Positions 1-64,000 of a stretch of DNA of 64,000 nucleotides are shown one piece after another (within the stretch, counting starts at the first letter, position 1; each line of letters opens with the position of its first letter). The stretch spans positions 1,811,001 through 1,875,000 of the forward strand of contig NZ_CP154630.1 of the NCBI RefSeq assembly GCF_039555535.1. The letters run 5' to 3'. The position numbers were made by a program, and so were the translations under genes. The notes under the pieces are model-generated. The model did not search any database. It saw nothing but the letters and a program-made list of their open reading frames with translations, and was not told the DNA's origin. This DNA is from Stenotrophomonas maltophilia (GTDB lineage: Bacteria; Pseudomonadota; Gammaproteobacteria; Xanthomonadales; Xanthomonadaceae).

Positions 1-2
1 GA

Positions 3-434
3 GGTGGACGATCGGTCCTGCCGCTGGACGACCGGTGGCCGCCGGACATCCATGCGCTGCGGTTGCGCCTGCAGGCGGACCTGGTTCCCGCCAATCGCCG
101 TCCCACGCCAATGCCTGTGGCCGCATTGGCCGGTGCGCAGCGGATGGACGGCGCAGAGCTTCGAGCGCTGCGGGAGCAGGGGTGCGCGGCAACGGTGCAT
201 GGGCGGACTCGGACATACGACCACTTCGCCTATCTGACCCGGCCCGTTTTCAGCGTCGATGGGCAGTGGGCTATGATCGCGGTCGCCTGGGATTCGTGTT
301 CCGGCGATTTCGTCTATCGGGAGCTTGTCATACTGCATCGGGAACAGGGACGCTGGATGGCCGAACCCCCGGAACGAGCTCTGGGCGGCGTATGGGACGG
401 CCGCGTACTGCGGCCCTGGACGTACAACCACTGA
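3..434 (+). CDS. Hypothetical protein, 5' end outside window
   Basis: The reading frame is open from the first bases of the window to a TGA at 432-434, so the true start lies upstream and only the C-terminal 143 residues are visible. The visible part contains a stretch around 'TYDHFAYLTRPVFSVDG' and ends in 'RPWTYNH'. It looks like a compact, mostly beta-strand domain without membrane segments. An internal TTG at 63 could be called as a start, but coding character continues upstream of it, which argues for a longer protein. The next gene begins 13 nt downstream with its own ribosome site, suggesting co-transcription. I do not recognise the family. Confidence 0.5.
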   Translation, partial: GGRSVLPLDDRWPPDIHALRLRLQADLVPANRRPTPMPVAALAGAQRMDGAELRALREQGCAATVHGRTRTYDHFAYLTRPVFSVDGQWAMIAVAWDSCSGDFVYRELVILHREQGRWMAEPPERALGGVWDGRVLRPWTYNH

Positions 435-447
435 CGAGGAAGAGCGC

Positions 448-966
448 ATGGATGTCGCTGCACGCAGGAACAGGACGTTGTTTCGTTGGATCATGGTGAC
501 GCTGCTGGCAGTACTGATGCCGTTTGCAGCACTGGCTGAGCCCGCAGCCGGGCAGGCCGCTACCGCCGAAGCCGCTACCGCCGCGGAGGAGGCGCAATGC
601 CGCGCCTGCAGCTATGAGCGTATCGGGCACAAGGTCGATATCGGGCTGGTTGCACTGGTGTCGCTGCTGGTGGTGGGCCTGCTGATCGCGGCGTCGCGGG
701 AATGGGGCACCACGTCGCAGCGCTGGACCTGCCGCACGCTGTCCCTGTTGCTGGTGGGTGTCGGTGCGGCGTTGCTGTGGTGGGCTGGCAGCGTCGTCTA
801 CCTGGGCTACAACCCGTGGCAGGAAATGGCCGCCCCCGTCGATGGCTCGCTCACCTCGACACTGCTCAATACCTCACCGAAGTGGCTGGCGGCGCTGGTG
901 TTGATTGGTTTCGCGCCCTCCATCTGGAAGCGCAGCGAACGCCTGCCGGCCTGGCGTATCGGCTGA
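448..966 (+). CDS. Hypothetical exported/membrane protein
   Basis: This gene encodes 172 residues. The ATG at 448 was chosen because a purine-rich GAGGAAGAG lies just upstream and because the next residues form a typical signal segment (basic start, hydrophobic 'FRWIMVTLLAVLMPFAALA'). An Ala/Thr-rich linker follows, then 'CRAC', then three hydrophobic segments near residues 65-85, 95-120 and 145-160. The protein is therefore probably in the inner membrane with its N-terminus processed or anchored. The longer frame starting at 325 overlaps the upstream gene and lacks a ribosome site. I know no named family for it. It is followed by the convergent TonB-dependent receptor gene. Confidence 0.6.
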   Translation: MDVAARRNRTLFRWIMVTLLAVLMPFAALAEPAAGQAATAEAATAAEEAQCRACSYERIGHKVDIGLVALVSLLVVGLLIAASREWGTTSQRWTCRTLSLLLVGVGAALLWWAGSVVYLGYNPWQEMAAPVDGSLTSTLLNTSPKWLAALVLIGFAPSIWKRSERLPAWRIG

Positions 967-1012
967 CCCTGGAATGACGGCGCCGGATCACATCCGGCGC
1001 CGCCTGAGGCGA

Positions 1013-3124
1013 TCAGTCAAAGCGCCAGCGCACGCCGGCATAGACGCCACGGCCTTCGCCTGGCGTCGAGCGCGCGACATCCTTGCCGGCGTCGTCGTAG
1101 CCCGGCGTGACCGTGGCCGCGTAGTGGCGGTTGCCGATGTTGCGCATCTCCGCCCACGCCTGCCAGCGGCCACCGGGTGCGTCGTAGCCGATGCGGCTGC
1201 CGAAGATCACATGGCTGTCGGCCCAGTAGCTGTTGGCGTAGTCCACTGCGATGCGCGAGGCGTATTCGGTGTTCAGTGCAGCATAGAGGCCCGAGGCGTG
1301 ATCGAAGCGCAGCTCGGCCTGGTAGCTGTGGCGCGGCAGGCCCGGCAGGCGGTTGCTGCCGAAGCGCGCGTCGTGGCGGTAACGGAAATCACTGAAGGTG
1401 TACGCCTGGCGCAAGGACAGGCGCCCCGGCGCGGCCTGCCACAGCGTGCTGTCCAATCCGGCTTCGATGCCACGGTGCACGGTGGGGCTGGCGTTGTTCT
1501 CTGCGATGAACAGGTTCGGTACCGGTTGCAGCTCCACGCTCAGCAGCTCGTGGTTGACGTGCGCGTAGTAGCCGGTCAGTTCCCAGCGCCCCAGCACAGC
1601 GTCGCCGCGCGCACCCAGTTCCAGCGTGGTGGCGGTCTGGTTCTGCATCGGTACCGGCGCGCGCTGGCGGCCGGTGGAGGGGCCATTGCCCGGCCCGAAG
1701 TACTGGTTCGAGCCCCAGATCATCGACCACGGATGCGGTGCTTCCACCGAGCGGCTGAGGTTGCCGAACCACTGCGTCTGCGCGCTGTGCTGCCAGGTGA
1801 AGCCCAGCCGCGGCGCGTAGTCCCAGTCATGATCGCGCAGTCGACCGCCGCTGTTTGGCCAGGTCACCTGCACGTCGCGGCGGGTGTTGATCAGCGCCAG
1901 CCCGGTCTGCATGCGCAGGCGGTCGTTGAAGGTGAGGATATTGCTGACGTGCAGCGTGCTGTCGGTGCCGTGGTGGCGGAAATCACGCGTGCGCGTGCCG
2001 GCGGCATAGCCGTTGCTGGCAAAGCGCAGCGACTCGCGCACGTCGGCGTCCAGGTCGTGGGTGACGCGCAGGCCGACCATGGTTTCACTGTCCAGCCCGA
2101 ACAGCCGGTGGCGGTGGCGATAGTCCAGCGTGGCGTTGAGGTTGGCGTAGTCCAGTTGCTGGCGGTACAGGCTCTCGTTCAAGTCCATCGGGTACGTGTG
2201 ATAGACCAGGCCGGCCTGCAATGAGGAGTCCTCATCGATCTGCAGCGTGGTGACATTGCCCACCCAGGCGCTGCCGGGTTGCGGGCGGCGCGCATCGATG
2301 GCCAGGTTGGCTGGATTGGCCGCATGCGGATCGTTGCGGATCTGGTCGCGGGTCAGGCGCCCGGGCGTTTCGTGGTTGGTTTCGCGATAGCGCACGAAGA
2401 AGCGCGTCTGCAGGTCGGGCGTGATCTGCCAGCCGATGTTCGCCATCGCACCTTTACCGTCGCCACGCGCATGGAGCTGGTAGCCGTGGAATTCGGTATC
2501 GGTGTAGGCCAGGAAGTAATCGACGTCGCCGCTGACACCGCCCCAGCTGAGACCGCGCTTCTGGTAGCCACGGCTGCCGGCCTCGTAACGCAATTGCACG
2601 CCAGCCGAATCACGGCCGTTGCGGCTGACGTAATCGATGGCACCGCCGAGTGCCAGCGCGCCACGTTCGAAACCATTGGCCCCGCGCAGCACCTCCACGC
2701 GCGACAGCCACAGCGGTTCCAGCAGTTCGTAGGGCGTGCCGCCCGGTCCGGTCAGCGGCAGGCCGTCGATCGCCACGGCGATGCCCGAGGCATGCGCGCC
2801 CGGCCCGCGATTGATGCCCGAGCCACGGATCGAGATCTTGGTGCCCTCGTTGCCCGGCGACTGCGCGCTGATACCCGGTTGGTAGGCCAGTACATCGGCA
2901 CTGCTGGACAGTCGACTGTCGGCCTTGGCCACGTCGATGACGTTGCTGGCGCCAGGCACGCGGTTCAGCGCCTCGCGCGCCTGGGCACTGGCATCGGCGG
3001 CAGCGGTGACCCGTACGGCATCAAGGGTGGTGGCCTGCGGTGCGGCGACGGCAGTGGAAGCCAGGCCGAGGGAAACTGCCAGGAACAGCAGGGACGGGGT
3101 GGGGCGGTGAGACGGGAGCGACAT
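1013..3124 (-). CDS. TonB-dependent outer-membrane receptor
   Basis: This 703-residue protein begins with a signal peptide (to about residue 28, 'STAVAAPQ'), followed by a TonB-box-like 'LDAVRVTA' near residues 34-41. A plug domain spans roughly residues 50-165 ('LAYQPGISAQSPG', 'ISIRGSG', 'VEVLRGANG') and a long beta-barrel ends in the hydrophobic/aromatic 'GVRWRFD'. The family imports siderophores, metal chelates or other scarce large ligands across the outer membrane using TonB-ExbBD energy. The segment 'ETNHETPGRLT' and the overall size resemble the FecA/YncD (PqqU) branch, but the substrate cannot be read from sequence. The gene stands alone, with no visible Fur box, regulator or ABC importer beside it. 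Confidence 0.85.
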   Translation of the reverse strand: MSLPSHRPTPSLLFLAVSLGLASTAVAAPQATTLDAVRVTAAADASAQAREALNRVPGASNVIDVAKADSRLSSSADVLAYQPGISAQSPGNEGTKISIRGSGINRGPGAHASGIAVAIDGLPLTGPGGTPYELLEPLWLSRVEVLRGANGFERGALALGGAIDYVSRNGRDSAGVQLRYEAGSRGYQKRGLSWGGVSGDVDYFLAYTDTEFHGYQLHARGDGKGAMANIGWQITPDLQTRFFVRYRETNHETPGRLTRDQIRNDPHAANPANLAIDARRPQPGSAWVGNVTTLQIDEDSSLQAGLVYHTYPMDLNESLYRQQLDYANLNATLDYRHRHRLFGLDSETMVGLRVTHDLDADVRESLRFASNGYAAGTRTRDFRHHGTDSTLHVSNILTFNDRLRMQTGLALINTRRDVQVTWPNSGGRLRDHDWDYAPRLGFTWQHSAQTQWFGNLSRSVEAPHPWSMIWGSNQYFGPGNGPSTGRQRAPVPMQNQTATTLELGARGDAVLGRWELTGYYAHVNHELLSVELQPVPNLFIAENNASPTVHRGIEAGLDSTLWQAAPGRLSLRQAYTFSDFRYRHDARFGSNRLPGLPRHSYQAELRFDHASGLYAALNTEYASRIAVDYANSYWADSHVIFGSRIGYDAPGGRWQAWAEMRNIGNRHYAATVTPGYDDAGKDVARSTPGEGRGVYAGVRWRFD

Positions 3125-3217
3125 GCGGGAATGCTGTAAACCACGAAAGTGGCGCGCAAGTTAACAGGTCGCGGACGGTACGTCACCCATCACCGACGTA
3201 TGGGGGCGGGTGCGCCT

Positions 3218-3306
3218 GTAGAGCCGAGCCCATGCTCGGCTATCGCGCGCAGCGCGGGTTTCCTTCGCTCGAAACGAAGAGCAGCCGAGCATGGGCTCGG
3301 CTCTAC
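3218..3306. repeat. GTAG REP (SMAG-type) inverted pair
   Basis: A GTAGAGCCGAGCCCATGCTC-type palindrome at 3218-3241 is followed by its reverse complement at 3283-3306, 41 bp apart. It lies between the start of the receptor gene and the end of the serine hydrolase gene, where a facing pair could fold into a long stem. The GTAG head and GCCGAGC/GCTCGGC stem are typical of the short repeats of S. maltophilia genomes. Confidence 0.85.
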
Positions 3307-3312
3307 AGAAAG

Positions 3313-4749
3313 TTACGGCGAGGGCTTGGCCAGCGCTTTGGCCTTTGCATACAGCCGATCAGCCGCTTCTCTTTCGCCCAATGCCGCATGGCACTCAGCC
3401 AGGCTGTCCCACGCGTTGGCCGAATCCGGATACAGCTCGGCGTTGAGCGCGAACACTTTCAGTGCTTTGCTGGCACCCAGACTCTCGCGGATGGCATAGC
3501 CACTGGCGTTGATCGCACGTTCCAGCTCGCTGCCCGTCACCCGATTGTCATCGCGCAACCAGCTGCGTATCGCCTGGGCACCGCCAGCGTCATCATCCAG
3601 CGCATACGCGATCAGCCGCTCGGACAGCACCGCATGCGGAAACTCCTCGGGCGCGACCACCGCCATCGTGCTTTCCACCAGCGTGCTCGACCACACATTG
3701 CGCGCACTGCCATTGGTCAGGTACACGAATACCCAGTAGCCATTCGCCAGCGTGCCCTTGTAGGCCAGCCGCGCACGCACTCGGGTGCCGCCATCATGGC
3801 CGACCTGGGTGTAGCCGTCGCTGCGGGTGGTGTCCCAGCCGGTGGAGAAGAAATTTCTGCCGCCGCCGGTCAGCTTCTGCGGCTGCCACAGCGTTTCCAG
3901 CGTGGCTGTGCGCAGCAGCTTGCCGGTGGCCAGTGCCTGCAGGAAAAGGTTCATGTCACCCACGGTGGTCTGCAGATCGGCATGGCCCCAGCCGTAGTCC
4001 GGCCAGGGATCTTCATTGGCCGTCTGTAGTTGGCCGTCCTTGCCAATGTAAGGAACTGCCGCGAGCTGGGCCGGTACGCTGGCCACGCCCCAGGAGGTGC
4101 TGGCCATCTTCAGCGGCTGCAGGATGCGCTCGCGCGCGATGGCCGGGAAGGGTTTGCGATAGTGCGCTTCCAGCAACGCCGTCAGCACCAGGTAGTTGGC
4201 CTGGGTGTACTGCACACGGCTGCCGGTGGCGAACTGCATCGGCGCGGCCGCGGCGACCTTCAGGGCTGCCGCAAGATCCGGCGCGACGCCACTGTAGCCC
4301 TTGCTGATCCAACGGTTGTCGACGCGGTCGTAGTACTCGCCGATGCCCGAACTGTGGTTGAGGAAGTCGCGCACCGGGATCGTCTGCCATGCGGCCGGCA
4401 GGTCCGGCACATAGCGGCTCGCCGGCGCATCCAGATCCACCTTGCCCTGATCGACCAGTTGCATCACCAGCGTGCTGGTCAGCAGCTTGGCCATCGACTG
4501 CGCGGCGAAGATGGAATCGAGGGTGGCCAGTGCATGGCTGGTGGGATCACGATCGCCGCTGGCGCCCTGGTAGAGCACCTGACCGTTGTGGGCGACCAGC
4601 ACCGACTGGCCGGCAATGCCGTAGCGCTCGCGATTGGTCTGTAGCTGCGCGTCCAGCTGCGCGGTGAGCCCCCCTGGAACGTCACGGGCCGAAGCGGGCA
4701 GGGCGATGGCCAGGGCACAGAGCAATAGGACAGCAAGCGTGCGGTACAT
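3313..4749 (-). CDS. Serine hydrolase, beta-lactamase/PBP-type (class C fold)
   Basis: The protein has 478 residues. A signal peptide covers residues 1-21 ('ALPASARD'). The serine beta-lactamase-like domain follows, with the catalytic SxxK as 'SMAK' at residues 85-88, a YxN-type region around 'VQYTQANY' near residue 180, and an HxG-type 'HDGGT' near residue 320. The last 80 or so residues ('NAELYPDSANAWDSLAECHAALGE') form TPR-like helices, a common C-terminal addition in this family. Such periplasmic enzymes are usually carboxypeptidases, esterases or D-amino peptidases, and clinical beta-lactamase activity is unlikely. The gene is monocistronic and bracketed by REP repeats. Confidence 0.85.
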   Translation of the reverse strand: MYRTLAVLLLCALAIALPASARDVPGGLTAQLDAQLQTNRERYGIAGQSVLVAHNGQVLYQGASGDRDPTSHALATLDSIFAAQSMAKLLTSTLVMQLVDQGKVDLDAPASRYVPDLPAAWQTIPVRDFLNHSSGIGEYYDRVDNRWISKGYSGVAPDLAAALKVAAAAPMQFATGSRVQYTQANYLVLTALLEAHYRKPFPAIARERILQPLKMASTSWGVASVPAQLAAVPYIGKDGQLQTANEDPWPDYGWGHADLQTTVGDMNLFLQALATGKLLRTATLETLWQPQKLTGGGRNFFSTGWDTTRSDGYTQVGHDGGTRVRARLAYKGTLANGYWVFVYLTNGSARNVWSSTLVESTMAVVAPEEFPHAVLSERLIAYALDDDAGGAQAIRSWLRDDNRVTGSELERAINASGYAIRESLGASKALKVFALNAELYPDSANAWDSLAECHAALGEREAADRLYAKAKALAKPSP

Positions 4750-4810
4750 CGCGGTGTTCCGTCAGCGGCGATGGCGCATCTTGGTCACGGTGGAAGAGCA
4801 GGTCAAGCAG

Positions 4811-4930
4811 GTAGAGCCGAGCCGATGCTCGGCTGACTTTGGGCCAGACGTCGTGCACTCGGAAAAAATCGAGCCGAGCATGGGCTCGGCTCTACAGGTA
4901 GTTCCGGTAGCGCCGGGCCATGCCCGGCGG
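4811..4930. repeat. Cluster of three GTAG REP elements
   Basis: A forward element (4811-4834, GCCGAGC-type stem) faces an inverted copy (4871-4895). A third element with a different stem (GCCGGGCCATGCCCGGC) follows at 4907-4930. Two REP subfamilies sit in one gap, immediately downstream of hutU. Confidence 0.85.
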
Positions 4931-4949
4931 CAGTCGTGCAGGGATGCGA

Positions 4950-6613
<1,664 letters not shown>

Positions 6614-6617
<4 letters not shown>

Positions 6618-7468
6618 GCGGCGCTCCGGTTCGTAGCGAATTCAAGGCAGGCGTTGAGCACCTGCGCCAGGGTGTGGCGCAGTGGTGCGGCGTGGTCGGG
6701 GTCGAGCGGGGTGGGCCAGCTGTGCTCGTCCACCTGGTCGGGCAACGGTTCGTGCATGTAGCCGCGGCAGGCCAGCTCCATCTGCAGGCTGTGCACGCCG
6801 CCGGCGACGTTGCTGTAGTGGCGGGTGATCCAGCCGCCCTTGAAGCGGCCGTTGCGCACCTGGCTCATGCCGCTGATCTTCAGCAGGTTCTCCACCACGT
6901 CGCTCAAGGCGTTGTCGCAGGAGGTGTCTGGTGCGCCGGACGGGCCGGCGGTACCGAGGTTGAACTGCGGCAGTTCGCCGTCGAACAGGTGCGGGATGTG
7001 CGAGCGGATCGAATGCGCGTCGTACACCACCACGGTGCCGTGGCGTGCACGCAGGCGGGTGATCTGTGCGGCCAGCGCATCGTGGTAGGGCAGGAAATAC
7101 GTGTCGCGGCGACGGGCGATTTCTGCGTCGTCCGGTTCGCGCCCGGCGTGGTACAGCGGCTGGTTGTCGAAGGTGGTCAGCGGGCACAAGCCGGTGGTGT
7201 TCTGGCCCGGGTACAGCGACACGCCGCTGGGATCGCGGTTGAGGTCGATCACCGAACGTGAGATCGCCGAGCGCACTGTGGTCGCGCCCATGCCGCGCAC
7301 GAAGTCGTACAACTCGTGCACCCACCAGTCGGCGTCGCGGCGTGCCAGCCACGGCGAGTGGTAGTCGCCGATCAGGTCGTGCGGCACCTCGCTGCCGGTA
7401 TGCGGGAAGCTGACGATCAACGGGGCGTCGCCCTCGTGCACCGTCAACCATTCGGGATGGGTGTTCAT
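6614..7468 (-). CDS. hutG: N-formylglutamate deformylase (amidohydrolase)
   Basis: The protein has 284 residues. It hydrolyses N-formyl-L-glutamate to glutamate and formate, the last step of the five-step histidine pathway, in the cytoplasm with a divalent metal. The N-terminal '[11 protein letters not shown]', the '[12 protein letters not shown]' block and '[27 protein letters not shown]' (here quoted only as landmarks VVYDAHS..HIPHLF) are hallmarks of the N-formylglutamate amidohydrolase family. The gene overlaps hutH upstream and hutU downstream by 4 nt each. Its presence together with hutF shows that the formylglutamate route is used rather than direct formiminoglutamate cleavage. Confidence 0.95.
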
Positions 7469-9006
7469 GCCTGCGGTTCCACGGTCGGCAACAGGTCGGT
7501 CAGGCCACGTGCCAGCGCGCCGCTGCGCACCAGGTGGGTGGCGGTCACCATGTCCGGGTGGAAGTAGCGGTCTTCTTCCAGCGTCGGCACCTGGGCACGC
7601 AGGGTGGCGCGCACGTTCTCGAGCGCGGCGCTGGAGCGCAGCGGGGCATGGAAATCACAGCCCTGCGCGGCGGCCAGCAGCTCGATGCCGATCACGTTGG
7701 CGGCGTTCTCGGCCATCTGCATCAGGCGGCGTGCACCGTGCGCGGCCATCGACACGTGGTCCTCCTGGTTGGCCGAGGTGGGGATCGAATCGACGCTGGC
7801 CGGGTAGGCGCGCTGCTTGTTTTCCGAGACCAGCGCGGCGGCGGTCACCTGCGGAATCATGAAGCCGGAATTCAAACCCGGGCGCGGGGTCAGGAAGGCC
7901 GGCAGGCCGGACAGCGCCGGGTCCACCAGCATCGCCAGGCGGCGCTCGCTGATCGAGCCGATCTCGCACACCGCCATCGCCAGCATGTCAGCGGCGAAGG
8001 CCACCGGCTCGGCGTGGAAGTTGCCGCCAGACAGTGCTTCGCCGGTATCGGTGAATACCAGTGGATTGTCGGACACGCCATTGGCTTCGATTTCCAGCGT
8101 GGTCGCGGCCTGGCGGAGGATATCCAGCGCCGCGCCCATCACCTGCGGCTGGCAGCGCAGGCAGTACGGGTCCTGCACGCGCACGTCGTTGTCGCGGTGC
8201 GATTCGCGGATGTCCGAGCCCTGCATCAGCGTGCGGAGCGTGGCGGCGGTGGCGATCTGCCCGCGCTGGCCACGGATGGCATGGATGCGCGGATCGAACG
8301 GCGTGTCCGAACCCTTGGCCGCTTCCACCGACAACGCGCCGGTGACCAGTGCCGCCTGGAACACGGTTTCGATGTCGAACAGGCCGGCCAGCGCATAGGC
8401 GGTGGAGAACTGGGTGCCGTTGAGCAGCGCCAGGCCTTCCTTCGCGCCCAGTTCGATCGGCTGCAGGCCGGCACGCGCCAATGCGTCGGTTGCGGGCAGG
8501 CGTTCGTCACCGATGAACGCTTCGCCCACACCCAGCATCACGCTGGCCAGGTGCGAAAGCGGTGCCAGATCGCCGGAAGCACCCACCGAGCCCTGCGCCG
8601 GCACCACCGGCAGCACGCCCTTGACCAGCATCGCTTCCAGCAGCAGCAGCGTTTCCTCGCGGATGCCCGACGCACCCTGCGCCAGGCTGACCAGCTTCAG
8701 CGCCATCATCAACCGCACCACGCTGGCCGGCATCGGCTCGCCCACGCCGGCGGCATGCGAGAGCACGATGTTCCGCTGCAGGGTGGCCAGGTCTTCGCGC
8801 TCGATGCGCACGCTGGCCAGCTTGCCGAAGCCGGTGTTGATGCCATACACCGGCGCGCCCTTGGCGACGATGGCGGCCACCGCCGCAGCGCTGGCGCGCA
8901 CCACCGGCAGCGCAGCCGGGTCCAGTGCAAGCGGCGCACCGCGATAGACCTGCCGCCACTGGGCGAGAGTGACATGGCCGGGGCGAAGAACCAGGGTGTT
9001 GCTCAT
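7465..9006 (-). CDS. hutH: Histidine ammonia-lyase
   Basis: This is a full-length (513-residue) histidase, which deaminates L-histidine to urocanate and ammonia, the entry step of the pathway. The Ala-Ser-Gly triad that cyclises to the MIO electrophile is present at residues 143-145 within '[15 protein letters not shown]'. The preceding '[11 protein letters not shown]' block (near residues 54-64) and '[10 protein letters not shown]' near residue 410 are also family signatures. The ATG overlaps the hutI stop by 4 nt and the gene's own stop overlaps the hutG start by 4 nt, so the four enzymes should be made from one coupled message controlled by HutC. Confidence 0.97.
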
Positions 9007-10235
9007 GTGTTGCTCCAGGAGGCAGGCAGGTCGGGCTGACCGCGCACCACGCGCGCGTGCAGCGGGTTGAATCCAATGCGATAGACCAGATCGGCGGGGG
9101 CGTCGATGTCCCAGATCGCCAGGTCGCAGTCCATGCCGACAGCGAGTCGGCCGATGCGCTCGCCATGGCCCAGCGCGCGCGCCGCTTCACGGGTGAAGCC
9201 GGCGATGCACTCGTCCACGGTCAGGCGGAACAGGGTGGCGCCCATGTTCATCGCCAGCAGCGGGCTGGTCAGTGGCGAAGTGCCCGGGTTGCTGTCGGTG
9301 GCCAGTGCCAGTGGCACGCCGGCCGCGCGCAATGCAGCGATCGGCGGCAGGGTGGTATCGCGGGTGAAATAGAAGGCGCCCGGCAGCAGCACGGCCACGG
9401 TGCCGGCGGCGGCCATCGCGGCGATGCCAGCGTCATCCAGATGTTCAATGTGGTCGGCGGAGAGCGCACCGAAGCCGGCCGCCAGTTCGGCACCGTGCTG
9501 GTTGCTCAGCTGTTCGGCGTGGATCTTCACCGCCAGCCCGTTCGCCCTCGCTGCCTCGAACACCTGTCGCGCCTGCGCCGGGGAAAACGCGATGTTCTCG
9601 CAGAACACGTCCACCGCTTCGGCCAGGCCTTCGGCAGCGATGGCCGGAATCATCACGTTGCACACCTCGTCGGTGTATTCCTGCGCCTCGCGGCCCGGCG
9701 GAATCGCGTGCGCGCCGAGGAAGGTGGTGACCACGTTGACCCGGCATTCCTCGCCCAGTGCGCGCGCAACCTGCAGCTGCTTGCGCTCGTCGGCCAGGGT
9801 CAGGCCGTAGCCGGACTTGATCTCGATGGTGGTCACGCCTTCGGCGCGCATCGCCAGCAGGCGTGGCCGGCTCTCGCTGGCCAGCTGCCCGGGCGTGGCA
9901 GCGCGGGTGGCGCGCACGGTGGAGACGATGCCGCCGCCGGCACGGGCGATGTCGGCATAGCTGACGCCCTGCAGGCGCTGCTCGAATTCGTTGGCGCGGT
10001 TGCCGGCGTAGACCAGGTGGGTGTGGCAGTCGATCAGGCCCGGCGACATCCAGCGACCCTCGCCGTCGATGCGGGTGGTCGGCTGCAGGTGGGTATCGCT
10101 GCCGGCGGCACCGACGTGGACGATGCGCCCGTCCGCGCAGGCCAGTACGCCATCGCGGATGACGCCCAGGCCCTCGCCGTCGAGGGTGATCAGGTGGACG
10201 TTGGACCAGAGGGTATCGACGTGCATGGCATCCAC
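9003..10235 (-). CDS. hutI: Imidazolonepropionase
   Basis: The 410-residue protein is a metal-dependent amidohydrolase that opens the ring of imidazolonepropionate to give formiminoglutamate. The metal-binding '[16 protein letters not shown]' lies near residues 68-83, with '[12 protein letters not shown]' near residue 240 and '[10 protein letters not shown]' near residue 315, all as expected for HutI. It is the first gene of the minus-strand hut operon, divergent from hutF across a 58-bp gap. The start at 10235 gives '[10 protein letters not shown]', and an in-frame ATG at 10226 ('MHVDTLW') is equally plausible because neither has a strong ribosome site. Confidence 0.95.
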
Positions 10236-10253
10236 AACGCGGCTGTGCTTATA

Positions 10254-10263
10254 TGTCTATACA
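10254..10263. promoter_or_regulatory. Putative HutC operator in hutI-hutF promoter
   Basis: The 58-bp gap between the divergent hutI and hutF starts contains TGTCTATACA, a TGT-N4-ACA inverted repeat inside an AT-rich stretch (TTATATGTCTATACAATATA). HutC repressors of the GntR family are known to bind TGT..ACA palindromes in hut promoters. One site here could control both transcription directions. The assignment rests on position and symmetry only. Confidence 0.6.
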
Positions 10264-10293
10264 ATATAGGCGTCCATTTCGGGTTGTCCAGCC

Positions 10294-11664
10294 ATGTCCG
10301 ATTCGCGTTCCCAGCTCAGTTTCCATGCCACCTACGCCCTGCTGGCCCAGGGCTGGGCCCGCGATGTCCGGCTGCAGGTCCAGGACGGCCGCATCACGGC
10401 GATCAGCATGGGGCAGGGCGCGCAGGACGGTGACACCCGCGTCGGCATCCTGGTGCCGGGCCTGCCCAACCTGCACAGCCACGCGTTCCAGCGCGGCATG
10501 GCCGGCCTGACCGAGATCGGCGGCGGCGACGGTGACAGCTTCTGGAGCTGGCGCGAACTGATGTACCGCTTCCTGGCCCACCTGCGCCCGGACGCGGTGC
10601 AGGCCATCGCCGCCCAGGCCTACATGGAAATGCTGGAAAGCGGCTTCACCCGCGTCGGCGAGTTCCACTACCTGCATCACGATGCCGACGGCCAGCCGTA
10701 TGCCGATCGCGCCGAGATGAGTGCGCGCATCGCTGCCGCCGCCGCGCAGACCGGCATCGGCCTGACCCTGCTGCCGGTGTTCTACGCCCACGCCGATTTC
10801 GGTGGCGCGCCGCCGAATCCGGCGCAGCGCCGCCTGATCCATGATGTCGAGGGCTTCGCGCAGCTGCTGGACGCGGCGAAGCCGGCGTTGGACGCGCTGC
10901 CCGACGCGGTGCTCGGCATCGCCCCGCACAGCCTGCGCGCGGTCACCGGGGAGGAGCTGGACGCGCTGCTGCCGCTGACCGATGGCCCGGTGCATATCCA
11001 TATCGCCGAGCAGATGCGCGAAGTCGAGGCCTGCCTGGCCTGGAGCGGCCAGCGCCCGGTGCAGTGGCTGTACAACCATGTGCCGGTGGATGCGTGCTGG
11101 TGCCTGGTGCATGCCACCCATATCACCGATGACGAGCGCGCGGCCATCGTGGCCAGCGGTGCCGTGGCCGGGCTGTGCCCGATCACCGAGGCGAACCTGG
11201 GCGACGGCCTGTTCCCGATGCAGGCCTTTGCGCGCGAGGGCGGCCGTTTCGGTGTCGGCTCCGATTCCAACGTGTTGATCGATGCCGCCGAAGAACTGCG
11301 CCTGCTCGAATACGGCCAGCGGCTTACCTTGCGCGGGCGCAACGTGCTGGCCCCGGATGCCACCCGCAGTACCGGTCGTTTCCTGTTTGAAGGCGCACTG
11401 CACGGTGGTGCGCAGGCGCTGGGCGTGGCTGCTGGCCTGCAGGTCGGCGCCAGCGCCGATCTGGTTGAGCTGGACGCCGCGCACCCGGCGTTGCAGGCGC
11501 GGCAGGATGACGCATGGCTTGACAGCTGGGTGTTCGCCGCACGTAATGGCGCGCTGCGATCGGTCTGGCGACATGGCCGCCAGTGCGTGGCCGAGGGCCG
11601 CCACCTGCAGCGCGAGGCGATCACCACCGCCTTCGCCGCCGCCCTGAAGGGCGTGCTGGGCTGA
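10294..11664 (+). CDS. hutF: Formimidoylglutamate deiminase
   Basis: The 456-residue protein belongs to the amidohydrolase superfamily and converts N-formimino-L-glutamate to N-formylglutamate plus ammonia, feeding HutG. The metal-binding 'NLHSHAFQRGMAGL' lies near residues 61-74, 'HIHIAEQMREV' near residue 232, and 'GVGSDSNVLID' near residue 322. It is transcribed away from hutI and followed 27 nt later by hutC, so repressor and enzyme probably share a message. The ATG at 10294 gives the normal N-terminus for the family. Confidence 0.95.
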   Translation: MSDSRSQLSFHATYALLAQGWARDVRLQVQDGRITAISMGQGAQDGDTRVGILVPGLPNLHSHAFQRGMAGLTEIGGGDGDSFWSWRELMYRFLAHLRPDAVQAIAAQAYMEMLESGFTRVGEFHYLHHDADGQPYADRAEMSARIAAAAAQTGIGLTLLPVFYAHADFGGAPPNPAQRRLIHDVEGFAQLLDAAKPALDALPDAVLGIAPHSLRAVTGEELDALLPLTDGPVHIHIAEQMREVEACLAWSGQRPVQWLYNHVPVDACWCLVHATHITDDERAAIVASGAVAGLCPITEANLGDGLFPMQAFAREGGRFGVGSDSNVLIDAAEELRLLEYGQRLTLRGRNVLAPDATRSTGRFLFEGALHGGAQALGVAAGLQVGASADLVELDAAHPALQARQDDAWLDSWVFAARNGALRSVWRHGRQCVAEGRHLQREAITTAFAAALKGVLG

Positions 11665-11691
11665 TCGCCTCCGCCACCGGGACCCCATTAC

Positions 11692-12420
11692 GTGAAGGCC
11701 AGCAAGTCCGCCACGCTCAACCAGCGTATCCGCAGCGATCTGGAAAGCCGCATCCTCAGCGGGGAGTGGGCGCCGGGCTTCCGTATTCCCTACGAGCACG
11801 AGCTGATGGAACAGTACGGCTGCTCGCGGATGACGGTGAACAAGGTGCTGACCGCGCTGGCCGAGAGCGGCATGATCGAGCGTCGCCGTCGTGCGGGTTC
11901 GTTCGTAGCGCGGCAGCCGCCGCACCTGGAGCAGGTGGCGCTGGAAATTCCCGATATCGCCATGGAGGTCGGCTCGCGCGGCCACCTGTACGGCTACCGG
12001 CTGCTGCAGCGCGAGCTGCGCCTGGCCGAAAGCAGCAATGCCGGCGAGGTGGAGCTGGCCGGCCAGCAGCAGCTGCTGGCGATGCGCTGCCTGCATCTGG
12101 CCGATGGCCGCCCGCTGGCACTGGAGCATCGCCTGATCAGCCCCGTCGGCGTGCCCGAGGTGCTGGAGGTCGATTTCAGCACCACCGCGCCTGGCAGCTG
12201 GCTGCTGCAGAACGTGTCGTGGACGCGCGCGCAGCACCGCATCAGTGCCTGGGGCGCGGACACCGCCAGCGCCCAGCTGCTGGACGTGAAGCCCGGCACC
12301 GCCTGCCTGGTGATCGAGCGCCTGACCTGGCGCGGCGAACAGCCGATCACCCGCGTGCGGCAGGTGTTCCTGGGGGATGCCTGGGACCTGGTGGCGCGCT
12401 TCGCGCCGGGCGCGCGATAG
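11692..12420 (+). CDS. hutC: HutC histidine-utilisation repressor, GntR family
   Basis: The 242-residue protein starts with GTG at 11692. An N-terminal winged helix-turn-helix (about residues 5-75; 'YEHELMEQYGCSRMTVNKVLTAL' seen as YEHELMEQYG..TVNKVL) is followed by a UTRA effector domain (about residues 95-235, 'YGYRLLQRELR', 'ALEHRLI'). HutC represses the hut operon and is released by urocanate. The C-terminal 'FLGDAWDLVARFAPGAR' is typical of the family. It lies directly downstream of hutF and is autoregulated if the operator between hutI and hutF is the real binding site. Confidence 0.93.
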   Translation: MKASKSATLNQRIRSDLESRILSGEWAPGFRIPYEHELMEQYGCSRMTVNKVLTALAESGMIERRRRAGSFVARQPPHLEQVALEIPDIAMEVGSRGHLYGYRLLQRELRLAESSNAGEVELAGQQQLLAMRCLHLADGRPLALEHRLISPVGVPEVLEVDFSTTAPGSWLLQNVSWTRAQHRISAWGADTASAQLLDVKPGTACLVIERLTWRGEQPITRVRQVFLGDAWDLVARFAPGAR

Positions 12421-12514
12421 GGATTCCATCCACGCATGGCGTGGATCAACGGGTCTGGAACGGCTGTCGTCTTGAACTCTGTTGATGCGTGTGTACGATG
12501 TGTATCGTCCCTGC

Positions 12515-12697
12515 ATGAAGAGCAGGGACCTCATCCGGGATCTGGAGGCGGCAGGTTGGACCTGTTGCAGGATTCGGGGATCCCATCATGTATTCGTGCA
12601 CCCGCACCGGTCCCACATCATCACCGTGCCTCACCCCCAAAAGGATCTGGGCAAGGGTCTGGTGCTGGCGCTGCGGAAACTGGCAGGACTGACGTAG
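12515..12697 (+). CDS. hicA: HicA-type mRNA interferase toxin
   Basis: The 60-residue protein has the HicA double-stranded-RNA-binding-like fold, with 'MKSRDLIRDLEAAGW' at the start and the catalytic-histidine motif 'GSHHVFVHP' near residues 25-33, then 'ITVPHP'. HicA toxins cleave mRNA and are held inactive by HicB. The ATG at 12515 was chosen because it gives the canonical HicA N-terminus. The longer frame from 12482 adds eleven atypical residues. hicB follows 8 nt later with a strong AGGAGG site. This is a small stabilising or stress module placed between hutC and a REP element. Confidence 0.9.
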   Translation: MKSRDLIRDLEAAGWTCCRIRGSHHVFVHPHRSHIITVPHPQKDLGKGLVLALRKLAGLT

Positions 12698-12705
12698 GAG
12701 GTCCC

Positions 12706-13098
12706 ATGCGCTATCCAGTCTTGATTGAGGCCGGCGATGAACGCACCGCGTGGGGTGTCATCGTTCCCGATCTGCAGGGGTGCTTCTCGGCGGCCGACAC
12801 GCTTGACGATGCACTCAGTGCGGCCGAGGAATCTGCGCTTGCCTGGATCGATGCGGCCCTGGATGAGGGGCGCTCGATTCCGAATCCTTCTGCGCCACAG
12901 AAGATCGTCGCCGAGGCTCCCAGTGGTACGGCCTGGATTCTTGCCTACATCTGCATTGATCCATCCCTGCTGGACGACACCATCGAGCGGGTCAACATCA
13001 GCCTGCCGCGTCGCATCCTGGCGAGGCTGGATGCGCAGGCCAGGGCGGCCGGCGAATCCCGCTCCAGTTACATTGCGCATCTCGCGGCGTTGGGCTGA
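12706..13098 (+). CDS. hicB: HicB-type antitoxin
   Basis: The 130-residue protein begins at the ATG preceded by TAGGAGGTCCC. The N-terminal part ('MRYPVLIEAGDERTAWGVIV', then 'PDLQGCFSAADTLDDAL') is the HicB RNase-H-like fold that covers the toxin active site. The C-terminal part ('VNISLPRRILARLDAQARAAGESRSSYIAHLA') is a ribbon-helix-helix DNA-binding domain, here recognised by VNISLPRRIL and SRSSYIAHL. The protein should neutralise HicA and repress the pair's promoter. The gene order toxin then antitoxin is usual for hicAB. Confidence 0.9.
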   Translation: MRYPVLIEAGDERTAWGVIVPDLQGCFSAADTLDDALSAAEESALAWIDAALDEGRSIPNPSAPQKIVAEAPSGTAWILAYICIDPSLLDDTIERVNISLPRRILARLDAQARAAGESRSSYIAHLAALG

Positions 13099-13109
13099 GC
13101 AGGCGCCAT

Positions 13110-13133
13110 GTAGAGCCGAGCCCATGCTCGGCT
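13110..13133. repeat. GTAG REP element
   Basis: A single 24-bp GTAGAGCCGAGCCCATGCTC-type palindrome directly follows hicB. A second, weaker palindrome (GATCCACGCCATGCGTGGAT) lies at 13187-13206 and a relative of it (ATCCACGCATGGCGTGGAT) at 12427-12445, flanking the hicAB pair on both sides. Confidence 0.8.
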
Positions 13134-13217
13134 GCTGTTCGCGTGATGGGCGATGAGTCGGGGGATTCGTGCATCGGGATTCAGTAGATCCACGCCATGC
13201 GTGGATGCTCGCCCCCA

Positions 13218-14252
13218 TCAATACGTGGCGCATTGCCGCCAGCGTACCGGCTCATTCACGCCGGGGCGGGCATTGAGCTGGATGCGCACGTTGCGCAGCG
13301 CGGGATAGCGCAGCACTTCCTCGCACACGCGTGGCCACACGGCTTCCAGTTCACCGGTGCGGTTGATCGCCAGGGTCTGCCGGGTCAGCCAGACACCGCT
13401 GGCGATACCAGGCTTGCCGGCCAGGGCGCGGGCCAGATCGGCCTGGAAGCGCTCCAGGGTGGCCGCGTCCGGATTGGGATTGCTGCGCTCATCGGTGGCC
13501 GCCGCCGTCGGCGAGGGCGCCGCAGTGATGGGCGATGCAGCCTCGCTCGCTTCGGGTGCTGCGTCGGCTGCGGGGGCGTCCGCTGGCGACGGGGCAGTCT
13601 CCACTGGCAACGGGGCAGTCTCCCCCGGCGCTGGGGTAACGGGCGCGGTGTCCTCCACATGCAGGCCCTGCAGGCCGAGCCCGACCAGCAGGCCCAGCGT
13701 CACCGAACCCAGCGCGGCGATAGCGATGCGGCGCAGCGCCTCATGCCGCGCACGGGTGCGCACGCGCGATTCGATGTCCGCCGGCAGGTAGGGTTGCAGC
13801 AACGGCCACAGGCGGGGGCCATCAAGGACTTCCACCGCCTGCTTCTCGGCAGCGCTGCGGCCATCGCGTTCGATCCGGCCTTCGGTCAGCAGCACGCCAC
13901 CCTTGGCGCCGGCCAGGCGCGCGGCGGCGCCCAGTTCGTTCACCGCGGCGGTACCAATGCGATAGGCCAGGCCGTGCTTGCACGACACCAGCCAGGTGTT
14001 GGGGCCATCGCTGAGCAGGAAGTCGCTGCTGGGCTCGCGTGATTCTTCGGTGGTATCGCTGAGTTCACGCAGGCCGCGCTGTTCGCGCAGCATGCGCTTG
14101 ACCAGCACCGAGAATTCGCGCCAATGCATGCCGGCCAGCGCCTGCAGGCCCAGTTGCATCTCCTTCTGCCGCCGCTTGATCCACCACAGATAGACAACGG
14201 CCAGGGAACAGGTAAGCAGGGCCGACAGCAGGGCCAGGATCCAGGGAAGCAT
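13218..14252 (-). CDS. Membrane-anchored Mrr-like restriction-endonuclease-fold protein
   Basis: Taken from the ATG at 14252, the protein has 344 residues (an upstream TTG/ATG frame to 14306 adds 18 atypical ones). A transmembrane helix occupies residues 2-25. A predicted PD-(D/E)xK nuclease domain of the Mrr type follows ('MHWREFSVLVKRML' and the catalytic-style 'DFLLSDGPNTWLVSCKHG', near residues 45-85). A second transmembrane segment ('IAIAALGSVTLGLLVGLGL') lies near residue 165, followed by an Ala/Pro/Thr-rich linker and a folded C-terminal domain of about 80 residues. The lysine after the cysteine fits the conserved xK. Function is unproven; it may sense or degrade foreign DNA at the membrane. 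No methylase is nearby. Confidence 0.65.
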   Translation of the reverse strand: MLPWILALLSALLTCSLAVVYLWWIKRRQKEMQLGLQALAGMHWREFSVLVKRMLREQRGLRELSDTTEESREPSSDFLLSDGPNTWLVSCKHGLAYRIGTAAVNELGAAARLAGAKGGVLLTEGRIERDGRSAAEKQAVEVLDGPRLWPLLQPYLPADIESRVRTRARHEALRRIAIAALGSVTLGLLVGLGLQGLHVEDTAPVTPAPGETAPLPVETAPSPADAPAADAAPEASEAASPITAAPSPTAAATDERSNPNPDAATLERFQADLARALAGKPGIASGVWLTRQTLAINRTGELEAVWPRVCEEVLRYPALRNVRIQLNARPGVNEPVRWRQCATY

Positions 14253-14375
14253 GCAGGAGGTGCGCGGAAGGGGCGAATGCGGAAGACGACAGTGTAAAGG
14301 TCGCACTATCCGGCTGGGTCAGGACGTTCCTGACAGGAAGCGTGACGGAACGCTCAGATCGGCATATGGCAGGCA

Positions 14376-14443
14376 CGAAAAACCCGCCAATCCTGAAGCC
14401 GTGAGGGGAGGGAACAAACGGCAGCCGAAGCGATTGGCGGGTT
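14376..14443 (-). terminator. Terminator-like hairpin after phasin gene
   Basis: An 11-bp stem (AACCCGCCAAT at 14381-14391 with ATTGGCGGGTT at 14433-14443) ends in a run of T when read on the minus strand. It lies about 45 nt beyond the stop of the phasin gene. The loop is long (41 nt) and contains a smaller internal GC-rich fold, so its strength is uncertain. Confidence 0.55.
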
Positions 14444-14489
14444 GCTCGCGATTGTCAATCAAAATTTATTGCATTGCAACAATCGATGT

Positions 14490-14981
14490 TCAGGGCACGC
14501 TGCCCGGCGACTGATGGCTGCCCGGTGCGGGGGCATCGGCGCCCGAGGCCGCACGGTTTTCCAGCTTGGCCAGCCGCGCGTGCAGGGCGTCGATACGGGC
14601 TTCCAGCGCGGTCACCTCGTCGGCAGTGGGCACGTGCAGGCGCTTGAGCACGCCCTGCACCTGGTCGTCGAAGGCCTTTTCGACCTTGTTCCAGGTGCCG
14701 GAGGCCTTCTCGCGGGCCTCATCCAGTGAGGTTTCCACGTTGTCGCGCCAGCCCGGACCCTGTTCGCCATTGCGTTCACGGCGGCGGGCTTCCCAGGCTT
14801 CGCCTTCCTTCACCAGGCCATCGAAGAAGCGGCTGCCCTCGGCCTGTGCGCGGCCCAAGGCCCCCAGGCCGGCCAGCCAGACCTGCTGGGCCGAGTCACT
14901 GAGCTTGCGCGAGAAGCGCTCGGCCTGGTCACCGAACGAGGCGTCGTCGTTGCGGCGGTCATCGTTTTCGTACTGGTTCAT
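14490..14981 (-). CDS. Phasin-family PHA granule-associated protein
   Basis: The 163-residue protein starts at the ATG 'MNQYENDDRR'. A charged N-terminus is followed by 'QQVWLAGLGALGRAQAEG' (near residues 35-52), the typical hydrophobic helix of PhaI/PhaF-type phasins. A long amphipathic helix and a C-terminal coiled coil ('EVTALEARIDALHARLAKLENR') complete the pattern. Phasins coat polyhydroxyalkanoate granules and control their number and size. The longer frame from 15413 is not supported because it crosses the neighbouring gene. It lies about 80 nt downstream of another PHA-associated gene on the same strand, suggesting one operon. Confidence 0.8.
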   Translation of the reverse strand: MNQYENDDRRNDDASFGDQAERFSRKLSDSAQQVWLAGLGALGRAQAEGSRFFDGLVKEGEAWEARRRERNGEQGPGWRDNVETSLDEAREKASGTWNKVEKAFDDQVQGVLKRLHVPTADEVTALEARIDALHARLAKLENRAASGADAPAPGSHQSPGSVP

Positions 14982-15061
14982 CGCACTTCCCGTGGGAGTT
15001 GGGCCTGGCCCGAGAGTAGCGCGCGTTGGCGTTGCACGGCCGTGACGGCCGCCGCCGGGGT

Positions 15062-15337
15062 TCAGCCCAGCTTTTCCTTCAGCACGCGCTGGATCTCGCC
15101 TTCGACCATGCCTTTCATCGCCGATAGCAGGAAGCCCAGCTTGGCGGTCACGCGCACAGCGCCCGGCTGCAGTTCGATCGCGCCATCCACGCCGCTGCCG
15201 GAAAAGTTCAGCACGTCGGCGGTCCAGGACGACTTCAGGCCGAAGCGCTCGGACAGCTTGGCGGCAACCTGTTCGATCGCGGCGCGTGCCTGTGCGTCGG
15301 GCAGGGCGTGGGCGTGGCGGACATCGATGGTGGACAT
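15062..15337 (-). CDS. Polyhydroxyalkanoic acid system family protein
   Basis: The 91-residue protein begins at ATG 15337, with AGGAG eight bases upstream on the minus strand. The sequence 'MSTIDVRHAHALP' and then 'AKLSERFGLKSSW' and 'LGFLLSAMKGMVEGEIQ' fits the small PHA granule-region family often found next to phasins. Its exact job is unknown; an accessory role in granule formation is inferred from the neighbour. A longer frame to 15409 has no ribosome site and is not preferred. Confidence 0.75.
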   Translation of the reverse strand: MSTIDVRHAHALPDAQARAAIEQVAAKLSERFGLKSSWTADVLNFSGSGVDGAIELQPGAVRVTAKLGFLLSAMKGMVEGEIQRVLKEKLG

Positions 15338-15462
15338 GCGGGCTCCTGGCGCAGGGCGGGGATGATCTATGAGGGCGAGCATTGTGCGCATCGAGGGCCG
15401 TCGCGCCAAGCACTCATCGCAGGTTCTTCTTCGTTGGCGGCCAACCTGCTAGGCTGCGCCGC

Positions 15463-16269
15463 GTGCAGAACCTGCTTGTTCACTTCAGTCAACAACAACA
15501 GCCCGACCAGCCGCTGCGGCCCGGGGTGCAACGCATCGTGCGCCAGGCCAACGGCAGCGTACGGCTCGGCGACGCCGGCCACGGCGCCCTGCTGCTGGCG
15601 CAGTTCTGCATGGATGATCGCGGCCTCTGGCTGCAGGTCGGCAACGGTATCCGTGGCATCCACGTGAATGGTCGCCCGGTGCGCCGCATGGCCCTGCTGC
15701 GTGCGGGCGATGCGGTGTACGTGGACGGCGTGGAAATGGTCCTGCAGGGTGAGGTGGAAAGCCTGCTGCAGGCGCCCGCACCGAAGAACGACGACGGCAA
15801 CGATGAGCAGCAGCGTCTGCTGCGTGGTGTCGGCGGCCTGCATCATGGCCGCAGTTTCACCCTGTCGCGTGCCCGCCTGGTCGGTCGCGGCAGTGAGGCC
15901 GACATCGCCATCGACGACCCGGCCTTCGCCGAACAGCACGCCCGCGTGGAAGTGCACGGTGATCGTGTGTTGCTGCGCGACCTCGGCAGTGCCGACGGCA
16001 CCCGGGTCAACGGCGTGGCCGTGCGCCACTGCTGGCTGCAGGCCGGCGATCAGGTGGTGTTCGATGGCCAACACCGTTTCGTGCTGGAAGTGCCGCATGA
16101 TCCACGTCGGCGTCCGCTGCCGGCCGAGGACGAGTCCAGCGAGGACGCGGAACAAGCGCCGGTGCTGCCTGCTGCACCGCGCAGGGTCCGGCGCTGGCCG
16201 TGGCTGCTGGCCAGCGCCTTGTTGCTGGCGGCAGTGCTCAGCCTGCTGCTCTGGTTCGGCGCGCGCTGA
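15463..16269 (+). CDS. FHA-domain membrane protein
   Basis: The 268-residue protein uses GTG at 15463. The N-terminal half ('QPLRPGVQRIVRQANG', 'IHVNGRPVRRMALLRAGDAVYVDG' seen as IHVNGRPV..LLRAGD) looks like a degenerate FHA-like domain. A clear FHA domain spans about residues 130-215 with 'LVGRGSEADIAIDD', 'AEQHARVEV' and 'GSADGTRVNG', the phosphothreonine-binding loops. After a charged linker, a single transmembrane helix ('WLLASALLLAAVLSLLLW') anchors the C-terminus. Such proteins read Ser/Thr kinase signals, but no kinase is adjacent. It runs divergently from the PHA genes and is followed by REP elements and serC. Confidence 0.75.
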   Translation: MQNLLVHFSQQQQPDQPLRPGVQRIVRQANGSVRLGDAGHGALLLAQFCMDDRGLWLQVGNGIRGIHVNGRPVRRMALLRAGDAVYVDGVEMVLQGEVESLLQAPAPKNDDGNDEQQRLLRGVGGLHHGRSFTLSRARLVGRGSEADIAIDDPAFAEQHARVEVHGDRVLLRDLGSADGTRVNGVAVRHCWLQAGDQVVFDGQHRFVLEVPHDPRRRPLPAEDESSEDAEQAPVLPAAPRRVRRWPWLLASALLLAAVLSLLLWFGAR

Positions 16270-16295
16270 TCCGCATCCGCCGGGTCCGCTCTGGT

Positions 16296-16375
16296 GGGTG
16301 CCGACCTTGGTCGGCACGCTCCTCCGGCGGGCATGACGCCTGACGGCGTACGCCGACCAAGGTCGGCGACTACCG
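16296..16375. repeat. GCCGACC-type REP inverted pair
   Basis: A TGCCGACCTTGGTCGGCAC palindrome at about 16298-16317 faces CGCCGACCAAGGTCGGCG at about 16351-16368 followed by ACTAC, the reverse GTAG head. This is a third stem subtype of the REP repeats and separates the FHA gene from serC. Confidence 0.8.
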
Positions 16376-16486
16376 GAGCATTGCTGCGGGCCAATGGATT
16401 CCAATGAAACCAAATTTCCCTTGCGCCACAAGGCCGCAAGGCTGGTGCACTGCGGCATACTAGGGGTCTTGCCCCACAGGTGTGAC

Positions 16487-17572
16487 ATGACGCGCGCGTT
16501 CAACTTCAGTGCCGGCCCTGCAACCTTGCCGGAATCGGTCCTGCGCCAGGCGCAGGCGGAAATGCTGGACTGGCACGGTTCCGGTGCCTCCATTGTGGAA
16601 ATGAGCCATCGCGGCGCGGAATTCATGTCGGTGGCCGCCGAGGCCGAGGCCGACCTGCGTCGCCTGCTCGATATCCCCGACGACTATGCGGTGCTGTTCC
16701 TGTCCGGTGGCGCCACCACTCAGCAGGCGCTGATCCCGCTCAACTTCGCCGCCCCCGGCCAGCGCGCCGACTATGTGGTCAGTGGCCACTGGGGCAAGAC
16801 CGCGGTCAAGCAGGCCGGTGTCTACGTCGACGTCAACATCGCCGCCAGCAGTGAGGGCGACGGATACCGCACCTTGCCGCCGCGTGCCGATTGGCAGCTC
16901 TCGCCCGGTGCGGCCTACGTGCACATCACCGCCAACGAGACCATCCACGGCGTCGAGTTCCGTGATGTGCCCGACACCGGCAACGTCCCGTTGATCGCCG
17001 ATTTCAGTTCGTCCATCGCCAGCGAGCCGCTGGATGTGCGCCGCTACGGCGTGATCTACGCCGGCGCGCAGAAGAACCTCGGTCCGGTCGGCATCGCGGT
17101 GATGATCATCCGCCGTGACCTGCTCGAACGCAGTGGCCAGCCGCGCGCGGACATCTTCGATTACCGCTCGCACGTCGCCCGCGATTCGATGCTCAACACC
17201 CCGCCGACCTGGAACTGGTATCTGGCCGGCCTGGTGTTCAAGTGGATGCTGGCCGAGGGCGGCGTGACCGAGTTCGCCAAGCGCAACGCCGCCAAGGCCG
17301 CGTTGGTATACGGCGCCATCGACGGCTCCGGCGGCTTCTACCGCAATGAGGTCGCACATGCGGCCCGTTCGCGGATGAACATCCCGTTCTTCCTGCCCGA
17401 TGCCGAACTCGACGCCCGTTTCGTCGCCGAAGCCAAGGCTGCCGGCCTGCTGGCGCTGAAGGGCCACAAGGTGGTCGGGGGCATCCGGGCCTCGCTGTAC
17501 AACGCCATGCCGCTGGCCGGGGCCGAGGCGCTGGTCGCTTTCATGGCCGATTTCCAGCAGCGTCACGGTTGA
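16487..17572 (+). CDS. serC: Phosphoserine aminotransferase
   Basis: The 361-residue, PLP-dependent enzyme makes phosphoserine from phosphohydroxypyruvate and also serves pyridoxine synthesis. It starts at the ATG giving '[15 protein letters not shown]', the canonical N-terminus. Other landmarks are 'FLSGGATTQ' near residue 73, '[13 protein letters not shown]' (the PLP-contacting aspartate) and the PLP lysine in '[12 protein letters not shown]' near residue 198. The final '[15 protein letters not shown]' contains phosphate-binding residues. It is followed after about 50 nt by pheA and then aroA, the standard serC-pheA-aroA arrangement in gammaproteobacteria. Confidence 0.97.
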
Positions 17573-17623
17573 GCAATGAATGGCGCGCACCGTCGGGTGC
17601 GTGCCCCGCAACAGGGAATTCCG

Positions 17624-18823
17624 ATGGCAAGCAGCAAATCCAGCAAGAAGGCGCCGAAGAAAGCCGAACCGGCCAAGGACAGCGCGCCCACCAAGGCGAA
17701 GGGCAAGGCCAAGGCCGCGTCGAACCCGGCGCCCACCCTGGCGCCGCTGGCGCTGGCCGATGTGCGCTCGAAGATCGACCAGATCGACCGTGACATCCAG
17801 AACCTGATCGCCGAGCGCGCGCGTTTCGCCCACCAGGTCGGCAAGGCCAAGGGCAAGCTGGCCGCCGCTGTCGACTACTACCGCCCCGAGCGCGAAGCAC
17901 AGGTGCTGCGCATGGTGGTCGATCGCAATGAGGGGCCGCTCAGCGACGAGCTGCTGGTGCACGTCTACCGCGAGATCATGTCGGCCTGCCTGGCCCAGCA
18001 GGAGCCGCTGAAGATCGGCTACCTCGGCCCGGAAGGCACCTTCAGCCAGCAGGCCGTGCTCAAGCACTTCGGTCGCTCGGCGCTGGGCCTGCCGATGGCC
18101 AGCATCGAGGAAGTGTTCCAGGAAGTGGAAGCCGGCAATGCCGATTTCGGCGTGGTGCCGGTGGAGAATTCGGGGCAGGGCACCATCCAGATCACCCTGG
18201 ACATGTTCCTGACCTCCAACCTGAAGATCTGTGGCGAAGTGGAGCTGCGCGTGCAGCAGTACCTGATGTCGCGCAGCGGCCGCATCGAAGACATCGAGCG
18301 CATCTACGCGCACCCGCAGTCGTTCATGCAGACCTCGGCGTGGCTGCGTGCGAACCTGCCGAAGGCCGAAAAGATCCCGGTGTCGAGCAATGCCGAGGGT
18401 GCACGCCGTGCGCGCAACGCCGACGACGCGGCGGCCATCGGCGGCGAGAGCGCCGGCCATGTGTACGGCCTGAAGAAGGTGGTCACCAAGCCCATCCAGA
18501 ACGATGCCGACAACACCACCCGTTTCCTGGTGGTGGGCCGCAACATCTTCCCGACCTCCGGCCACGACCGTACCTCGGTGCTGGTGTTCATCCATGACAA
18601 GCCTGGTGCGCTGTTCGACGTGCTCAGCCCGTTCGCCCACCATGGCATCAGCATGAACCGCATCGAGTCGCGCCCGTCGCACCACGGCAAGTGGGAGTAC
18701 GGCTTCTTCATCGACCTGGCCGGCCACATCGACGACGCGCCGATGCAGGCTGCCCTGGCCGAACTGGAAGCGCACTCGGCGCAGATCAAGGTGCTCGGCT
18801 CCTACCCGGTGGCCGTGCCCTGA
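17624..18823 (+). CDS. pheA: Bifunctional chorismate mutase/prephenate dehydratase (P-protein)
   Basis: From ATG 17624 the protein has 399 residues. A Lys/Ala-rich tail of about 40 residues ('SSKSSKKAPKKAEPAK') precedes the AroQ chorismate mutase domain ('VRSKIDQIDRDIQNLIAER', about 45-125). The prephenate dehydratase domain ('IGYLGPEGTFSQQAV', 'TTRFLVVG', about 130-310) and a C-terminal ACT domain for phenylalanine feedback ('GALFDVLSPFAHHGISM', 'IESRPS') follow. The enzyme converts chorismate to phenylpyruvate. The frame opens at 17576, but ATG 17624 has ACAGGGA upstream and is preferred. The basic extension is unusual for PheA and its role is unknown. Confidence 0.95.
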   Translation: MASSKSSKKAPKKAEPAKDSAPTKAKGKAKAASNPAPTLAPLALADVRSKIDQIDRDIQNLIAERARFAHQVGKAKGKLAAAVDYYRPEREAQVLRMVVDRNEGPLSDELLVHVYREIMSACLAQQEPLKIGYLGPEGTFSQQAVLKHFGRSALGLPMASIEEVFQEVEAGNADFGVVPVENSGQGTIQITLDMFLTSNLKICGEVELRVQQYLMSRSGRIEDIERIYAHPQSFMQTSAWLRANLPKAEKIPVSSNAEGARRARNADDAAAIGGESAGHVYGLKKVVTKPIQNDADNTTRFLVVGRNIFPTSGHDRTSVLVFIHDKPGALFDVLSPFAHHGISMNRIESRPSHHGKWEYGFFIDLAGHIDDAPMQAALAELEAHSAQIKVLGSYPVAVP

Positions 18824-18899
18824 GTGCTGCTGCGGCGGCAACGGCCGCCGCTCCCTGATGCATCGCCGGCACTGCCGGTGTTTACGGAATGATCGAACG

Positions 18900-20207
18900 A
18901 TGAGCAACGCGCAACACTGGATTGCCCGCAAGGGCCAGCCGCTGCAGGGCAGCCTGACCATTCCCGGCGACAAGTCGGTCTCGCACCGCTCGGTGATGTT
19001 CGCCGCGCTGGCCGATGGCACCTCGCATATCGAAGGCTTCCTGGAAGGCGAAGACACCCGCGCCACCGCGCGCATCTTCAGCCAGCTCGGCGTGCGCATC
19101 GAAACGCCCAGCCCGTCGCAGCGGATCGTGCATGGCGTCGGCGTCGATGGGCTGAAGGCCCCAGACGCACCGCTGGACTGCGGCAATGCCGGTACCGGCA
19201 TGCGCCTGCTGGCCGGCCTGCTGGCAGGCCAGGCCTTCGATTGCACGCTGATCGGCGATGAATCGCTGTCGGGCCGCCCGATGCGTCGCGTCACCGGCCC
19301 GCTGTCGCAGATGGGCGCGAAGATCGACACCCAGGACGACGGCACGCCGCCGCTGCAGGTGCATGGCGGCCAGTCGCTGCACGGCATCGACTTCGCCTCG
19401 CCGGTGGCCAGCGCACAGATCAAGTCGGCGGTGCTGTTGGCCGGACTGTACGCGCAGGGCGAAACCCAGGTGACCGAACCGCATCCGACCCGTGACTACA
19501 CCGAGCGCATGCTGTCGGCGTTCGGCGTGGATATCGAATTCTCGCCGGGCAAGGCGTGCCTGCGTGGCGGCCAGCGCCTGCGTGCCACGGACATCGTGGT
19601 GCCGGCCGACTTCTCGTCTGCGGCGTTCTATCTGGTGGCCGCCAGCATCATTCCCGGCTCCGAACTGCGCCTGAAGCAGGTTGGCCTGAACCCGCGTCGC
19701 ACCGGCCTGCTGCACGCGCTGCGCCTGATGGGCGCGGACATCACCGAAGAGAATCCGGCCGAGCAGGGGGGTGAACCCGTTGCCGATCTGGTGGTGCGCT
19801 ACGCCCCGCTGAAGGGCGCACGCATTCCGGAAGCGCTGGTGCCGGACATGATTGACGAATTCCCCGCGCTGTTCGTGGCGGCCGCGGCCGCAGAAGGCCA
19901 GACCGTGGTGAGCGGTGCGGCCGAGCTGCGAGTGAAGGAATCCGATCGTCTCGGTGCGATGGCCACTGGCTTGCGCGCGCTGGGCATGCAGGTGGACGAA
20001 ACCGAAGACGGTGCCACCCTGCACGGTGGCGTGCGCTTGGGCAGCGGCACCATCGAAAGCCACGGCGACCATCGCATTGCCATGGCGTTCGCCATTGCCG
20101 GCCAGATCAGTGACGGCGAAGTGCGCATCAACGATATCGCCAACGTCGCCACGTCGTTCCCGGATTTCGACGGCCTTGCGCGCAGCGCCGGTTTCAACCT
20201 GGCCTGA
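18900..20207 (+). CDS. aroA: 3-phosphoshikimate 1-carboxyvinyltransferase (EPSP synthase)
   Basis: The 435-residue enzyme joins shikimate-3-phosphate and phosphoenolpyruvate to give EPSP, two steps before chorismate. It starts at ATG 18900 ('MSNAQHWIARKGQPL'). Family motifs are 'PGDKSVSHRSVMFAAL' near residue 24, 'DCGNAGTGMRLLAGLLAGQ' (signature 1, near residue 97) and 'RVKESDRLGAMATGL' (signature 2, near residue 343). The glycine-alanine pattern 'GNAGTGMR' resembles glyphosate-sensitive class I-like enzymes, but class was not tested. The gene follows pheA by 76 nt, completing the serC-pheA-aroA cluster. Confidence 0.97.
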   Translation: MSNAQHWIARKGQPLQGSLTIPGDKSVSHRSVMFAALADGTSHIEGFLEGEDTRATARIFSQLGVRIETPSPSQRIVHGVGVDGLKAPDAPLDCGNAGTGMRLLAGLLAGQAFDCTLIGDESLSGRPMRRVTGPLSQMGAKIDTQDDGTPPLQVHGGQSLHGIDFASPVASAQIKSAVLLAGLYAQGETQVTEPHPTRDYTERMLSAFGVDIEFSPGKACLRGGQRLRATDIVVPADFSSAAFYLVAASIIPGSELRLKQVGLNPRRTGLLHALRLMGADITEENPAEQGGEPVADLVVRYAPLKGARIPEALVPDMIDEFPALFVAAAAAEGQTVVSGAAELRVKESDRLGAMATGLRALGMQVDETEDGATLHGGVRLGSGTIESHGDHRIAMAFAIAGQISDGEVRINDIANVATSFPDFDGLARSAGFNLA

Positions 20208-20219
20208 CCGGCACCGCAA

Positions 20220-20436
20220 CCGCCGGGCGTGGCCCGGCGCTACCGGACACGGTGTGGGTAGCGCCGGGCCATGCCCGGCGGATCGCATTCCGCGGTAGCT
20301 GCCGACCTTGGTCGGCACGTTCACATCACCCGGTAGGTGCCAACCTTGGTTGGCACGTTCACATCGCCCGGTAGGTGCCGACCTTGGTCGGCACGTTCAC
20401 ATCGCCCGGTAGGTGCCGACCTTGGTCGGCACGCTT
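20220..20436. repeat. REP cluster with four 38-bp tandem copies
   Basis: Two GCCGGGC-type elements in opposite orientation (20220-20243 and 20257-20281) are followed by four head-to-tail units starting at 20294, 20332, 20370 and 20408, exactly 38 bp apart. Each holds GGTAGNTGCCGACCTTGGTC plus a short spacer. One copy carries compensating changes in both arms (CCAACCTTGGTTGG), so its stem is preserved. It lies between the convergent aroA and TonB-like genes. Confidence 0.9.
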
Positions 20437-20443
20437 TTCCGCA

Positions 20444-20471
20444 TAAAAGGACGGAGGCCGAAGCCTCCGTC
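20444..20471 (-). terminator. Rho-independent terminator of TonB-like gene
   Basis: A perfect 9-bp stem (GACGGAGGC/GCCTCCGTC) with a TTCG tetraloop on the minus strand is followed by CTTTTAT. It sits 28 nt after the stop of the minus-strand TonB-like gene at 20499. This is a textbook intrinsic terminator. Confidence 0.85.
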
Positions 20472-20498
20472 TAAACATCACGAACCCCTCGTCCGCGA

Positions 20499-21071
20499 TC
20501 AACGCTGCTCGGTACGGAAATCCACCGGGACCCGCACCACGCTGGCGATGGCACGGCCTTCGTGCATCGCCGGCTGGAACTTCCAGTTCTGCACAGTGCT
20601 CAGCACTGCGCGGTCCAGATCGCGACTGCGCTCGCCGCTGCGCGAAACGATCGCGGCATTGGCGACGTTGCCGCGGGTATCGACACTCAGGCTGGCGATC
20701 ACGCTGCCCTGCACGCCACTACGCAGCGCGGCGGCGGGGTAGGTGGGCATGCGGTTGCTGGCCAGCGGCCGGGCCTCACGATTGCGCACTACCGGGGCGG
20801 CCTTCCGCGAAGCAGTAGCGGGGGCTGCCTGGGGCGCGGCAGGGGCCGCTGCATCCGTCACCGCTGCCTCCTCGGGGGCGGGAAGCATGCGCTCACCAAC
20901 TGGCGCCGGTGCCACGTCTTCCTGGTTCGAATGACGCAGCCAGAGCAGGGCGGCCGCAAACATCGCCACGATCAGCGCGATCCACATCCAGGGCGACGTG
21001 GGTTTGTGCTGCAGGTTGGAATCTTCCTGCAGATGCGGCGAATGAAGGTCTTCGTGGGTGGTGGCAGCCAT
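20499..21071 (-). CDS. TonB-like energy-transducing/C-terminal-domain protein
   Basis: The 190-residue protein has a cytoplasmic start, one transmembrane helix near residues 29-47 ('MWIALIVAMFAAALLWL'), an Ala/Pro-rich spacer, and a TonB C-terminal domain ('MPTYPAAALRSGVQGSVIASLSVDTRGNV' seen as YPAAALRSGVQGSV..VDTRGNV, then 'WKFQPAMHEG'). The domain normally contacts TonB boxes of outer-membrane receptors. The spacer is short for a classical TonB and lacks long Pro-Lys/Pro-Glu repeats, and no exbBD genes are adjacent, so it may be a TonB relative with another periplasmic role. A second, similar gene lies 119 nt upstream on the same strand. Confidence 0.75.
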   Translation of the reverse strand: MAATTHEDLHSPHLQEDSNLQHKPTSPWMWIALIVAMFAAALLWLRHSNQEDVAPAPVGERMLPAPEEAAVTDAAAPAAPQAAPATASRKAAPVVRNREARPLASNRMPTYPAAALRSGVQGSVIASLSVDTRGNVANAAIVSRSGERSRDLDRAVLSTVQNWKFQPAMHEGRAIASVVRVPVDFRTEQR

Positions 21072-21190
21072 CGCTAACTCCTTCCGTCAATGGACGACAT
21101 GGGAAGTGTTGCGCGAGCCACGGACGAGAAGTGTCAGCATTGCGTCAACGCCACCGGCAGGGTTCAGTTTGCCTGCCGGGAAGCGTTCAG

Positions 21191-21829
21191 TTACTGCGTC
21201 TTGAAGTCGAACGGCACTTCAATGCTGCCGGGGACGGCCTGGCCGTTGCTCTGCGCCGGAGTGAAGCGCCAGCGGCGCACGGCGTCTGTGGCGGCACGGT
21301 CGAGCTCGCGTGAACCGCTGCGCTGGATCACCGTGGCGTTGTTTGGATAGCCAGTGGCGTCCACGTCCACCCGCACCACCACGGTGCCGGTCTCGCCAGC
21401 GCGCAGCGCGGCAGCCGGGTAGGCGGGTGGCGGCGACTGGCCGGCAATCGGCATCGGCTGGCTGTTGCCGGTGGCCGCCGGCGCAGGGCCCGGTGCGGCC
21501 GGGGTTGCTTCAGCGATGGGGGCAGGCGGCGGTGGGGCCGTTTCGACCAGCTTGGGTGCTTCTTCCTCTACCGGGGCCGGCTTGGCATCGGGCATGTCGC
21601 TGGAACCGGCCGCAGCGGCCAACGGCTCCGGCAGGGGCTCGATCTGGGCGGTTTCCTGCGGGGTCTGCGCGGCAGGATCGGCGCGGAAGAACTCCTTGTC
21701 GCGACCGGTCAGCCAGACCAGCACGAACAGCAGCACGCCCACCCCGAAGGCGATACCGGCGATCTTCAGGGCATTGCGCGGGATATGCACAGTGAACGAC
21801 TTGGCGGACGACGAGCGGGGTGCAGACAT
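21191..21829 (-). CDS. TonB-family protein
   Basis: From ATG 21829 ('MSAPRSSSAKSF') the protein has 212 residues. It shows one transmembrane helix ('IAGIAFGVGVLLFVLVWL', near residues 25-42), an acidic/Pro-rich periplasmic spacer ('PPPPAPIAEATPAAPGPAPA'), and a TonB C-terminal domain ('YPAAALRAGETGTVVVRVDV', 'WRFTPAQSNGQAV'). The region upstream to 21937 is in frame but lacks family character. It is a paralogue of the neighbouring gene at 20499, sharing YPAAALR-G and the W-F-P-A block. It may transmit proton-motive force to receptors, though ExbB/ExbD partners would have to be encoded elsewhere. It is divergent from serS. Confidence 0.78.
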   Translation of the reverse strand: MSAPRSSSAKSFTVHIPRNALKIAGIAFGVGVLLFVLVWLTGRDKEFFRADPAAQTPQETAQIEPLPEPLAAAAGSSDMPDAKPAPVEEEAPKLVETAPPPPAPIAEATPAAPGPAPAATGNSQPMPIAGQSPPPAYPAAALRAGETGTVVVRVDVDATGYPNNATVIQRSGSRELDRAATDAVRRWRFTPAQSNGQAVPGSIEVPFDFKTQ

Positions 21830-21900
21830 GGACCGGACCAGTACGGAATGGCTCGATTCTGCCACGGCGGGAATGAACCGGGCGGCAGAAATCCGTATAA

Positions 21901-23223
<1,323 letters not shown>

Positions 23224-23233
23224 CAACCGGCGC

Positions 23234-23476
23234 GTTGCGCCGCCGCCGAGCATAGGCTCGGGCGCTACAGATCCATGTAGAGCCGAGCCTATGCTCGGCT
23301 GCTCCTGCCCATCGCCAGTCGCATTGATTGTCGGGGCTCCGCGCCGCCGCCCGAGCATAGGCTCGGGCGCTACAGATCCATGTAGAGCCGAGCCTATGCT
23401 CGGCTGCTCCTGCCCATCGCCGGCCGCATTGATTGTGGGCGCTCGGCGCCGCCGCCGAGCATGGGCTCGGCGCTAC
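23234..23476. repeat. REP cluster with a duplicated ~110-bp unit
   Basis: Several GTAGAGCCGAGCC(T/C)ATGCTC and inverse elements alternate. A block of roughly 110-120 bp (containing GATCCATGTAGAGCCGAGCC, GCTGCTCCTGCCCATCGCC and GCATTGATTGT) occurs twice, at about 23270-23350 and 23385-23460, with few differences. The repeat unit is therefore a REP pair plus linker that was duplicated in tandem. It fills the gap between serS and the SH3-like gene. Confidence 0.8.
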
Positions 23477-23829
23477 TGGGTCTCTGTTGCCCGCAGCTTC
23501 TCCAGGGGTACCCATCCCGGTTCGCCGGTCTCCGGCACGCACCACGCCCAACCATTGAGCGTGCGCAGCCCACGCAGCAACTGCCCGGGATCCACATCCA
23601 GTTCCCGCGCGCAGTAATCCTCCGTGGCAAACGCGTCACCCTGCGCATCGCGACCGATCACCGGTGCCGGCACGAATCCGGGCTGCTGCCCCTCGGCCTC
23701 GCACAGGAACCAGTCCTTCCAGCCCTCCGGGCCTTCATAGCGTTTGCCCACCGTCAGCGCCTGGCCGCGGCGCAGGGTGATCGGGTGTGGAAATTCGCTG
23801 CGGTGCGCAGTGGTCACGATGTAGTTCAT
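23473..23829 (-). CDS. Small SH3-like domain protein
   Basis: From ATG 23829 ('MNYIVTTAHRSEFPHPITLRRGQAL', quoted as MNYIVTTAHRSEF) the protein has 118 residues. Two SH3-like halves are apparent: 'PITLRRGQALTVGKRYEGPEGW' followed by 'KDWFLCEAEGQQPGFVPAPVI', and 'YCARELDVDPGQLL' with 'GWAWCVPETGEPGWVPLEKL' at the C-terminus. There is no signal peptide, so it is probably cytoplasmic. The pattern matches a family of bacterial proteins annotated only as SH3-domain proteins; binding partners are unknown. The frame to 23922 runs through a REP element and is not preferred. Confidence 0.65.
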   Translation of the reverse strand: MNYIVTTAHRSEFPHPITLRRGQALTVGKRYEGPEGWKDWFLCEAEGQQPGFVPAPVIGRDAQGDAFATEDYCARELDVDPGQLLRGLRTLNGWAWCVPETGEPGWVPLEKLRATETQ

Positions 23830-23847
23830 GGCCCACTGTACCGTTTC

Positions 23848-23905
23848 CGCCGGGCATGGCCCGGCGCCACCTTCCGGATCCGATAGCGCCGGGCCATGCC
23901 CGGCG
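23848..23905. repeat. GCCGGGC-type REP inverted pair
   Basis: CCGCCGGGCATGGCCCGGCG (about 23849-23869) faces a TAGCGCCGGGCCATGCCCGG element (about 23884-23905). They sit upstream of the SH3-like gene start and next to the azoR terminator. Confidence 0.8.
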
Positions 23906-23922
23906 GGCGGGAATCGGTCCAC

Positions 23923-23951
23923 AAAAAAACGGCCCCGCAGAGCGGGGCCGT
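23923..23951 (-). terminator. Rho-independent terminator of azoR
   Basis: A perfect 10-bp GC-rich stem (ACGGCCCCGC/GCGGGGCCGT) with a 3-nt loop is followed on the minus strand by a run of seven T. It lies about 85 nt after the azoR stop. Confidence 0.9.
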
Positions 23952-24035
23952 CAGGGTGGGCCGGGATGGGGGAGGGGATCCCGGCCCGCGTTCAGCGCCT
24001 CGACGAGGAGAGAGCGGCGCCGAACGCTGGAACGC

Positions 24036-24623
24036 TTATGCAGCGGCGGCTTCAGCCGCTTCGTGCGACGGCAGGGCCGCCAGCGCGCCGGCGATGGCGT
24101 CTTCACGGTGCTGCGGCGAGTAGGCGATGCCCTCGGCGCGCACGAACTCGATGTCGTTGATGCCCCAGAAGGCGAACGTCTGGCGCAGGAACGGCTCTTG
24201 GAAGTCGGCCGGCGAATCGGTGTAGATGCCGCCGCGGCTGCTGACCACGATCACGCGCTTGCCGCCGGCCAGGCCGATCGGGCCGTTCTCGGTGTACTTG
24301 AAGGTGCGCCCGGCCACGGCCACGCGGTCGATCCAGGCCTTCAGCGTGGACGGGATGCTGAAGTTGTACATCGGCGCGCCGATCACCACGATGTCCGCGG
24401 CAAGGAACTGCTCGAGCACCTGTTCAGCATCGGCGGCCTCCACCGCATCCGCCTTGGCCAGCGAACTGCTGCGCAGATGCGGTACCGGATTGGCGTCAAG
24501 ATCGCGATAATCGACCTGCAGGCCTTCGATCTGCTGCTTGAACCGGGCCACCACGGCGGCGGTCAGGTGGCGGGAGACGGAGTTCTCGCCAAGCACGCTG
24601 GCGTCGAGATGCAGAAGCTTCAT
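24036..24623 (-). CDS. azoR: FMN-dependent NADH-azoreductase (quinone reductase)
   Basis: From ATG 24623 ('MKLLHLDASVLGENSVSR') the protein has 195 residues. It has the flavodoxin-like fold of AzoR: the FMN phosphate loop at residues 7-18, 'PMYNFSIPSTLKAWIDRV' near residue 92, and 'VVSSRGGIY' near residue 137. AzoR enzymes reduce quinones and azo compounds with NADH and protect against thiol and quinone stress. It is divergent from a LysR-type regulator across 135 bp, an arrangement that usually means the regulator controls it. A strong terminator follows. Confidence 0.92.
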   Translation of the reverse strand: MKLLHLDASVLGENSVSRHLTAAVVARFKQQIEGLQVDYRDLDANPVPHLRSSSLAKADAVEAADAEQVLEQFLAADIVVIGAPMYNFSIPSTLKAWIDRVAVAGRTFKYTENGPIGLAGGKRVIVVSSRGGIYTDSPADFQEPFLRQTFAFWGINDIEFVRAEGIAYSPQHREDAIAGALAALPSHEAAEAAAA

Positions 24624-24758
24624 GGCAGTCACCTATGTTCTTATGTTCTGGAAGGAAGAAGCGGGTAGGCCCCGCCGACGGAGAGAACGATAGGTTGTTG
24701 CAAAGGCGGGATAAAGGTGATTGAATGCCACGTATTGTTCTAGATATGGAACTCGGGC

Positions 24759-25751
24759 ATGCATGACCTGAATGATCTGTACTACTTTGCGATGGTGGTC
24801 GACCACGGTGGATTTGCCGCCGCCGAGCGCGCGCTGGGCATCCCCAAGTCGCGCCTGAGCCGCCGCATCAGCCAGCTGGAGACCGACCTGGGCGTGCGCC
24901 TGCTGCAGCGCTCCACGCGCCGCTTCGCAGTCACCGACGTCGGCACCAGTGTGCACCGCCACGCGCAGACGATGCTGGCCGAGGCGCAGGCCGCCCGCGA
25001 AGTGGTCGACCGCCTCAGCGCGGAACCGCGTGGCGTGGTGCGTGCCAGCGTACCGGTGTCGCTGGCGCAGATGCAGCTGCCCAAGCTGCTGCCCAAGTTC
25101 CTCGAGCAGTACCCGAAGGTGCGCCTGCAGCTGAACATCAGCAACCGCCGCGTGGACATCATCAATGAAGGCTACGACGTGGCCCTGCGCGTGCGTTCGC
25201 GCCTGGACGACGACGGCAGCCTGGTGATGCGCAGCTTCGGCCAGGTGCAGGAACTGCTGGTAGCCAGCCCTAAATACCTGGACCGCGCTGGCCGCCCGAA
25301 GGACCCGGAAGAGCTGACCCAGCACGTCACCCTCAGCATCAGCGAAGACGAGGCACGCCAGCGCTGGGAGCTGCATGGCCCGGAAGGCGAAGTGCGCCGG
25401 GTCGACCTGCAGCCACGCGTGGCCGGCTTCGACTTCCCGCTGCTGCAGAGCATGGTCAAGGACGGTTTCGGCATCACCATGCTGCCGGAAACCGTGTGCG
25501 CCGATGCCGTGCGCAATGGCGAGCTGGAAGTGGTGCTGCCGGACTGGTCGCTGCCGCAGGGCGTGTGCCACGCCGTGTTCGCCTCGCGCCGCGGCCTGTT
25601 GCCGGCGGTGCGCGTGTTCATCGACTTCCTGGCTGAGCACCTGCCGCCGCAGCTGGAGGCCTCGCGCCTGCATTGCGATGGAGCCTGTGAGAAGGCCAAG
25701 GAGCGCATCAAGGCCAGTGCACTGGGTGCGCTGGCGGTGGATGCGGGCTGA
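24759..25751 (+). CDS. LysR-family transcriptional regulator, divergent from azoR
   Basis: The 330-residue protein has an N-terminal winged helix-turn-helix (residues 3-62, 'YYFAMVVDHGGFAAAERAL', 'PKSRLSRRISQLETDLG') and a periplasmic-binding-like effector domain from about residue 90 ('VRASVPVSLAQMQLPKLLP'). The gap between it and azoR contains repeated TATGTTCT motifs next to the azoR start and AT-rich sequence, plausible operator material. LysR regulators in this position typically respond to quinones or related electrophiles and activate the reductase gene, which is inferred here. The C-terminal 30 residues after 'LHCDGACEKAKER' are a variable tail. Confidence 0.9.
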   Translation: MHDLNDLYYFAMVVDHGGFAAAERALGIPKSRLSRRISQLETDLGVRLLQRSTRRFAVTDVGTSVHRHAQTMLAEAQAAREVVDRLSAEPRGVVRASVPVSLAQMQLPKLLPKFLEQYPKVRLQLNISNRRVDIINEGYDVALRVRSRLDDDGSLVMRSFGQVQELLVASPKYLDRAGRPKDPEELTQHVTLSISEDEARQRWELHGPEGEVRRVDLQPRVAGFDFPLLQSMVKDGFGITMLPETVCADAVRNGELEVVLPDWSLPQGVCHAVFASRRGLLPAVRVFIDFLAEHLPPQLEASRLHCDGACEKAKERIKASALGALAVDAG

Positions 25752-25762
25752 GAGAGCTGAAT

Positions 25763-25787
25763 GGTAGCGCCGGGCCATGCCCGGCGT
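25763..25787. repeat. GCCGGGC-type REP element
   Basis: GGTAGCGCCGGGCCATGCCC and its closing arm lie just after the LysR gene. It is the last REP-like element seen in the window. None was recognised to the right of the integrase. Confidence 0.85.
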
Positions 25788-25805
25788 TGCTGTTTCCGGG
25801 GTCGA

Positions 25806-26879
25806 TCACTTCCGCCCGAACAGCCGGCCCCAGAAACTGCGTTGAGGTGCCGGCATCGGCGTGGGGGTGATAGCCACCACCGGCGCTTCCAGTACTGCCA
25901 TCAGCTCCGCGCTGCGCGGCTTCTTCAGGAAGTGCGCGTAGTCCAGATAGCTGGTCACTTTGCTCATGTGCAGGCGCTCCGGCATCGCCGGCAACGCGCC
26001 GCCCTGCAGCAGCACCCGCAACGCCTCCGGGCGGTCCTGCCGGATCGCCTCGAACACCGCGGTGCCGCCGCAGCCCGGTTCGATCTGATTGGCGCGCTGC
26101 GGCGCATCCTTCAACAGGTCGCGCAGCGCATCCGCGTCGTCCCGCTCCACGGCCTCCACCAGCCGCGCCAGCGCTTCCGCTTCTTCAGGTGGAAGGTTGT
26201 CGCGATAGGCCTGGTCGGCGATCTCGCGCTCGTCGCGCCCGTCACCGCCCTGGATGCACAAGAAATCGGTCACCAGGGCAACTGGAATGCCGGAGGTATC
26301 CAGCGCCCAGTAGCTCGGATACACACCGTCGCCCCAGCCGCTGGTGAATACGACCAGGCCGTGTGGCGAGTCCTCGCCCCACGGACGGTACTCGGCGCCT
26401 TCATCCAGACCGTCGTGGTCGATCAGCGCATCGGACCACGCGCTGTCTTCGTCGCCATTGGCCTGTTCGATCAGGGCCAGCAGTGCCTGCTGGGTGTCGG
26501 TGTCCATGAAACAGCCGATGCCGGCGTCGACCGGATAGCCGATGAAGCTGTCCTCATCCAGGCCGGTCAGGTCCTGCGTGGTCCAGCGCGCCATCTGCCA
26601 GTGCAGGGCAGATGCCGTGAGGGCTTCGCGGGGCTTGAACCAGACCACGGCCAGTGCCGGGCGGCCGCTGTGCACGATGATCTCGACCGGATGCCGGCCC
26701 AGCGGGGCGGTGTAGTCGGCCAGCGCCGGCGCCTCGGCCTGGACCAGAGGATCGCAGACCACCAGATGCCCGCTGCTGACCGGCAGGTGACCGGCGAACG
26801 TGCGGTGCAGGGCCACTGCGGCCAGCTGGGTGTCGTCCAGCAGGGTGGTGCGCAGGTTGGCCAGATCGAGGTGGGCCAT
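25806..26879 (-). CDS. DUF4241-like protein with C-terminal ankyrin-like segment
   Basis: From ATG 26879 ('MAHLDLANLRTTLLDD') the protein has 357 residues. The N-terminal two thirds ('GHLVVCDPLVQAEAPAL', 'YPVDAGIGCFMD', 'GWGDGVYPSYWALD') match the pattern of DUF4241 proteins, a family of unknown function often linked to immunity or toxin contexts. Residues from about 240 on ('LARLVEAVERDDADALRDLL', 'GGTAVFEAIRQDRPEALRVLLQ') look like two degenerate ankyrin repeats, ending in basic 'RSFWGRLFGRK'. It is the last gene before the integration point and has core-like GC content. Family assignment is by recognition only. Confidence 0.6.
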   Translation of the reverse strand: MAHLDLANLRTTLLDDTQLAAVALHRTFAGHLPVSSGHLVVCDPLVQAEAPALADYTAPLGRHPVEIIVHSGRPALAVVWFKPREALTASALHWQMARWTTQDLTGLDEDSFIGYPVDAGIGCFMDTDTQQALLALIEQANGDEDSAWSDALIDHDGLDEGAEYRPWGEDSPHGLVVFTSGWGDGVYPSYWALDTSGIPVALVTDFLCIQGGDGRDEREIADQAYRDNLPPEEAEALARLVEAVERDDADALRDLLKDAPQRANQIEPGCGGTAVFEAIRQDRPEALRVLLQGGALPAMPERLHMSKVTSYLDYAHFLKKPRSAELMAVLEAPVVAITPTPMPAPQRSFWGRLFGRK

Positions 26880-26970
26880 GGGGGATCCGATTGCAGTGGA
26901 GGCCCCACCGTGCCGGATGCGAAGGGCGGGGGCAAGGGTGGTCTTGGGCAAATGGCCTTCACGTGCGAGA

Positions 26971-26989
26971 AATCCCACTCTCTCCGCCA
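26971..26989 (+). other. tRNA-Ser 3'-end fragment, probable attachment site
   Basis: The sequence AATCCCACTCTCTCCGCCA reproduces the 3' end of a bacterial tRNA-Ser gene (half of the T arm, acceptor strand and CCA). The 90 bases upstream do not contain the rest of a tRNA, so this is an isolated fragment. It lies 87 bp before the integrase start and marks the switch from GC-rich core to AT-rich island sequence, as expected for an att duplicate left by integration into a tRNA-Ser gene. Confidence 0.65.
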
Positions 26990-27046
26990 ACATCCATATA
27001 AGCTATTGATTTAATTTAACTTAGTTTGGATTTCTGAGTCTGCCGG

Positions 27047-27067
27047 CGGGACACAAATCGGGACACA
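27047..27067 (+). repeat. CGGGACACA direct repeats before integrase
   Basis: CGGGACACA occurs at 27047-27055 and 27059-27067, 12 bp apart, immediately upstream of the integrase ATG. Short direct repeats beside an integrase are typical of arm-type integrase binding sites; they could also regulate the gene. No experimental support can be seen. Confidence 0.5.
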
Positions 27068-27075
27068 TCTCCCGA

Positions 27076-28536
27076 ATGCGCATCCCCCATCACCTCATCC
27101 GCACCCCCTCCGGCACCTACGCCTTTCGTCAGCGTGTGCCCAGCGACTTGCATGCCATCATCGGCCGCAAGCTCATCAAGCAAACGCTTCGAACGTCGAA
27201 CGTAGCGTCAGCCAGACTGCGCGCGATCGTCTTGGCATCAGGCTATGCTCAGGCCTATGGCGTGTTGAGGGATCAACGGGTGGACCGGTTTAGCAAGAAG
27301 GATCTGGAGTCGCTCGTCGAGCGATTGAGTGGCGGCGGAGATCGGCGTGATCTGACGCTTCATCGGACGCAGGCTGCGGACGGCACCATCACGGAACGCT
27401 GGCAGATCGACAGCGAAAACGATGTCCGTCTGTTCCGGCAAGCGCACAACTTCGCGACGGCGGCAGAGGTGGCGGCCATTGGCATGCTCGACCCCGAGCC
27501 GACGCCCGTTCGCGAGCCGCGTCCTCAGGTGAGCGAGACGATTTCGTTGGAGAAGGCGCGCGATGCGTGGCTGGCAAGCATCAAGCCGCGCACGTTGCCC
27601 AAGACATACACGATCAAGACAGCCGCAGTAGAGTCGCTCGTTGCGTTCCTGGGGCCTAAGTCAAGGATCCACACTGTCACTAGGCCAGACCTGGCGCGCT
27701 GGTATCAACACCTTCGTGACGGCGGGGCGTCGACGCCAACACTGACGAACAAGCAAAGCTATGTGGGAGGAAAGGGCGGCTTCTTTGACTGGGCCATCGC
27801 CTCTGGCTACTTCCCAAAGGGTGACAATCCCGCGACCGGGCATGTGAGCTATTCGCTGCGGGAGAAGCGCGCTCGGCGGAAGCTTGGCTTCAAGGCGTAC
27901 GACCGTGATCAGATCCAAACGATCTTCTCGCCCAGCAACTTCGAGAAGCTCTCTGAGAATGCTCGATGGGCGTCGCTCCTTGGCCTCTACACAGGCGCAC
28001 GAGCGTCGGAAGTGGGGCAGCTCTTGATTGCAGACATCTTGTTGGAAGGAAAGCTCCCTTGCATTCGAATTTCCGACGAAGGTGAGAACCAAAAGGTCAA
28101 AACGGAGGTCAGCCTTCGAACGGTTCCTCTTCATCCGGATCTCTTGGCACTGGGCTTCATGGATTGGGTTGCAACGCGCAAAGCAGTAGGTCACAAGCGT
28201 CTGTTTCCCCAGGCGAAGGGCGACGCGCTCAATGGTCAAGGCAATTGGATCACGAAGGCGTTTAGCCGACACTTGGCTACAATTGGCAAGGACTGGCCGA
28301 AGGCAAAGCGGGGCTTTCATTCATTGCGAAAGACCTTTATCCAAGAGCTGCAAACGCTCGGTGTGGCATCCGAGCTGCGCGCTCAGATCGTGGGGCATGA
28401 GCTCGATGACGAGCATCACGCCACTTACAGCCGCGCATTCACTGCGAAAGAGAAGCTTAACGGCATGGGAAAACACTCGCCAGGACTAGCGTCGTTGAAC
28501 TACGAGTTGCGTCTGCGAACGCCAGTCAAGGGTTAG
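27076..28536 (+). CDS. Tyrosine recombinase (island integrase 1)
   Basis: The 486-residue protein begins 'MRIPHHLIRTPSGTYAFRQR', the N-terminal type shared by many island integrases (DUF6538-like). A SAM-like core-binding domain lies near residues 155-270. The catalytic domain carries the first Arg in 'YTGARASEVGQLL' (near residue 310), 'FHSLRKTFIQEL' with the H-x-x-R pair (near residue 415), and a final Tyr in 'HATYSRAF' (near residue 455). All catalytic residues appear present. It stands next to a tRNA-Ser fragment and most likely inserted the left end of the island. GC content is lower than in the core genes. Confidence 0.92.
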   Translation: MRIPHHLIRTPSGTYAFRQRVPSDLHAIIGRKLIKQTLRTSNVASARLRAIVLASGYAQAYGVLRDQRVDRFSKKDLESLVERLSGGGDRRDLTLHRTQAADGTITERWQIDSENDVRLFRQAHNFATAAEVAAIGMLDPEPTPVREPRPQVSETISLEKARDAWLASIKPRTLPKTYTIKTAAVESLVAFLGPKSRIHTVTRPDLARWYQHLRDGGASTPTLTNKQSYVGGKGGFFDWAIASGYFPKGDNPATGHVSYSLREKRARRKLGFKAYDRDQIQTIFSPSNFEKLSENARWASLLGLYTGARASEVGQLLIADILLEGKLPCIRISDEGENQKVKTEVSLRTVPLHPDLLALGFMDWVATRKAVGHKRLFPQAKGDALNGQGNWITKAFSRHLATIGKDWPKAKRGFHSLRKTFIQELQTLGVASELRAQIVGHELDDEHHATYSRAFTAKEKLNGMGKHSPGLASLNYELRLRTPVKG

Positions 28537-28545
28537 TGCCGAACT

Positions 28546-28850
28546 TTGGGCGTTCTGGGCTCGGAGCAGAGCGAGGCTTACTTGAACGGTAAGGCGATCT
28601 TGCAGGGCTTGAAAACGGCCGGCGACATCGAGGCGCTTCGGACCCACGACCTACGTCGTACCTTTGCTACAGTGACCGAGGAAGTGGTTCCTTGCGCGGT
28701 CATGAAGCGACTTCTGACTCACCGCAACAGGCGGGAGGTCACACGGGCCGCTATACCGGGGCGGACGATGCGCGGCTGCTGGAATAGATGACGGGTATCG
28801 AGCGAGTGATGCTGGGCTCGGATCCGGTGCTGCTTGCCATTTTGACCTAA
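28546..28850 (+). pseudogene. C-terminal relic of another tyrosine recombinase
   Basis: The sequence reads 'LRTHDLRRTFATVTEEV' then 'MKRLLTHRN', the H-x-x-R box of a phage-type integrase. After a frameshift near 28735 it continues in another frame as 'GHTGRYTGADDARLLE', which contains the expected nucleophile Tyr, followed by an in-frame TAG and then 'MTGIERVMLGSDPVLLAIL'. Only the last third of the gene remains, with one frameshift and one stop. The reading frame from 28546 to 28791 alone is not a functional protein. It records an earlier integration event at the same place. Confidence 0.75.
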
Positions 28851-28881
28851 ATACCTAACTAGACCAGTCAAGGAGGAGCCA

Positions 28882-29397
28882 ATGGGAAGCAAGGTTGTGA
28901 TCGTAAGACTCGAAGTGCCGGATGCCGGCGAAGAGCTTTCTGCTCTTGAGCTGACTTGGGCTCCCGGCACCGACCAAGGGGATGGTTGCGATTTCCAGTT
29001 TGTCAGCGACTGGGATGCTAGTCGTCTCGTGCTCGAGACTCCGTTAGAGTGGGTTGCCGGTAGGCAGGTTCAACCGGGTGATGAGTCCGTGGCTGACGCT
29101 TGGGATGCATTTGGGAATAAACTTGGCCAAATCAGTGGGAAGCAACTCGAGGTGGTGACCCATCAGTGGGCATCGGCCGACGGGAGCTACATCGTCAGGC
29201 GCGTGAGCTTTCTCAAGGGAGGAAAGTGGATACTCCCTAAGACTCGTTTCGTCGTGCTGCCCAGTGCGGGGAGCGGGATTGTAGGTATTTACGCAGAGCC
29301 AGCCCTTGCTGTGGCCGAAGCCGAGGCGCAGGCTGAACAGCTAAAAAATTCACTGAGCCTTGAAAGCAATCAAACCAGCGGGCCACAGGGGATCTAG
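28882..29397 (+). CDS. Hypothetical protein
   Basis: The 171-residue protein starts at an ATG preceded by AAGGAGGAG. It is acidic and rich in beta-forming residues ('VVIVRLEVPDAGEELSALEL', 'VSDWDASRLVLETPLEW', 'YIVRRVSFLKGGKWILPK'), with a helical C-terminal tail 'AVAEAEAQAEQLKNSLSLES'. No signal peptide or membrane helix is present. I do not recognise the family. It lies alone between the integrase relic and a convergent small gene, in typical island context. Confidence 0.6.
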   Translation: MGSKVVIVRLEVPDAGEELSALELTWAPGTDQGDGCDFQFVSDWDASRLVLETPLEWVAGRQVQPGDESVADAWDAFGNKLGQISGKQLEVVTHQWASADGSYIVRRVSFLKGGKWILPKTRFVVLPSAGSGIVGIYAEPALAVAEAEAQAEQLKNSLSLESNQTSGPQGI

Positions 29398-29399
29398 GC

Positions 29400-29627
29400 T
29401 TAGAGGTTGTCAGGCGGAGGCTGGCCGGGCGTCCGATTGGGCAGAGCCTTCGTCACGTCCTGATCCTTCCACATCGTCACGTAGGCCGGCTCCCAATGAC
29501 GCCGATGCGAGCGCCAATGCTCGATACAAAGTTCAGTGGCAAGATCCGCCTCGCGGCGGGCGTCTCTGGCCGGCAAGCGAGAAAGCGCAGCGATGTATGC
29601 GCTGTTCCAAAATTCTTCGATGTTCAT
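29400..29627 (-). CDS. Small hypothetical protein
   Basis: The 75-residue protein ('MNIEEFWNSAYIAALSRLPA', then 'EADLATELCIEHWRSHRRHW') is predicted to be mostly helical and resembles small phage/island proteins with an 'A-x-x-A-D-x-A-x-E' helix near residues 22-35. The pattern fits small DUF families found in prophages, but no name can be given. It converges on the preceding gene with 2 bp between stops. No regulatory features are evident. Confidence 0.5.
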   Translation of the reverse strand: MNIEEFWNSAYIAALSRLPARDARREADLATELCIEHWRSHRRHWEPAYVTMWKDQDVTKALPNRTPGQPPPDNL

Positions 29628-29753
29628 AAGTAGTTGAGAAGTTGATGTTCACCGTTTCTAAGGCAAAGCGCGCATCTGTCAAATATTGAACGCTTGGCAG
29701 GTCTACTCCTCTTTGAGCCTTGACGAAGTCAATATTGGCGATACGTTGGAAGG

Positions 29754-30836
29754 ATGAGCAGCAAGAACAAAGAACAGTTCTATCGAGGACTTAAGAGGGC
29801 GATCCATGCGGGCGATTTGGGCGCGATCGTATCTCTCTGCGAGAAGCAAAAGGATGCAGACGAGGCGGCTCGAAATGCCATTGTCTTGGCGATCAGACTG
29901 GATCGTGACAATGTTATTGAGCAGCTCCTGCCGCTGCTGACGGCCTCCTGGCAGAGCGAGCCACTGAACGAAGCCGCTAAGTCTGGCAGGACAGAGTGCG
30001 TGGCGAGGCTGTTGCCGTTCTGCAACGTCGAAAGTGGAGATGCGCTTATCCTCGCAGCGAGACATGGGCATGTTGATACCGTCAAGCTGCTTATGCGCTC
30101 TTGCAGCCCTTTAGAGGGCGACTCCCAAGCGCTATATGAGGCCTCGCTTCATGGACATGCCGATGTCGTTTTACAATTGGTTTTGTTCTCGAATGCTAAG
30201 GCCAGGGGCAGTCGAGCACTGATCGCTGCTTGCAGGGCAGGTCATCTGGAAGTGGTCAGGCACCTTCTACCGTTCTCGTCCAAGATCCAATGCGCGCAGC
30301 GGGGACTTGAAGCTGCGGCAGAGCATAATCATGAGGCCGTTATCAAGTTCCTCATCGGCGCCGGACTTCCCGATCCAGAGGACACTTACTCCTTAGGGTT
30401 GAACATTTCAGCTGCTAGGGGGCATGCCCCGTTGGTCCGAACTCTGCTTTGGGCTATTGTCCGGACCGGCTTTACCCCACGCGACTTCGGCCAGGAGGCC
30501 TTATTCGTTGCAGCCAAGAACGGTCATGCGGAGGTGGTGAAGTCGGTAATGGAGTTTGCGCATAAAACTGCTTATCCCGAAGCGGCCCTATACGCTGCAT
30601 TGCGCGGTGCACACGATGAGGTGGCCGATTTATTGGTTCGTCGGGTCAGTCTGGACCACGTGCGTGAACTGATCTCAGACGAGGATGTCGAGGTGAGGCT
30701 CGATCGATCAATCGCAAGGGCTGGTGCCGCGGCGCAGAAGAAAGAACTGCGATTCAACGAGAAGAGTCGGGAAAGAGAGTGTGACGCGGCGGCGGGAGGC
30801 CTGCCCCAAAAGCCCCATCCTGCGCGCAGACTGTGA
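29754..30836 (+). CDS. Ankyrin-like repeat protein A
   Basis: The 360-residue protein consists of about nine helical repeats of 29-33 residues, for example 'ALILAARHGHVDTVKLLMRS', 'ALYEASLHGHADVVLQLVLF' and 'ALIAACRAGHLEVVRHLLPF'. These keep the ankyrin A-x-x-G-H-x-x-V-V-x-x-L-L core but lack the usual TPLH start. There is no signal peptide. The C-terminus is charged and ends 'LPQKPHPARRL'. Ankyrin repeats bind other proteins, so it may be an effector, an inhibitor or a scaffold. Three related genes occur in this island (32052, 47378, 48740), sharing repeat wording such as 'LLP(F/H)SS'. Confidence 0.75.
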   Translation: MSSKNKEQFYRGLKRAIHAGDLGAIVSLCEKQKDADEAARNAIVLAIRLDRDNVIEQLLPLLTASWQSEPLNEAAKSGRTECVARLLPFCNVESGDALILAARHGHVDTVKLLMRSCSPLEGDSQALYEASLHGHADVVLQLVLFSNAKARGSRALIAACRAGHLEVVRHLLPFSSKIQCAQRGLEAAAEHNHEAVIKFLIGAGLPDPEDTYSLGLNISAARGHAPLVRTLLWAIVRTGFTPRDFGQEALFVAAKNGHAEVVKSVMEFAHKTAYPEAALYAALRGAHDEVADLLVRRVSLDHVRELISDEDVEVRLDRSIARAGAAAQKKELRFNEKSRERECDAAAGGLPQKPHPARRL

Positions 30837-30902
30837 TGCGACCTTTAAGGCATAATTTGCGTGGATTCAGAGTGGTGTTGGGTCCGGGGAGGGCTCGAAC
30901 TA

Positions 30903-31607
30903 ATGACACTGATTAGCAATCAAGACAGCTTGGAAGAGGGGTTCATTCGCTCTGCCTTAGAGATCATCGCCAACACCGGGAGAAGGTCGGCCATCGTGGC
31001 GCGGTCAGACCATCAAACGGTCCGTCAGCTGTTGGATCAGGCGCCAAGCAGCACGCGCTTCACGCAGTCAATGGCTGAGTTCTACTTGACCATCCCGCGG
31101 CGGCAATTTGAAGCTCTAAAGCGCGCACATTCCAACCCGTTCGCGCAGAGTGTGGGTCGTCCGAAAATGATCAGCAAAGGCGAGCTTTTGACTTGGTTCG
31201 GCCGCGTGAATAAGTCTGTGCATGCCATTGCAGGCGAACTGGAAGGACGTCTTGGCAGAACGCCCAACGGAACTCCCTTTATCGTGATGCGCGACAAACA
31301 TAAGAAGATCAATCGCATCATCTCGCATGCCGGCATCACAACCCTGGATCTAGACGCGATTGAAGAGGCTTTTGCACACGGCGCGAAGATCGCGGCGCTT
31401 GGCGTTGGTCAAGCATTGACTCTGCCGTGGGCTGACCTTGCCGAGAAGCGCCTATGGCGACAAGCCTATCGAATCCATATCGACCGAGCTCATGCAGAAA
31501 TGGTAGCGCTCTTGGATAGGCAGGAGCTCGATGAAGCAACGGTCATAGGACCTGATCGACCGTCAGGTGGACGGTACGGTTCCGTACTCGATGGTCCAAG
31601 GGACTAA
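30903..31607 (+). CDS. Hypothetical protein, island-specific
   Basis: From ATG 30903 ('MTLISNQDSLEEGFIRSALE'), preceded by GGAGGG, the protein has 234 residues. Visible segments include 'STRFTQSMAEFYLTIPRRQF', 'GRVNKSVHAIAGELEGRLG' and 'FIVMRDKHKKINRIISHAGI', then an Ala-rich helix and 'IHIDRAHAEMVALLDRQELD'. The mixture of basic and hydrophobic helices could suit nucleic-acid binding, but I do not recognise it. A start at 30861 is in frame but lacks a ribosome site. The gene follows ankyrin protein A and may share its message. Confidence 0.55.
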   Translation: MTLISNQDSLEEGFIRSALEIIANTGRRSAIVARSDHQTVRQLLDQAPSSTRFTQSMAEFYLTIPRRQFEALKRAHSNPFAQSVGRPKMISKGELLTWFGRVNKSVHAIAGELEGRLGRTPNGTPFIVMRDKHKKINRIISHAGITTLDLDAIEEAFAHGAKIAALGVGQALTLPWADLAEKRLWRQAYRIHIDRAHAEMVALLDRQELDEATVIGPDRPSGGRYGSVLDGPRD

Positions 31608-31658
31608 CTGTAACTTTGTTTCCGAAGCCGGGCAGGGTGTTCGGCAAGGAGAAGTCAC

Positions 31659-31892
31659 ATGAAGTACGAAGTCGAGTTCAATGGTCTGGCGCAGTGCGCG
31701 CACTATTTGGAAGTCGAAGCTGAAAGTCCGGAAGACGCCTTGAGGATGGCCAAGGAGGCGGTCCTGTCGGATGCGTCATTTGCCATCGAGGAGTGGGTGA
31801 ATGAGCCCACCATCGAGAGCTTGAGCGAAGATGGCATGCTCATCGCAAGCAACTACGAGTTGGACATCGCGAACGTGGAAGACTACGAATGA
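31659..31892 (+). CDS. Small acidic hypothetical protein
   Basis: The 77-residue protein ('MKYEVEFNGLAQCAHYLEVE', 'AESPEDALRMAKEAVLSD') has an E-x-x-x-x-E-D-A-x-x-x-A helix typical of small PASTA-like or ParE-associated 'EAESPEEA' proteins that form a beta-alpha-beta fold. Its charge is strongly acidic. It has an AAGGAGAAG ribosome site. No function can be assigned. It lies between the preceding unknown gene and ankyrin protein B, all in one direction. Confidence 0.6.
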   Translation: MKYEVEFNGLAQCAHYLEVEAESPEDALRMAKEAVLSDASFAIEEWVNEPTIESLSEDGMLIASNYELDIANVEDYE

Positions 31893-32051
31893 CCGAGAGG
31901 GCTCTTACCCGCATCGGTCCCAAGGGTTGAATTGAAAGCCTTTGCCGTGCATGTCCTCGCGTTGCGGCTCTCTTTTTCCGGCAGGTCGCAGCTTTCAGGG
32001 GGGCGCTGGAGCACACGTTGACAGTTAGGGACGTTAAGTTAACGTGGATGA

Positions 32052-32714
32052 ATGGATCAAGCTTCGAATTCCGACAGATCGGCGACTCCGTCTGATCTTG
32101 AGCAAGGCCAAGACGAGGAACAACGCCGCCGTCTGTTGATTGCAGTGGTGAGGGGCGACTGTTCTGCTGTGAGGCTGGCGCTGGCATCTCTGTCGGATGG
32201 GAGGAGCGTGCAGCATGCGTTGAGAGTGGCCGCAGGTCTGGGCCATGCCAATATTGCCTCAATGATCATTCAAAATGCGCTTCCCGATGCCGCCGATGCC
32301 CTGGATGGGGCGTTGGCGGCAGCGATCAAGGACAGTCAGATCGCGACCGGCCGCCAATTGCTTTTCGAGGCATCACGGTTCGCTGAGCGACCTGCGTTGG
32401 TGAAATCAATTTATGCCGCTGGAAGTGTCGGGGCTGTGGATTTCATCGATGAGATCATGTTGGCGTATCGTCCGCCCAACAAGTCGCTTGTCTCCGCGTT
32501 TCGTGTTGCGCTGCTCGAGAAGAGGTGGCCGGCTGCCGTGCATATCTTCGATGCGGCCGATGCCAGGCTATTTGATCGGTGGATAGCGGAGGACGACCGG
32601 AGTTGCATGGATGCGTGCCGCGCACTTCGGCAGTCCGATGCTGTCCGGGAAGAGTTGGATCATTGCACCAAGCCTCCAGTAATAGGGCACAAGCTGCCAC
32701 AGCGGAGAATTTGA
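32052..32714 (+). CDS. Ankyrin-like repeat protein B
   Basis: The 220-residue protein has a polar start ('DQASNSDRSATPSDLEQGQD'), then helical repeats ('RRLLIAVVRGDCSAVRLALA', 'QHALRVAAGLGHANIASMII', 'DGALAAAIKDSQIATGRQLL') and a non-repeat C-terminal part. The latter ('VALLEKRWPAAVHIFDAADA', 'VREELDHCTKPPVIGHKLPQ', ending RRI) aligns by eye with the end of the 47378 protein ('AAERKHWTCAALAWERCEDR', ending QLRVRRI). The two are therefore likely paralogues about 15 kb apart. Function unknown. Confidence 0.65.
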   Translation: MDQASNSDRSATPSDLEQGQDEEQRRRLLIAVVRGDCSAVRLALASLSDGRSVQHALRVAAGLGHANIASMIIQNALPDAADALDGALAAAIKDSQIATGRQLLFEASRFAERPALVKSIYAAGSVGAVDFIDEIMLAYRPPNKSLVSAFRVALLEKRWPAAVHIFDAADARLFDRWIAEDDRSCMDACRALRQSDAVREELDHCTKPPVIGHKLPQRRI

Positions 32715-32901
32715 ACGGGTCCCCAAAGACGCGTGAGAGGGGCTGCCAGCACTCTTATTACAAGGAGCCGAGGCCGCGCTGGCTCCGCTCTGGTTGACTA
32801 TGCCGATCGCTGACAGCGCTTCCCTCGAGCGCTGCAGTGGAGGTCACACACTCCCATCGGTACCGTGACGACCGCCCAACAGCCACCTGGGTTGCCTTGA
32901 G

Positions 32902-33852
32902 TCAGTGTCCGCGACGAGCGCCTCCGGCGGGAGGCTTAAGGGTGTCCGTTTTTATGCCAACTCGCCAATCCAGCCATGCTCCGCACTTCAGCAGCATGAC
33001 CAGCCTATAGCGGCTTCTGCCGGACGGGGCGTCAGTCTGTATTGAGGGCTGTGGCAGGGAACGAGCAAGAGCACGGATTGCAAAAGCGCGCCTGAGTGCG
33101 TCGAAAAGCATGAGACAGGTCCACGCCAGAAACGCTGAGGCAAATAAGAAGGTCAGGCGTTGTTCGCGAACTGACTTCATCAGTTCCGCGGACGTTCTCG
33201 GATCTGCCCAGATGTCACAGAGGATATCTGGGTCGGCTGGGCGAAATCCACCCGCGCCTTGGTCTTCGTACTTGACTTTCGAGGTATCTGCGCAGGACGC
33301 CACGGAGAGGATCGGGCGCTCTCCTGATAGGGCAGGCTTGGCAATCTGTGCTTGGTCCTTCCCGAGCCAAAGCCAAGTTCCGGTGGTATTGAGTGAGACG
33401 AGTAGCCTCTGCTCGGTTGCACCGTACGCGAGGATCCACGTGAGCCAGAAGCACGCAAAGAGCATCAGGCCGCAAAGGGCAATACCGATTCCGCGCGGGC
33501 GTTTCTTTTCGATGACCGTAAAGTTATCAAGATCGAACGCACTGCCTGCCAAGCCAACTAGGTCAAGCGGCACGTTACGCGCTTGTGCCTTCCCGATGAT
33601 CTTCTTAGCATCCACCAGCGTTCGGGCAGGAATTCCGTAAGTGAGCCGAAAAACCGCAAGAGCAGAGTAGTCCGAGAGATTTTTCTTAACGAAAGGGTCC
33701 TGGATGTCGTCCCGGCTAATGAACAACCTCAGCAAACGATTGTTCAATGGGTGCAGCGAACCAGCTCGCCAGCAAATATGTAGCGCTGCCGCGACTAACC
33801 CAAGCGCCGAAAACCACTCTGGTGCTCCAGAGTAAATACTATCCCAATTCAT
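32902..33852 (-). CDS. Hypothetical membrane protein
   Basis: From ATG 33852, which has AGGACGTTAGG upstream, the protein has 316 residues. Hydrophobic segments lie near residues 9-30 ('FSALGLVAAALHICW'), 125-150 ('GIALCGLMLFACFWLTWIL') and 225-245 ('LTFLFASAFLAWTCLML'). An extracytoplasmic loop of about 75 residues with two cysteines ('VASCADTSKVKYEDQG', 'ILCDIWADP') sits between the last two. The cytoplasmic part contains 'FRLTYGIPARTLVDAKKII'. The architecture resembles uncharacterised membrane DUF families of islands; I give no function. Confidence 0.6.
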   Translation of the reverse strand: MNWDSIYSGAPEWFSALGLVAAALHICWRAGSLHPLNNRLLRLFISRDDIQDPFVKKNLSDYSALAVFRLTYGIPARTLVDAKKIIGKAQARNVPLDLVGLAGSAFDLDNFTVIEKKRPRGIGIALCGLMLFACFWLTWILAYGATEQRLLVSLNTTGTWLWLGKDQAQIAKPALSGERPILSVASCADTSKVKYEDQGAGGFRPADPDILCDIWADPRTSAELMKSVREQRLTFLFASAFLAWTCLMLFDALRRAFAIRALARSLPQPSIQTDAPSGRSRYRLVMLLKCGAWLDWRVGIKTDTLKPPAGGARRGH

Positions 33853-34214
33853 CCTAACGTCCTGTTTGTTTTGCGATTGGAAGGTTTTATCTCCTCCCGC
33901 TATCGGCACAGGCCAGGCGGAACTTTAGATCGTTTTCGGGGAGGCGACTGGGGGCGTGGACCGCATGGCCCGGAGAAGGCGATCGTCTTGGCTAGCGTTT
34001 TGTGCGTGAGAAAAAGCTTGCCATAGGCCTATGTCCGCCTTTGGCCTTTTCACTTTGGCTCCCCCAGATGAGTGCTTTCTCAACGTGCTCTTCCACGGGT
34101 TTCAGTTGGTCGCCAACCGCGCTGATACTACCTAGTAAGAGGACGGAGGCGGATCCGGGTGGACAGCTAAGTTAGCTGGGCGATAGTCTCCGTCTTTTGA
34201 TCAGTGGCGATCCT
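33853..34214. other. Intergenic gap, no gene seen
   Basis: The 362 bp between the divergent membrane-protein gene and the gene at 34215 holds no convincing reading frame. Two stretches are worth noting: AAGCTTGCCATAGGCCTATG with internal palindrome around 34022-34033, and a GGACGGAGGC/GTCTCCGTC pair (about 34141-34196) that could form a weak hairpin. Confidence 0.4.
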
Positions 34215-34829
34215 ATGAGTATTCTCAATGTGTTGCTGCGCCCCGACCAACTCCTTGTTGCGGTCGATACGTGGGCCGAGGACGCGCTGACGCATAAGTC
34301 ATCAGTGGGCGCCAAGCTGCTGCTGATCCCGCAGCACAACCTGGTGCTGGCCAGTCGCGGCTCCGCCCAGTTTTTCTTGAAGATCTACGAACTCTGCCTT
34401 CTAGCCAGCTTCCGTGCCGACTTCACCATGGAGCAGCTCATGGCCGAGCTCGGATTGGTCATGGACCATCTTTGGCCGGACTATGTTCGGGCGGCAGCGG
34501 AAGCGGGCATTGCTCGGGACATCTTGCATAGTGAGCTTGTTTTGGGCGGCTGGTCGCCGAAGAACAGCCGGATGATGGCAACGGCCTATGCCAAGGATGT
34601 GGGTGATGGTCCGGCACGGGTGCAGCCATTGGAAGGCGGCGTTGCGTCACCTGGGGAGCCACTGCGCGGGCGGCAAGATAGCTTCGAGCTCGGGGCCGTC
34701 CTTGAAGCCGGCCGACTGCAAATGGCCTACCTCAACGACAGCGTGGGTCGGACCGTTGCTGGGGGGCGCCTGGTAGTCGCCGATCTTCGTAAGGGGCAAG
34801 CGACCATCACCGATTTGGCGGAGCTGTAG
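34215..34829 (+). CDS. Hypothetical protein, Ntn-hydrolase-like pattern
   Basis: From ATG 34215 ('MSILNVLLRPDQLLVAVDTW') the protein has 204 residues. The segment 'LLVAVDTWAEDALTHKSSVG' followed by 'KLLLIPQHNLVLASRGSAQF' resembles the beta-hairpin pattern of proteasome/HslV-type (Ntn) hydrolase folds found in some phage and island proteins ('D-T-..-S-K-x-x-x-x-P-H-..-G-R-G'). No N-terminal catalytic Thr/Ser/Cys is exposed after Met, so activity is doubtful. The C-terminal half ends with 'GGRLVVADLRKGQATITDLA'. Assignment is tentative. Confidence 0.5.
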   Translation: MSILNVLLRPDQLLVAVDTWAEDALTHKSSVGAKLLLIPQHNLVLASRGSAQFFLKIYELCLLASFRADFTMEQLMAELGLVMDHLWPDYVRAAAEAGIARDILHSELVLGGWSPKNSRMMATAYAKDVGDGPARVQPLEGGVASPGEPLRGRQDSFELGAVLEAGRLQMAYLNDSVGRTVAGGRLVVADLRKGQATITDLAEL

Positions 34830-34857
34830 TGCCGCCTTATCGCTCGACCAGGGGTTT

Positions 34858-35040
34858 ATGGAGTTCGTTTACCGAGAGGATCCAGGCTGCGCATCAGGGC
34901 CCTGTCCGATCTGCCAAAGGACCCGCTTTTCGTATCCGCTGCCGAGAACGACCTGCCACTTTGCGAATCCGGCGGAAAGGCCTCCCGTCGGAGGTAGGTC
35001 GCTCTCAAGGACAATGGCATCGAAGCCACCGAACCCTTGA
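34858..35040 (+). CDS. Possible small Cys-containing protein
   Basis: This 60-codon frame starts ATG at 34858 and reads 'MEFVYREDPGCASGPCPICQ' followed by 'RTRFSYPLPRTTCHF'. The C-x4-C-x2-C spacing could bind a metal, but no ribosome site is clear and no family comes to mind. It may be a remnant or a chance frame. An alternative frame (34829-35077) overlaps it and looks non-coding. Confidence 0.25.
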   Translation: MEFVYREDPGCASGPCPICQRTRFSYPLPRTTCHFANPAERPPVGGRSLSRTMASKPPNP

Positions 35041-35054
35041 GCTTTCGCCCTCGC

Positions 35055-35357
35055 CTAGAGGGATGTCCCCTCTCTGACTAGGTTGCCAGGCAAAGCGCGG
35101 GAATAGTCTGCGTTGAACACGCTCGTCTCATCGATTTCGATGCGAACTGCAGGAAATACCAGTCCAACCCAGCCGTTCGCACCGTCTGCCTCGAACCAAG
35201 TGAAATGGTGGCTACCAGTCAGGATCAGGACAGCTGTGTTGCCCAACTTGGAAGTGCCTATAAGCAGGGCCTCTTCTGAGCGGTGCCTCGGGAGGATGAG
35301 CGAAAGAGCGGCGCAGGAACTCGCACTAGATACCGTGAACTCGCTGGTCGATATCAT
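35055..35357 (-). CDS. Small protein coupled to TIR gene
   Basis: The 100-residue protein starts with ATG at 35357, one base after the TGA of the TIR gene (TGAGATGA), so it is probably translated by re-initiation. It reads 'MISTSEFTVSSASSCAALSL' and then 'EALLIGTSKLGNTAVLILTG' and 'FTWFEADGANGWVGLVFPAV', a beta-rich pattern without membrane helices, ending 'LPGNLVREGTSL'. The tight coupling suggests it forms a functional pair with the TIR protein, for example as sensor, inhibitor or cofactor. I do not recognise its family. Confidence 0.6.
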   Translation of the reverse strand: MISTSEFTVSSASSCAALSLILPRHRSEEALLIGTSKLGNTAVLILTGSHHFTWFEADGANGWVGLVFPAVRIEIDETSVFNADYSRALPGNLVREGTSL

Positions 35358-35358
35358 C

Positions 35359-36372
35359 TCAGCGCCTGTGTGGATGGTTGCTACGGCTTTGAAGGGGGCC
35401 AATGAGCTGTTCCCAGAGCATCTCGGCCGCACCCTCTTGAGTCAGCTTTTGACCCCGACTCGACCCATACGCGGACATGCCCATGCTGGTGAGGAACAGG
35501 GATTGATCATCGCAGTCAACCGATAGTGATTCGTTGTAAGAATTGCTATCAAGCGTCTCTCCTTGAATGTAGTTGATGCCCCCGAGCATTCCCCCCAGGT
35601 AGATCGTTGCCCGAGCAACGTCGTTCCCCTCGTGGTAAATCGTGGAGAAGAAGCGGTTGGCGTCGATTCGACGGAACGAGCCTTCGTAGGCCGGGTTGCG
35701 TTCTTGGAGTTCGTCGAGCGAGTTCTCGAAGTGCTTCGCGATGTATTCGAAGGTCTCGGCCTTGAACTTATCTCTGTCCCGCTGAGTGAAGGCCTTGGCG
35801 AGACGCAAATTGCTCGACCTCGGGCCATGCTTGCCTTGAGCGCTGCTTTCAGTGCTAGCGGTGCCGGCTGTGACTGGAGAGGCCTGTGCCAAGGGTTTGT
35901 TGAACGCAACTGGCTTGATCTGTTTGGCCGCGCGCTGTCTGGCGGCAGCTCGAACGGCTTGGGCCACATCCAAAAATGCTTCGTCGATATCCGCCCATTT
36001 TTTCACGGGTTTGCCATCCTTCGGGGTCGCCATTAGCTTCCCAAAAGGTGCGTGGTGCCAGTCGCAGGCTCTGAGGATGACGGGGATGACGGTTGCCTCA
36101 CCGAGTTCATGCCGTTCCAGGGCCCGGGTCATCTCCTTGTCATAGCAGTAGTCCGACGCAATGAAGTCCGGACTTACAAGAAGAAGGATGATTTCATCGC
36201 TATTGATGTGCTCATCGATCGTCTTATCGATCTCCTGGCCGGCATTGATGCGGCGGTCATGCCAGGTCTCAATGATCCCTTGGCGCCTGAGCATTGATAG
36301 CTGCTTTTCTAGCTGGTCGCGGAGGTCTTCATCTGTATGGCAATAGGAAAAGAAGACGGTGGGCAAGGTCAT
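35359..36372 (-). CDS. TIR-domain protein
   Basis: The 337-residue protein has an N-terminal TIR domain (residues 4-130): 'TVFFSYCHTDEDLRDQLEKQ' (box 1), 'INAGQEIDKTIDEHI', 'IILLLVSPDFIASDYCYDKE' with the conserved Cys-x-x-x-Glu catalytic glutamate, and 'VIPVILRACDW'. A Ser/Thr/Ala-rich linker near residues 155-185 leads to a second domain ('TFEYIAKHFENSLDELQERN', 'RFFSTIYHEGNDVARATIYL'). Bacterial TIR domains of this type cleave NAD+ or make signalling nucleotides in anti-phage defence or act as effectors. The second domain is probably the sensor. It is divergent from a GrlR-like gene. Confidence 0.82.
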   Translation of the reverse strand: MTLPTVFFSYCHTDEDLRDQLEKQLSMLRRQGIIETWHDRRINAGQEIDKTIDEHINSDEIILLLVSPDFIASDYCYDKEMTRALERHELGEATVIPVILRACDWHHAPFGKLMATPKDGKPVKKWADIDEAFLDVAQAVRAAARQRAAKQIKPVAFNKPLAQASPVTAGTASTESSAQGKHGPRSSNLRLAKAFTQRDRDKFKAETFEYIAKHFENSLDELQERNPAYEGSFRRIDANRFFSTIYHEGNDVARATIYLGGMLGGINYIQGETLDSNSYNESLSVDCDDQSLFLTSMGMSAYGSSRGQKLTQEGAAEMLWEQLIGPLQSRSNHPHRR

Positions 36373-36538
36373 GCTCCTCTACGTGCTGGGCGAAGACTCG
36401 TGAACTCGATTCTATCCAAAGCGGGGATTTCGGGTCATTGGACTGCTCGATGTGCCTTTCAGTATGGCTGGTGGCAGTCGCGGCTTGTGAGACTGAGCAG
36501 TGATCTGATTGCTTTTCCTACCCAGTGGAGGCGCGGCA

Positions 36539-36871
36539 ATGAAAGACGGCATTTACCATGTTCGTTTCTCGTCGAACATGCAGGGAGTGGGCGAAGGCAT
36601 CGCTGTATTTAAAGGTGGCAGCGTCAACGGCGGTGATTCCGGATACACGTATTCAGGATCCAAGCAGGGCGACGGCGCTGGGTTTACGGCCGAGCTGACC
36701 ATCAAGCGCTGGGATCCGGGCTCCGAATCCGTGTTTGGCGGGCTCGACCAGTTCGAACTCGAGTTCCGGGGCCATGCCACGGAAGCCGGCTTTAGTGCAA
36801 AGGGCAGCATCGTCGGGCGCTCTGAAGCCACCTTGGTAGTGGAAGGGCGCTACTTGACCCCTGCGCTCTGA
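36539..36871 (+). CDS. GrlR-like regulatory protein
   Basis: The 110-residue protein from ATG 36539 begins 'MKDGIYHVRFSSNM' and continues 'GEGIAVFKGGSVNGGDSGYT', 'LTIKRWDPGSESVFGGLDQF' and 'ELEFRGHA', strongly like GrlR, the beta-barrel anti-activator of type III secretion in enterobacteria. In non-pathogens this family occurs scattered in islands with unknown function. No GrlA partner or secretion genes are visible here. The short distance to the divergent TIR gene (166 bp) invites a link with it. An intrinsic terminator follows. Confidence 0.75.
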   Translation: MKDGIYHVRFSSNMQGVGEGIAVFKGGSVNGGDSGYTYSGSKQGDGAGFTAELTIKRWDPGSESVFGGLDQFELEFRGHATEAGFSAKGSIVGRSEATLVVEGRYLTPAL

Positions 36872-36886
36872 GCGACACCAACGAGA

Positions 36887-36912
36887 AAGCCCCCAACCTG
36901 AGGGCCTTCTTT
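36887..36912 (+). terminator. Short terminator after GrlR-like gene
   Basis: GCCC and GGGC arms (36889-36892 and 36902-36905) around a 9-nt loop are followed by CTTCTTT and preceded by AAA. It lies 16 nt past the stop codon. The stem is short but position and T-rich tail fit an intrinsic terminator. Confidence 0.5.
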
Positions 36913-36978
36913 GATCTGCCGGAGCTGCTTCGAATTGGATCGCTGTGCCACGAGCGACAGAAGCGTGTGCTTCGTTAG

Positions 36979-37119
36979 TGGCGAGCATCCGTATTGTCAG
37001 TCATTTCGTTCAGCATCAAGCCGGTGATCGATCGGGTGTTTTCCTTCTCTGAAGCGCCTGCTGCGTTCGAGCGGCTTCAGGAAGGGCCATTCGGGAAGGT
37101 GGTCGTTCAAATTGCATGA
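36979..37119 (+). pseudogene. C-terminal fragment of a zinc-type alcohol dehydrogenase/quinone oxidoreductase
   Basis: One frame reads '[20 protein letters not shown]' then '[15 protein letters not shown]' and a stop, the standard C-terminal end of MDR-family oxidoreductases. A stop (TAG at 36976) precedes it and no upstream part of the enzyme is present, so only about 45 codons survive. The rest of 36912-37352 shows no other coding sequence. The fragment indicates that a catabolic gene, perhaps related to the LysR-linked operon further right, was deleted here. Confidence 0.65.
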
Positions 37120-37352
37120 CCGTGTGACGCCGATCAGCCAGTGGAAGTTGGCCGGTCCCGACTTCTTTATTGTAGGTGACGTCGCGAATGTGCCCTGGAA
37201 TTGAGGCGATGAGAGGCAGGCTGCCAATGTGGAAAGCTGTATCCTCACAAGTGCGTTCGGATGAAGCCGGCCGTACAGGACACGCCAAACGCTCAGTAGT
37301 TTACGCCGCTTAATCCGCGTTTTAACCGTCAGTGATCTGAGGAGCGCAAGTG

Positions 37353-37484
37353 ATGGCAATCAAGCCTGGCCCCAAGCCTATCGCCAAGTCAACTGGCAAG
37401 CCCGATCAGCGTAGAAGGGATAACAAAGCTACGCCGGGAAACACAGACGCCCTTAAGCCTCACAAGCATAAGAAGGGTAGTTGA
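37353..37484 (+). CDS. 43-residue basic protein
   Basis: A small gene starts ATG at 37353 with GAGGAG 11 nt upstream and ends TGA at 37484. The product, 'MAIKPGPKPIAKSTGKPDQR' followed by 'RRDNKATPGNTDALKPHKHK' and KGS, is extremely basic and unstructured, like a nucleic-acid-binding or ribosome-associated peptide. Start, ribosome site and composition argue for a real gene. Function unknown. Confidence 0.5.
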   Translation: MAIKPGPKPIAKSTGKPDQRRRDNKATPGNTDALKPHKHKKGS

Positions 37485-37675
37485 GCCTGCCGCTCAACCA
37501 GTCAGTGTGCGTTCGTTTCGCTTACGCGCGCCCGGCCAGTGGTCGGGCGCGCTTAACGATCCGCGGGCAGCGCTTTGGACCAGGTGTTCCAAGGCACTGG
37601 CTGGGATCTTCAACCCCGTTGCGGAGTATTCCCAACCAGGACCGCTACTGGCCTATAGCTGATTGGTAGCGATAT

Positions 37676-38617
37676 TCACGAATGTCCTGCAAGCGCCCTG
37701 GTTGCTTGTCCGTCAAGTCCGCTTTCCGTCCGAGCCGTGCGGGCCTCCTCCAGCAACCAGTGCGAAAATGCTAGTAGTGGGCCCGTAGTTAACCCGATTG
37801 GCTCTGGCAGCACTAAACAGAACGTCTTGGACACCGCCTCGCCTTGCGGCCATGGCGCCACCAGCTGCCCTTGCACGAGCTCTGCCTCCACATAGAGGCG
37901 AGGCACCAGGGCGACCCCGAGGCCTGCAAGCGCTGCTTCAATCAACATCGCATGAAGGTCGTAGCGTGCACCCACCGCTGGGTTGGTGAGGGGTATCCCT
38001 GAGGCCTTCGCGTAGCGCCGCCAAGCATCGGGGCTCTGTCGTCGGTGTAGCCGCGGCAGTTGGTCCAGTAAGACGCGAGCCTCTGCGCCTTTGATGAGCG
38101 CGGGATGGCACACCGGCACCAGCACTTCCTGCAGCAGCGGGTAAGTGCGCATACCCGCCCAGGCTGGGTGCTCGAAGTGCACGGCTGCGTCGAATCCACT
38201 GCCGGCAAGCGCGAACGGGTCAGTGCGCTCGCAAAGGTGCACGGTGATGTTCGGATGCGCGCGGCTAAACGCGGGCAGGCGAGGGATAAGCCATCGCAAC
38301 GCGAAGGTGGGCGTTACGGCAATGTCCAGGCTTGCAGCGTCCTTCGGTTGGCCCATCAGGTATTGGCTGTCCCGGTCCAAGCGGTCCAGCGACTCGCGGA
38401 CTTGGGCGGCGTATCGCTCGCCATTGGGCAGCAGGCGGACGCGATTGCCGACCCGCTCAAATAGGGGGACCCCCAGGAAGGATTCCAGCCTGCCGATCTG
38501 GCGGCTGATGGCCCCCTCGGTGAGGGAAAGCTCTTCCGCTGCCCGAGCAAAGCTGCCGTGGCGGGCGGCGGCCTCGAAGGCGGTCAGGGAGGTGCTGCTG
38601 GGAATCTTCCTGCGCAT
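37676..38617 (-). CDS. LysR-family transcriptional regulator (GcvA-like)
   Basis: The 313-residue protein has the N-terminal winged helix-turn-helix ('SLTAFEAAARHGSFARAAEE', 'TEGAISRQIGRLESFLG') and an effector domain ('LDIAVTPTFALRWLIPRLPA'), with the wording of the GcvA/AmpR group. It is divergent from a three-gene operon (38745-40485) across 127 bp, which it probably controls in response to a substrate of those enzymes. GC content here is higher than in the surrounding island, suggesting that this block arrived as one metabolic unit. Confidence 0.9.
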   Translation of the reverse strand: MRRKIPSSTSLTAFEAAARHGSFARAAEELSLTEGAISRQIGRLESFLGVPLFERVGNRVRLLPNGERYAAQVRESLDRLDRDSQYLMGQPKDAASLDIAVTPTFALRWLIPRLPAFSRAHPNITVHLCERTDPFALAGSGFDAAVHFEHPAWAGMRTYPLLQEVLVPVCHPALIKGAEARVLLDQLPRLHRRQSPDAWRRYAKASGIPLTNPAVGARYDLHAMLIEAALAGLGVALVPRLYVEAELVQGQLVAPWPQGEAVSKTFCLVLPEPIGLTTGPLLAFSHWLLEEARTARTESGLDGQATRALAGHS

Positions 38618-38744
38618 GGGGATTCAGCGTGATCTTTTGTCACTGAAGCATACCGAAACGTCGATTTGATGTGGGCTAATGTAGGGCTAGCATGACGGGA
38701 CATCAACAAGGGCAACGCGCACAAGCCGGCCCAGGAGTGTTCCC

Positions 38745-39305
38745 ATGATCTACACCGTCGAATGCAGCTATTCCGACTCCGCCAGCGAGGAGCAATGGAA
38801 CGATTTCTACAGCCTGCACAAACTGCCTGCGCTCATTTCCGTGCGGGGATTCCACACCTCGCAGCGCTTCAGGGCATGTGGTGCAGCGTGCCCGACCTAC
38901 CTTGCCCTTCACTCGATAGACGGCATGGAGGTCCTGCAGGGGGACGAGTATGCCCGGAAGGGAGGGGGCAACTTCGCACGCTGGCAGCAGCACATCACCG
39001 ACTGGCATCGCAACCTATACAGTGGCTTGGATCGGGCCCCCGCCGTCGAACAGGGCGATTACCTACTGGTGAGTCGCGTCGGCCCTGAGCCGCTCATTGA
39101 GATGGGGACTGCATTCGAGGCCTTGCATGCGGTTGCGCTCGATCACGCGCCCGCAGCGCTCTGGCTTTCGAGCGTCCCGGCCGGGCAAGTCCCGGTCGTG
39201 GAGTCCCTTCCTGGCGGTGTGCACGCTTATACGCCCATGACAGCACAACTCAAGTGCTTGTCCGAGGCAGGCCGGTCAGGGGCGGAGCCGCACCCAAATG
39301 CCTAG
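38745..39305 (+). CDS. Hypothetical protein of LysR-linked operon
   Basis: The 186-residue protein begins 'MIYTVECSYSDSASEEQWND' and contains 'FYSLHKLPALISVRGFHTSQ' and 'RFRACGAACPTYLALHSIDG', which resembles a dimeric alpha-beta barrel (EthD/DUF4286-like): a beta strand, helix and 'F-x-x-x-x-R-F' strand. A second half ('YLLVSRVGPEPLIEMGTAFE') may be a second such unit. These folds often act as small oxygenases, isomerases or carriers. Its last bases overlap the next gene by 8 nt, indicating coupling. Confidence 0.65.
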   Translation: MIYTVECSYSDSASEEQWNDFYSLHKLPALISVRGFHTSQRFRACGAACPTYLALHSIDGMEVLQGDEYARKGGGNFARWQQHITDWHRNLYSGLDRAPAVEQGDYLLVSRVGPEPLIEMGTAFEALHAVALDHAPAALWLSSVPAGQVPVVESLPGGVHAYTPMTAQLKCLSEAGRSGAEPHPNA

Positions 39306-39624
39306 GCTCTCGATCTACTTCACCGAGGAGCGGATGCCGGCGAAGGACAGTCTGGACGCGCTCACTGAGCGATGCGCGGTGCTGTTCGCGGACGTGCTTG
39401 GTGCTGCGTTGGACAATGTCCACATCCTTTACCTGGTTGCGCGTCAGGGGCGGGGCCATCCGGCGTCTGCGGAAATGGCCTACCGACTGGGTCCGGAGAG
39501 GACGCCCGAGCTCATGGACGAATTCATGCGGCAGCTCGATCTGGCCATCCAAGACCATGCAGGGCTGACGGCGCGCATCCGTTGCTTTGGCTACGCCAAT
39601 GATTCCCTTCACGCGCGAAACTGA
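39298..39624 (+). CDS. Tautomerase-like small protein
   Basis: The 108-residue protein starts at ATG 39298 inside the end of the preceding gene. It reads 'MPRLSIYFTEERMPAKDSLD', then 'LTERCAVLFADVLGAALDNV' and 'HILYLVARQGRGHPASAEMA'. The Pro after Met, the strand-helix-strand order and the length suggest a tautomerase-like (MIF/4-OT) or related fold, where Pro1 would be catalytic. Membership is not certain. It lies between an EthD-like protein and a metallo-hydrolase in one operon. Confidence 0.55.
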   Translation: MPRLSIYFTEERMPAKDSLDALTERCAVLFADVLGAALDNVHILYLVARQGRGHPASAEMAYRLGPERTPELMDEFMRQLDLAIQDHAGLTARIRCFGYANDSLHARN

Positions 39625-39633
39625 CGAGCGGCC

Positions 39634-40485
39634 ATGAACGCATCCATCATTGAACGGGCTCTGCCCACCCTCCAGATCGGTGACTTCCTGATCCAAGCGA
39701 TCAGCGATGGCCATCTGACCGCCAGTCTGGATCTGCTCTCCCACATCGATCCGGCCGAGGCCGAGCAGCTACAGCTGAAGGCCGGGGTCAGCGACCCGTC
39801 CTCGATCCACGTCAACACCTACCTGGTGCGGGGGAAGGGCCGCACGATCCTCATCGACGCCGGTGCCGGGGGGATCAAGGGCTGGGGAGGGGAGTTGAGG
39901 GGCAATCTATTGCGAGCCGGTGTGCAGCCCACGGATGTGGATACGATCTTGCTCACGCATGCGCATCCTGATCATGTTGGCGGTCTACTCGATGCTCAAG
40001 GTCACCCCGTCTTCCCCAATGCGGAGCTGCTCATACACCCACGCGAGCTGTCCTTCTGGGAGGACGACGGCAACCTTGCCCGCAGCAATGATCGTGCCCG
40101 GGGCAACTTCCTGCTCGCACGGCAGGTGTTCGCCGGATATCGCCGCAACTTGCGCTTGTTGGCCGAGGGCGATGTACTGCCCGGTATCAGTATGGTTCCG
40201 CTTTCAGGCCATACGCCAGGGCACACCGGCTATCGGGTGGAATCGGAGGGCCGCAGTGCGTTGATCTGGGGTGACATCGTGCATTTTCCCCACATCCAAA
40301 TTGCCCGGCCCCACGTATCCATCGCATTCGACCAGGATCCGCAGCGGGCTGCGGCGGCCCGTTCTGCGCTTTTGGATATGGTCAGTGCAGATCAGTTGAT
40401 GGCGGCCGGCATGCACTTGGGTGAGCTGGGGTTTGTTCGCATTCAGCGCATCGGAAGAGGTTATTCCTTCACATACGCCGGATGA
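39634..40485 (+). CDS. MBL-fold metallo-hydrolase
   Basis: The 283-residue protein carries the metallo-beta-lactamase motif 'THAHPDHVGGLLD' near residues 108-120, with additional ligands 'SGHTPGHTGY' near residue 190 and 'IWGDIVHFPH' near residue 212. The N-terminal 'VNTYLVRGKGRTILIDAGAG' is typical of lactonase-like members. Such enzymes hydrolyse lactones or other esters; a quorum-quenching or catabolic role is possible. It has no signal peptide, so it should be cytoplasmic. It is the third gene of the LysR-linked operon. Confidence 0.88.
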   Translation: MNASIIERALPTLQIGDFLIQAISDGHLTASLDLLSHIDPAEAEQLQLKAGVSDPSSIHVNTYLVRGKGRTILIDAGAGGIKGWGGELRGNLLRAGVQPTDVDTILLTHAHPDHVGGLLDAQGHPVFPNAELLIHPRELSFWEDDGNLARSNDRARGNFLLARQVFAGYRRNLRLLAEGDVLPGISMVPLSGHTPGHTGYRVESEGRSALIWGDIVHFPHIQIARPHVSIAFDQDPQRAAAARSALLDMVSADQLMAAGMHLGELGFVRIQRIGRGYSFTYAG

Positions 40486-40740
40486 AGAAGGACTGGTTGT
40501 TGTAAGGTCTGCGCCGCTCTTGGCCGAAAGCGGCGGCGCCGACGCAAGAGGGCACCACCAGAATGCTAGCGTCCTCTCTCGACCCGTAACGGACACCAGC
40601 ATTTCAATCCTTTGACCTTATGGATGCTGCGCCAGCTATCAAGTACTCTGCTGCAGAAGATCCAGCCCTACAAGGTAGGCCGGTTGAGTTACGACAGAAT
40701 TGTAGCCCTGTCACTGAAGAGAGAATCAAGGTGCATTGGA

Positions 40741-41781
40741 ATGATAACTAGGGGTTTCTATATTGGAGAGGTTATCGATGAGCTCTCAGTTGTCGCAGGT
40801 CAGGTTTCCATACGCAATAAGCTAGGGCTGACGGACCTATCGACGCTTACTGAGAACTTTTTCCGTGACCTTCTCAATGCAATTCACAGTAGTTCGCTCA
40901 TCAACCTTAACGAAGAGCGGTCCAACTCGCCTGGCCTCGATCTCGGCGATGACGTATCGGGCCTAGCGATCCAGGTAACAGCCACAGCCAGCGCGACGAA
41001 GGTCGAGAAGACACTTGCTAAGATTACCCCCGACCATCAAACGCGATACAAGCGTTTCGTGGTGTTGGTAGTTGGAAAGAAGCAGGGCTCTTACTCCATT
41101 GACGAGCAGGCCGCTAAGCGCCTTGGGTTTGCTAAAGAGCGCGACATTTGGGACGTAGATGATCTCGCCCGGCAAATCGTTGCGCTTGACATTGCTCGCC
41201 TGGAGGCCGTACACCGGCTGATTCGGAAGGAAGTGGGGAGGCTTAAAGTTGATCTCGAAATCCCGGACGCCGATGGCAAGTACCCCACGAGCGGCTACGA
41301 TCTCTGGGAGCAGCGAGTTAAGCCAAAAGTAGGTGATGGGAGTGCCTTTCGAACGTTCGTTGCACAATCGGCAGAGGTGAGCGAAGAAGAGATTGAAGCA
41401 GATCTGCCTAAGGAGATTAGACTTTTAGCAAAGCGGCTTTCCCGGCTGCCTCGAGTCACACGTGAGTTCTTAGTCATGCTCCTCACGCGCCAGACAAATC
41501 GGGATTCAGGGCGGTTCCATCCGCCGTGGATGACGTTACTGTACGACACAGTCAAGCGCGAGTTTCGGGGTGACGATTTAGATGGTGAACTCGGAATCCT
41601 CGAGGAAGAGGGGTTCGTTGAAGTGCGGGTTGAGGATCGTCACGAGAATGGTCCGCCTGAGATCGGCGTCCGGTTCCCAAGTAAGTGCGAGGATCTATCG
41701 CACTCCCTGCTGAGCTTCATAGATGAAAAGGGCCTCAGCCTGCGCACAGTGATTGGTGAGGTGGACTTCTCTGCTTTTTAA
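40741..41781 (+). CDS. SMEK-domain protein (predicted nuclease-like)
   Basis: The ATG at 40741 ('MITRGFYIGEVIDELSVVAG'), with AAGGTG upstream, gives 346 residues. The region upstream to 40612 is open but lacks family character. Residues 1-120 match the SMEK domain ('LTENFFRDLLNAIHSSSLIN', 'NSPGLDLGDDVSGLAIQVTA', 'TASATKVEKTL'), in which D-..-QVT-..-K resembles a PD-(D/E)xK nuclease core. The remainder is helical ('LRLLAKRLSRLPRVTREFLV' type winged-helix pattern). SMEK proteins occur in bacterial conflict systems. The gene stands alone before a broken gene and an insertion sequence. Confidence 0.7.
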   Translation: MITRGFYIGEVIDELSVVAGQVSIRNKLGLTDLSTLTENFFRDLLNAIHSSSLINLNEERSNSPGLDLGDDVSGLAIQVTATASATKVEKTLAKITPDHQTRYKRFVVLVVGKKQGSYSIDEQAAKRLGFAKERDIWDVDDLARQIVALDIARLEAVHRLIRKEVGRLKVDLEIPDADGKYPTSGYDLWEQRVKPKVGDGSAFRTFVAQSAEVSEEEIEADLPKEIRLLAKRLSRLPRVTREFLVMLLTRQTNRDSGRFHPPWMTLLYDTVKREFRGDDLDGELGILEEEGFVEVRVEDRHENGPPEIGVRFPSKCEDLSHSLLSFIDEKGLSLRTVIGEVDFSAF

Positions 41782-42078
41782 TTGCGAGAGGTCTGCGCCG
41801 TGCTCTTCGATTGTTGAATCAGTCGTCGCACCGAATGTCCGCTTCTGGCCGATAGTGGACACGGCGGAGGGGTTAGGGCGCTCCCCATGTCATTCACTCA
41901 ACCTGCGCCGCCAGAGCTAATTTGTGTGGTCAATAAGCCAGTCAGGCTACGGCGCGCAAAGTCCTCCTGGGACCGTTGCGCTTTGAAGGTTCTTCCTCTT
42001 ATTTGAGCGTGGCTACTTCCCGATGCTCAATGCAGTAGCTGCCCGAAGCCCGACACCGCTCTGCTTGGCTCGCGGTGA
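41782..42078. other. Intergenic gap, no gene seen
   Basis: The 297 bp after the SMEK gene hold no coding frame with recognisable content. It leads into the broken gene at 42079. Confidence 0.4.
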
Positions 42079-42493
42079 CCGTCACCGCGGTCACGTCCAG
42101 ACCAGTGGAGGCGGCTCGGAGTTGCTGAGCGCGAGGTGGGTAAGCTGCTTGCATACAGCACAGTGGATAGAGGGGACGGACTCTGGCCGCACCTAAGTGT
42201 GCGCAATCTGATCGAAGAGGTTCGAAGCAGCGAGATGGAAAGTGCGTTGGTGATCGAGCTGTTTAACAAGCGGGGGATTCACACCCGCTCTAGAGACGGA
42301 GGGAGGTGATCAGGAGCGAGAGCTCGCAAGAGATGCATCAGACTTGGCGAAAAAATTGCAAGGTAGTTGGCCCCGAACCGCCCAAGTTCTTCGTGAACGC
42401 GCCGCGGACTGGATCCGTCATGCAGAATTAGAGGACAAATGGGCTGCCGAGCAAAGGATCCGTAAGCTCCCCCGGCAGCCTGACACCCAATAA
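42079..42493 (+). pseudogene. Frameshifted 3' remnant of an unknown island gene
   Basis: From 42106 one frame reads 'AEREVGKLLAYSTVDRGDGL', 'WPHLSVRNLIEEVRSSEMES' and 'ALVIELFNKRGIHTRSRDGG', then stops at 42309. After a one-base shift at the run of five G near 42271 the protein continues as 'FTPALETEGGDQERELARDA', 'RTAQVLRERAADWIRHAELE' and ends TAA at 42493. The two parts join naturally ('FNKRG..' then 'GGDQER') and match the C-terminal end of a large helical island protein that I have seen in plasmids but cannot name. No start codon or N-terminal part remains. Confidence 0.6.
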
Positions 42494-42532
42494 GTAGAAC
42501 TTTCTGGCATCTTTAACTAGCCAGGAGGTTGC

Positions 42533-42799
42533 ATGCGCACATCAAAATTCAGCGAGACGCAGATCATCACGATCCTCAAGCAGGGCGATGCCGGGCTTGC
42601 GGTGAAGGATCTATGTCGACAAGCCGGCATCAGCACGGCGACGTATTACCAGTGGAGGAGCAAGTACGGTGGCCTTGAGGCATCCGAACTTCGTCGGGTC
42701 AAGGACCTCGAAGCTGAGAACGCTAAGCTCAAACGGATGTATGCGGAAATGGCGCTGGACAACGCGGCGCTGAAGGACCTGATCACAAAAAAACTGTAG
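42533..42799 (+). CDS. IS3-family transposase OrfA
   Basis: The 88-residue protein ('MRTSKFSETQIITILKQGDA', 'AGISTATYYQWRSKYGGLEA') is the helix-turn-helix plus leucine-zipper OrfA of IS3 elements. A slippery A7C (AAAAAAAC) sits at 42787-42794 just before its TAG. A -1 slip there fuses it to OrfB, reading '..LITKKTVGPGQKREAVRF', the classical joint. The full transposase would thus be made from 42533 to 43647. Confidence 0.92.
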   Translation: MRTSKFSETQIITILKQGDAGLAVKDLCRQAGISTATYYQWRSKYGGLEASELRRVKDLEAENAKLKRMYAEMALDNAALKDLITKKL

Positions 42800-42822
42800 G
42801 GCCGGGTCAGAAGCGTGAGGCA

Positions 42823-43647
42823 GTGCGTTTCCTCACCGAGGTGCACGCGCGTCCCCTGAGCCGGTCCTGCGGTTACGTGGGCTTGTCTCGTGCGGCATGG
42901 TATGCGCCGCCACTGGACTGGACCGTGCGCGATTCGGAGTTGATCTCGGCATTGGCCAGGCTGGTCGAGGAGCGGCCAAGTCGAGGTTTCTGGAAGTGCA
43001 GTGATCAACTGCGCAAGAAGCGGCCAGATTGGAACCCGAAGCGGATCTATTGTGTGTACAAGGCGATGAAGCTCAACCTGAGAAGGGCCGCCAAGCGACG
43101 CCTGCCAAAGCGCGAGCGGGTGCCGCTGTATGTTCCCAAGCACCCCGATACCGTTTGGTCCATGGACTTCATGAGTGACGCGCTGGCCTGCGGCAAACGA
43201 TTTCGAACATTCAATGTGGTCGATGACTTCAACCGCGAGGTGCTGCACATTGAGGTAGATACCTCGCTCAACTCCGGCCGCCTGGTCCGCGTGTTCGAGC
43301 AGCTCAAACGTGATCACGGATTGCCGCAGGTTCTACGATCGGACAACGGCCCTGAGTTCCTGGGCGAAGCATTCACTCAGTGGGCCAAACTCAGCGGCGT
43401 GGCGCTGCAATGCATCCAACCTGGCAAGCCCAACCAGAACGCCTTCATCGAACGCTTCAACCGCACCTTCCGCGAGGAGGTGCTAGACCAGCACCTCTTC
43501 GCTCGCCTCGAGGACGTGCGCGAGGCAGCGCATTGGTGGATGATCGATTACAACGAGATTCGTCCACATGACTCACTCAGCGGCATGAGCCCCGTGGAGT
43601 ACCGTATCGCCTACGCCAGAAGCTCTACTTTAGAAATGTCTGCTTGA
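42823..43647 (+). CDS. IS3-family transposase OrfB (DDE domain)
   Basis: The 274-residue part begins with GTG at 42823 but is normally produced by frameshifting from OrfA. An HTH_21-type N-terminus is followed by the rve integrase core with the three acidic residues in 'VWSMDFMSD', 'RSDNGPEFLG' and 'AFIERFNRTFREEVLD'. No disruption is visible, so the element may be active. Its last codons overlap the right inverted end. Confidence 0.93.
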   Translation: MRFLTEVHARPLSRSCGYVGLSRAAWYAPPLDWTVRDSELISALARLVEERPSRGFWKCSDQLRKKRPDWNPKRIYCVYKAMKLNLRRAAKRRLPKRERVPLYVPKHPDTVWSMDFMSDALACGKRFRTFNVVDDFNREVLHIEVDTSLNSGRLVRVFEQLKRDHGLPQVLRSDNGPEFLGEAFTQWAKLSGVALQCIQPGKPNQNAFIERFNRTFREEVLDQHLFARLEDVREAAHWWMIDYNEIRPHDSLSGMSPVEYRIAYARSSTLEMSA

Positions 43648-43853
43648 CGGGGGCGCTTACGGATCAGCCTTTGACGTGTCCTACTCAGGGAGTACCTTTG
43701 TTAGTGCCCTGCTTTGCGCAAAGCAAGGAGGTAACTGGGCTGTGTGAAGCAGGGTCGATCTAGCGCCAAGCGAAGCCATTCATATGCTCACTGTGGCTCT
43801 GTAGATTAGCCGCGTTGTCCACCTTGGCTGATGGTCGGCAGGGCAAGTGAAGT

Positions 43854-44936
43854 TCAGGGAAAAATGCATTCCTTCGTCGGAAGAACTTGGTTGATGCCAA
43901 GGGGCACGGCAGGGGTGGTCAAGTCAAAGATCTTCTCAAACGCTAGGCGATGGGCATCGCTCGGTTTCCGGCCAGCCTTACGGTCTCGGTAGAAGCGCAT
44001 GATCAAGCCCGCGATGATGTCGGCGACTTGAACCCCGGCACTTAGCTTCGAGCTGGAAAATTCGAGTTGGGCGCGTTCCACAAAGCGGTAGTCAGCATAG
44101 GGGGTGAAAGGTAGCTTTTTCAGTTCTCCGACTCGCTCGGCCTGTTTGAGACTATCCAGCAGAGTGCGCGCATACTGCTGCTGCTCGTCGTGAACAAGCG
44201 TGACGTCTGCGAGTTTCCTTGTAAGCACTAAATTGATTCGGGCATAGAGGTTGGCAAGGGATGTCTGGTTCGGGAGCATCCACACTGGCTGCCTGCGCTT
44301 TGCGAGATCCGGTGAGGGTAAGAAATCCAGATGTGCCTGCGGGTTGACGTCTCGCGCAATTTTGTAGCGTATTCCCGCGTCAATGACGACTTCCTTTAGA
44401 AAGCGCTCTGTATTAGACAGGCTGGCATCAGCCTTAGATATGAGCGGCTTGAGTAGGCGTCCGAAGAACGTCATAAGCGAATGGTCAGTAGGGCTTATGC
44501 AAGCTTCGATAAAGCCTTCTAACGCCTCATCGGAAGCCAGCTCGGAAAGCGCGTCTGCCGCTTGATTGCTGAGTAGGTACGCGCCATGCGGCCCTAGGCC
44601 TTCATAGTCATGGCGAGCCAGCGTTGCGATCACCATATGCGTACAAAGGTAAAAGCGCTTGTCTACGACTTCGACAAGGATGGGTGCCTTGTTCATGCAG
44701 AGCCAGTCGATCAGCTCACTTACGAAAGCTTCATGATGCAAATGCTCAGAAGACTTGAGTTCACCATTTCCGATCCCGTGTCGCTTCCGGAGCGCCATAA
44801 GTTCGCGCTCTAGGTCGCCCTGATCTGCAATGCCAACACTAGCTAGGACGAAGTAGGGTTGTCCAGCAAAGTCCAGGTCAGTCCCGGAATTGACTACGTC
44901 GCCAGTGTGGCCACTTTCATCGATGTAGAAGCGCAT
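43854..44936 (-). CDS. DUF3800-type protein
   Basis: The 360-residue protein starts 'MRFYIDESGHTGDVVNSGTD', the Y-x-DESG motif that defines DUF3800, an RNase-H-like fold of unknown activity common in mobile DNA and defence islands. Further acidic residues ('VTLVHDEQQQY' near residue 245 and 'AGVQVADIIAGLIMRFYRDR' near residue 303) complete the expected D-..-D/E-..-AD pattern of the active site. The intact motifs suggest a nuclease or related phosphotransfer activity. It is followed by the second integrase gene, transcribed in the same direction. Confidence 0.82.
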   Translation of the reverse strand: MRFYIDESGHTGDVVNSGTDLDFAGQPYFVLASVGIADQGDLERELMALRKRHGIGNGELKSSEHLHHEAFVSELIDWLCMNKAPILVEVVDKRFYLCTHMVIATLARHDYEGLGPHGAYLLSNQAADALSELASDEALEGFIEACISPTDHSLMTFFGRLLKPLISKADASLSNTERFLKEVVIDAGIRYKIARDVNPQAHLDFLPSPDLAKRRQPVWMLPNQTSLANLYARINLVLTRKLADVTLVHDEQQQYARTLLDSLKQAERVGELKKLPFTPYADYRFVERAQLEFSSSKLSAGVQVADIIAGLIMRFYRDRKAGRKPSDAHRLAFEKIFDLTTPAVPLGINQVLPTKECIFP

Positions 44937-45010
44937 CTGGCGTCCTCGCTAATGGTGTCGCATTGTAATCGTATGCGATAGGGATGGTCTGCGCGCGTCA
45001 CTAGTCGAGG

Positions 45011-46402
45011 TTACGGATACATCCTCGCTTCCTTGCCCAATCGTTCCTTGAACTGACCCTTCAGATAGATAGGCAGCGGCGCCGAGGGCTGGTATTGAGC
45101 CAGCGCTTCAACCTGGATCTTCCTGATATTGCTGGCCGACTTGTGCACATAATTGTCCTGGAGCACCGGTGCCTTTTTGTTCAGCGAGTGGCCTGTAATC
45201 AAGGCGATGTGCTCAACCGGCACTCCTTTGGCATCGAGCTCAGTGGCCAGCGTATGGCGGAACGCATGCGAGCCGATACCTTTGGCAAACCCGACACCTT
45301 TTAGGTAGCTGCCAAACTGATTGACGAAGCCTTGACTGTAGCGTCCGGTGACCTTGCCGGTCTTTTTGGAAACGCTGGCGGATAGGTGTGGGAAGAGGCG
45401 GGGGTGTCCACAGGCTTTGATGTCAGCCAAGAAATCCATGAAGCCTGCTTGGATCAGGCTGGCGTGGATTGGGACCTTGCGGATCGCGCTCTTGCCCTTG
45501 ATGCTCTGGCGACTTCGGCGCCCCGTGCTTTGGGCGAGATCCTCATCCACGGTCCTTTGCACAGAGAAGCACCACACGCCGTGGTCTTGAACGATATCAG
45601 CCACCTTGAGCTGGGCGATCTCATTGATGCGCGCCCCTGTATACAACGCAATGAGCGGACACCACCAGCGGTGGGGATATTTCTTAGCCCATGGGAGGAA
45701 TGTCTCGGGGTTGAAGATCTTCTGGACCTCCCCGGTGGAAAGCAGTCGCTCGGGCTCATCTTGATCGATCAGTAGCTCTTCTCGTGCTGGCTTGAACGCA
45801 TCCATTGGTGAGTGGGGAATGGCGCGGGCTTTGACTAAGGTGTTGAAGAAGGAGGCTAGGAAGCGGCGATGGAGTTCAAGGGTGGAGTTAGCCGGCTGCG
45901 GTCGTCCTTGGCTCTGGCCCTGGGCGATCAGTAGTTCAGGAGTTAAGCCCCTACAGGCAGGGTTTGTCATGAAGTCATGAGGCGCCCAGCGCAGCAGATC
46001 CCACATCTGATAGATGTGCGTGTGATCGATCCGAGAGGCAGAAGTGTTGCCGGTCACTCGTTGCAAAATGGCAAGCGTCCGTTGGTAGGCATCGATGGTG
46101 GTGGTGCGAAGGTTCTGCCGTTCCTTGTCTTTGAGGAAGTCGTCGACCTCTTCTGAAAGAAGCCTGGCGGGGGTGGCTAAGGGCAGGGGCTCCGGATAGC
46201 GGGTACCGTTTCGCCGTAATCGGCGGATCTTCTCACTGTGGTCGTAGGTCGCTTGAACCAGATCCTGCAGATGAAGCGCGCCTGCGCGATCTTGAATCAC
46301 CATATCGCCAAATTCGACGTTGCCGATACGTATGCTGCGGATATAGAGCTGCCCCGTAGGCTTTTGTAGATAGTGATTAAGTTGAGGGTGTTGAAAGTGC
46401 AT
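45011..46402 (-). CDS. Tyrosine recombinase (island integrase 2)
   Basis: The 463-residue protein has a core-binding domain near residues 60-190 and a catalytic domain with Arg in 'YTGARINEIAQLKVAD' (near residue 245), 'GSHAFRHTLATELDAKGV' with the H-x-x-R pair (near residue 365), 'ALITGHSLN' and the nucleophile Tyr in 'LQDNYVHKSA' (near residue 405). It is unlike integrase 1 at the N-terminus ('MHFQHPQLNHYLQKPTGQLY'). Its presence in the middle of the island shows that a second element, probably 46.4 kb leftwards or rightwards, was inserted separately. Its attachment site was not found. Confidence 0.9.
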   Translation of the reverse strand: MHFQHPQLNHYLQKPTGQLYIRSIRIGNVEFGDMVIQDRAGALHLQDLVQATYDHSEKIRRLRRNGTRYPEPLPLATPARLLSEEVDDFLKDKERQNLRTTTIDAYQRTLAILQRVTGNTSASRIDHTHIYQMWDLLRWAPHDFMTNPACRGLTPELLIAQGQSQGRPQPANSTLELHRRFLASFFNTLVKARAIPHSPMDAFKPAREELLIDQDEPERLLSTGEVQKIFNPETFLPWAKKYPHRWWCPLIALYTGARINEIAQLKVADIVQDHGVWCFSVQRTVDEDLAQSTGRRSRQSIKGKSAIRKVPIHASLIQAGFMDFLADIKACGHPRLFPHLSASVSKKTGKVTGRYSQGFVNQFGSYLKGVGFAKGIGSHAFRHTLATELDAKGVPVEHIALITGHSLNKKAPVLQDNYVHKSASNIRKIQVEALAQYQPSAPLPIYLKGQFKERLGKEARMYP

Positions 46403-47003
46403 CTACGATCCAATTGCAGAAGGTAGATCTTTGATAAGGTGGCTCAGATTTCTGTCAATCCAAAATCATGGCAAAAATTTCAAGTTCAAGGACGACTTAG
46501 GCAATGCAAAAATGTGTCTCGAAAGTTTCGGGAGTTATGAGGTGAGTTTTGTCTTATTCTTTGGCGGAAGGTTATATGCGACATGGCTTCCGCCTGCGCC
46601 TGGTCGGTCAAAACCATATATGCGCGTGTAGTGTTTAAAAGTAATAAATTAGGGGAAATGGAGATATTTCTCTCATTTTTAACTGAGCGACAGATAAACG
46701 AAGGGTCGGCTGCCTTAAGTAATTCTTCTTAAGAAGACAGTTAGGCAATCCCAAAGAAGGCACTAGAGTTCCGTACTTAGGGAAACCGAGCGTTCGCTAG
46801 CTTTACGACATAACTGCTTGCAAAACTGACCTCGGACGCGTGCGCTAGGCCGGACTCGGACGGAGGGCGTTCTAGCGATGGGGCAAGGGAGTTCTATCCC
46901 TACATCAGGTGGACGAGGGGCGGTTCGATACCCTGGTTGATAATCTGCCCGTGCCAGCGATAGTATCGGCATTGCACATGAGTGCAATCAAGGGATGTAG
47001 GAC
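46403..47003. other. AT-rich intergenic region
   Basis: This 601-bp region has the lowest GC content of the window (for example 46625-46740). Short frames (such as 46431-46631) have no family character. It lies upstream of integrase 2, where an attachment site and excision signals would be expected. A tRNA-like GGTTCGATACC (46921-46931) was noted but the rest of a tRNA does not fold around it. Confidence 0.4.
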
Positions 47004-47288
47004 ATGGCAGTCTTTGTTGTGACTTGGAACTTGAACCGAGAGCGGACGAATTACGATCAGGCGCGTCGTGCATTCGTGACGCACCTCGAACGGCACACAA
47101 ATCGAGCCGACTCGGGACTCGAGTCGGTAAGATGGATATCGACTTCGTGGACTGCAGAGCAGCTTTACAGCGATCTCGCTCAGAAGCTCGACAAAAATGA
47201 CCGAATTTTTATTTCAAAAGTGCGTTCGGGTGATTACACAGGATTTTTAGACCAGGCCACCATCGATTGGCTTCTGCCTAAGGTTTGA
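47004..47288 (+). CDS. Cas2/SinR-like ferredoxin-fold protein
   Basis: The 94-residue protein reads 'MAVFVVTWNLNRERTNYDQA' (strand, N-L-N turn, helix), then 'ADSGLESVRWISTSWTAEQL' (second strand), 'KLDKNDRIFISKVRSGDYTG' (third strand) and 'FLDQATIDWLLPKV'. This order is typical of stand-alone Cas2 relatives annotated as SinR or VapD-like proteins in island DNA. There is no CRISPR array, cas1 or other cas gene nearby, so CRISPR adaptation is unlikely. Small nuclease or toxin roles are known for relatives; here it is only inferred. Confidence 0.65.
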   Translation: MAVFVVTWNLNRERTNYDQARRAFVTHLERHTNRADSGLESVRWISTSWTAEQLYSDLAQKLDKNDRIFISKVRSGDYTGFLDQATIDWLLPKV

Positions 47289-47377
47289 GCGCTGGCATGG
47301 CTGCTTGGGTGCGCCAACACCCGGCCAACGCTAAGTCACCTGCTTGACAATTGCACGTGCTGCGGTAGGTTCGGCTG

Positions 47378-48178
47378 ATGGTCCCTCAGTGCAAAGAAAA
47401 GGCGAGCGCGGCATCAGAGTTGAGTCAGGTCGCCTCGGAGTTTAGTTCCAATTATCCCCAACGCTCACCTGTGGGCGTCGCCTGCATGGCGCGGGAGAGT
47501 TGGTCGCTTGCAGCACCAGAGGCCTCTAGGCCTTGGAGCGATCCGCGCTACGGTGGCTTTGATATTGAGCCATCCCGCAGCGGTCTGTTGCTTCAACAGG
47601 CGTGTCGACGGGGCGAATTGGATGCCGTCATTGCGATGCGCCCTACGGCTTCGCTAGTTGAGGCGTCTTTACACGCTCTTCCGATTGCTGTAAATGCCGG
47701 GCACATTGAGGTTGTGCGCGAGCTTCTCAGCTGGCCACTGCCTGACAAAGAGGCCATCCTCATTCGTGTCATCGCGTCCATCGCGGAATCTGGCCAAGCC
47801 GAGATGGTGCGTTATCTGGTGCAAACAGCGTTGGAATACGGATATTGCCGTCCGCTCCAACTTAGAACTTTGTTTCAGGCTGTGACGAGCGTTGGGGACC
47901 TGGCGCTTTTCTACGAGCTTGCTGATCGAGTTGGGTCCGACGTCGATTGGCTGTTCATCATGTTTGTCGCCGCAGAACGCAAGCATTGGACCTGCGCCGC
48001 GCTTGCTTGGGAACGCTGCGAAGATAGAGATCTAGAGGGAATAATCTCAGACAAGCAGACGAGTCAACTGTACGAAGAGCTTGGGCGGCAACAGGCAGCT
48101 CGAGACGCCCAAGAGTTGCAGGCGGCTTCGGGGTTCAATGGCATTGGCGCTGGGCAGTTGCGGGTTCGCCGAATTTGA
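47378..48178 (+). CDS. Ankyrin-like repeat protein C
   Basis: The 266-residue protein has a disordered first 60 residues and then ankyrin-like repeats ('LLLQQACRRGELDAVIAMRP', 'HALPIAVNAGHIEVVRELLS', 'VIASIAESGQAEMVRYLVQT'). The C-terminal region ('AAERKHWTCAALAWERCEDR', ending QLRVRRI) resembles that of ankyrin protein B at 32052. An internal ATG at 47486 could be the true start and would remove the disordered part. It follows the Cas2-like gene by 89 bp and has no own strong promoter visible. Confidence 0.65.
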   Translation: MVPQCKEKASAASELSQVASEFSSNYPQRSPVGVACMARESWSLAAPEASRPWSDPRYGGFDIEPSRSGLLLQQACRRGELDAVIAMRPTASLVEASLHALPIAVNAGHIEVVRELLSWPLPDKEAILIRVIASIAESGQAEMVRYLVQTALEYGYCRPLQLRTLFQAVTSVGDLALFYELADRVGSDVDWLFIMFVAAERKHWTCAALAWERCEDRDLEGIISDKQTSQLYEELGRQQAARDAQELQAASGFNGIGAGQLRVRRI

Positions 48179-48184
48179 ATTAGT

Positions 48185-48619
48185 TCAAATCCGATATTTC
48201 GGGTGGCTCTGCTGGAGGGTGCTAAGCGCTGCGGCAATGTTAGTGGCATCTTTAAGAGAAATTCGGCGATCCAGGAACCCCTCAAAGAGCGTTGAGATAT
48301 CCTTAATGCTCAGGCCCGCTCGCTGCGCAGCACCGAGGATGTTGAGCCACGCTGACGGTTTTTCTAACCGGTCGATTGACCATTTTAGGAGTCCGAGCTT
48401 GAACTCCATCTCCTCATCAAGCTCAGCATCTAGATCAGCCAGACGCTTGAGTGCGTCAAGCCTTTCCTGCTGTTGAGAGTGGCCTCTAATCATCCAATGG
48501 ATCATAACGGCCGCATGAAAAGACGTGCACTTCCACTCTTCTAGAACTTCCGCAAAATCGCGCCAGCTATCACTCAATCTGGTTCCCAGAAAGGCCTCAA
48601 CTTCGCTCACGTAGCTCAT
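48185..48619 (-). CDS. Hypothetical helical protein
   Basis: The 144-residue protein ('MSYVSEVEAFLGTRLSDSWR', 'FHAAVMIHWMIRGHSQQQER', 'LLKWSIDRLEKPSAWLNILG', 'GFLDRRISLKDATNIAAALS') is all-helical and acidic with no membrane segment. It converges with ankyrin protein C, with 6 bp between the stop codons. A compact helical protein beside an ankyrin protein could be a partner or an immunity protein, but nothing in the sequence proves this. Confidence 0.55.
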   Translation of the reverse strand: MSYVSEVEAFLGTRLSDSWRDFAEVLEEWKCTSFHAAVMIHWMIRGHSQQQERLDALKRLADLDAELDEEMEFKLGLLKWSIDRLEKPSAWLNILGAAQRAGLSIKDISTLFEGFLDRRISLKDATNIAAALSTLQQSHPKYRI

Positions 48620-48739
48620 AGGTCCATCCTTGTTGGGTTCGAAGGAGTGTAGCCTACCAATTTTCCTGGTTTAGCTATGTGAGATGCCTCTCTTAGTTGA
48701 CAAGCTGTCCGCTTCGGATAGGTTGGCTGCGGAGCCGCC

Positions 48740-49471
48740 ATGCACAATATCCTCATCGATCCCCCGCGAATCGCCTATTTGAAGATCCATCACCAGGAAC
48801 TTCGCACCTTTCATGATCGGCCCAAATACTGGCCTGCGCTGCGGGATGCGCTCCTTACAAGAGATGAGCCCAAAGCGATGCCGCTACTCGATAACTGGTA
48901 TCTGAGCTCTTGCGCCCAGGAGACCTTATGGATGGCAGCAACCCTGCGCCTTGAGAACGTTTTTGCCTATGTTGCCAAGGATCATTACCCCGCTATGTGG
49001 GGATCGCTGCATCTTTGTATGGCGTGTCTTGCGGGTGACGAGTATGCCGTTGGGCTCCTCGCGCCCTTCACTAAGGGGAGTGGGTGGGATGATCCACTGA
49101 TTTGTGCGGCGCGAAGTGGCAACGCCGCTCTGGTTCAGTCAATCTTGCCCCAATGCGACGCTCACGCTCATGCAAGCCAAGCTCTTGTGGAAGCGTGTGG
49201 CGTGGGTTCACTCGAAGTGGTGCAGCTCCTACTTCCGCACTCGTCGCAGATTGCTGCGGCGGCTAGGGCACTCCCACTTGCTGCGGCGCGTGGAGAGGTC
49301 GGCATCGTTGCTGAGATATTGGCCTCGCCGCTGCCCGACCGGCAGACGGCGTGCTATCGCGCCTGGGAGTATGCCGTGAAGTATCGGCAGACCGCCTGCA
49401 TCGAAATGCTCAACGAGGATGCGAGAGCATTGCCGCACACTGGGCTAGCCGCGTTACGGCCAAGCAAATAA
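48740..49471 (+). CDS. Ankyrin-like repeat protein D
   Basis: The 243-residue protein has an N-terminal non-repeat region ('ILIDPPRIAYLKIHHQELRT', 'HDRPKYWPALRDALLTRDEP') followed by repeats such as 'PLICAARSGNAALVQSILPQ', 'ALVEACGVGSLEVVQLLLPH' and 'ALPLAAARGEVGIVAEILAS'. These match ankyrin protein A in length and wording ('LLPxSS'). The C-terminus ends 'GLAALRPSK'. It is the fourth family member in the island. Confidence 0.7.
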   Translation: MHNILIDPPRIAYLKIHHQELRTFHDRPKYWPALRDALLTRDEPKAMPLLDNWYLSSCAQETLWMAATLRLENVFAYVAKDHYPAMWGSLHLCMACLAGDEYAVGLLAPFTKGSGWDDPLICAARSGNAALVQSILPQCDAHAHASQALVEACGVGSLEVVQLLLPHSSQIAAAARALPLAAARGEVGIVAEILASPLPDRQTACYRAWEYAVKYRQTACIEMLNEDARALPHTGLAALRPSK

Positions 49472-49498
49472 GCCGAAGGATGATGAGCGCGGCTGCTC

Positions 49499-50128
49499 CT
49501 AGCCTCGGGTAGGTCGGCTCATCGCTTCAGCTTTGGCTCGCTTCTTTTCGCCCCGCAAGTGCATGTCCATGAAATCTATCGCGATGGGACTCAGTCCATC
49601 TAGCTCAGCAGTATGGCGCTTGAGCTGGTCGAGCAACCGAGCTCCTCTGTCGACGTAGACTTTTACATCGAAGAGGGGTTCGCAGTTATCACGATAGATG
49701 GCGATTGCCTCGCAGTATTGGCCAAGGAGAATTGCAAAATCATTCAGAGCCGACCGTGTATCCGGTCCCGAAGAGCTCTCCGGTATGCTTCCATTATTGA
49801 GAATGCCGCGAAGCGTCAGCTCGCTTCCATCGTTGCCCTTGATCTTGCGGTCAAGCAGTTCGCCTAGATCACTGTAGATCCCGTCAAGCCACCGCAGATG
49901 TTCCCCCGCCATCTTTGCAGACGCGTCTTGCCTAATGGCTTCGGTCTGGTTCCTAAGGGTCGCGACAACGGCCAGAAGAGCCAGAAAGCTAAGCAACGGG
50001 CCCGTCGTGCTACCAAAGAAGGCGCCAAACTTATCAATGCTCACAGGTTCGGAGCCTGATAGATAGAAGAGGGTGGGCACGAGGAGACATAGCACTCCCA
50101 AGATGGCGAAGCTGATGATGGTTGCCAT
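49499..50128 (-). CDS. Two-helix membrane protein, Abi-like architecture
   Basis: The 209-residue protein has two N-terminal membrane helices (residues 5-25 and 43-60, 'GPLLSFLALLAVVATLRNQT') and a long cytoplasmic helical part ending 'LRGEKKRAKAEAMSRPTRG'. The segment 'FGAFFGSTTGPLLSFLALLA' resembles the membrane region of putAbiC-type abortive-infection proteins, but similarity is short. It lies 33 nt downstream of the small gene at 50162 and of the PHP-SMC-like ATPase gene on the same strand, so the three may form one operon. Confidence 0.55.
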   Translation of the reverse strand: MATIISFAILGVLCLLVPTLFYLSGSEPVSIDKFGAFFGSTTGPLLSFLALLAVVATLRNQTEAIRQDASAKMAGEHLRWLDGIYSDLGELLDRKIKGNDGSELTLRGILNNGSIPESSSGPDTRSALNDFAILLGQYCEAIAIYRDNCEPLFDVKVYVDRGARLLDQLKRHTAELDGLSPIAIDFMDMHLRGEKKRAKAEAMSRPTRG

Positions 50129-50161
50129 TACGGGCTTTCCTGTTTCAAATGAGCTCTTATC

Positions 50162-50341
50162 CTAGGAAACAACCTGGATATCGGGTGGTACGAGACCGCT
50201 TCGGATTCTCTGTTGCCAGGCTAGGAACGTGGTCAGCTTCAAAAATGCCAGAGTGAACTTTGCGGCGGCTAACTCAACTCTCCATGGGCCCTTGGGGCGA
50301 ATCTCGTAGTCACCCTCCGGTTGTCGGTCGAAAGGCACCAT
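50162..50341 (-). CDS. 59-residue partner of TrlF-like ATPase
   Basis: This small gene starts ATG at 50341, 10 nt after the stop of the ATPase gene, and ends TAG at 50162-50164. The product is 'MVPFDRQPEGDYEIRPKGPW' followed by 'RVELAAAKFTLAFLKLTTFL' and 'AWQQRIRSGLVPPDIQVVS'. The middle forms an amphipathic-to-hydrophobic helix. GAGAGG overlapping the previous stop can serve as ribosome site. Clean codons and position argue for a real gene, although no family is known to me. Confidence 0.55.
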   Translation of the reverse strand: MVPFDRQPEGDYEIRPKGPWRVELAAAKFTLAFLKLTTFLAWQQRIRSGLVPPDIQVVS

Positions 50342-50351
50342 CGGGAATGGG

Positions 50352-53315
50352 CTACCTCTCTAAGCGCACGCGCAATCTCCGGGCTCGCTCCTTGAATGCG
50401 GCTTCCCCGCCTTTAAGAATGTCGCATACGGCTTTCCGGATGACTGAGGACTCAAGACCGCCAGTGGTGTAGGTGATTCGGGGAAGCCCTCCTGAGCCGT
50501 CATGCTGGGACTCGGCGATGATGACTTGGTCGGCATCGGTGTTGATGACCAGGTTGGCGTTATGCGTGACCATGATCACTTGCCGGGTGGCCTTGGCCTG
50601 GACGAACAGCGACACAAGCTCGTCAAACACTGACTTGGGGTCCAGGTTCTCTTCGGGTTGATCGATGATGAGTGGGCGATCATCAGCCTCGTCCAAGGCG
50701 AGGTAGAGCAGGAGCAAGACAATGCCCCGGGTCCCCGGAGAGAGCTTTCGGATGTCAATGCCATCGTAGGTGATCTCATAACGAACCCGCAGGTGGTCGG
50801 TACTATAAAGCCATCGGGCAAATCGCTTCAGCCACGCCCGGAACTCCTCTGGTGCCTGGGGATTGAAGGGGGCGTGCGCAAGCAGGTTCTTCCAATGAGT
50901 CGTGACGAACGTGGTCATGGCTGCGCGGACGTCGGCCGCAGATCCTGTTTCCCACGCGACCAGGAAGACTTCCTTGGCAGTTTTGGTGAAGGCGCCGATT
51001 CCTTGGAAGCTTCCCGTCTTACGGCGATCCAGCAATCCTTCCTCTGCTTCGGCAGCCCATGCGTCTACATCGGCAATTCGGCGGACGGAAAGGCCGAGTT
51101 TGGCTAATGTGCCGGAGGATGCCGCGAGGCGGGTCAGAAGCGGCGAATAGAGCTGTTCCAAAGCCAGTTGCTCGTTGATGACGGCTTGGATCGCCCGCTC
51201 ATAAGCGTTTTCTCTCTGGGTTTGAAGGAGCTTCCGGCGATCAGCAGCGCCCTTTGCATCCTCCAGTCGCTGTTCGATACCGTTGAGCGCGGTTTGCTCT
51301 TTGCTGATGCGGTCAGTCAACGCGGTATATTGCTTCTGCGTCAGTTGATCGGCGGTAAAAAAGGCCGCAAGCCGGGAAATTTCTGACTCGAGCAGCGCCA
51401 ATGGGAGGCTGTCGAGCGAGGCATCGTCGGCGATGTAAGGGGCTTGGGGGTCGTGGGGCACCGGCGGCACGCCGGTTAGTTTTGCGATTTCGGTATCTGC
51501 CCATGCAATGTAGCCTTGCAAGTCCTGATCGACGTTGCCCTTATGCACGAGAAGGAAGGCGTCCCACTGTGCGTCTCCCATGCCATTGGCAGCATGGCGC
51601 GCGCGAAGCTGCCGGAGCAGCTCAGGTGAACCCGTAGCGCGTGTGGACGCCACCTCGCCTTGAAGGGACGTGAACGACCGGCGCTGGTTGCTGAGGTTCT
51701 GGATATTGGTTCTCAGCGCCTGAGCAACCCCGCTCAGTTCGGTGTGCCTTTGGAGCTGCGCTTGGGTGTCTTGCAGTGTGAGCTTGCTCCGGTCCGCCAT
51801 GTAGCCAGCAATGACCTGCTTCTTCTGCTCAACCTGTGCAGTCAGGCTAGCAACGGTAGCTTCCTTTTCCAGCTCCAACGCAACTGCGTCGGAGATCTGA
51901 GAAATCGCCAGCTCTTCTCGATCACGTGCTTGCCTAAAGAGCTGTGTCTTCTGATCTCGAAGTTCTGCAAAATCACTCGCGAAGTTGGTTTCGCTCGGGT
52001 CGTGAGACTGAAAGACCACGCGTTCAATCTCTTCCACCAAGCCATCCGAGGCACCCGAGGCTGAGCAGAGCTCGTCGACGAACTGCTGAGACAGGTAGCG
52101 CGCCTTTGGAAAAGACACAGCGTCAGGCCGGTAGGCGAGGGGCCGTTGATCATTGGACCCGCCTCCCCACGTCAAGTTGACCGATGCCCCGCCAAGCAGG
52201 CTTCGCGCCCGCACGAGAAAGGACGCGCTGGCGTTCTCATTAGCGTTCCATCCCTGCACGGGAATCGAATCGCAGCCTGCTGCGATGATATCGGCTAAGG
52301 CCGTCTTACCGGAGCCGCGCGAGCCGATGATCGCCACGAGCCCAGGGTTCAGCGGCACTTCGGGCGTTTGGAACCCGGGAGCGCCATGGATGCTGACGTG
52401 GGTGATTACATGCGAAGGCATGGCTGACTTGGGCGGTGTCTCCCCAACGTAAGCACGGCCTTCGGGATTGATGCAAGCTTGGCGAAGTGCATCGAACGAT
52501 GCTGCACCCTTGATCCAGGAGTAGCGGTTGCCCACGGGTTGACCAACGGTGTTCAATGCGTGGGCATCACTGCCATGGAGGCAAGGTTTGCATGCATCGT
52601 AGGTGGCGATGATTTGGTCTTTGCTCAGTGCCTTCTGGCCGAGCCAGAACTCGCGTTGAGAGGGGTTGCTTGAGAAGATGATGTGGGCGAACTTCTCGAT
52701 CTCTCGCCGCACGGTGACGTCGGCCGCTTGGTTCAGCCCACTGGTCCCGTCGCCAGAGGCCCCAGCGACGGCAATCAAGATGTTGTCCTTGGCCCAGGTG
52801 CTATCGACGTAAGACTGTCGAAGTTCAACGAAGCTCACCCGGAACTGGATGGCGCCGTTGCGCAACGCAGCCAGGTCGTCCGAGATGCTTGGGTCGGCCT
52901 TTCTGCCTAGGCGGATAAGATCTTGCCGGTTACAGCTAAAGCGGTCGCCGTAAGCAGAGAACGTAAGACGTTCCAAAAATCGACCAGCTTCATGGACATG
53001 GTCTGGATCGTTAGGACTGATCAACAGATGGGCGTTGACGTAGCCTGACTTGGCATGGACGTCCAGCCGGATTTCAACATTCGGAAAGACGAGGGGGATT
53101 TCTACCAGCCTTCCCTGCGCCTTTGCGGCGAGAACGTGCTCGTAGCTATCCAGCAAGTAGTAGTTTGTAACGCCCAAGGCATCGATAGGGGGAGAGGAGG
53201 CCTCCAAGGCATCCAAGTAGTTATCCCACGATCCGGAGCCATACTGATCGTTAAGCACCGTGCCAGGCGTGTGGACATGCGGATCCCATCTACGCCACTC
53301 AGAACCTCGTTCCAT
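50352..53315 (-). CDS. PHP-domain/SMC-like ATPase (TrlF family type)
   Basis: From ATG 53315 ('MERGSEWRRWDPHVHTPGTV'), which has AGGGGAAGAGGG upstream, the protein has 987 residues. The first 300 residues form a PHP-type phosphoesterase domain ('WDPHVHTPGT' with metal histidines, 'LHGSDAH' near residue 265). An SMC/RecN-like ATPase follows: Walker A 'IIGSRGSGKTALADII' near residue 335, a long coiled coil (about 460-760), signature-like 'KLSPGTRGIVLLLLYLALDE' near residue 880 and Walker B 'LIIDQPEENLDPKS' near residue 905. The architecture matches TrlF-family ATPases, thought to cut nucleic acid in defence. All key motifs look intact. Confidence 0.85.
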   Translation of the reverse strand: MERGSEWRRWDPHVHTPGTVLNDQYGSGSWDNYLDALEASSPPIDALGVTNYYLLDSYEHVLAAKAQGRLVEIPLVFPNVEIRLDVHAKSGYVNAHLLISPNDPDHVHEAGRFLERLTFSAYGDRFSCNRQDLIRLGRKADPSISDDLAALRNGAIQFRVSFVELRQSYVDSTWAKDNILIAVAGASGDGTSGLNQAADVTVRREIEKFAHIIFSSNPSQREFWLGQKALSKDQIIATYDACKPCLHGSDAHALNTVGQPVGNRYSWIKGAASFDALRQACINPEGRAYVGETPPKSAMPSHVITHVSIHGAPGFQTPEVPLNPGLVAIIGSRGSGKTALADIIAAGCDSIPVQGWNANENASASFLVRARSLLGGASVNLTWGGGSNDQRPLAYRPDAVSFPKARYLSQQFVDELCSASGASDGLVEEIERVVFQSHDPSETNFASDFAELRDQKTQLFRQARDREELAISQISDAVALELEKEATVASLTAQVEQKKQVIAGYMADRSKLTLQDTQAQLQRHTELSGVAQALRTNIQNLSNQRRSFTSLQGEVASTRATGSPELLRQLRARHAANGMGDAQWDAFLLVHKGNVDQDLQGYIAWADTEIAKLTGVPPVPHDPQAPYIADDASLDSLPLALLESEISRLAAFFTADQLTQKQYTALTDRISKEQTALNGIEQRLEDAKGAADRRKLLQTQRENAYERAIQAVINEQLALEQLYSPLLTRLAASSGTLAKLGLSVRRIADVDAWAAEAEEGLLDRRKTGSFQGIGAFTKTAKEVFLVAWETGSAADVRAAMTTFVTTHWKNLLAHAPFNPQAPEEFRAWLKRFARWLYSTDHLRVRYEITYDGIDIRKLSPGTRGIVLLLLYLALDEADDRPLIIDQPEENLDPKSVFDELVSLFVQAKATRQVIMVTHNANLVINTDADQVIIAESQHDGSGGLPRITYTTGGLESSVIRKAVCDILKGGEAAFKERARRLRVRLER

Positions 53316-53527
53316 CCCTCTTCCCCTGTTTGGCCACTCCGGGCCCCTATGGGGATCATATCCCTTGCTCGGTGCCAACGGGACCCAGATGGTTAGGGGC
53401 TATCCAGCCGCTGGCCCTAAACCGCCGTAAAGGACCGGCAAGCCCATCCGGGGTATCGCCACCTGAGACCGTAGCAACCTAAGCTAGCCACGTCGCTCCC
53501 AGATCGGGGGCTTTGAGGGACTCAGGG

Positions 53528-54278
53528 ATGCAGTTGCTGAAGAGAGAGGCTGTGCTGCTGGCGTTGGCGCCGGCCTTGGGCATGCTCGGTGTGTATGCGT
53601 ATGAGTCAGGCCGTTACCGGTTCCTTAAAGTGCCATCGATGCTGATCGATTTGCCGATCAACCGCCTGCTGATGGGCGGCGTGGCGATCGCAGTGCTCGT
53701 GACTCTTTTGCTAATGGTCATTGGGGTGCTGCTTAAATGGATGGTTGGTCGCTCCTGGTTTGCGCGGTTCCTGACGATGTTCTGTGGTCTTCTATATTTT
53801 CCTCGGTCTCCCGGCCCTTCTCTATTCAACGACAATGCAAGGGGCCCTGTCTTCGTTGATCGTTCCGGTCTGCTTCGCGCTATCGGGGGTTAGTGAGCCG
53901 GAGAAAAAGGTCACAGCGAATGATGAGGACCGGAAGGTGCTTCCATGGTTGCCAGACGCTCTGTTCCTTGCGTTCGGAGCGCTCCTGACATCATGGCTAA
54001 TTAGTGGGTTCGGGTTCTGGAACGAACGGATGGGAGGAGGCCGGCTGTGCCAAAACGGGTCGTTGGTAGCTGGAGCTTATCGAGACAACCTGATCCTCAA
54101 GGCTCTGCCAAGCCCTGGCGCAGAACTGGACGAAACCGTGACGCTCGTTCCAGCAGCTGGCGCTGCGTTGCGTGAGTGCAATCCTTCCTTCATTGGAGGA
54201 AGAGGTATTTCAGCTGGTGATCCACCCGGCGATAAGCGCTTGAAGAGTGCGGCTAGGGAGTCGCAAGACAGCGAGTGA
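53528..54278 (+). pseudogene. Membrane-protein gene split by a frameshift
   Basis: From ATG 53528 a frame reads 'MQLLKREAVLLALAPALGML' with membrane helices to 'LMVIGVLLKWMVGRSWFARF' and then loses coding character near 53780. Another frame (open from 53784) continues with 'VVFYIFLGLPALLYSTTMQG', 'SSLIVPVCFALSG' and 'WLPDALFLAFGALLTSWLIS' and a soluble end. Joined, they give one protein with four membrane helices. A single-base indel near 53775-53790 is the simplest explanation; two overlapping genes are less likely. No family was recognised. Confidence 0.5.
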
Positions 54279-54583
54279 GAGAGTCGTCGTTGTGATAGCC
54301 GTAACAACGGAAACCGGGAGCACGTGCTCGCGTTGCAGGCGCGAGCTGCATACGTGCGGCCAGCGCACACGCCTTAATAGCGAGGGCTATATGAGAAAAT
54401 TTGCCTGTGGAGCGTTGTTTTTCGTGATACCGATTCGTGCGTTTTGGTGAGGTTTGCGAACTGAGTCGGCCAGGCAAATGAATCCCTCCTAGGCAACTAA
54501 AGCACTTAAAAATAAGGATTTACGAGCTATTGCGCTTCCTAAATCTTGAGCCATAACCAATGGACTAAGACAGAGGAAGCTTC
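54279..54583. other. Relaxase upstream region, candidate transfer origin
   Basis: This 305-bp non-coding stretch lies upstream of the relaxase gene, where the origin of transfer of MobA/MobL elements is normally found. It contains the perfect palindrome GAGCACGTGCTC at 54318-54329, further short inverted repeats, and an AT-rich segment ('acttaaaaataaggattta', near 54503-54521) before a GAGGAAG ribosome site. No nick site can be assigned by eye. Confidence 0.35.
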
Positions 54584-55552
54584 ATGACAATCGAACACAC
54601 ACGCATCAAAACGTACAGCCGGGCCAAGGGCCATTCGGCGATCGCAGCCGCTGCCTATCGAGGGGGATTTTTGCTTATTGACCCCAAATCCGGCACCAAG
54701 CACGACTACCGAGGCAGGGCTGGCATCATCCAAGCCTGTTGCTTAGCACCGCCACGTTCGCCTGCTTGGGTCCATGACCCGCAGCGCCTCTGGGCCGCAG
54801 CAGAGGCAGCAGAGCGTCGCCGTAACAGCACCGTTTGCCGTGATTTCACCATTGCATTGCCGCACGAGCTCGATGACCGCGAGCGTTGGGACCTTGTTCT
54901 CGACATTTCGCATGCACTGATCGAGAGATACGGCTTTGCGCTACAAGCGAGCCATCACCGGCCAACCAAGGACGATCCTCGCTACTTCTATGGCCACCTT
55001 CTGGTGACGACCAGACGCATGGAAGCCTCTGGGCTGGCTGCGAAGACGCGCGTCCTGGACGGGCGAATCAATGGCTACGGTGAGGTGCTGTGGATTCGAG
55101 CAATGATCTCTGAGCGCATCAATGCGCATCTCGGTCTAGGCGGGCCCCAGGTTGAGCGTAAGACCCGGGATCTAGCGGAGGGCCTTGCCACGCGTCGGGG
55201 CGAGGGAGTCGTTGGCGACGAGCAAGCGAGCTTTGAGCAACTCTTGGGCCGCTACCGAAAGGAGGGCAAGCTTCTTCCCGTCCCAGCGGGCCACACGGCT
55301 GAGCGGGCGCGTGGCGAACAGTCCAGGGCGCTCCCCATGGTTGCCGGTATACCTTCTCCTTCGCTCCCGTACAGCCCTGCCACTGACGCACTCCCGGTGC
55401 TACCCAGTGAGCTGCCTGATGCGGCTCCGGAGTCCAATAGACAGGTAGGGGAAGACCTACCCTGCAAAGCGGGCTCACCCGACTGGACGAGCGCAGAAGG
55501 CGGAGAGACTGTGGAGCGCCTCACACTTCGGGGCGACACGGAGATTTTTTAA
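54584..55552 (+). CDS. MobA/MobL-type relaxase, divergent metal motif
   Basis: The 322-residue protein begins 'MTIEHTRIKTYSRAKGHSAI' and 'AAAAYRGG', the signature of the MobA/MobL relaxase family (nickase for conjugative mobilisation, with Tyr near the N-terminus). 'NSTVCRDFTIALPHELDDRE' and 'VLDGRINGYGEVLWIRAMIS' also fit. However, the metal-binding HxH box, normally close to N-Y-H-A-H, reads 'DDPRYFYGHLLVTTRRM', so the first histidine is replaced. The protein is short and lacks a helicase or primase tail. It may be weakly active, divergent or decayed. It overlaps the next gene by one base. Confidence 0.8.
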   Translation: MTIEHTRIKTYSRAKGHSAIAAAAYRGGFLLIDPKSGTKHDYRGRAGIIQACCLAPPRSPAWVHDPQRLWAAAEAAERRRNSTVCRDFTIALPHELDDRERWDLVLDISHALIERYGFALQASHHRPTKDDPRYFYGHLLVTTRRMEASGLAAKTRVLDGRINGYGEVLWIRAMISERINAHLGLGGPQVERKTRDLAEGLATRRGEGVVGDEQASFEQLLGRYRKEGKLLPVPAGHTAERARGEQSRALPMVAGIPSPSLPYSPATDALPVLPSELPDAAPESNRQVGEDLPCKAGSPDWTSAEGGETVERLTLRGDTEIF

Positions 55553-55728
55553 TGGCAGATAATCTGGAAAAGCGCGGTCCGCCCGACGGAATCCGCATCA
55601 ATGTCAACGAAGATTGGGAGCTGCGCGACTGGTCCCGGCACTTCGATGTCACCCCGGCCAAGCTGAAAGAGGCCGTGGCCGCCGTCGGCGTCATGGCCAA
55701 GGACGTCAAGCGCTTCCTGGGCAAATAA
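55552..55728 (+). CDS. DUF3606-type small protein
   Basis: The 58-residue protein starts at the ATG that shares its first A with the relaxase stop (TAATG). It reads 'MADNLEKRGPPDGIRINVNE' then 'DWELRDWSRHFDVTPAKLKE' and 'AVAAVGVMAKDVKRFLGK'. The 'W-x-x-x-F-x-V-(T/S)-x-x-x-L-x-x-A-V-x-x-V-G' helix-turn pattern is that of DUF3606, small proteins common in soil bacteria and mobile DNA. Coupling to the relaxase suggests a role in mobilisation, which is unproven. Confidence 0.75.
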   Translation: MADNLEKRGPPDGIRINVNEDWELRDWSRHFDVTPAKLKEAVAAVGVMAKDVKRFLGK

Positions 55729-55754
55729 GTCCCCTTCGCAAAGGTTGGAGAGGA

Positions 55755-55778
55755 GGGCGGTCTCATCCGCCCTTCTTG
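55755..55778 (+). terminator. Terminator of relaxase-DUF3606 operon
   Basis: A perfect 6-bp GC stem (GGGCGG/CCGCCC at 55755-55760 and 55767-55772) with a 6-nt loop is followed by TTCTT. It lies 27 nt after the DUF3606 stop and fits an intrinsic terminator for the two-gene unit. Confidence 0.65.
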
Positions 55779-55943
55779 CTGCGCCGATGCCGGCATAGTG
55801 CCTCAGGAATGAGTGCTGCAACGCCCCAATGACAATTCAGGATCAGCTGCGCCGAAGGGAAGATTCTGCAGCCGCCTCATTCAATTGAACAGAGAACGGC
55901 TCTACTTCGACTGAGGCTGTGGTTGACCGCTGCCCTGAGCGTT

Positions 55944-56153
55944 TCAGTGCAAGTAGGGCCTACGGAGCTCCGCCAAAAGCTCAGGCAGTGCCACAACACC
56001 GTCCAAATAGGCATGGAGTGCGTTGGCCATATGCTGGTCCACGCCAAAGCCGGCAGCGTGTTGATCTGCAATCCAGCTTTCCACGTGAGCATGACGCAGT
56101 TGAGATTCCTGTTCGTCCAGGAGCGTCGGTGAGCGGGAAAAGTCTTGTTTCAT
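55944..56153 (-). CDS. Small antitoxin-like protein
   Basis: The 69-residue protein ('MKQDFSRSPTLLDEQESQLR', 'ESWIADQHAAGFGVDQHMAN', 'ALHAYLDGVVALPELLAELR') is a single helical unit with the rhythm of small antitoxin domains such as those paired with Fic or ParE toxins ('G-x-x-V-x-x-x-x-x-x-x-L-x-x-Y-x-x-G-x-x-x-x-x-E-L'). The inhibitory motif of Fic antitoxins is not present and no toxin lies next to it. It may be an orphan. Confidence 0.5.
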   Translation of the reverse strand: MKQDFSRSPTLLDEQESQLRHAHVESWIADQHAAGFGVDQHMANALHAYLDGVVALPELLAELRRPYLH

Positions 56154-56239
56154 GCGAAGAATCCGATTGGTGTCCTGACCTGATTCGTAGCAGAGAACGT
56201 TTTTCCGTCAAGCCCCATTCCACGCCTGCAACCTGAGTG

Positions 56240-56632
56240 TCACAGCATCGCTCTGTCGTTGATGGCTTGGTTCAAAAGTTCATACCAGCAATTCATCTCG
56301 CTCTCGCTAGCAAACTTGATCGTCCACACGGGATGATCAACATCGCGAACGCTAAGCGTCAGCGTGCCTTGGCGCCTGGAGTTGTGCCAGTGTTTTTCCC
56401 ACGTACGCACATCGCTCAGCGGGTAGATCTTCGTTTCCCGAGTCGTGCGGAGCTTGATCCGGGAGCGGGCCATAGACAGCGCCAGAGCGCTATTGCTATC
56501 GAAGTAGGATTGGTCGAACTCCGCCGCGAACGCTGCTTGGTCACCGCGTGACTTGAGAGTCCTGCCCACGGCTACGGCGACAAGTGCGCCGGCGCCCAGC
56601 ACGAGCAAAAGGAAGAATGTGCCGACAGTCAT
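56240..56632 (-). CDS. Membrane-anchored DUF4755-like protein
   Basis: The 130-residue protein has one N-terminal transmembrane helix ('VGTFFLLLVLGAGALVAVAV', residues 2-22) and a cytoplasmic domain with 'LRTTRETKIYPLSDVRTWEK', 'GTLTLSVRDVDHPVWTIKFA' and 'MNCWYELLNQAIND'. The pattern of strands ending in a helix with W is PH-like and matches what I remember of DUF4755. A GAGGAG ribosome site precedes the ATG. Function is unknown. A lipoprotein gene lies 43 nt upstream on the same strand. Confidence 0.6.
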   Translation of the reverse strand: MTVGTFFLLLVLGAGALVAVAVGRTLKSRGDQAAFAAEFDQSYFDSNSALALSMARSRIKLRTTRETKIYPLSDVRTWEKHWHNSRRQGTLTLSVRDVDHPVWTIKFASESEMNCWYELLNQAINDRAML

Positions 56633-56674
56633 TTGAGCTCCTCGGATGCAAGGGGGAGATTAGGGGGCAGAGGG

Positions 56675-56986
56675 TTACTGGCCCCTGCCAGTGATCTTCC
56701 ATGTGTCGCCGACCTCGGTGAAGGTGTAGACACCATCCATTTGGTTCCCGAAATCCCGCCCCATTGCTTCGATCTGAGCTGAAACATCGCAGTTATAGCT
56801 CGGGGCGCCCTCGGCCTTCACGCACTTGCCGCTCCTAAATTCCTGAATCTTCGCCTTGTCGTTGCTGTTGTCCTGAACGTATTGCAAGAACGCGGCTTCC
56901 CGTTCGTCCTGGGACGGACCGCTTCCCGAACAAGCGGCAAGGCAGGCAGACAACACGCCGACGACGGCCAGACGGAGCTTGAACAT
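56675..56986 (-). CDS. Small lipoprotein
   Basis: From ATG near 56986 the protein has 103 residues with a lipoprotein signal ('FKLRLAVVGVLSACLAACSG'): the lipobox L-A-A-C puts the lipidated Cys near residue 19. The mature part is hydrophilic ('DEREAAFLQYVQDNSNDKAK', 'CVKAEGAPSYNCDVSAQIEA') with a likely disulphide pair and ends 'VGDTWKITGRGQ', a pattern like small stress or entry-exclusion lipoproteins of mobile elements. The frame continues upstream through the operators to 57073, but the lipobox start is far better. It is divergent from the XRE regulator. Confidence 0.7.
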   Translation of the reverse strand: MFKLRLAVVGVLSACLAACSGSGPSQDEREAAFLQYVQDNSNDKAKIQEFRSGKCVKAEGAPSYNCDVSAQIEAMGRDFGNQMDGVYTFTEVGDTWKITGRGQ

Positions 56987-57057
56987 GACGGGTCCTTTTG
57001 GTGCGATTGGGGCAGTGCCATAGCCCGGGGTTGCAGGCCGATCAATAATACGATAAA

Positions 57058-57100
57058 CGTAGTATACGGGCAACGTAATTTACGGCGAACGTAGCTTACG
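57058..57100. promoter_or_regulatory. Three CGTA-N3-TACG operators at 16-bp spacing
   Basis: CGTA-GTA-TACG (57058-57068), CGTA-ATT-TACG (57074-57084) and CGTA-GCT-TACG (57090-57100) are identical in both arms and start exactly 16 bp apart. They fill the gap between the divergent lipoprotein and XRE regulator genes, ending 15 bp before the XRE start. This is the expected layout for cooperative binding of the XRE protein to control both genes. Confidence 0.85.
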
Positions 57101-57115
57101 TTCATCCTTGAGAGC

Positions 57116-57451
57116 ATGAATGCTCCCAAAGCCCCCAGTGTCCGTGTCGTCTTCGCCGCTCGCTTGAAGGAACAGCGGCAAGCTAACGGGCTCAGTCAAA
57201 AGGCCTTAGGAGTGGCGATGGGACTGCCAGAAGATGTGGCCGGGGTACGGATCAACAGATACGAACGCGCGGTACACGATTGCGACAGCGAGACCGCCCA
57301 GAAGCTTGCGCAGGCGCTTGGGGTGTCAGTGGCCTATCTTTACGCGGAGACCGACGAACTCGCTGAGTTGATTCAGGAGTTCACGCGCCTGCCCGAGTCG
57401 GAGCAGCGGGCGATCGTGCAGGAGCTTAAGAAACGATCTGCCAAGCTCTGA
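57116..57451 (+). CDS. XRE-family (Cro/CI-like) regulator
   Basis: The 111-residue protein carries a helix-turn-helix of the XRE type (residues 10-72): 'FAARLKEQRQANGLSQKALG' and 'INRYERAVHDCDSETAQKLA' with 'QALGVSVAYLYAE'. The insertion 'GLPEDVAGVRINRYERAVHD' matches a common subgroup of island regulators. The last 30 residues ('ELIQEFTRLPESEQRAIVQE') form a dimerisation helix. It has three identical operators upstream and is divergent from a lipoprotein gene, so it probably represses itself and that operon. Confidence 0.88.
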   Translation: MNAPKAPSVRVVFAARLKEQRQANGLSQKALGVAMGLPEDVAGVRINRYERAVHDCDSETAQKLAQALGVSVAYLYAETDELAELIQEFTRLPESEQRAIVQELKKRSAKL

Positions 57452-57923
57452 CGCGACCAGTGACACCGTCAGACGCCTAGGGGCGAACTGCCTAGGGCGC
57501 GTGGCGGCTTGGATCGATAGGCGCGGCAGGCAAAAAAGGCGGCAGTTGGTTGATGTCGGATGGCGGGCTACATCCCTTGCCCCGTCCCTTCAACGCCGTG
57601 AGCCAGCTACTGATCACGGTTGCTGCGGCTTCTCTGAAATGCCAATGTCTCTTTAGCAATTTTCCTGGCCCGCACGAAGTGGTGGATGCCTCGATAAGGT
57701 ATTCCACAGCGAAATCAAAGTTGCCCGCTCGCCGGTTCCTCTAGATCTGGGCATTTTCACGTTGAACCACCCAGAAGCATAGCCAAGTGCCGAGCGCTAG
57801 AGGATCCTTGTACCGAGGGCGGCCGCGCCTATGTGAGAGCGCTCCAATCGTGCACGTATTTGGAGCGGAGGAGGCGGACCGAAGCAGCTCGCCATCTCCG
57901 CTAGGGGCGGGTGGCATCCGGCC
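57452..57923. other. Intergenic gap, no gene seen
   Basis: The 472 bp between the XRE gene and the convergent helicase gene contain no convincing coding frame; a 71-codon minus frame (57492-57707) has no family character. A CCTAGGGGCGAACTGCCTAG repeat pair (CCTAGGG at 57476 and 57491 area) could form a small hairpin. No clear terminator for the helicase operon was seen. Confidence 0.4.
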
Positions 57924-60125
57924 TTACTTCGCTGCCCTGGAATGGGAGCTAAGGTTGAACGTCTTCCCGAGCCATTCCATTGCTTCGTGCAAGTTCAAGT
58001 GTAGGCTCGCGTAGGACTTCCTGAGCAGGGTGGGGGACAGGAGTCCGTCCCATTTTTGACTTGCCATGTTCTTGGCATCGGCCAGCAGCGTGTCAATGGT
58101 GGGGGCCGGTTCGGCGGCGATCTCTGCCAAGAGCTTCGAGATATCGTCCATGTTCTCCGACCCGCGCTTGATCTCGACTCCAAGTTTTCCTGACTGCGCC
58201 CTGAGGCCTTTGGCGTTCAGAAGGCAGGCGATGGCTTCGTTTGCATCATCACCCAGCCAGGTCAACAGCAGCCACTCGCTGCCCTGATTGATCAAGGACG
58301 CAGAGTCCAACGTATGCTTCGCATAGGTCACTTGCCCCTCATTCAAGAAGCGTTGCGCAGTGACGTCGAGAAAACGCGGTTCGATCTGCCCTCGGTAGAG
58401 GGCGCGCATCGTTTGGCGGATTTTCGTGTGGACGCGCCCGCCGCTGCCGCTGAACAAAGGTGGCGTTCCACCCTTGGAAGGGGCGACATAGATGGACTTA
58501 TGGGCTTCATCGATCTCCTCGACGAGCCAGGTGCGCCCGCCAAACAAGATGCGTTGGCCGACTGTGAGCATCTGCGAGATGGGCAGTGTCCCAAGCGACT
58601 TGCCCCCAGCAATGATCCGGAACTCCTCATCGACGGTAAAAGCGGCGTAGAAAGAGTAGTGGTTGACGATCTTGTCGCCCACGGGGCCGTGAAGCAGAAG
58701 TCCCGATCCGTCTTGCATCAGCACGTCTTGTTGGCCTAGATGCCGAAGAAGCTCAATGAACGCGGCCGATGAGATCCCGTCGAAGGGGGCACCCTTGGCG
58801 CAGAGCATGCTGTAAGCCTGCGCTGCTTGGAGCCCACCGTACTGGGCAATGACCGACAACAGTTGTTGAATCAACGTAGACATATGCGCCCCGTTGGCGA
58901 TCGGTGGCTCAAACCATTTCTCGATGAGCAACTGCACGACCGCAATGGCGTGAACGGTATCGAGCCGGAGTCGGGTTGGGAGATCTGACTCGGCGTCTAT
59001 TGCGTTCTCGACCACATACGCACGCAAGATGGCCGGCTCACCTTCACGGCGCCCGGAACGCCCCATCCTCTGACGCAAGCTGGCAACCGAAGGCGGAACC
59101 CCGATCTGGGCGACGCTCTTCACGGCGCCAATGTCGATTCCCAACTCCAAAGTGTTGGTGCAAATGGCTGTGGCGGGCCGCTCTTTTTGTTTGAGTGCGG
59201 CCTCTGTGTCTGTCCGGATCTCCTTCGAGAGACTGCCATGATGAGGCCAGAACTCACGCGGCCTATTGGCACCTTCGCTCAGCTCATTGAGCAGGTAAGT
59301 GTAGCGCTCAACTTCGCGCCGACTATTGGGGAAAATCAGGTTGCTGCTGCCGGCCAGGTTCGCATAGAGGTGTGCTGCGATTGTCTTGGATGAGCTGTCT
59401 CCGCTCTGCGTGCCAGCGTGCGGGATCGGCTCCTCGAAGCCTTTGACAACAAGTTGAAGCTCAGAGCCAGTGCCGGGTGCATCAACGATGGCTGCTTGGC
59501 CGTTGGGTCGCAAGAACCGGGCAGCAGAGCTTAGATCCCCTAAAGTCGCTGAAAGCCCAACGCGAGGTACCGTGCGGCCAATCACAAGTTCAATGCGGTG
59601 CATCAACGATTGAAGCTGTTTGCCGCGCTCGGTGCCGATAAAGGCATGAAGCTCATCAATGACAAGGCATGAAAGAGACTTGAAGATGCCTGCAACAGCG
59701 GTTCCGCGGTTGCAGAGCATTGCCTCGAGCGACTCCGGTGTAATCAGCAGCACGCCAAGCGGCTTCTTGAAAAACCGTTGCTTGCTGGTTGCGCCGATAT
59801 CGCCGTGCCATGGCCATACGGGGATGTCCAAGTTCTCGCAGAGTCGTTCCAGGCGACCGAACTGATCATTGATGAGCGCTTTCAGAGGACTGATATAGAT
59901 GATCAGCCCCGGCGCTGGGCATTCCAAGAAATGCGTCAGTGCCGGGAGGAACGCGGCCTCCGTTTTGCCGGACGCGGTGCTCGCCGCGACGATCACATCT
60001 CGATCACCTGGAAGGATGAGCGGTATGGCCATTTCTTGGACATCACGCAGCGCCTCCCATTGCTCCGCCCACAAGTAGCGTTGGATTTCTGGATGAAGGA
60101 GGTGGAAGGCGCTGGATTGGCTCAT
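57924..60125 (-). CDS. Lhr/BrxHI-like DExH-box helicase
   Basis: The 733-residue protein is a superfamily-2 helicase: motif I 'AASTASGKTEAAFL' (residues 47-60), motif II 'CLVIDELHAFIGTERGKQLQ' (about 157-165), motif III 'SATLGD', motif V/VI 'ELGIDIGAVKSVAQIG' and 'RQRMGRSGRREGEPA'. The C-terminal 300 residues ('TYKHTLDSASLIN'-type beta region) resemble the Lhr-like core. Related BrxHI helicases appear in BREX subtypes. It starts 4 nt after the stop of the ATPase gene, so it is the third gene of a coupled operon. It should unwind DNA (or RNA-DNA) as part of the same machine. Confidence 0.88.
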   Translation of the reverse strand: MSQSSAFHLLHPEIQRYLWAEQWEALRDVQEMAIPLILPGDRDVIVAASTASGKTEAAFLPALTHFLECPAPGLIIYISPLKALINDQFGRLERLCENLDIPVWPWHGDIGATSKQRFFKKPLGVLLITPESLEAMLCNRGTAVAGIFKSLSCLVIDELHAFIGTERGKQLQSLMHRIELVIGRTVPRVGLSATLGDLSSAARFLRPNGQAAIVDAPGTGSELQLVVKGFEEPIPHAGTQSGDSSSKTIAAHLYANLAGSSNLIFPNSRREVERYTYLLNELSEGANRPREFWPHHGSLSKEIRTDTEAALKQKERPATAICTNTLELGIDIGAVKSVAQIGVPPSVASLRQRMGRSGRREGEPAILRAYVVENAIDAESDLPTRLRLDTVHAIAVVQLLIEKWFEPPIANGAHMSTLIQQLLSVIAQYGGLQAAQAYSMLCAKGAPFDGISSAAFIELLRHLGQQDVLMQDGSGLLLHGPVGDKIVNHYSFYAAFTVDEEFRIIAGGKSLGTLPISQMLTVGQRILFGGRTWLVEEIDEAHKSIYVAPSKGGTPPLFSGSGGRVHTKIRQTMRALYRGQIEPRFLDVTAQRFLNEGQVTYAKHTLDSASLINQGSEWLLLTWLGDDANEAIACLLNAKGLRAQSGKLGVEIKRGSENMDDISKLLAEIAAEPAPTIDTLLADAKNMASQKWDGLLSPTLLRKSYASLHLNLHEAMEWLGKTFNLSSHSRAAK

Positions 60126-60129
60126 GGGG

Positions 60130-61428
60130 TCAGAGCTTAAACGAGCTTAGCTCGTCATCGGTCTGCACATCCAAGTCAGTGTCTCCTCCGTGGTCTTCCG
60201 CAACTTCCACCGAGCCGATCAGGGACTGCCAAGTCACCCCTGGGTTCTGTTCAAGAACTGCGAGGAGGTTGATGAAGGCGGTGATGGTGGTTCGAGGAGT
60301 GCGGAAGAAGCTCTCGCCAAGGCGCTTGGAGCAGTGCGCCATAAACTGTTCGATGGCCTCGTTGGGCAGCAAATACTTCGCTTCATCGCCACTGGCGTAG
60401 ACATGACGGATCTTGGTCAGCAGCACGTAGAAGTCTTCCGCCGTGAGGCTGGAGAGGCGCACAACCGGCCCGCTGAAATCGACAAGCCCGTTGCCGGTGA
60501 ACGTGTTTTGCGCCAGTCGGCTTTGCAGGGCCTGATAGCTATAGACGCCGCGCCTGGTGTCCATGAGGAATTCCGGCGTCCCACCCAGGACAAAGCCAAG
60601 GCCAACCGCCGTTCCTTGGAGAGAGTCATTGAGCATGCGGAGCAGTTGCTCGTAGTTCGAATTGCGCGCCTGTGCGTTCGCGAGCTTGTAGAGGTTGACG
60701 AGCTCATCCAGACAAACCAGAAGTCCACTAAAGCCTGCCAAGCGCACGAAACGTCCCATCAGTTTGAGCTGATCATAGACAGAGGCATCGTCAACGATAG
60801 TGCGAACCCCAAGCGCGGCTCTGGCGTCTGTGCGGGTGGCGAACTCGCCTCGAAGCCAACGTATGGCATCGGATTTAAGTTGCTCGTTGCCTTCATCAAA
60901 GCCTCGGCAGTAGGCGGCAATGACATCGGCAAAGTCATAGCCGTTCACAAGCTCGGTCAATTGTTCGAGCTTGGCTCTGAGGACTTGTTCGGTCGGCACT
61001 CCTTGCGCCTTGGCATCGGCCTTTGCGGTGGAGATGAATTTCTCCACCACACCGGCCAGTGCACCTCCCTCAGGCTTCGTTCGCGTCGCGAGATTGCGCA
61101 TCAGCTCGGCGTAAAGCGATCGGGCCTGTCCGCCGGAGGCGTGGAGGCGCCGGTCGGGGTTGAGGTCAGCGCTGGCCACCACCAGCTTTCGTTCCATCGC
61201 AATGGCGCGAACCAAGTTGAGGAAGAAGGTTTTACCAGCGCCATATTCGCCAATGACCAATCGAAATGAGGACCCGCCATCGGCGAGGCGATCAATGTCG
61301 CTCACAAGGGTTTCCACTTCACGCGCGCGCCCGACTTGGATGAGGTGTTGTCCAGCACGAGGGACAACACCGGCGCGAAGCGACTGGACCACGGCATCCC
61401 GGTCCTTACTGCGAATGGGGCTACTCAT
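60130..61428 (-). CDS. BrxD-like P-loop ATP-binding protein
   Basis: The 432-residue protein has Walker A 'VIGEYGAGKTFFLNLVRAI' (G60-T67), a Walker B 'SGLLVCLDELVNLYKLANAQ' near residue 248, and a sensor-like 'LGFVLGGTPEFLMDTRRGVY' near residue 285. It fits the BREX-type ATP-binding domain family (DUF2791), whose members BrxC/BrxD act with helicases or modification enzymes. Here the ATG overlaps the end of the TerB gene by 4 nt. The C-terminus is acidic ('EVAEDHGGDTDLDVQTDDEL'). It probably loads or powers the adjacent helicase, which is inference. Confidence 0.88.
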   Translation of the reverse strand: MSSPIRSKDRDAVVQSLRAGVVPRAGQHLIQVGRAREVETLVSDIDRLADGGSSFRLVIGEYGAGKTFFLNLVRAIAMERKLVVASADLNPDRRLHASGGQARSLYAELMRNLATRTKPEGGALAGVVEKFISTAKADAKAQGVPTEQVLRAKLEQLTELVNGYDFADVIAAYCRGFDEGNEQLKSDAIRWLRGEFATRTDARAALGVRTIVDDASVYDQLKLMGRFVRLAGFSGLLVCLDELVNLYKLANAQARNSNYEQLLRMLNDSLQGTAVGLGFVLGGTPEFLMDTRRGVYSYQALQSRLAQNTFTGNGLVDFSGPVVRLSSLTAEDFYVLLTKIRHVYASGDEAKYLLPNEAIEQFMAHCSKRLGESFFRTPRTTITAFINLLAVLEQNPGVTWQSLIGSVEVAEDHGGDTDLDVQTDDELSSFKL

Positions 61429-64000
61429 TGCTCAATCTTCTCGATGAATTCAGGGTTGATCTCCAAAGGATCATCGCCTTCGGAGAAGGGAAGGTCGTAG
61501 GCGTCGAAAGAGGCGTCGTTGATTTGCTCCAACGCGCCATCAAGCATCAACTCCAAGTCCGAAGCGGTATCTTGGAGCTCTGCCCGGGTCCAAGTAGGGC
61601 GCGACAACATCAGGCGAAGCAGCGCTCTGTGAGCGTCATCCAGGCCAAGCAAACCGGTTTCCGCTGGCTCTTCCTCGACCACCGTGAGGCCAGGTGGAGG
61701 AGCCGCTGGGTCAGGGAGCTCTTCGGCAAAGATGTTGGCCAAGAGGGCGGAGACTTTCGCAGTGTCGCGTTGGAGTGTTGCAATCCTCTCTGGGTCAAGA
61801 CGAAAACCTGTTGCATCTGGTGCGGCACTTGCTCGGCGAGCAGTAGGTGCATGCACATCGCTAAAGACGCGCTTGGGCTCAACGCCTAAGGTCTTGTAGA
61901 CCTTCTCTAAGAACCGCACTTCCTCCGGTGAAACCATGCCGTCAACTTGCGCCAAGTTGGCCATGGCTGCGGCGATCGCTTCCTTGGTGTTTTGACCCAA
62001 CGGATCAAGCTTCTTCTTCAAAGAAGCAAGGTTAATAGGGGCGACCGACAGGAGGAGAAGATGCGCCCGGAGCCTGCGATGGTCCGCGGCACTGAGGTGG
62101 CTCCAAGCGTCAATCTCCCCAGTCAGGTGAGCGAGTTCTTCGGTGCTAAACGAGCCGTCCGATTGCGCAACCGTTGACGCCAGTTGTAGAGTTAGGAGCG
62201 CCGTCTGGTAGGCGTCAGTGTCCGCCTGGTGCGTTTGGTCGGGCAACATGGCAAAAAGCACCACGTGGTCATCGATACCCGGTATGCGGGCGCCTTCAAG
62301 GACATTGGGCTCGATGCCAATGTGCGCCGATTCCAGAGCCCGCGCCAGATCTCGAACCTTTTCCCGTCCGAGCGCGCCTGAAAGGCCTCCGAGACGGTCA
62401 AGCACGTCGGACAAGGGAAGTGTGATCGTCGCCTCGCCCGTGTCAGCGTAGAGCTTAGCTAGGGCTATTCGAGGTGACTCCGGCCAGATGCTTGGCGGAA
62501 GCAAGAGCAATCCATCTAAGGTGTCTTTTGCCTCGGGCGTTTTGCCAATCAGTCGGCTAAACGATCCGAGTTCCTGGGCGCACTGATTCACAATCGACGT
62601 AAGGGTGTTCAGTGGTGCGCGTAGTGCGGTGACATCGGGGATGTCGCCAAAGGACTTGGTGACAGTCGTGCCATAGAGCCCGGGCGAGGTGGCTTGCCTA
62701 GCAAATTTCAGCTTGGTCTTGTTCTTAGTAAGGACGAGCCCTGGGCCAAAGAGTTCGCGGTACCGTTCTAAAAAGAGTCGGTCGAATTCGGTCTCACAGC
62801 GCGTTGCAGCTGTGCGGATGGAGATGGCAGGATTGAGTCTTGCCCATGCAAGGGCGAGGGGCCCCGGGATGGGGGCGCGATCTACGGAACACTGACCGAG
62901 TGCTAGACGGATGGTGAAAGGCAGATCGATGCTGCGCTCGAAGGAGGGCAGCGGCTGCAAGTAGAGCTTTTCTGTTGCGGAATCAAGCTCCATCCAGTCG
63001 AGCAGGCTGTTGACTGAGATCCTCAGAGAGCTATGAGTCGTGCCATACACCTTATCGAGCTGGCGCAATGCAGATTTAATCACCGGCCAGTCTCGCTTGC
63101 TCCCGCTGCCCACAGCGGCATCCAGTAAGACCCGGCGCTCGATACCATAGAAGAAGAGGTGCACATAGCTGAGGGAGCACTCAGGATCGGTGCGGTCGGA
63201 CGCAAGCCAAGTTAGATAGCCTCGCCGTTCCGTCGGCGAGAGCTCAGCATAGCTCTGTCGATATCCCGCATTCAGCACGCGATAGCTGCCGGTCGGAGCC
63301 ACGGCCAGAACGCCGTTGACCAAGCTCGGCTCGTTTCCGCCGTACTTGGTCGGGAGCTTCACCCCCGTATAGAACAACCCACCGCGAATGGTGAGGCCGG
63401 CGATTTCGATGCTGTCCTCAGGACCGAGCCAGCGTGTGGTGGCCCATCCCTCGGGCGGACGGGGCACGGAAAACTTGCGCTGCTCCGCCCCCGTCGTCGC
63501 TATCCTGTGGAGTTCGTCTTGGCTTGCGCCTGACCTTGGTGCCGCGCTGGCCAGTGCGGCCTGGGTTGACACTGCTGGGAGCGGTGGCGGCATTGGCACA
63601 GTCGGAGCTTCCGCCACTGGCAGAGTTTGGCTTTTTTTTGTCTCAGAAGCTGTGGGGGTCTGATGGCCCTCTTTGGGGCGAGGCCGAGTAAAAGAGGGCA
63701 CAATGATCAAGGGATCCTCGTCGCCGGAAGATTCAGAGCGAGCGACGGCGGAGCTAGCTTGGCGCTCGGCGACAGCTTTCATCGCGACGGCAAGGTTTCC
63801 CAAGGTGTCCCTGGCCGGAGCAATGCTACGCATCGCCTCGCGATCGGCCCTTGCCGATTGAGATTGTCTTTCAGTGACCGCGGTCATCGCAGCCGCGAGG
63901 TTCCCCAATTCAATTTTTTGCGGGGTTTTTGCGTCCGGCGCCACGTCTGGCTGGACCAGCTGCCGAGTCGATGAAGCGACGTCGCCGACAGTCTTCCCTT
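61425..64000 (-). CDS. TerB_N/TerB_C-domain protein, 5' end outside window
   Basis: The frame is open to the right edge. A GTG at 63942-63944 gives 839 residues, but coding character with a third degenerate repeat continues upstream, so the real start is beyond the window. The N-terminal region holds repeats 'LGNLAAAMTAVTERQ' (13-27) and 'LGNLAVAMKAVAERQ' (48-62). TerB_N follows (about 170-380; 'GLTIRGGLFYTGVKLP', 'SPTERRGYLTWLASDRTDPE'), then a TerB-like helical unit ('MANLAQVDGMVSPEEVRFLE', near 660-690) and a TerB_C end ('DPLEINPEFIEKIEQ'). The acidic TerB units bind metal or membranes. In Ter-linked systems such proteins accompany DNA-processing enzymes, as here. Confidence 0.85.
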   Translation of the reverse strand, partial: GKTVGDVASSTRQLVQPDVAPDAKTPQKIELGNLAAAMTAVTERQSQSARADREAMRSIAPARDTLGNLAVAMKAVAERQASSAVARSESSGDEDPLIIVPSFTRPRPKEGHQTPTASETKKSQTLPVAEAPTVPMPPPLPAVSTQAALASAAPRSGASQDELHRIATTGAEQRKFSVPRPPEGWATTRWLGPEDSIEIAGLTIRGGLFYTGVKLPTKYGGNEPSLVNGVLAVAPTGSYRVLNAGYRQSYAELSPTERRGYLTWLASDRTDPECSLSYVHLFFYGIERRVLLDAAVGSGSKRDWPVIKSALRQLDKVYGTTHSSLRISVNSLLDWMELDSATEKLYLQPLPSFERSIDLPFTIRLALGQCSVDRAPIPGPLALAWARLNPAISIRTAATRCETEFDRLFLERYRELFGPGLVLTKNKTKLKFARQATSPGLYGTTVTKSFGDIPDVTALRAPLNTLTSIVNQCAQELGSFSRLIGKTPEAKDTLDGLLLLPPSIWPESPRIALAKLYADTGEATITLPLSDVLDRLGGLSGALGREKVRDLARALESAHIGIEPNVLEGARIPGIDDHVVLFAMLPDQTHQADTDAYQTALLTLQLASTVAQSDGSFSTEELAHLTGEIDAWSHLSAADHRRLRAHLLLLSVAPINLASLKKKLDPLGQNTKEAIAAAMANLAQVDGMVSPEEVRFLEKVYKTLGVEPKRVFSDVHAPTARRASAAPDATGFRLDPERIATLQRDTAKVSALLANIFAEELPDPAAPPPGLTVVEEEPAETGLLGLDDAHRALLRLMLSRPTWTRAELQDTASDLELMLDGALEQINDASFDAYDLPFSEGDDPLEINPEFIEKIEQ

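Follow-up and report, generated by a model that had tools for sequence, protein, structure and literature searches.

Sequence models identify a TerB-ATPase-helicase operon of Stenotrophomonas maltophilia as the Shango anti-phage system, with a predicted membrane anchor in SngA

Near the right edge of the 64-kb stretch of DNA analysed here (the window), the open reading frame list places three coupled minus-strand genes, sngA, sngB and sngC (Table 1), which by their protein sequences almost certainly encode the Shango (SngABC) anti-phage system, carried in a mobile island. Shango is an already named system with published phage assays, and the operon is not a new candidate system; a less familiar feature of Shango is the N-terminal membrane anchor that SngA is predicted to carry, here and in most of the relatives examined.

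The founding paper on Shango in E. coli is reportedly that of Millman et al., from 2022. The Sng names stand for Shango (PMC11096173). In the available text of a study on Pseudomonas aeruginosa, the Shango system of strain PA14 occupies consecutive locus tags and comprises a TerB-like protein, an ATPase and a DEAD/DEAH helicase, and Shango in E. coli is credited to another group (PMC10250203). In the same study, the PA14 operon in strain PAO1 lowered plating 10-100-fold for many phages, not all, and liquid cultures of PAO1 with Shango were generally strongly protected (PMC10250203). Shango is also among the systems named as highly conserved in the available part of a survey of S. maltophilia (PMC11680222), and the mechanism of Shango is given as unknown in the accessible text of two further papers (PMC12926258; PMC10855318).

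Table 1. Coordinates of the operon and of the features that delimit the island (window positions unless another sequence is named).
Feature	Position	Strand	Description
SngA gene	61425-64325, in window 61425..64000	-	966 aa, TerB_N/TerB/TerB_C protein; end completed from genome
SngB gene	60130..61428	-	432 aa, BrxC/BrxD-type P-loop ATPase
SngC gene	57924..60125	-	733 aa, Lhr-core-like SF2 helicase
SngA-stop/SngB-start overlap	61425..61428	-	4 nt, ATGA
SngB-SngC gap	60126..60129	-	4 nt
Phage_integrase-family gene, island left end	27076..28536	+	PF00589, 42.6 bits
17-bp direct repeat, left copy, candidate attachment site	26973..26989	+	just outside integrase gene
17-bp direct repeat, right copy	73173-73189 (L002 16674-16690)		exact match
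Second integrase, inside island	45011-46402

Identity and conservation of the operon

For each of the three proteins, the best PADLOC model was the Shango one. SngA matched PDLC03958 with 346.6 bits; SngB matched PDLC03959 with 602.3 bits over residues 2-432, while the BrxD model reached only 165.3 bits; and SngC matched PDLC03960 with 892.6 bits over residues 4-719, while the BrxHI model reached only 387.8 bits. The operon has the gene content and layout of Shango, with a TerB-domain protein, a BrxD-like ATPase and a DEAD/DEAH helicase adjacent on the same strand in the order A-B-C, and these are the same three components as in the Shango systems of P. aeruginosa PA14 and E. coli. In P. aeruginosa PA7 the gene order is also the same, with identities of 76% for SngB and 52% for SngC. 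Bunzi and Dionysus, considered here by description only, also list a TerB domain or homologue in the portions available of the papers that describe them (PMC10952713; PMC12926258), whereas the Shango models match all three genes of the present operon.

Pfam searches found TerB_N (1.9e-44), TerB (2.1e-07) and TerB_C (5.2e-32) in SngA, BrxC_BrxD (1.5e-153) in SngB, and DEAD (1.5e-30) and Helicase_C (6.6e-14) in SngC, and none of the Pfam matches of these proteins was a nuclease domain. The Walker A (GEYGAGKT) and Walker B (LLVCLDEL) motifs of SngB are intact, with the P-loop G-x-GKT and the Walker B DE invariant in 21 aligned sequences, as are motif II (DELH) and motif VI (QRMGRSGRR) of SngC, where DELH and the QR-x-GRSGR residues are invariant in 29 aligned sequences. 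The preliminary description of this DNA had named the motifs GEYGAGKT, LLVCLDEL, DELH and GRSGR and had reported three minus-strand genes joined by a 4-nt overlap and a 4-nt gap; all four motifs are present, with their key residues invariant in aligned relatives, and the coordinates in Table 1 confirm the layout. A scan for promoters and terminators gave one weak promoter-like site upstream of SngA.

The sngA gene runs past position 64000, and the portion in the window corresponds to about residues 110-966 (857 aa); the PADLOC model aligns residues 130-857 in the numbering of this portion. That model has 528 positions, whereas the complete SngA has 966 residues and includes a long, mostly low-confidence linker and a predicted membrane hairpin. 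No solved structure related by sequence was found for SngA or SngB, and the predicted model of SngA had no match in the PDB at E <=0.001; the top rows were 2h5n, a protein of unknown function, and 2ou3, a tellurite-resistance protein (COG3793).

With SngB as bait, a locus scan found at least 384 relatives, and the best 80 of these made up the set of named loci, in which SngA-like frames were located by tblastn and a stop-to-stop scan (the SngA of one locus, L025, was missed by BLASTP). SngA-like and SngC-like frames were present in all of these best 80 loci, and the stop codon of the SngA-like frame lay within ATGA in 78, within GTGA in one and within CTAA in one. Conservation of the three-gene order in homologues, which had been put forward as a check on the operon, was borne out, in that the order A-B-C was kept in 79 of the best 80 loci, and chance adjacency is therefore excluded. 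Since SngB had served as the bait, a reverse search was run with TerB_C in 398 genomes of the phylum, which returned 12 matches, 11 of them over the cut-off. Nine TerB_C loci were fetched, leaving out those of the own genome and of genome G022 and the twelfth match, which was below the cut-off; SngB lay beside the TerB_C gene in all nine, and SngC was found in eight and not in the ninth (L124).

Two of the loci bear on which part of SngA is retained. In L074, a single metagenome-assembled locus of Hydrogenophaga, SngB is followed by a 436-aa protein with TerB_C only, which has one near-identical relative among the best 8000 candidates scored, and then by SngC; in L080, there is a second, shorter SngA with TerB_N and TerB_C and no TerB match. 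Together, these loci suggest, at the level of domain content, that among the SngA domains TerB_C is the one that cannot be separated from SngB and SngC. In L074 (5804-6526 and 7001-12029) an HNH protein is also encoded upstream, and the placing of the TerB_C-only protein between SngB and SngC makes this a reduced Shango-like arrangement. In another locus, L054, A and B are 1.5 kb apart, and tblastn found a portion of sngA and the beginning of sngB a second time; the locus appears either to contain a partial tandem repeat or to be misassembled.

The predicted SngA anchor and a possible mechanism

The N-terminal region of SngA, which lies outside the window, is basic at its start and its end, with two hydrophobic stretches in between that flank the sequence PKEVW, and residues 9-48 are predicted to form a membrane hairpin. 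In the AF2 model, helices span residues 9-20 and 24-48, with a mean pLDDT of 71-87 per ten residues over residues 11-50, and from there to about residue 282 the confidence is mostly low. When a membrane segment was defined as a 19-residue window with a hydropathy of >=1.6 in the region before TerB_N, such a segment was predicted in 70 of 80 SngA relatives (from the best 80 of at least 384 SngB loci), as compared with 6 of 80 in the rest of the protein. Between the two hydrophobic stretches, a proline followed by K, R, E or Q was found in 61 of the 70 anchored proteins, with PKEVW the commonest form of the turn (11 proteins), then PKNAW (9) and PKQVW (7). The segment was missing in ten SngA proteins, those of L033, L039, L045 (at a contig end), L053, L054, L056, L061, L067, L073 and L074. 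Among the more distant TerB_C loci, inspection by eye found a single hydrophobic stretch at or near the start in four (L118, L122, L123 and L125) and none within the first 60 residues in two (L119 and L124), while three (L120, L121 and L126) were cut by contig ends. A search of a large protein database with residues 1-50 of SngA returned five proteins from 37 candidates, all with the SngA domains. The word "transmembrane" does not occur in the available text of PMC10250203, where "membrane" is used once in an unrelated sense, and it is likewise absent from a review returned by a literature search on the subject.

These features can be accommodated in a tether-and-load mechanism, which is proposed here tentatively. 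In this mechanism, the hairpin of SngA and its long, mostly disordered linker would tether the complex to the inner membrane, the TerB_N/TerB part would act in sensing or as a scaffold, and TerB_C would dock the ATPase SngB. SngB, as a relative of the Orc/Cdc6-like BrxD, may then load the Lhr-like helicase SngC onto phage DNA that is entering the cell or being replicated, or activate it there, and replication would be blocked. The Pfam matches hold no nuclease domain, and the block would therefore come from unwinding or stripping of the DNA or from a host nuclease, and not from DNA cleavage by the operon's own proteins. Put more generally, and with the same reserve, Shango may be a membrane-based defence machine in which SngB and SngC form a helicase-loading complex that the N-terminal segment of SngA keeps at the inner membrane, the site of phage DNA entry, with TerB_C as the universal dock for the ATPase. 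In this lineage the segment is predicted to be a conserved hairpin of two helices with the turn P-K-x-x-W.

The main rival to this mechanism is that Shango acts by abortive infection, with phage DNA sensed by SngB and SngC and the SngA hairpin then acting as the effector, by depolarising the membrane or making it permeable. The retention of a Pro-basic-x-x-Trp-like turn in 61 of the 70 anchored proteins is more than a plain tether needs, and the lack of a nuclease domain among the Pfam matches also agrees with such a role; however, a tether fits better than a pore because the segment is missing in 10 of 80 SngA proteins and some distant relatives start, as judged by eye, with a single hydrophobic stretch, and abortive infection is considered an unlikely account.

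The island and its other genes

At 27-28 kb, the position of an integrase gene, the GC content of the window drops from about 0.66 to 0.56, and a 17-bp direct repeat just outside this gene recurs to the right of the operon (Table 1). The repeat was found by testing two left-hand regions against the region of 60-89 kb, and it has only two exact copies in the genome; as a control, 254 overlapping 600-nt pieces were taken from the left of the window, and no piece had a 17-mer in common with the 60-89 kb side. On these sequence features, 26973-73189 is read as a putative integrated element of 46 kb. The island may be composite, since GC content is still 0.59-0.60 as far as a third, short integrase-like frame at about 80 kb and since a second integrase lies inside it. 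No tRNA was found in the window, L002 or L003, and Rfam gave no match in 26000-64000.

Several other genes in and around the island resemble parts of defence systems. A TIR protein (window 35359-36372) matches Thoeris ThsB1 in PADLOC with 474.6 bits, an SMEK_N-domain protein (window 40612-41781; 2.9e-38) matches the REase part of the Aga_REase-PNTD class I model with 121.4 bits, and a 1008-aa SMC/AAA_21-like ATPase (window 50352-53378) has Ppl as its best PADLOC match (98.6 bits, with the best stretch C-terminal) and a PHP-like N-terminus by eye. Ankyrin-repeat proteins are encoded at window 29754-30836, 47378-48178 and 48740-49471, with Ank_2 over the cut-off in the first and third and below it in the second, and a frame at window 32052-32714 resembles them and has no Pfam match. 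Upstream of SngA on the other strand are a DUF2971 protein matching PDC-S31 (L002 8444-9424) and a MobA/MobL relaxase (L002 9924-11549); a second MobA/MobL-like frame, recognised by eye, is at window 54584-55552. Adjoining the right copy of the 17-bp repeat is a plus-strand run (L002 13558-16458, window coordinates 70057-72957) of a P-loop protein (by eye, with no Pfam match), a fusion of a P-loop and adenylosuccinate synthetase (PF00709, 4.7e-53) and a DUF7002 protein (9.5e-60). PADLOC has no match for any of these three proteins, which may form a defence operon of nucleotide metabolism that has yet to be described. Farther right, beyond the repeat, a helicase with an MTES_1575 endonuclease domain (L003 8-4450, window coordinates 76008-80450; PDC-S37 1333 bits, Hhe 529 bits) is a candidate for another defence gene.

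Alternatives to a Shango defence role

The TerB domains are named after tellurite resistance, and the best fold matches of SngC, judged by entry titles, are Lhr and MrfA. Both act in DNA repair, which raises the alternative of a housekeeping module for DNA repair or tellurite stress. Such a function is very improbable, as SngB is patchy, being found in 10 of 199 related genomes with the own genome included, and the operon shares its low-GC, integrase-bearing island with defence-like genes such as the ThsB1 match. SngC differs in this from the Lhr helicase core of M. smegmatis (5v9x), in that it is bound in an operon with SngA and SngB in a defence island. The mobility of SngB relatives also argues against housekeeping: they were found on 680 of 72,556 plasmid records at E <=1e-60, 540 of them typed conjugative, although BrxD genes may be among these matches because 632 have <60% identity. 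A TerB protein is named under the match in 16 of the 20 plasmid matches listed; in phage records, no SngB relative was found at E <=1e-20. The P. aeruginosa system, moreover, protects against phages, as reported in the available text of PMC10250203.

The ATPase and helicase could also belong to a BREX type 2 (Pgl) locus that has its core genes outside the window, as SngB matches Pfam BrxC_BrxD, SngC matches the BrxHI model, and BrxD and BrxHI, the homologous ATPase and helicase, are a linked pair side by side in type 2 BREX in the part available of PMC12839542; this reading is rejected as scarcely credible, on the much higher scores of the Shango models for SngB and SngC, on the distance of the core genes and on the absence of PglZ from eight of nine related genomes carrying SngB (it was present in one). 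A single PglZ occurs in the genome, about 855 kb from the operon. Genome-wide searches with one PADLOC model each located PglX only at 1006680-1010461, split into two pieces, and BrxC only at 1001241-1004858. These sole matches sit together, so that the operon has no linked PglZ, PglX or BrxC, and a TerB protein is coupled to the pair instead. The Shango identity is regarded as nearly certain, the more so because PglX and BrxC, too, were located elsewhere in the genome. To the right of position 64000, where the preliminary description had proposed a check for pglZ, brxX or other BREX genes, no scanned frame had a BREX gene as its best match (nine frames by Pfam, eight by PADLOC), and its claim of an operon without BREX genes holds for PglZ, PglX and BrxC. 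Its reading of a stand-alone defence machine apart from BREX is likewise supported by the Shango match, the co-conservation of the genes and the lack of a linked BREX core. The separate BREX locus (L104 32-12900, G000:C1 ~1001241-1016900) encodes BrxC, a PDC-M07A-like ATPase, PglX in two overlapping frames, an Orf5/HEC-06-like protein, PglZ and BrxL.

The strongest candidate of the window is thus settled as a named system and kept apart from the BREX locus elsewhere in the genome. As a known system with intact motifs the operon is an ordinary find, of some use for working out the mechanism of Shango. If the tethered mechanism proposed above is true, SngA would serve as the localising or effector component, a role that in BREX type 2 falls to that system's own core, and the SngA membrane segment and the TerB_C-only variant offer two direct, testable handles on how Shango works.
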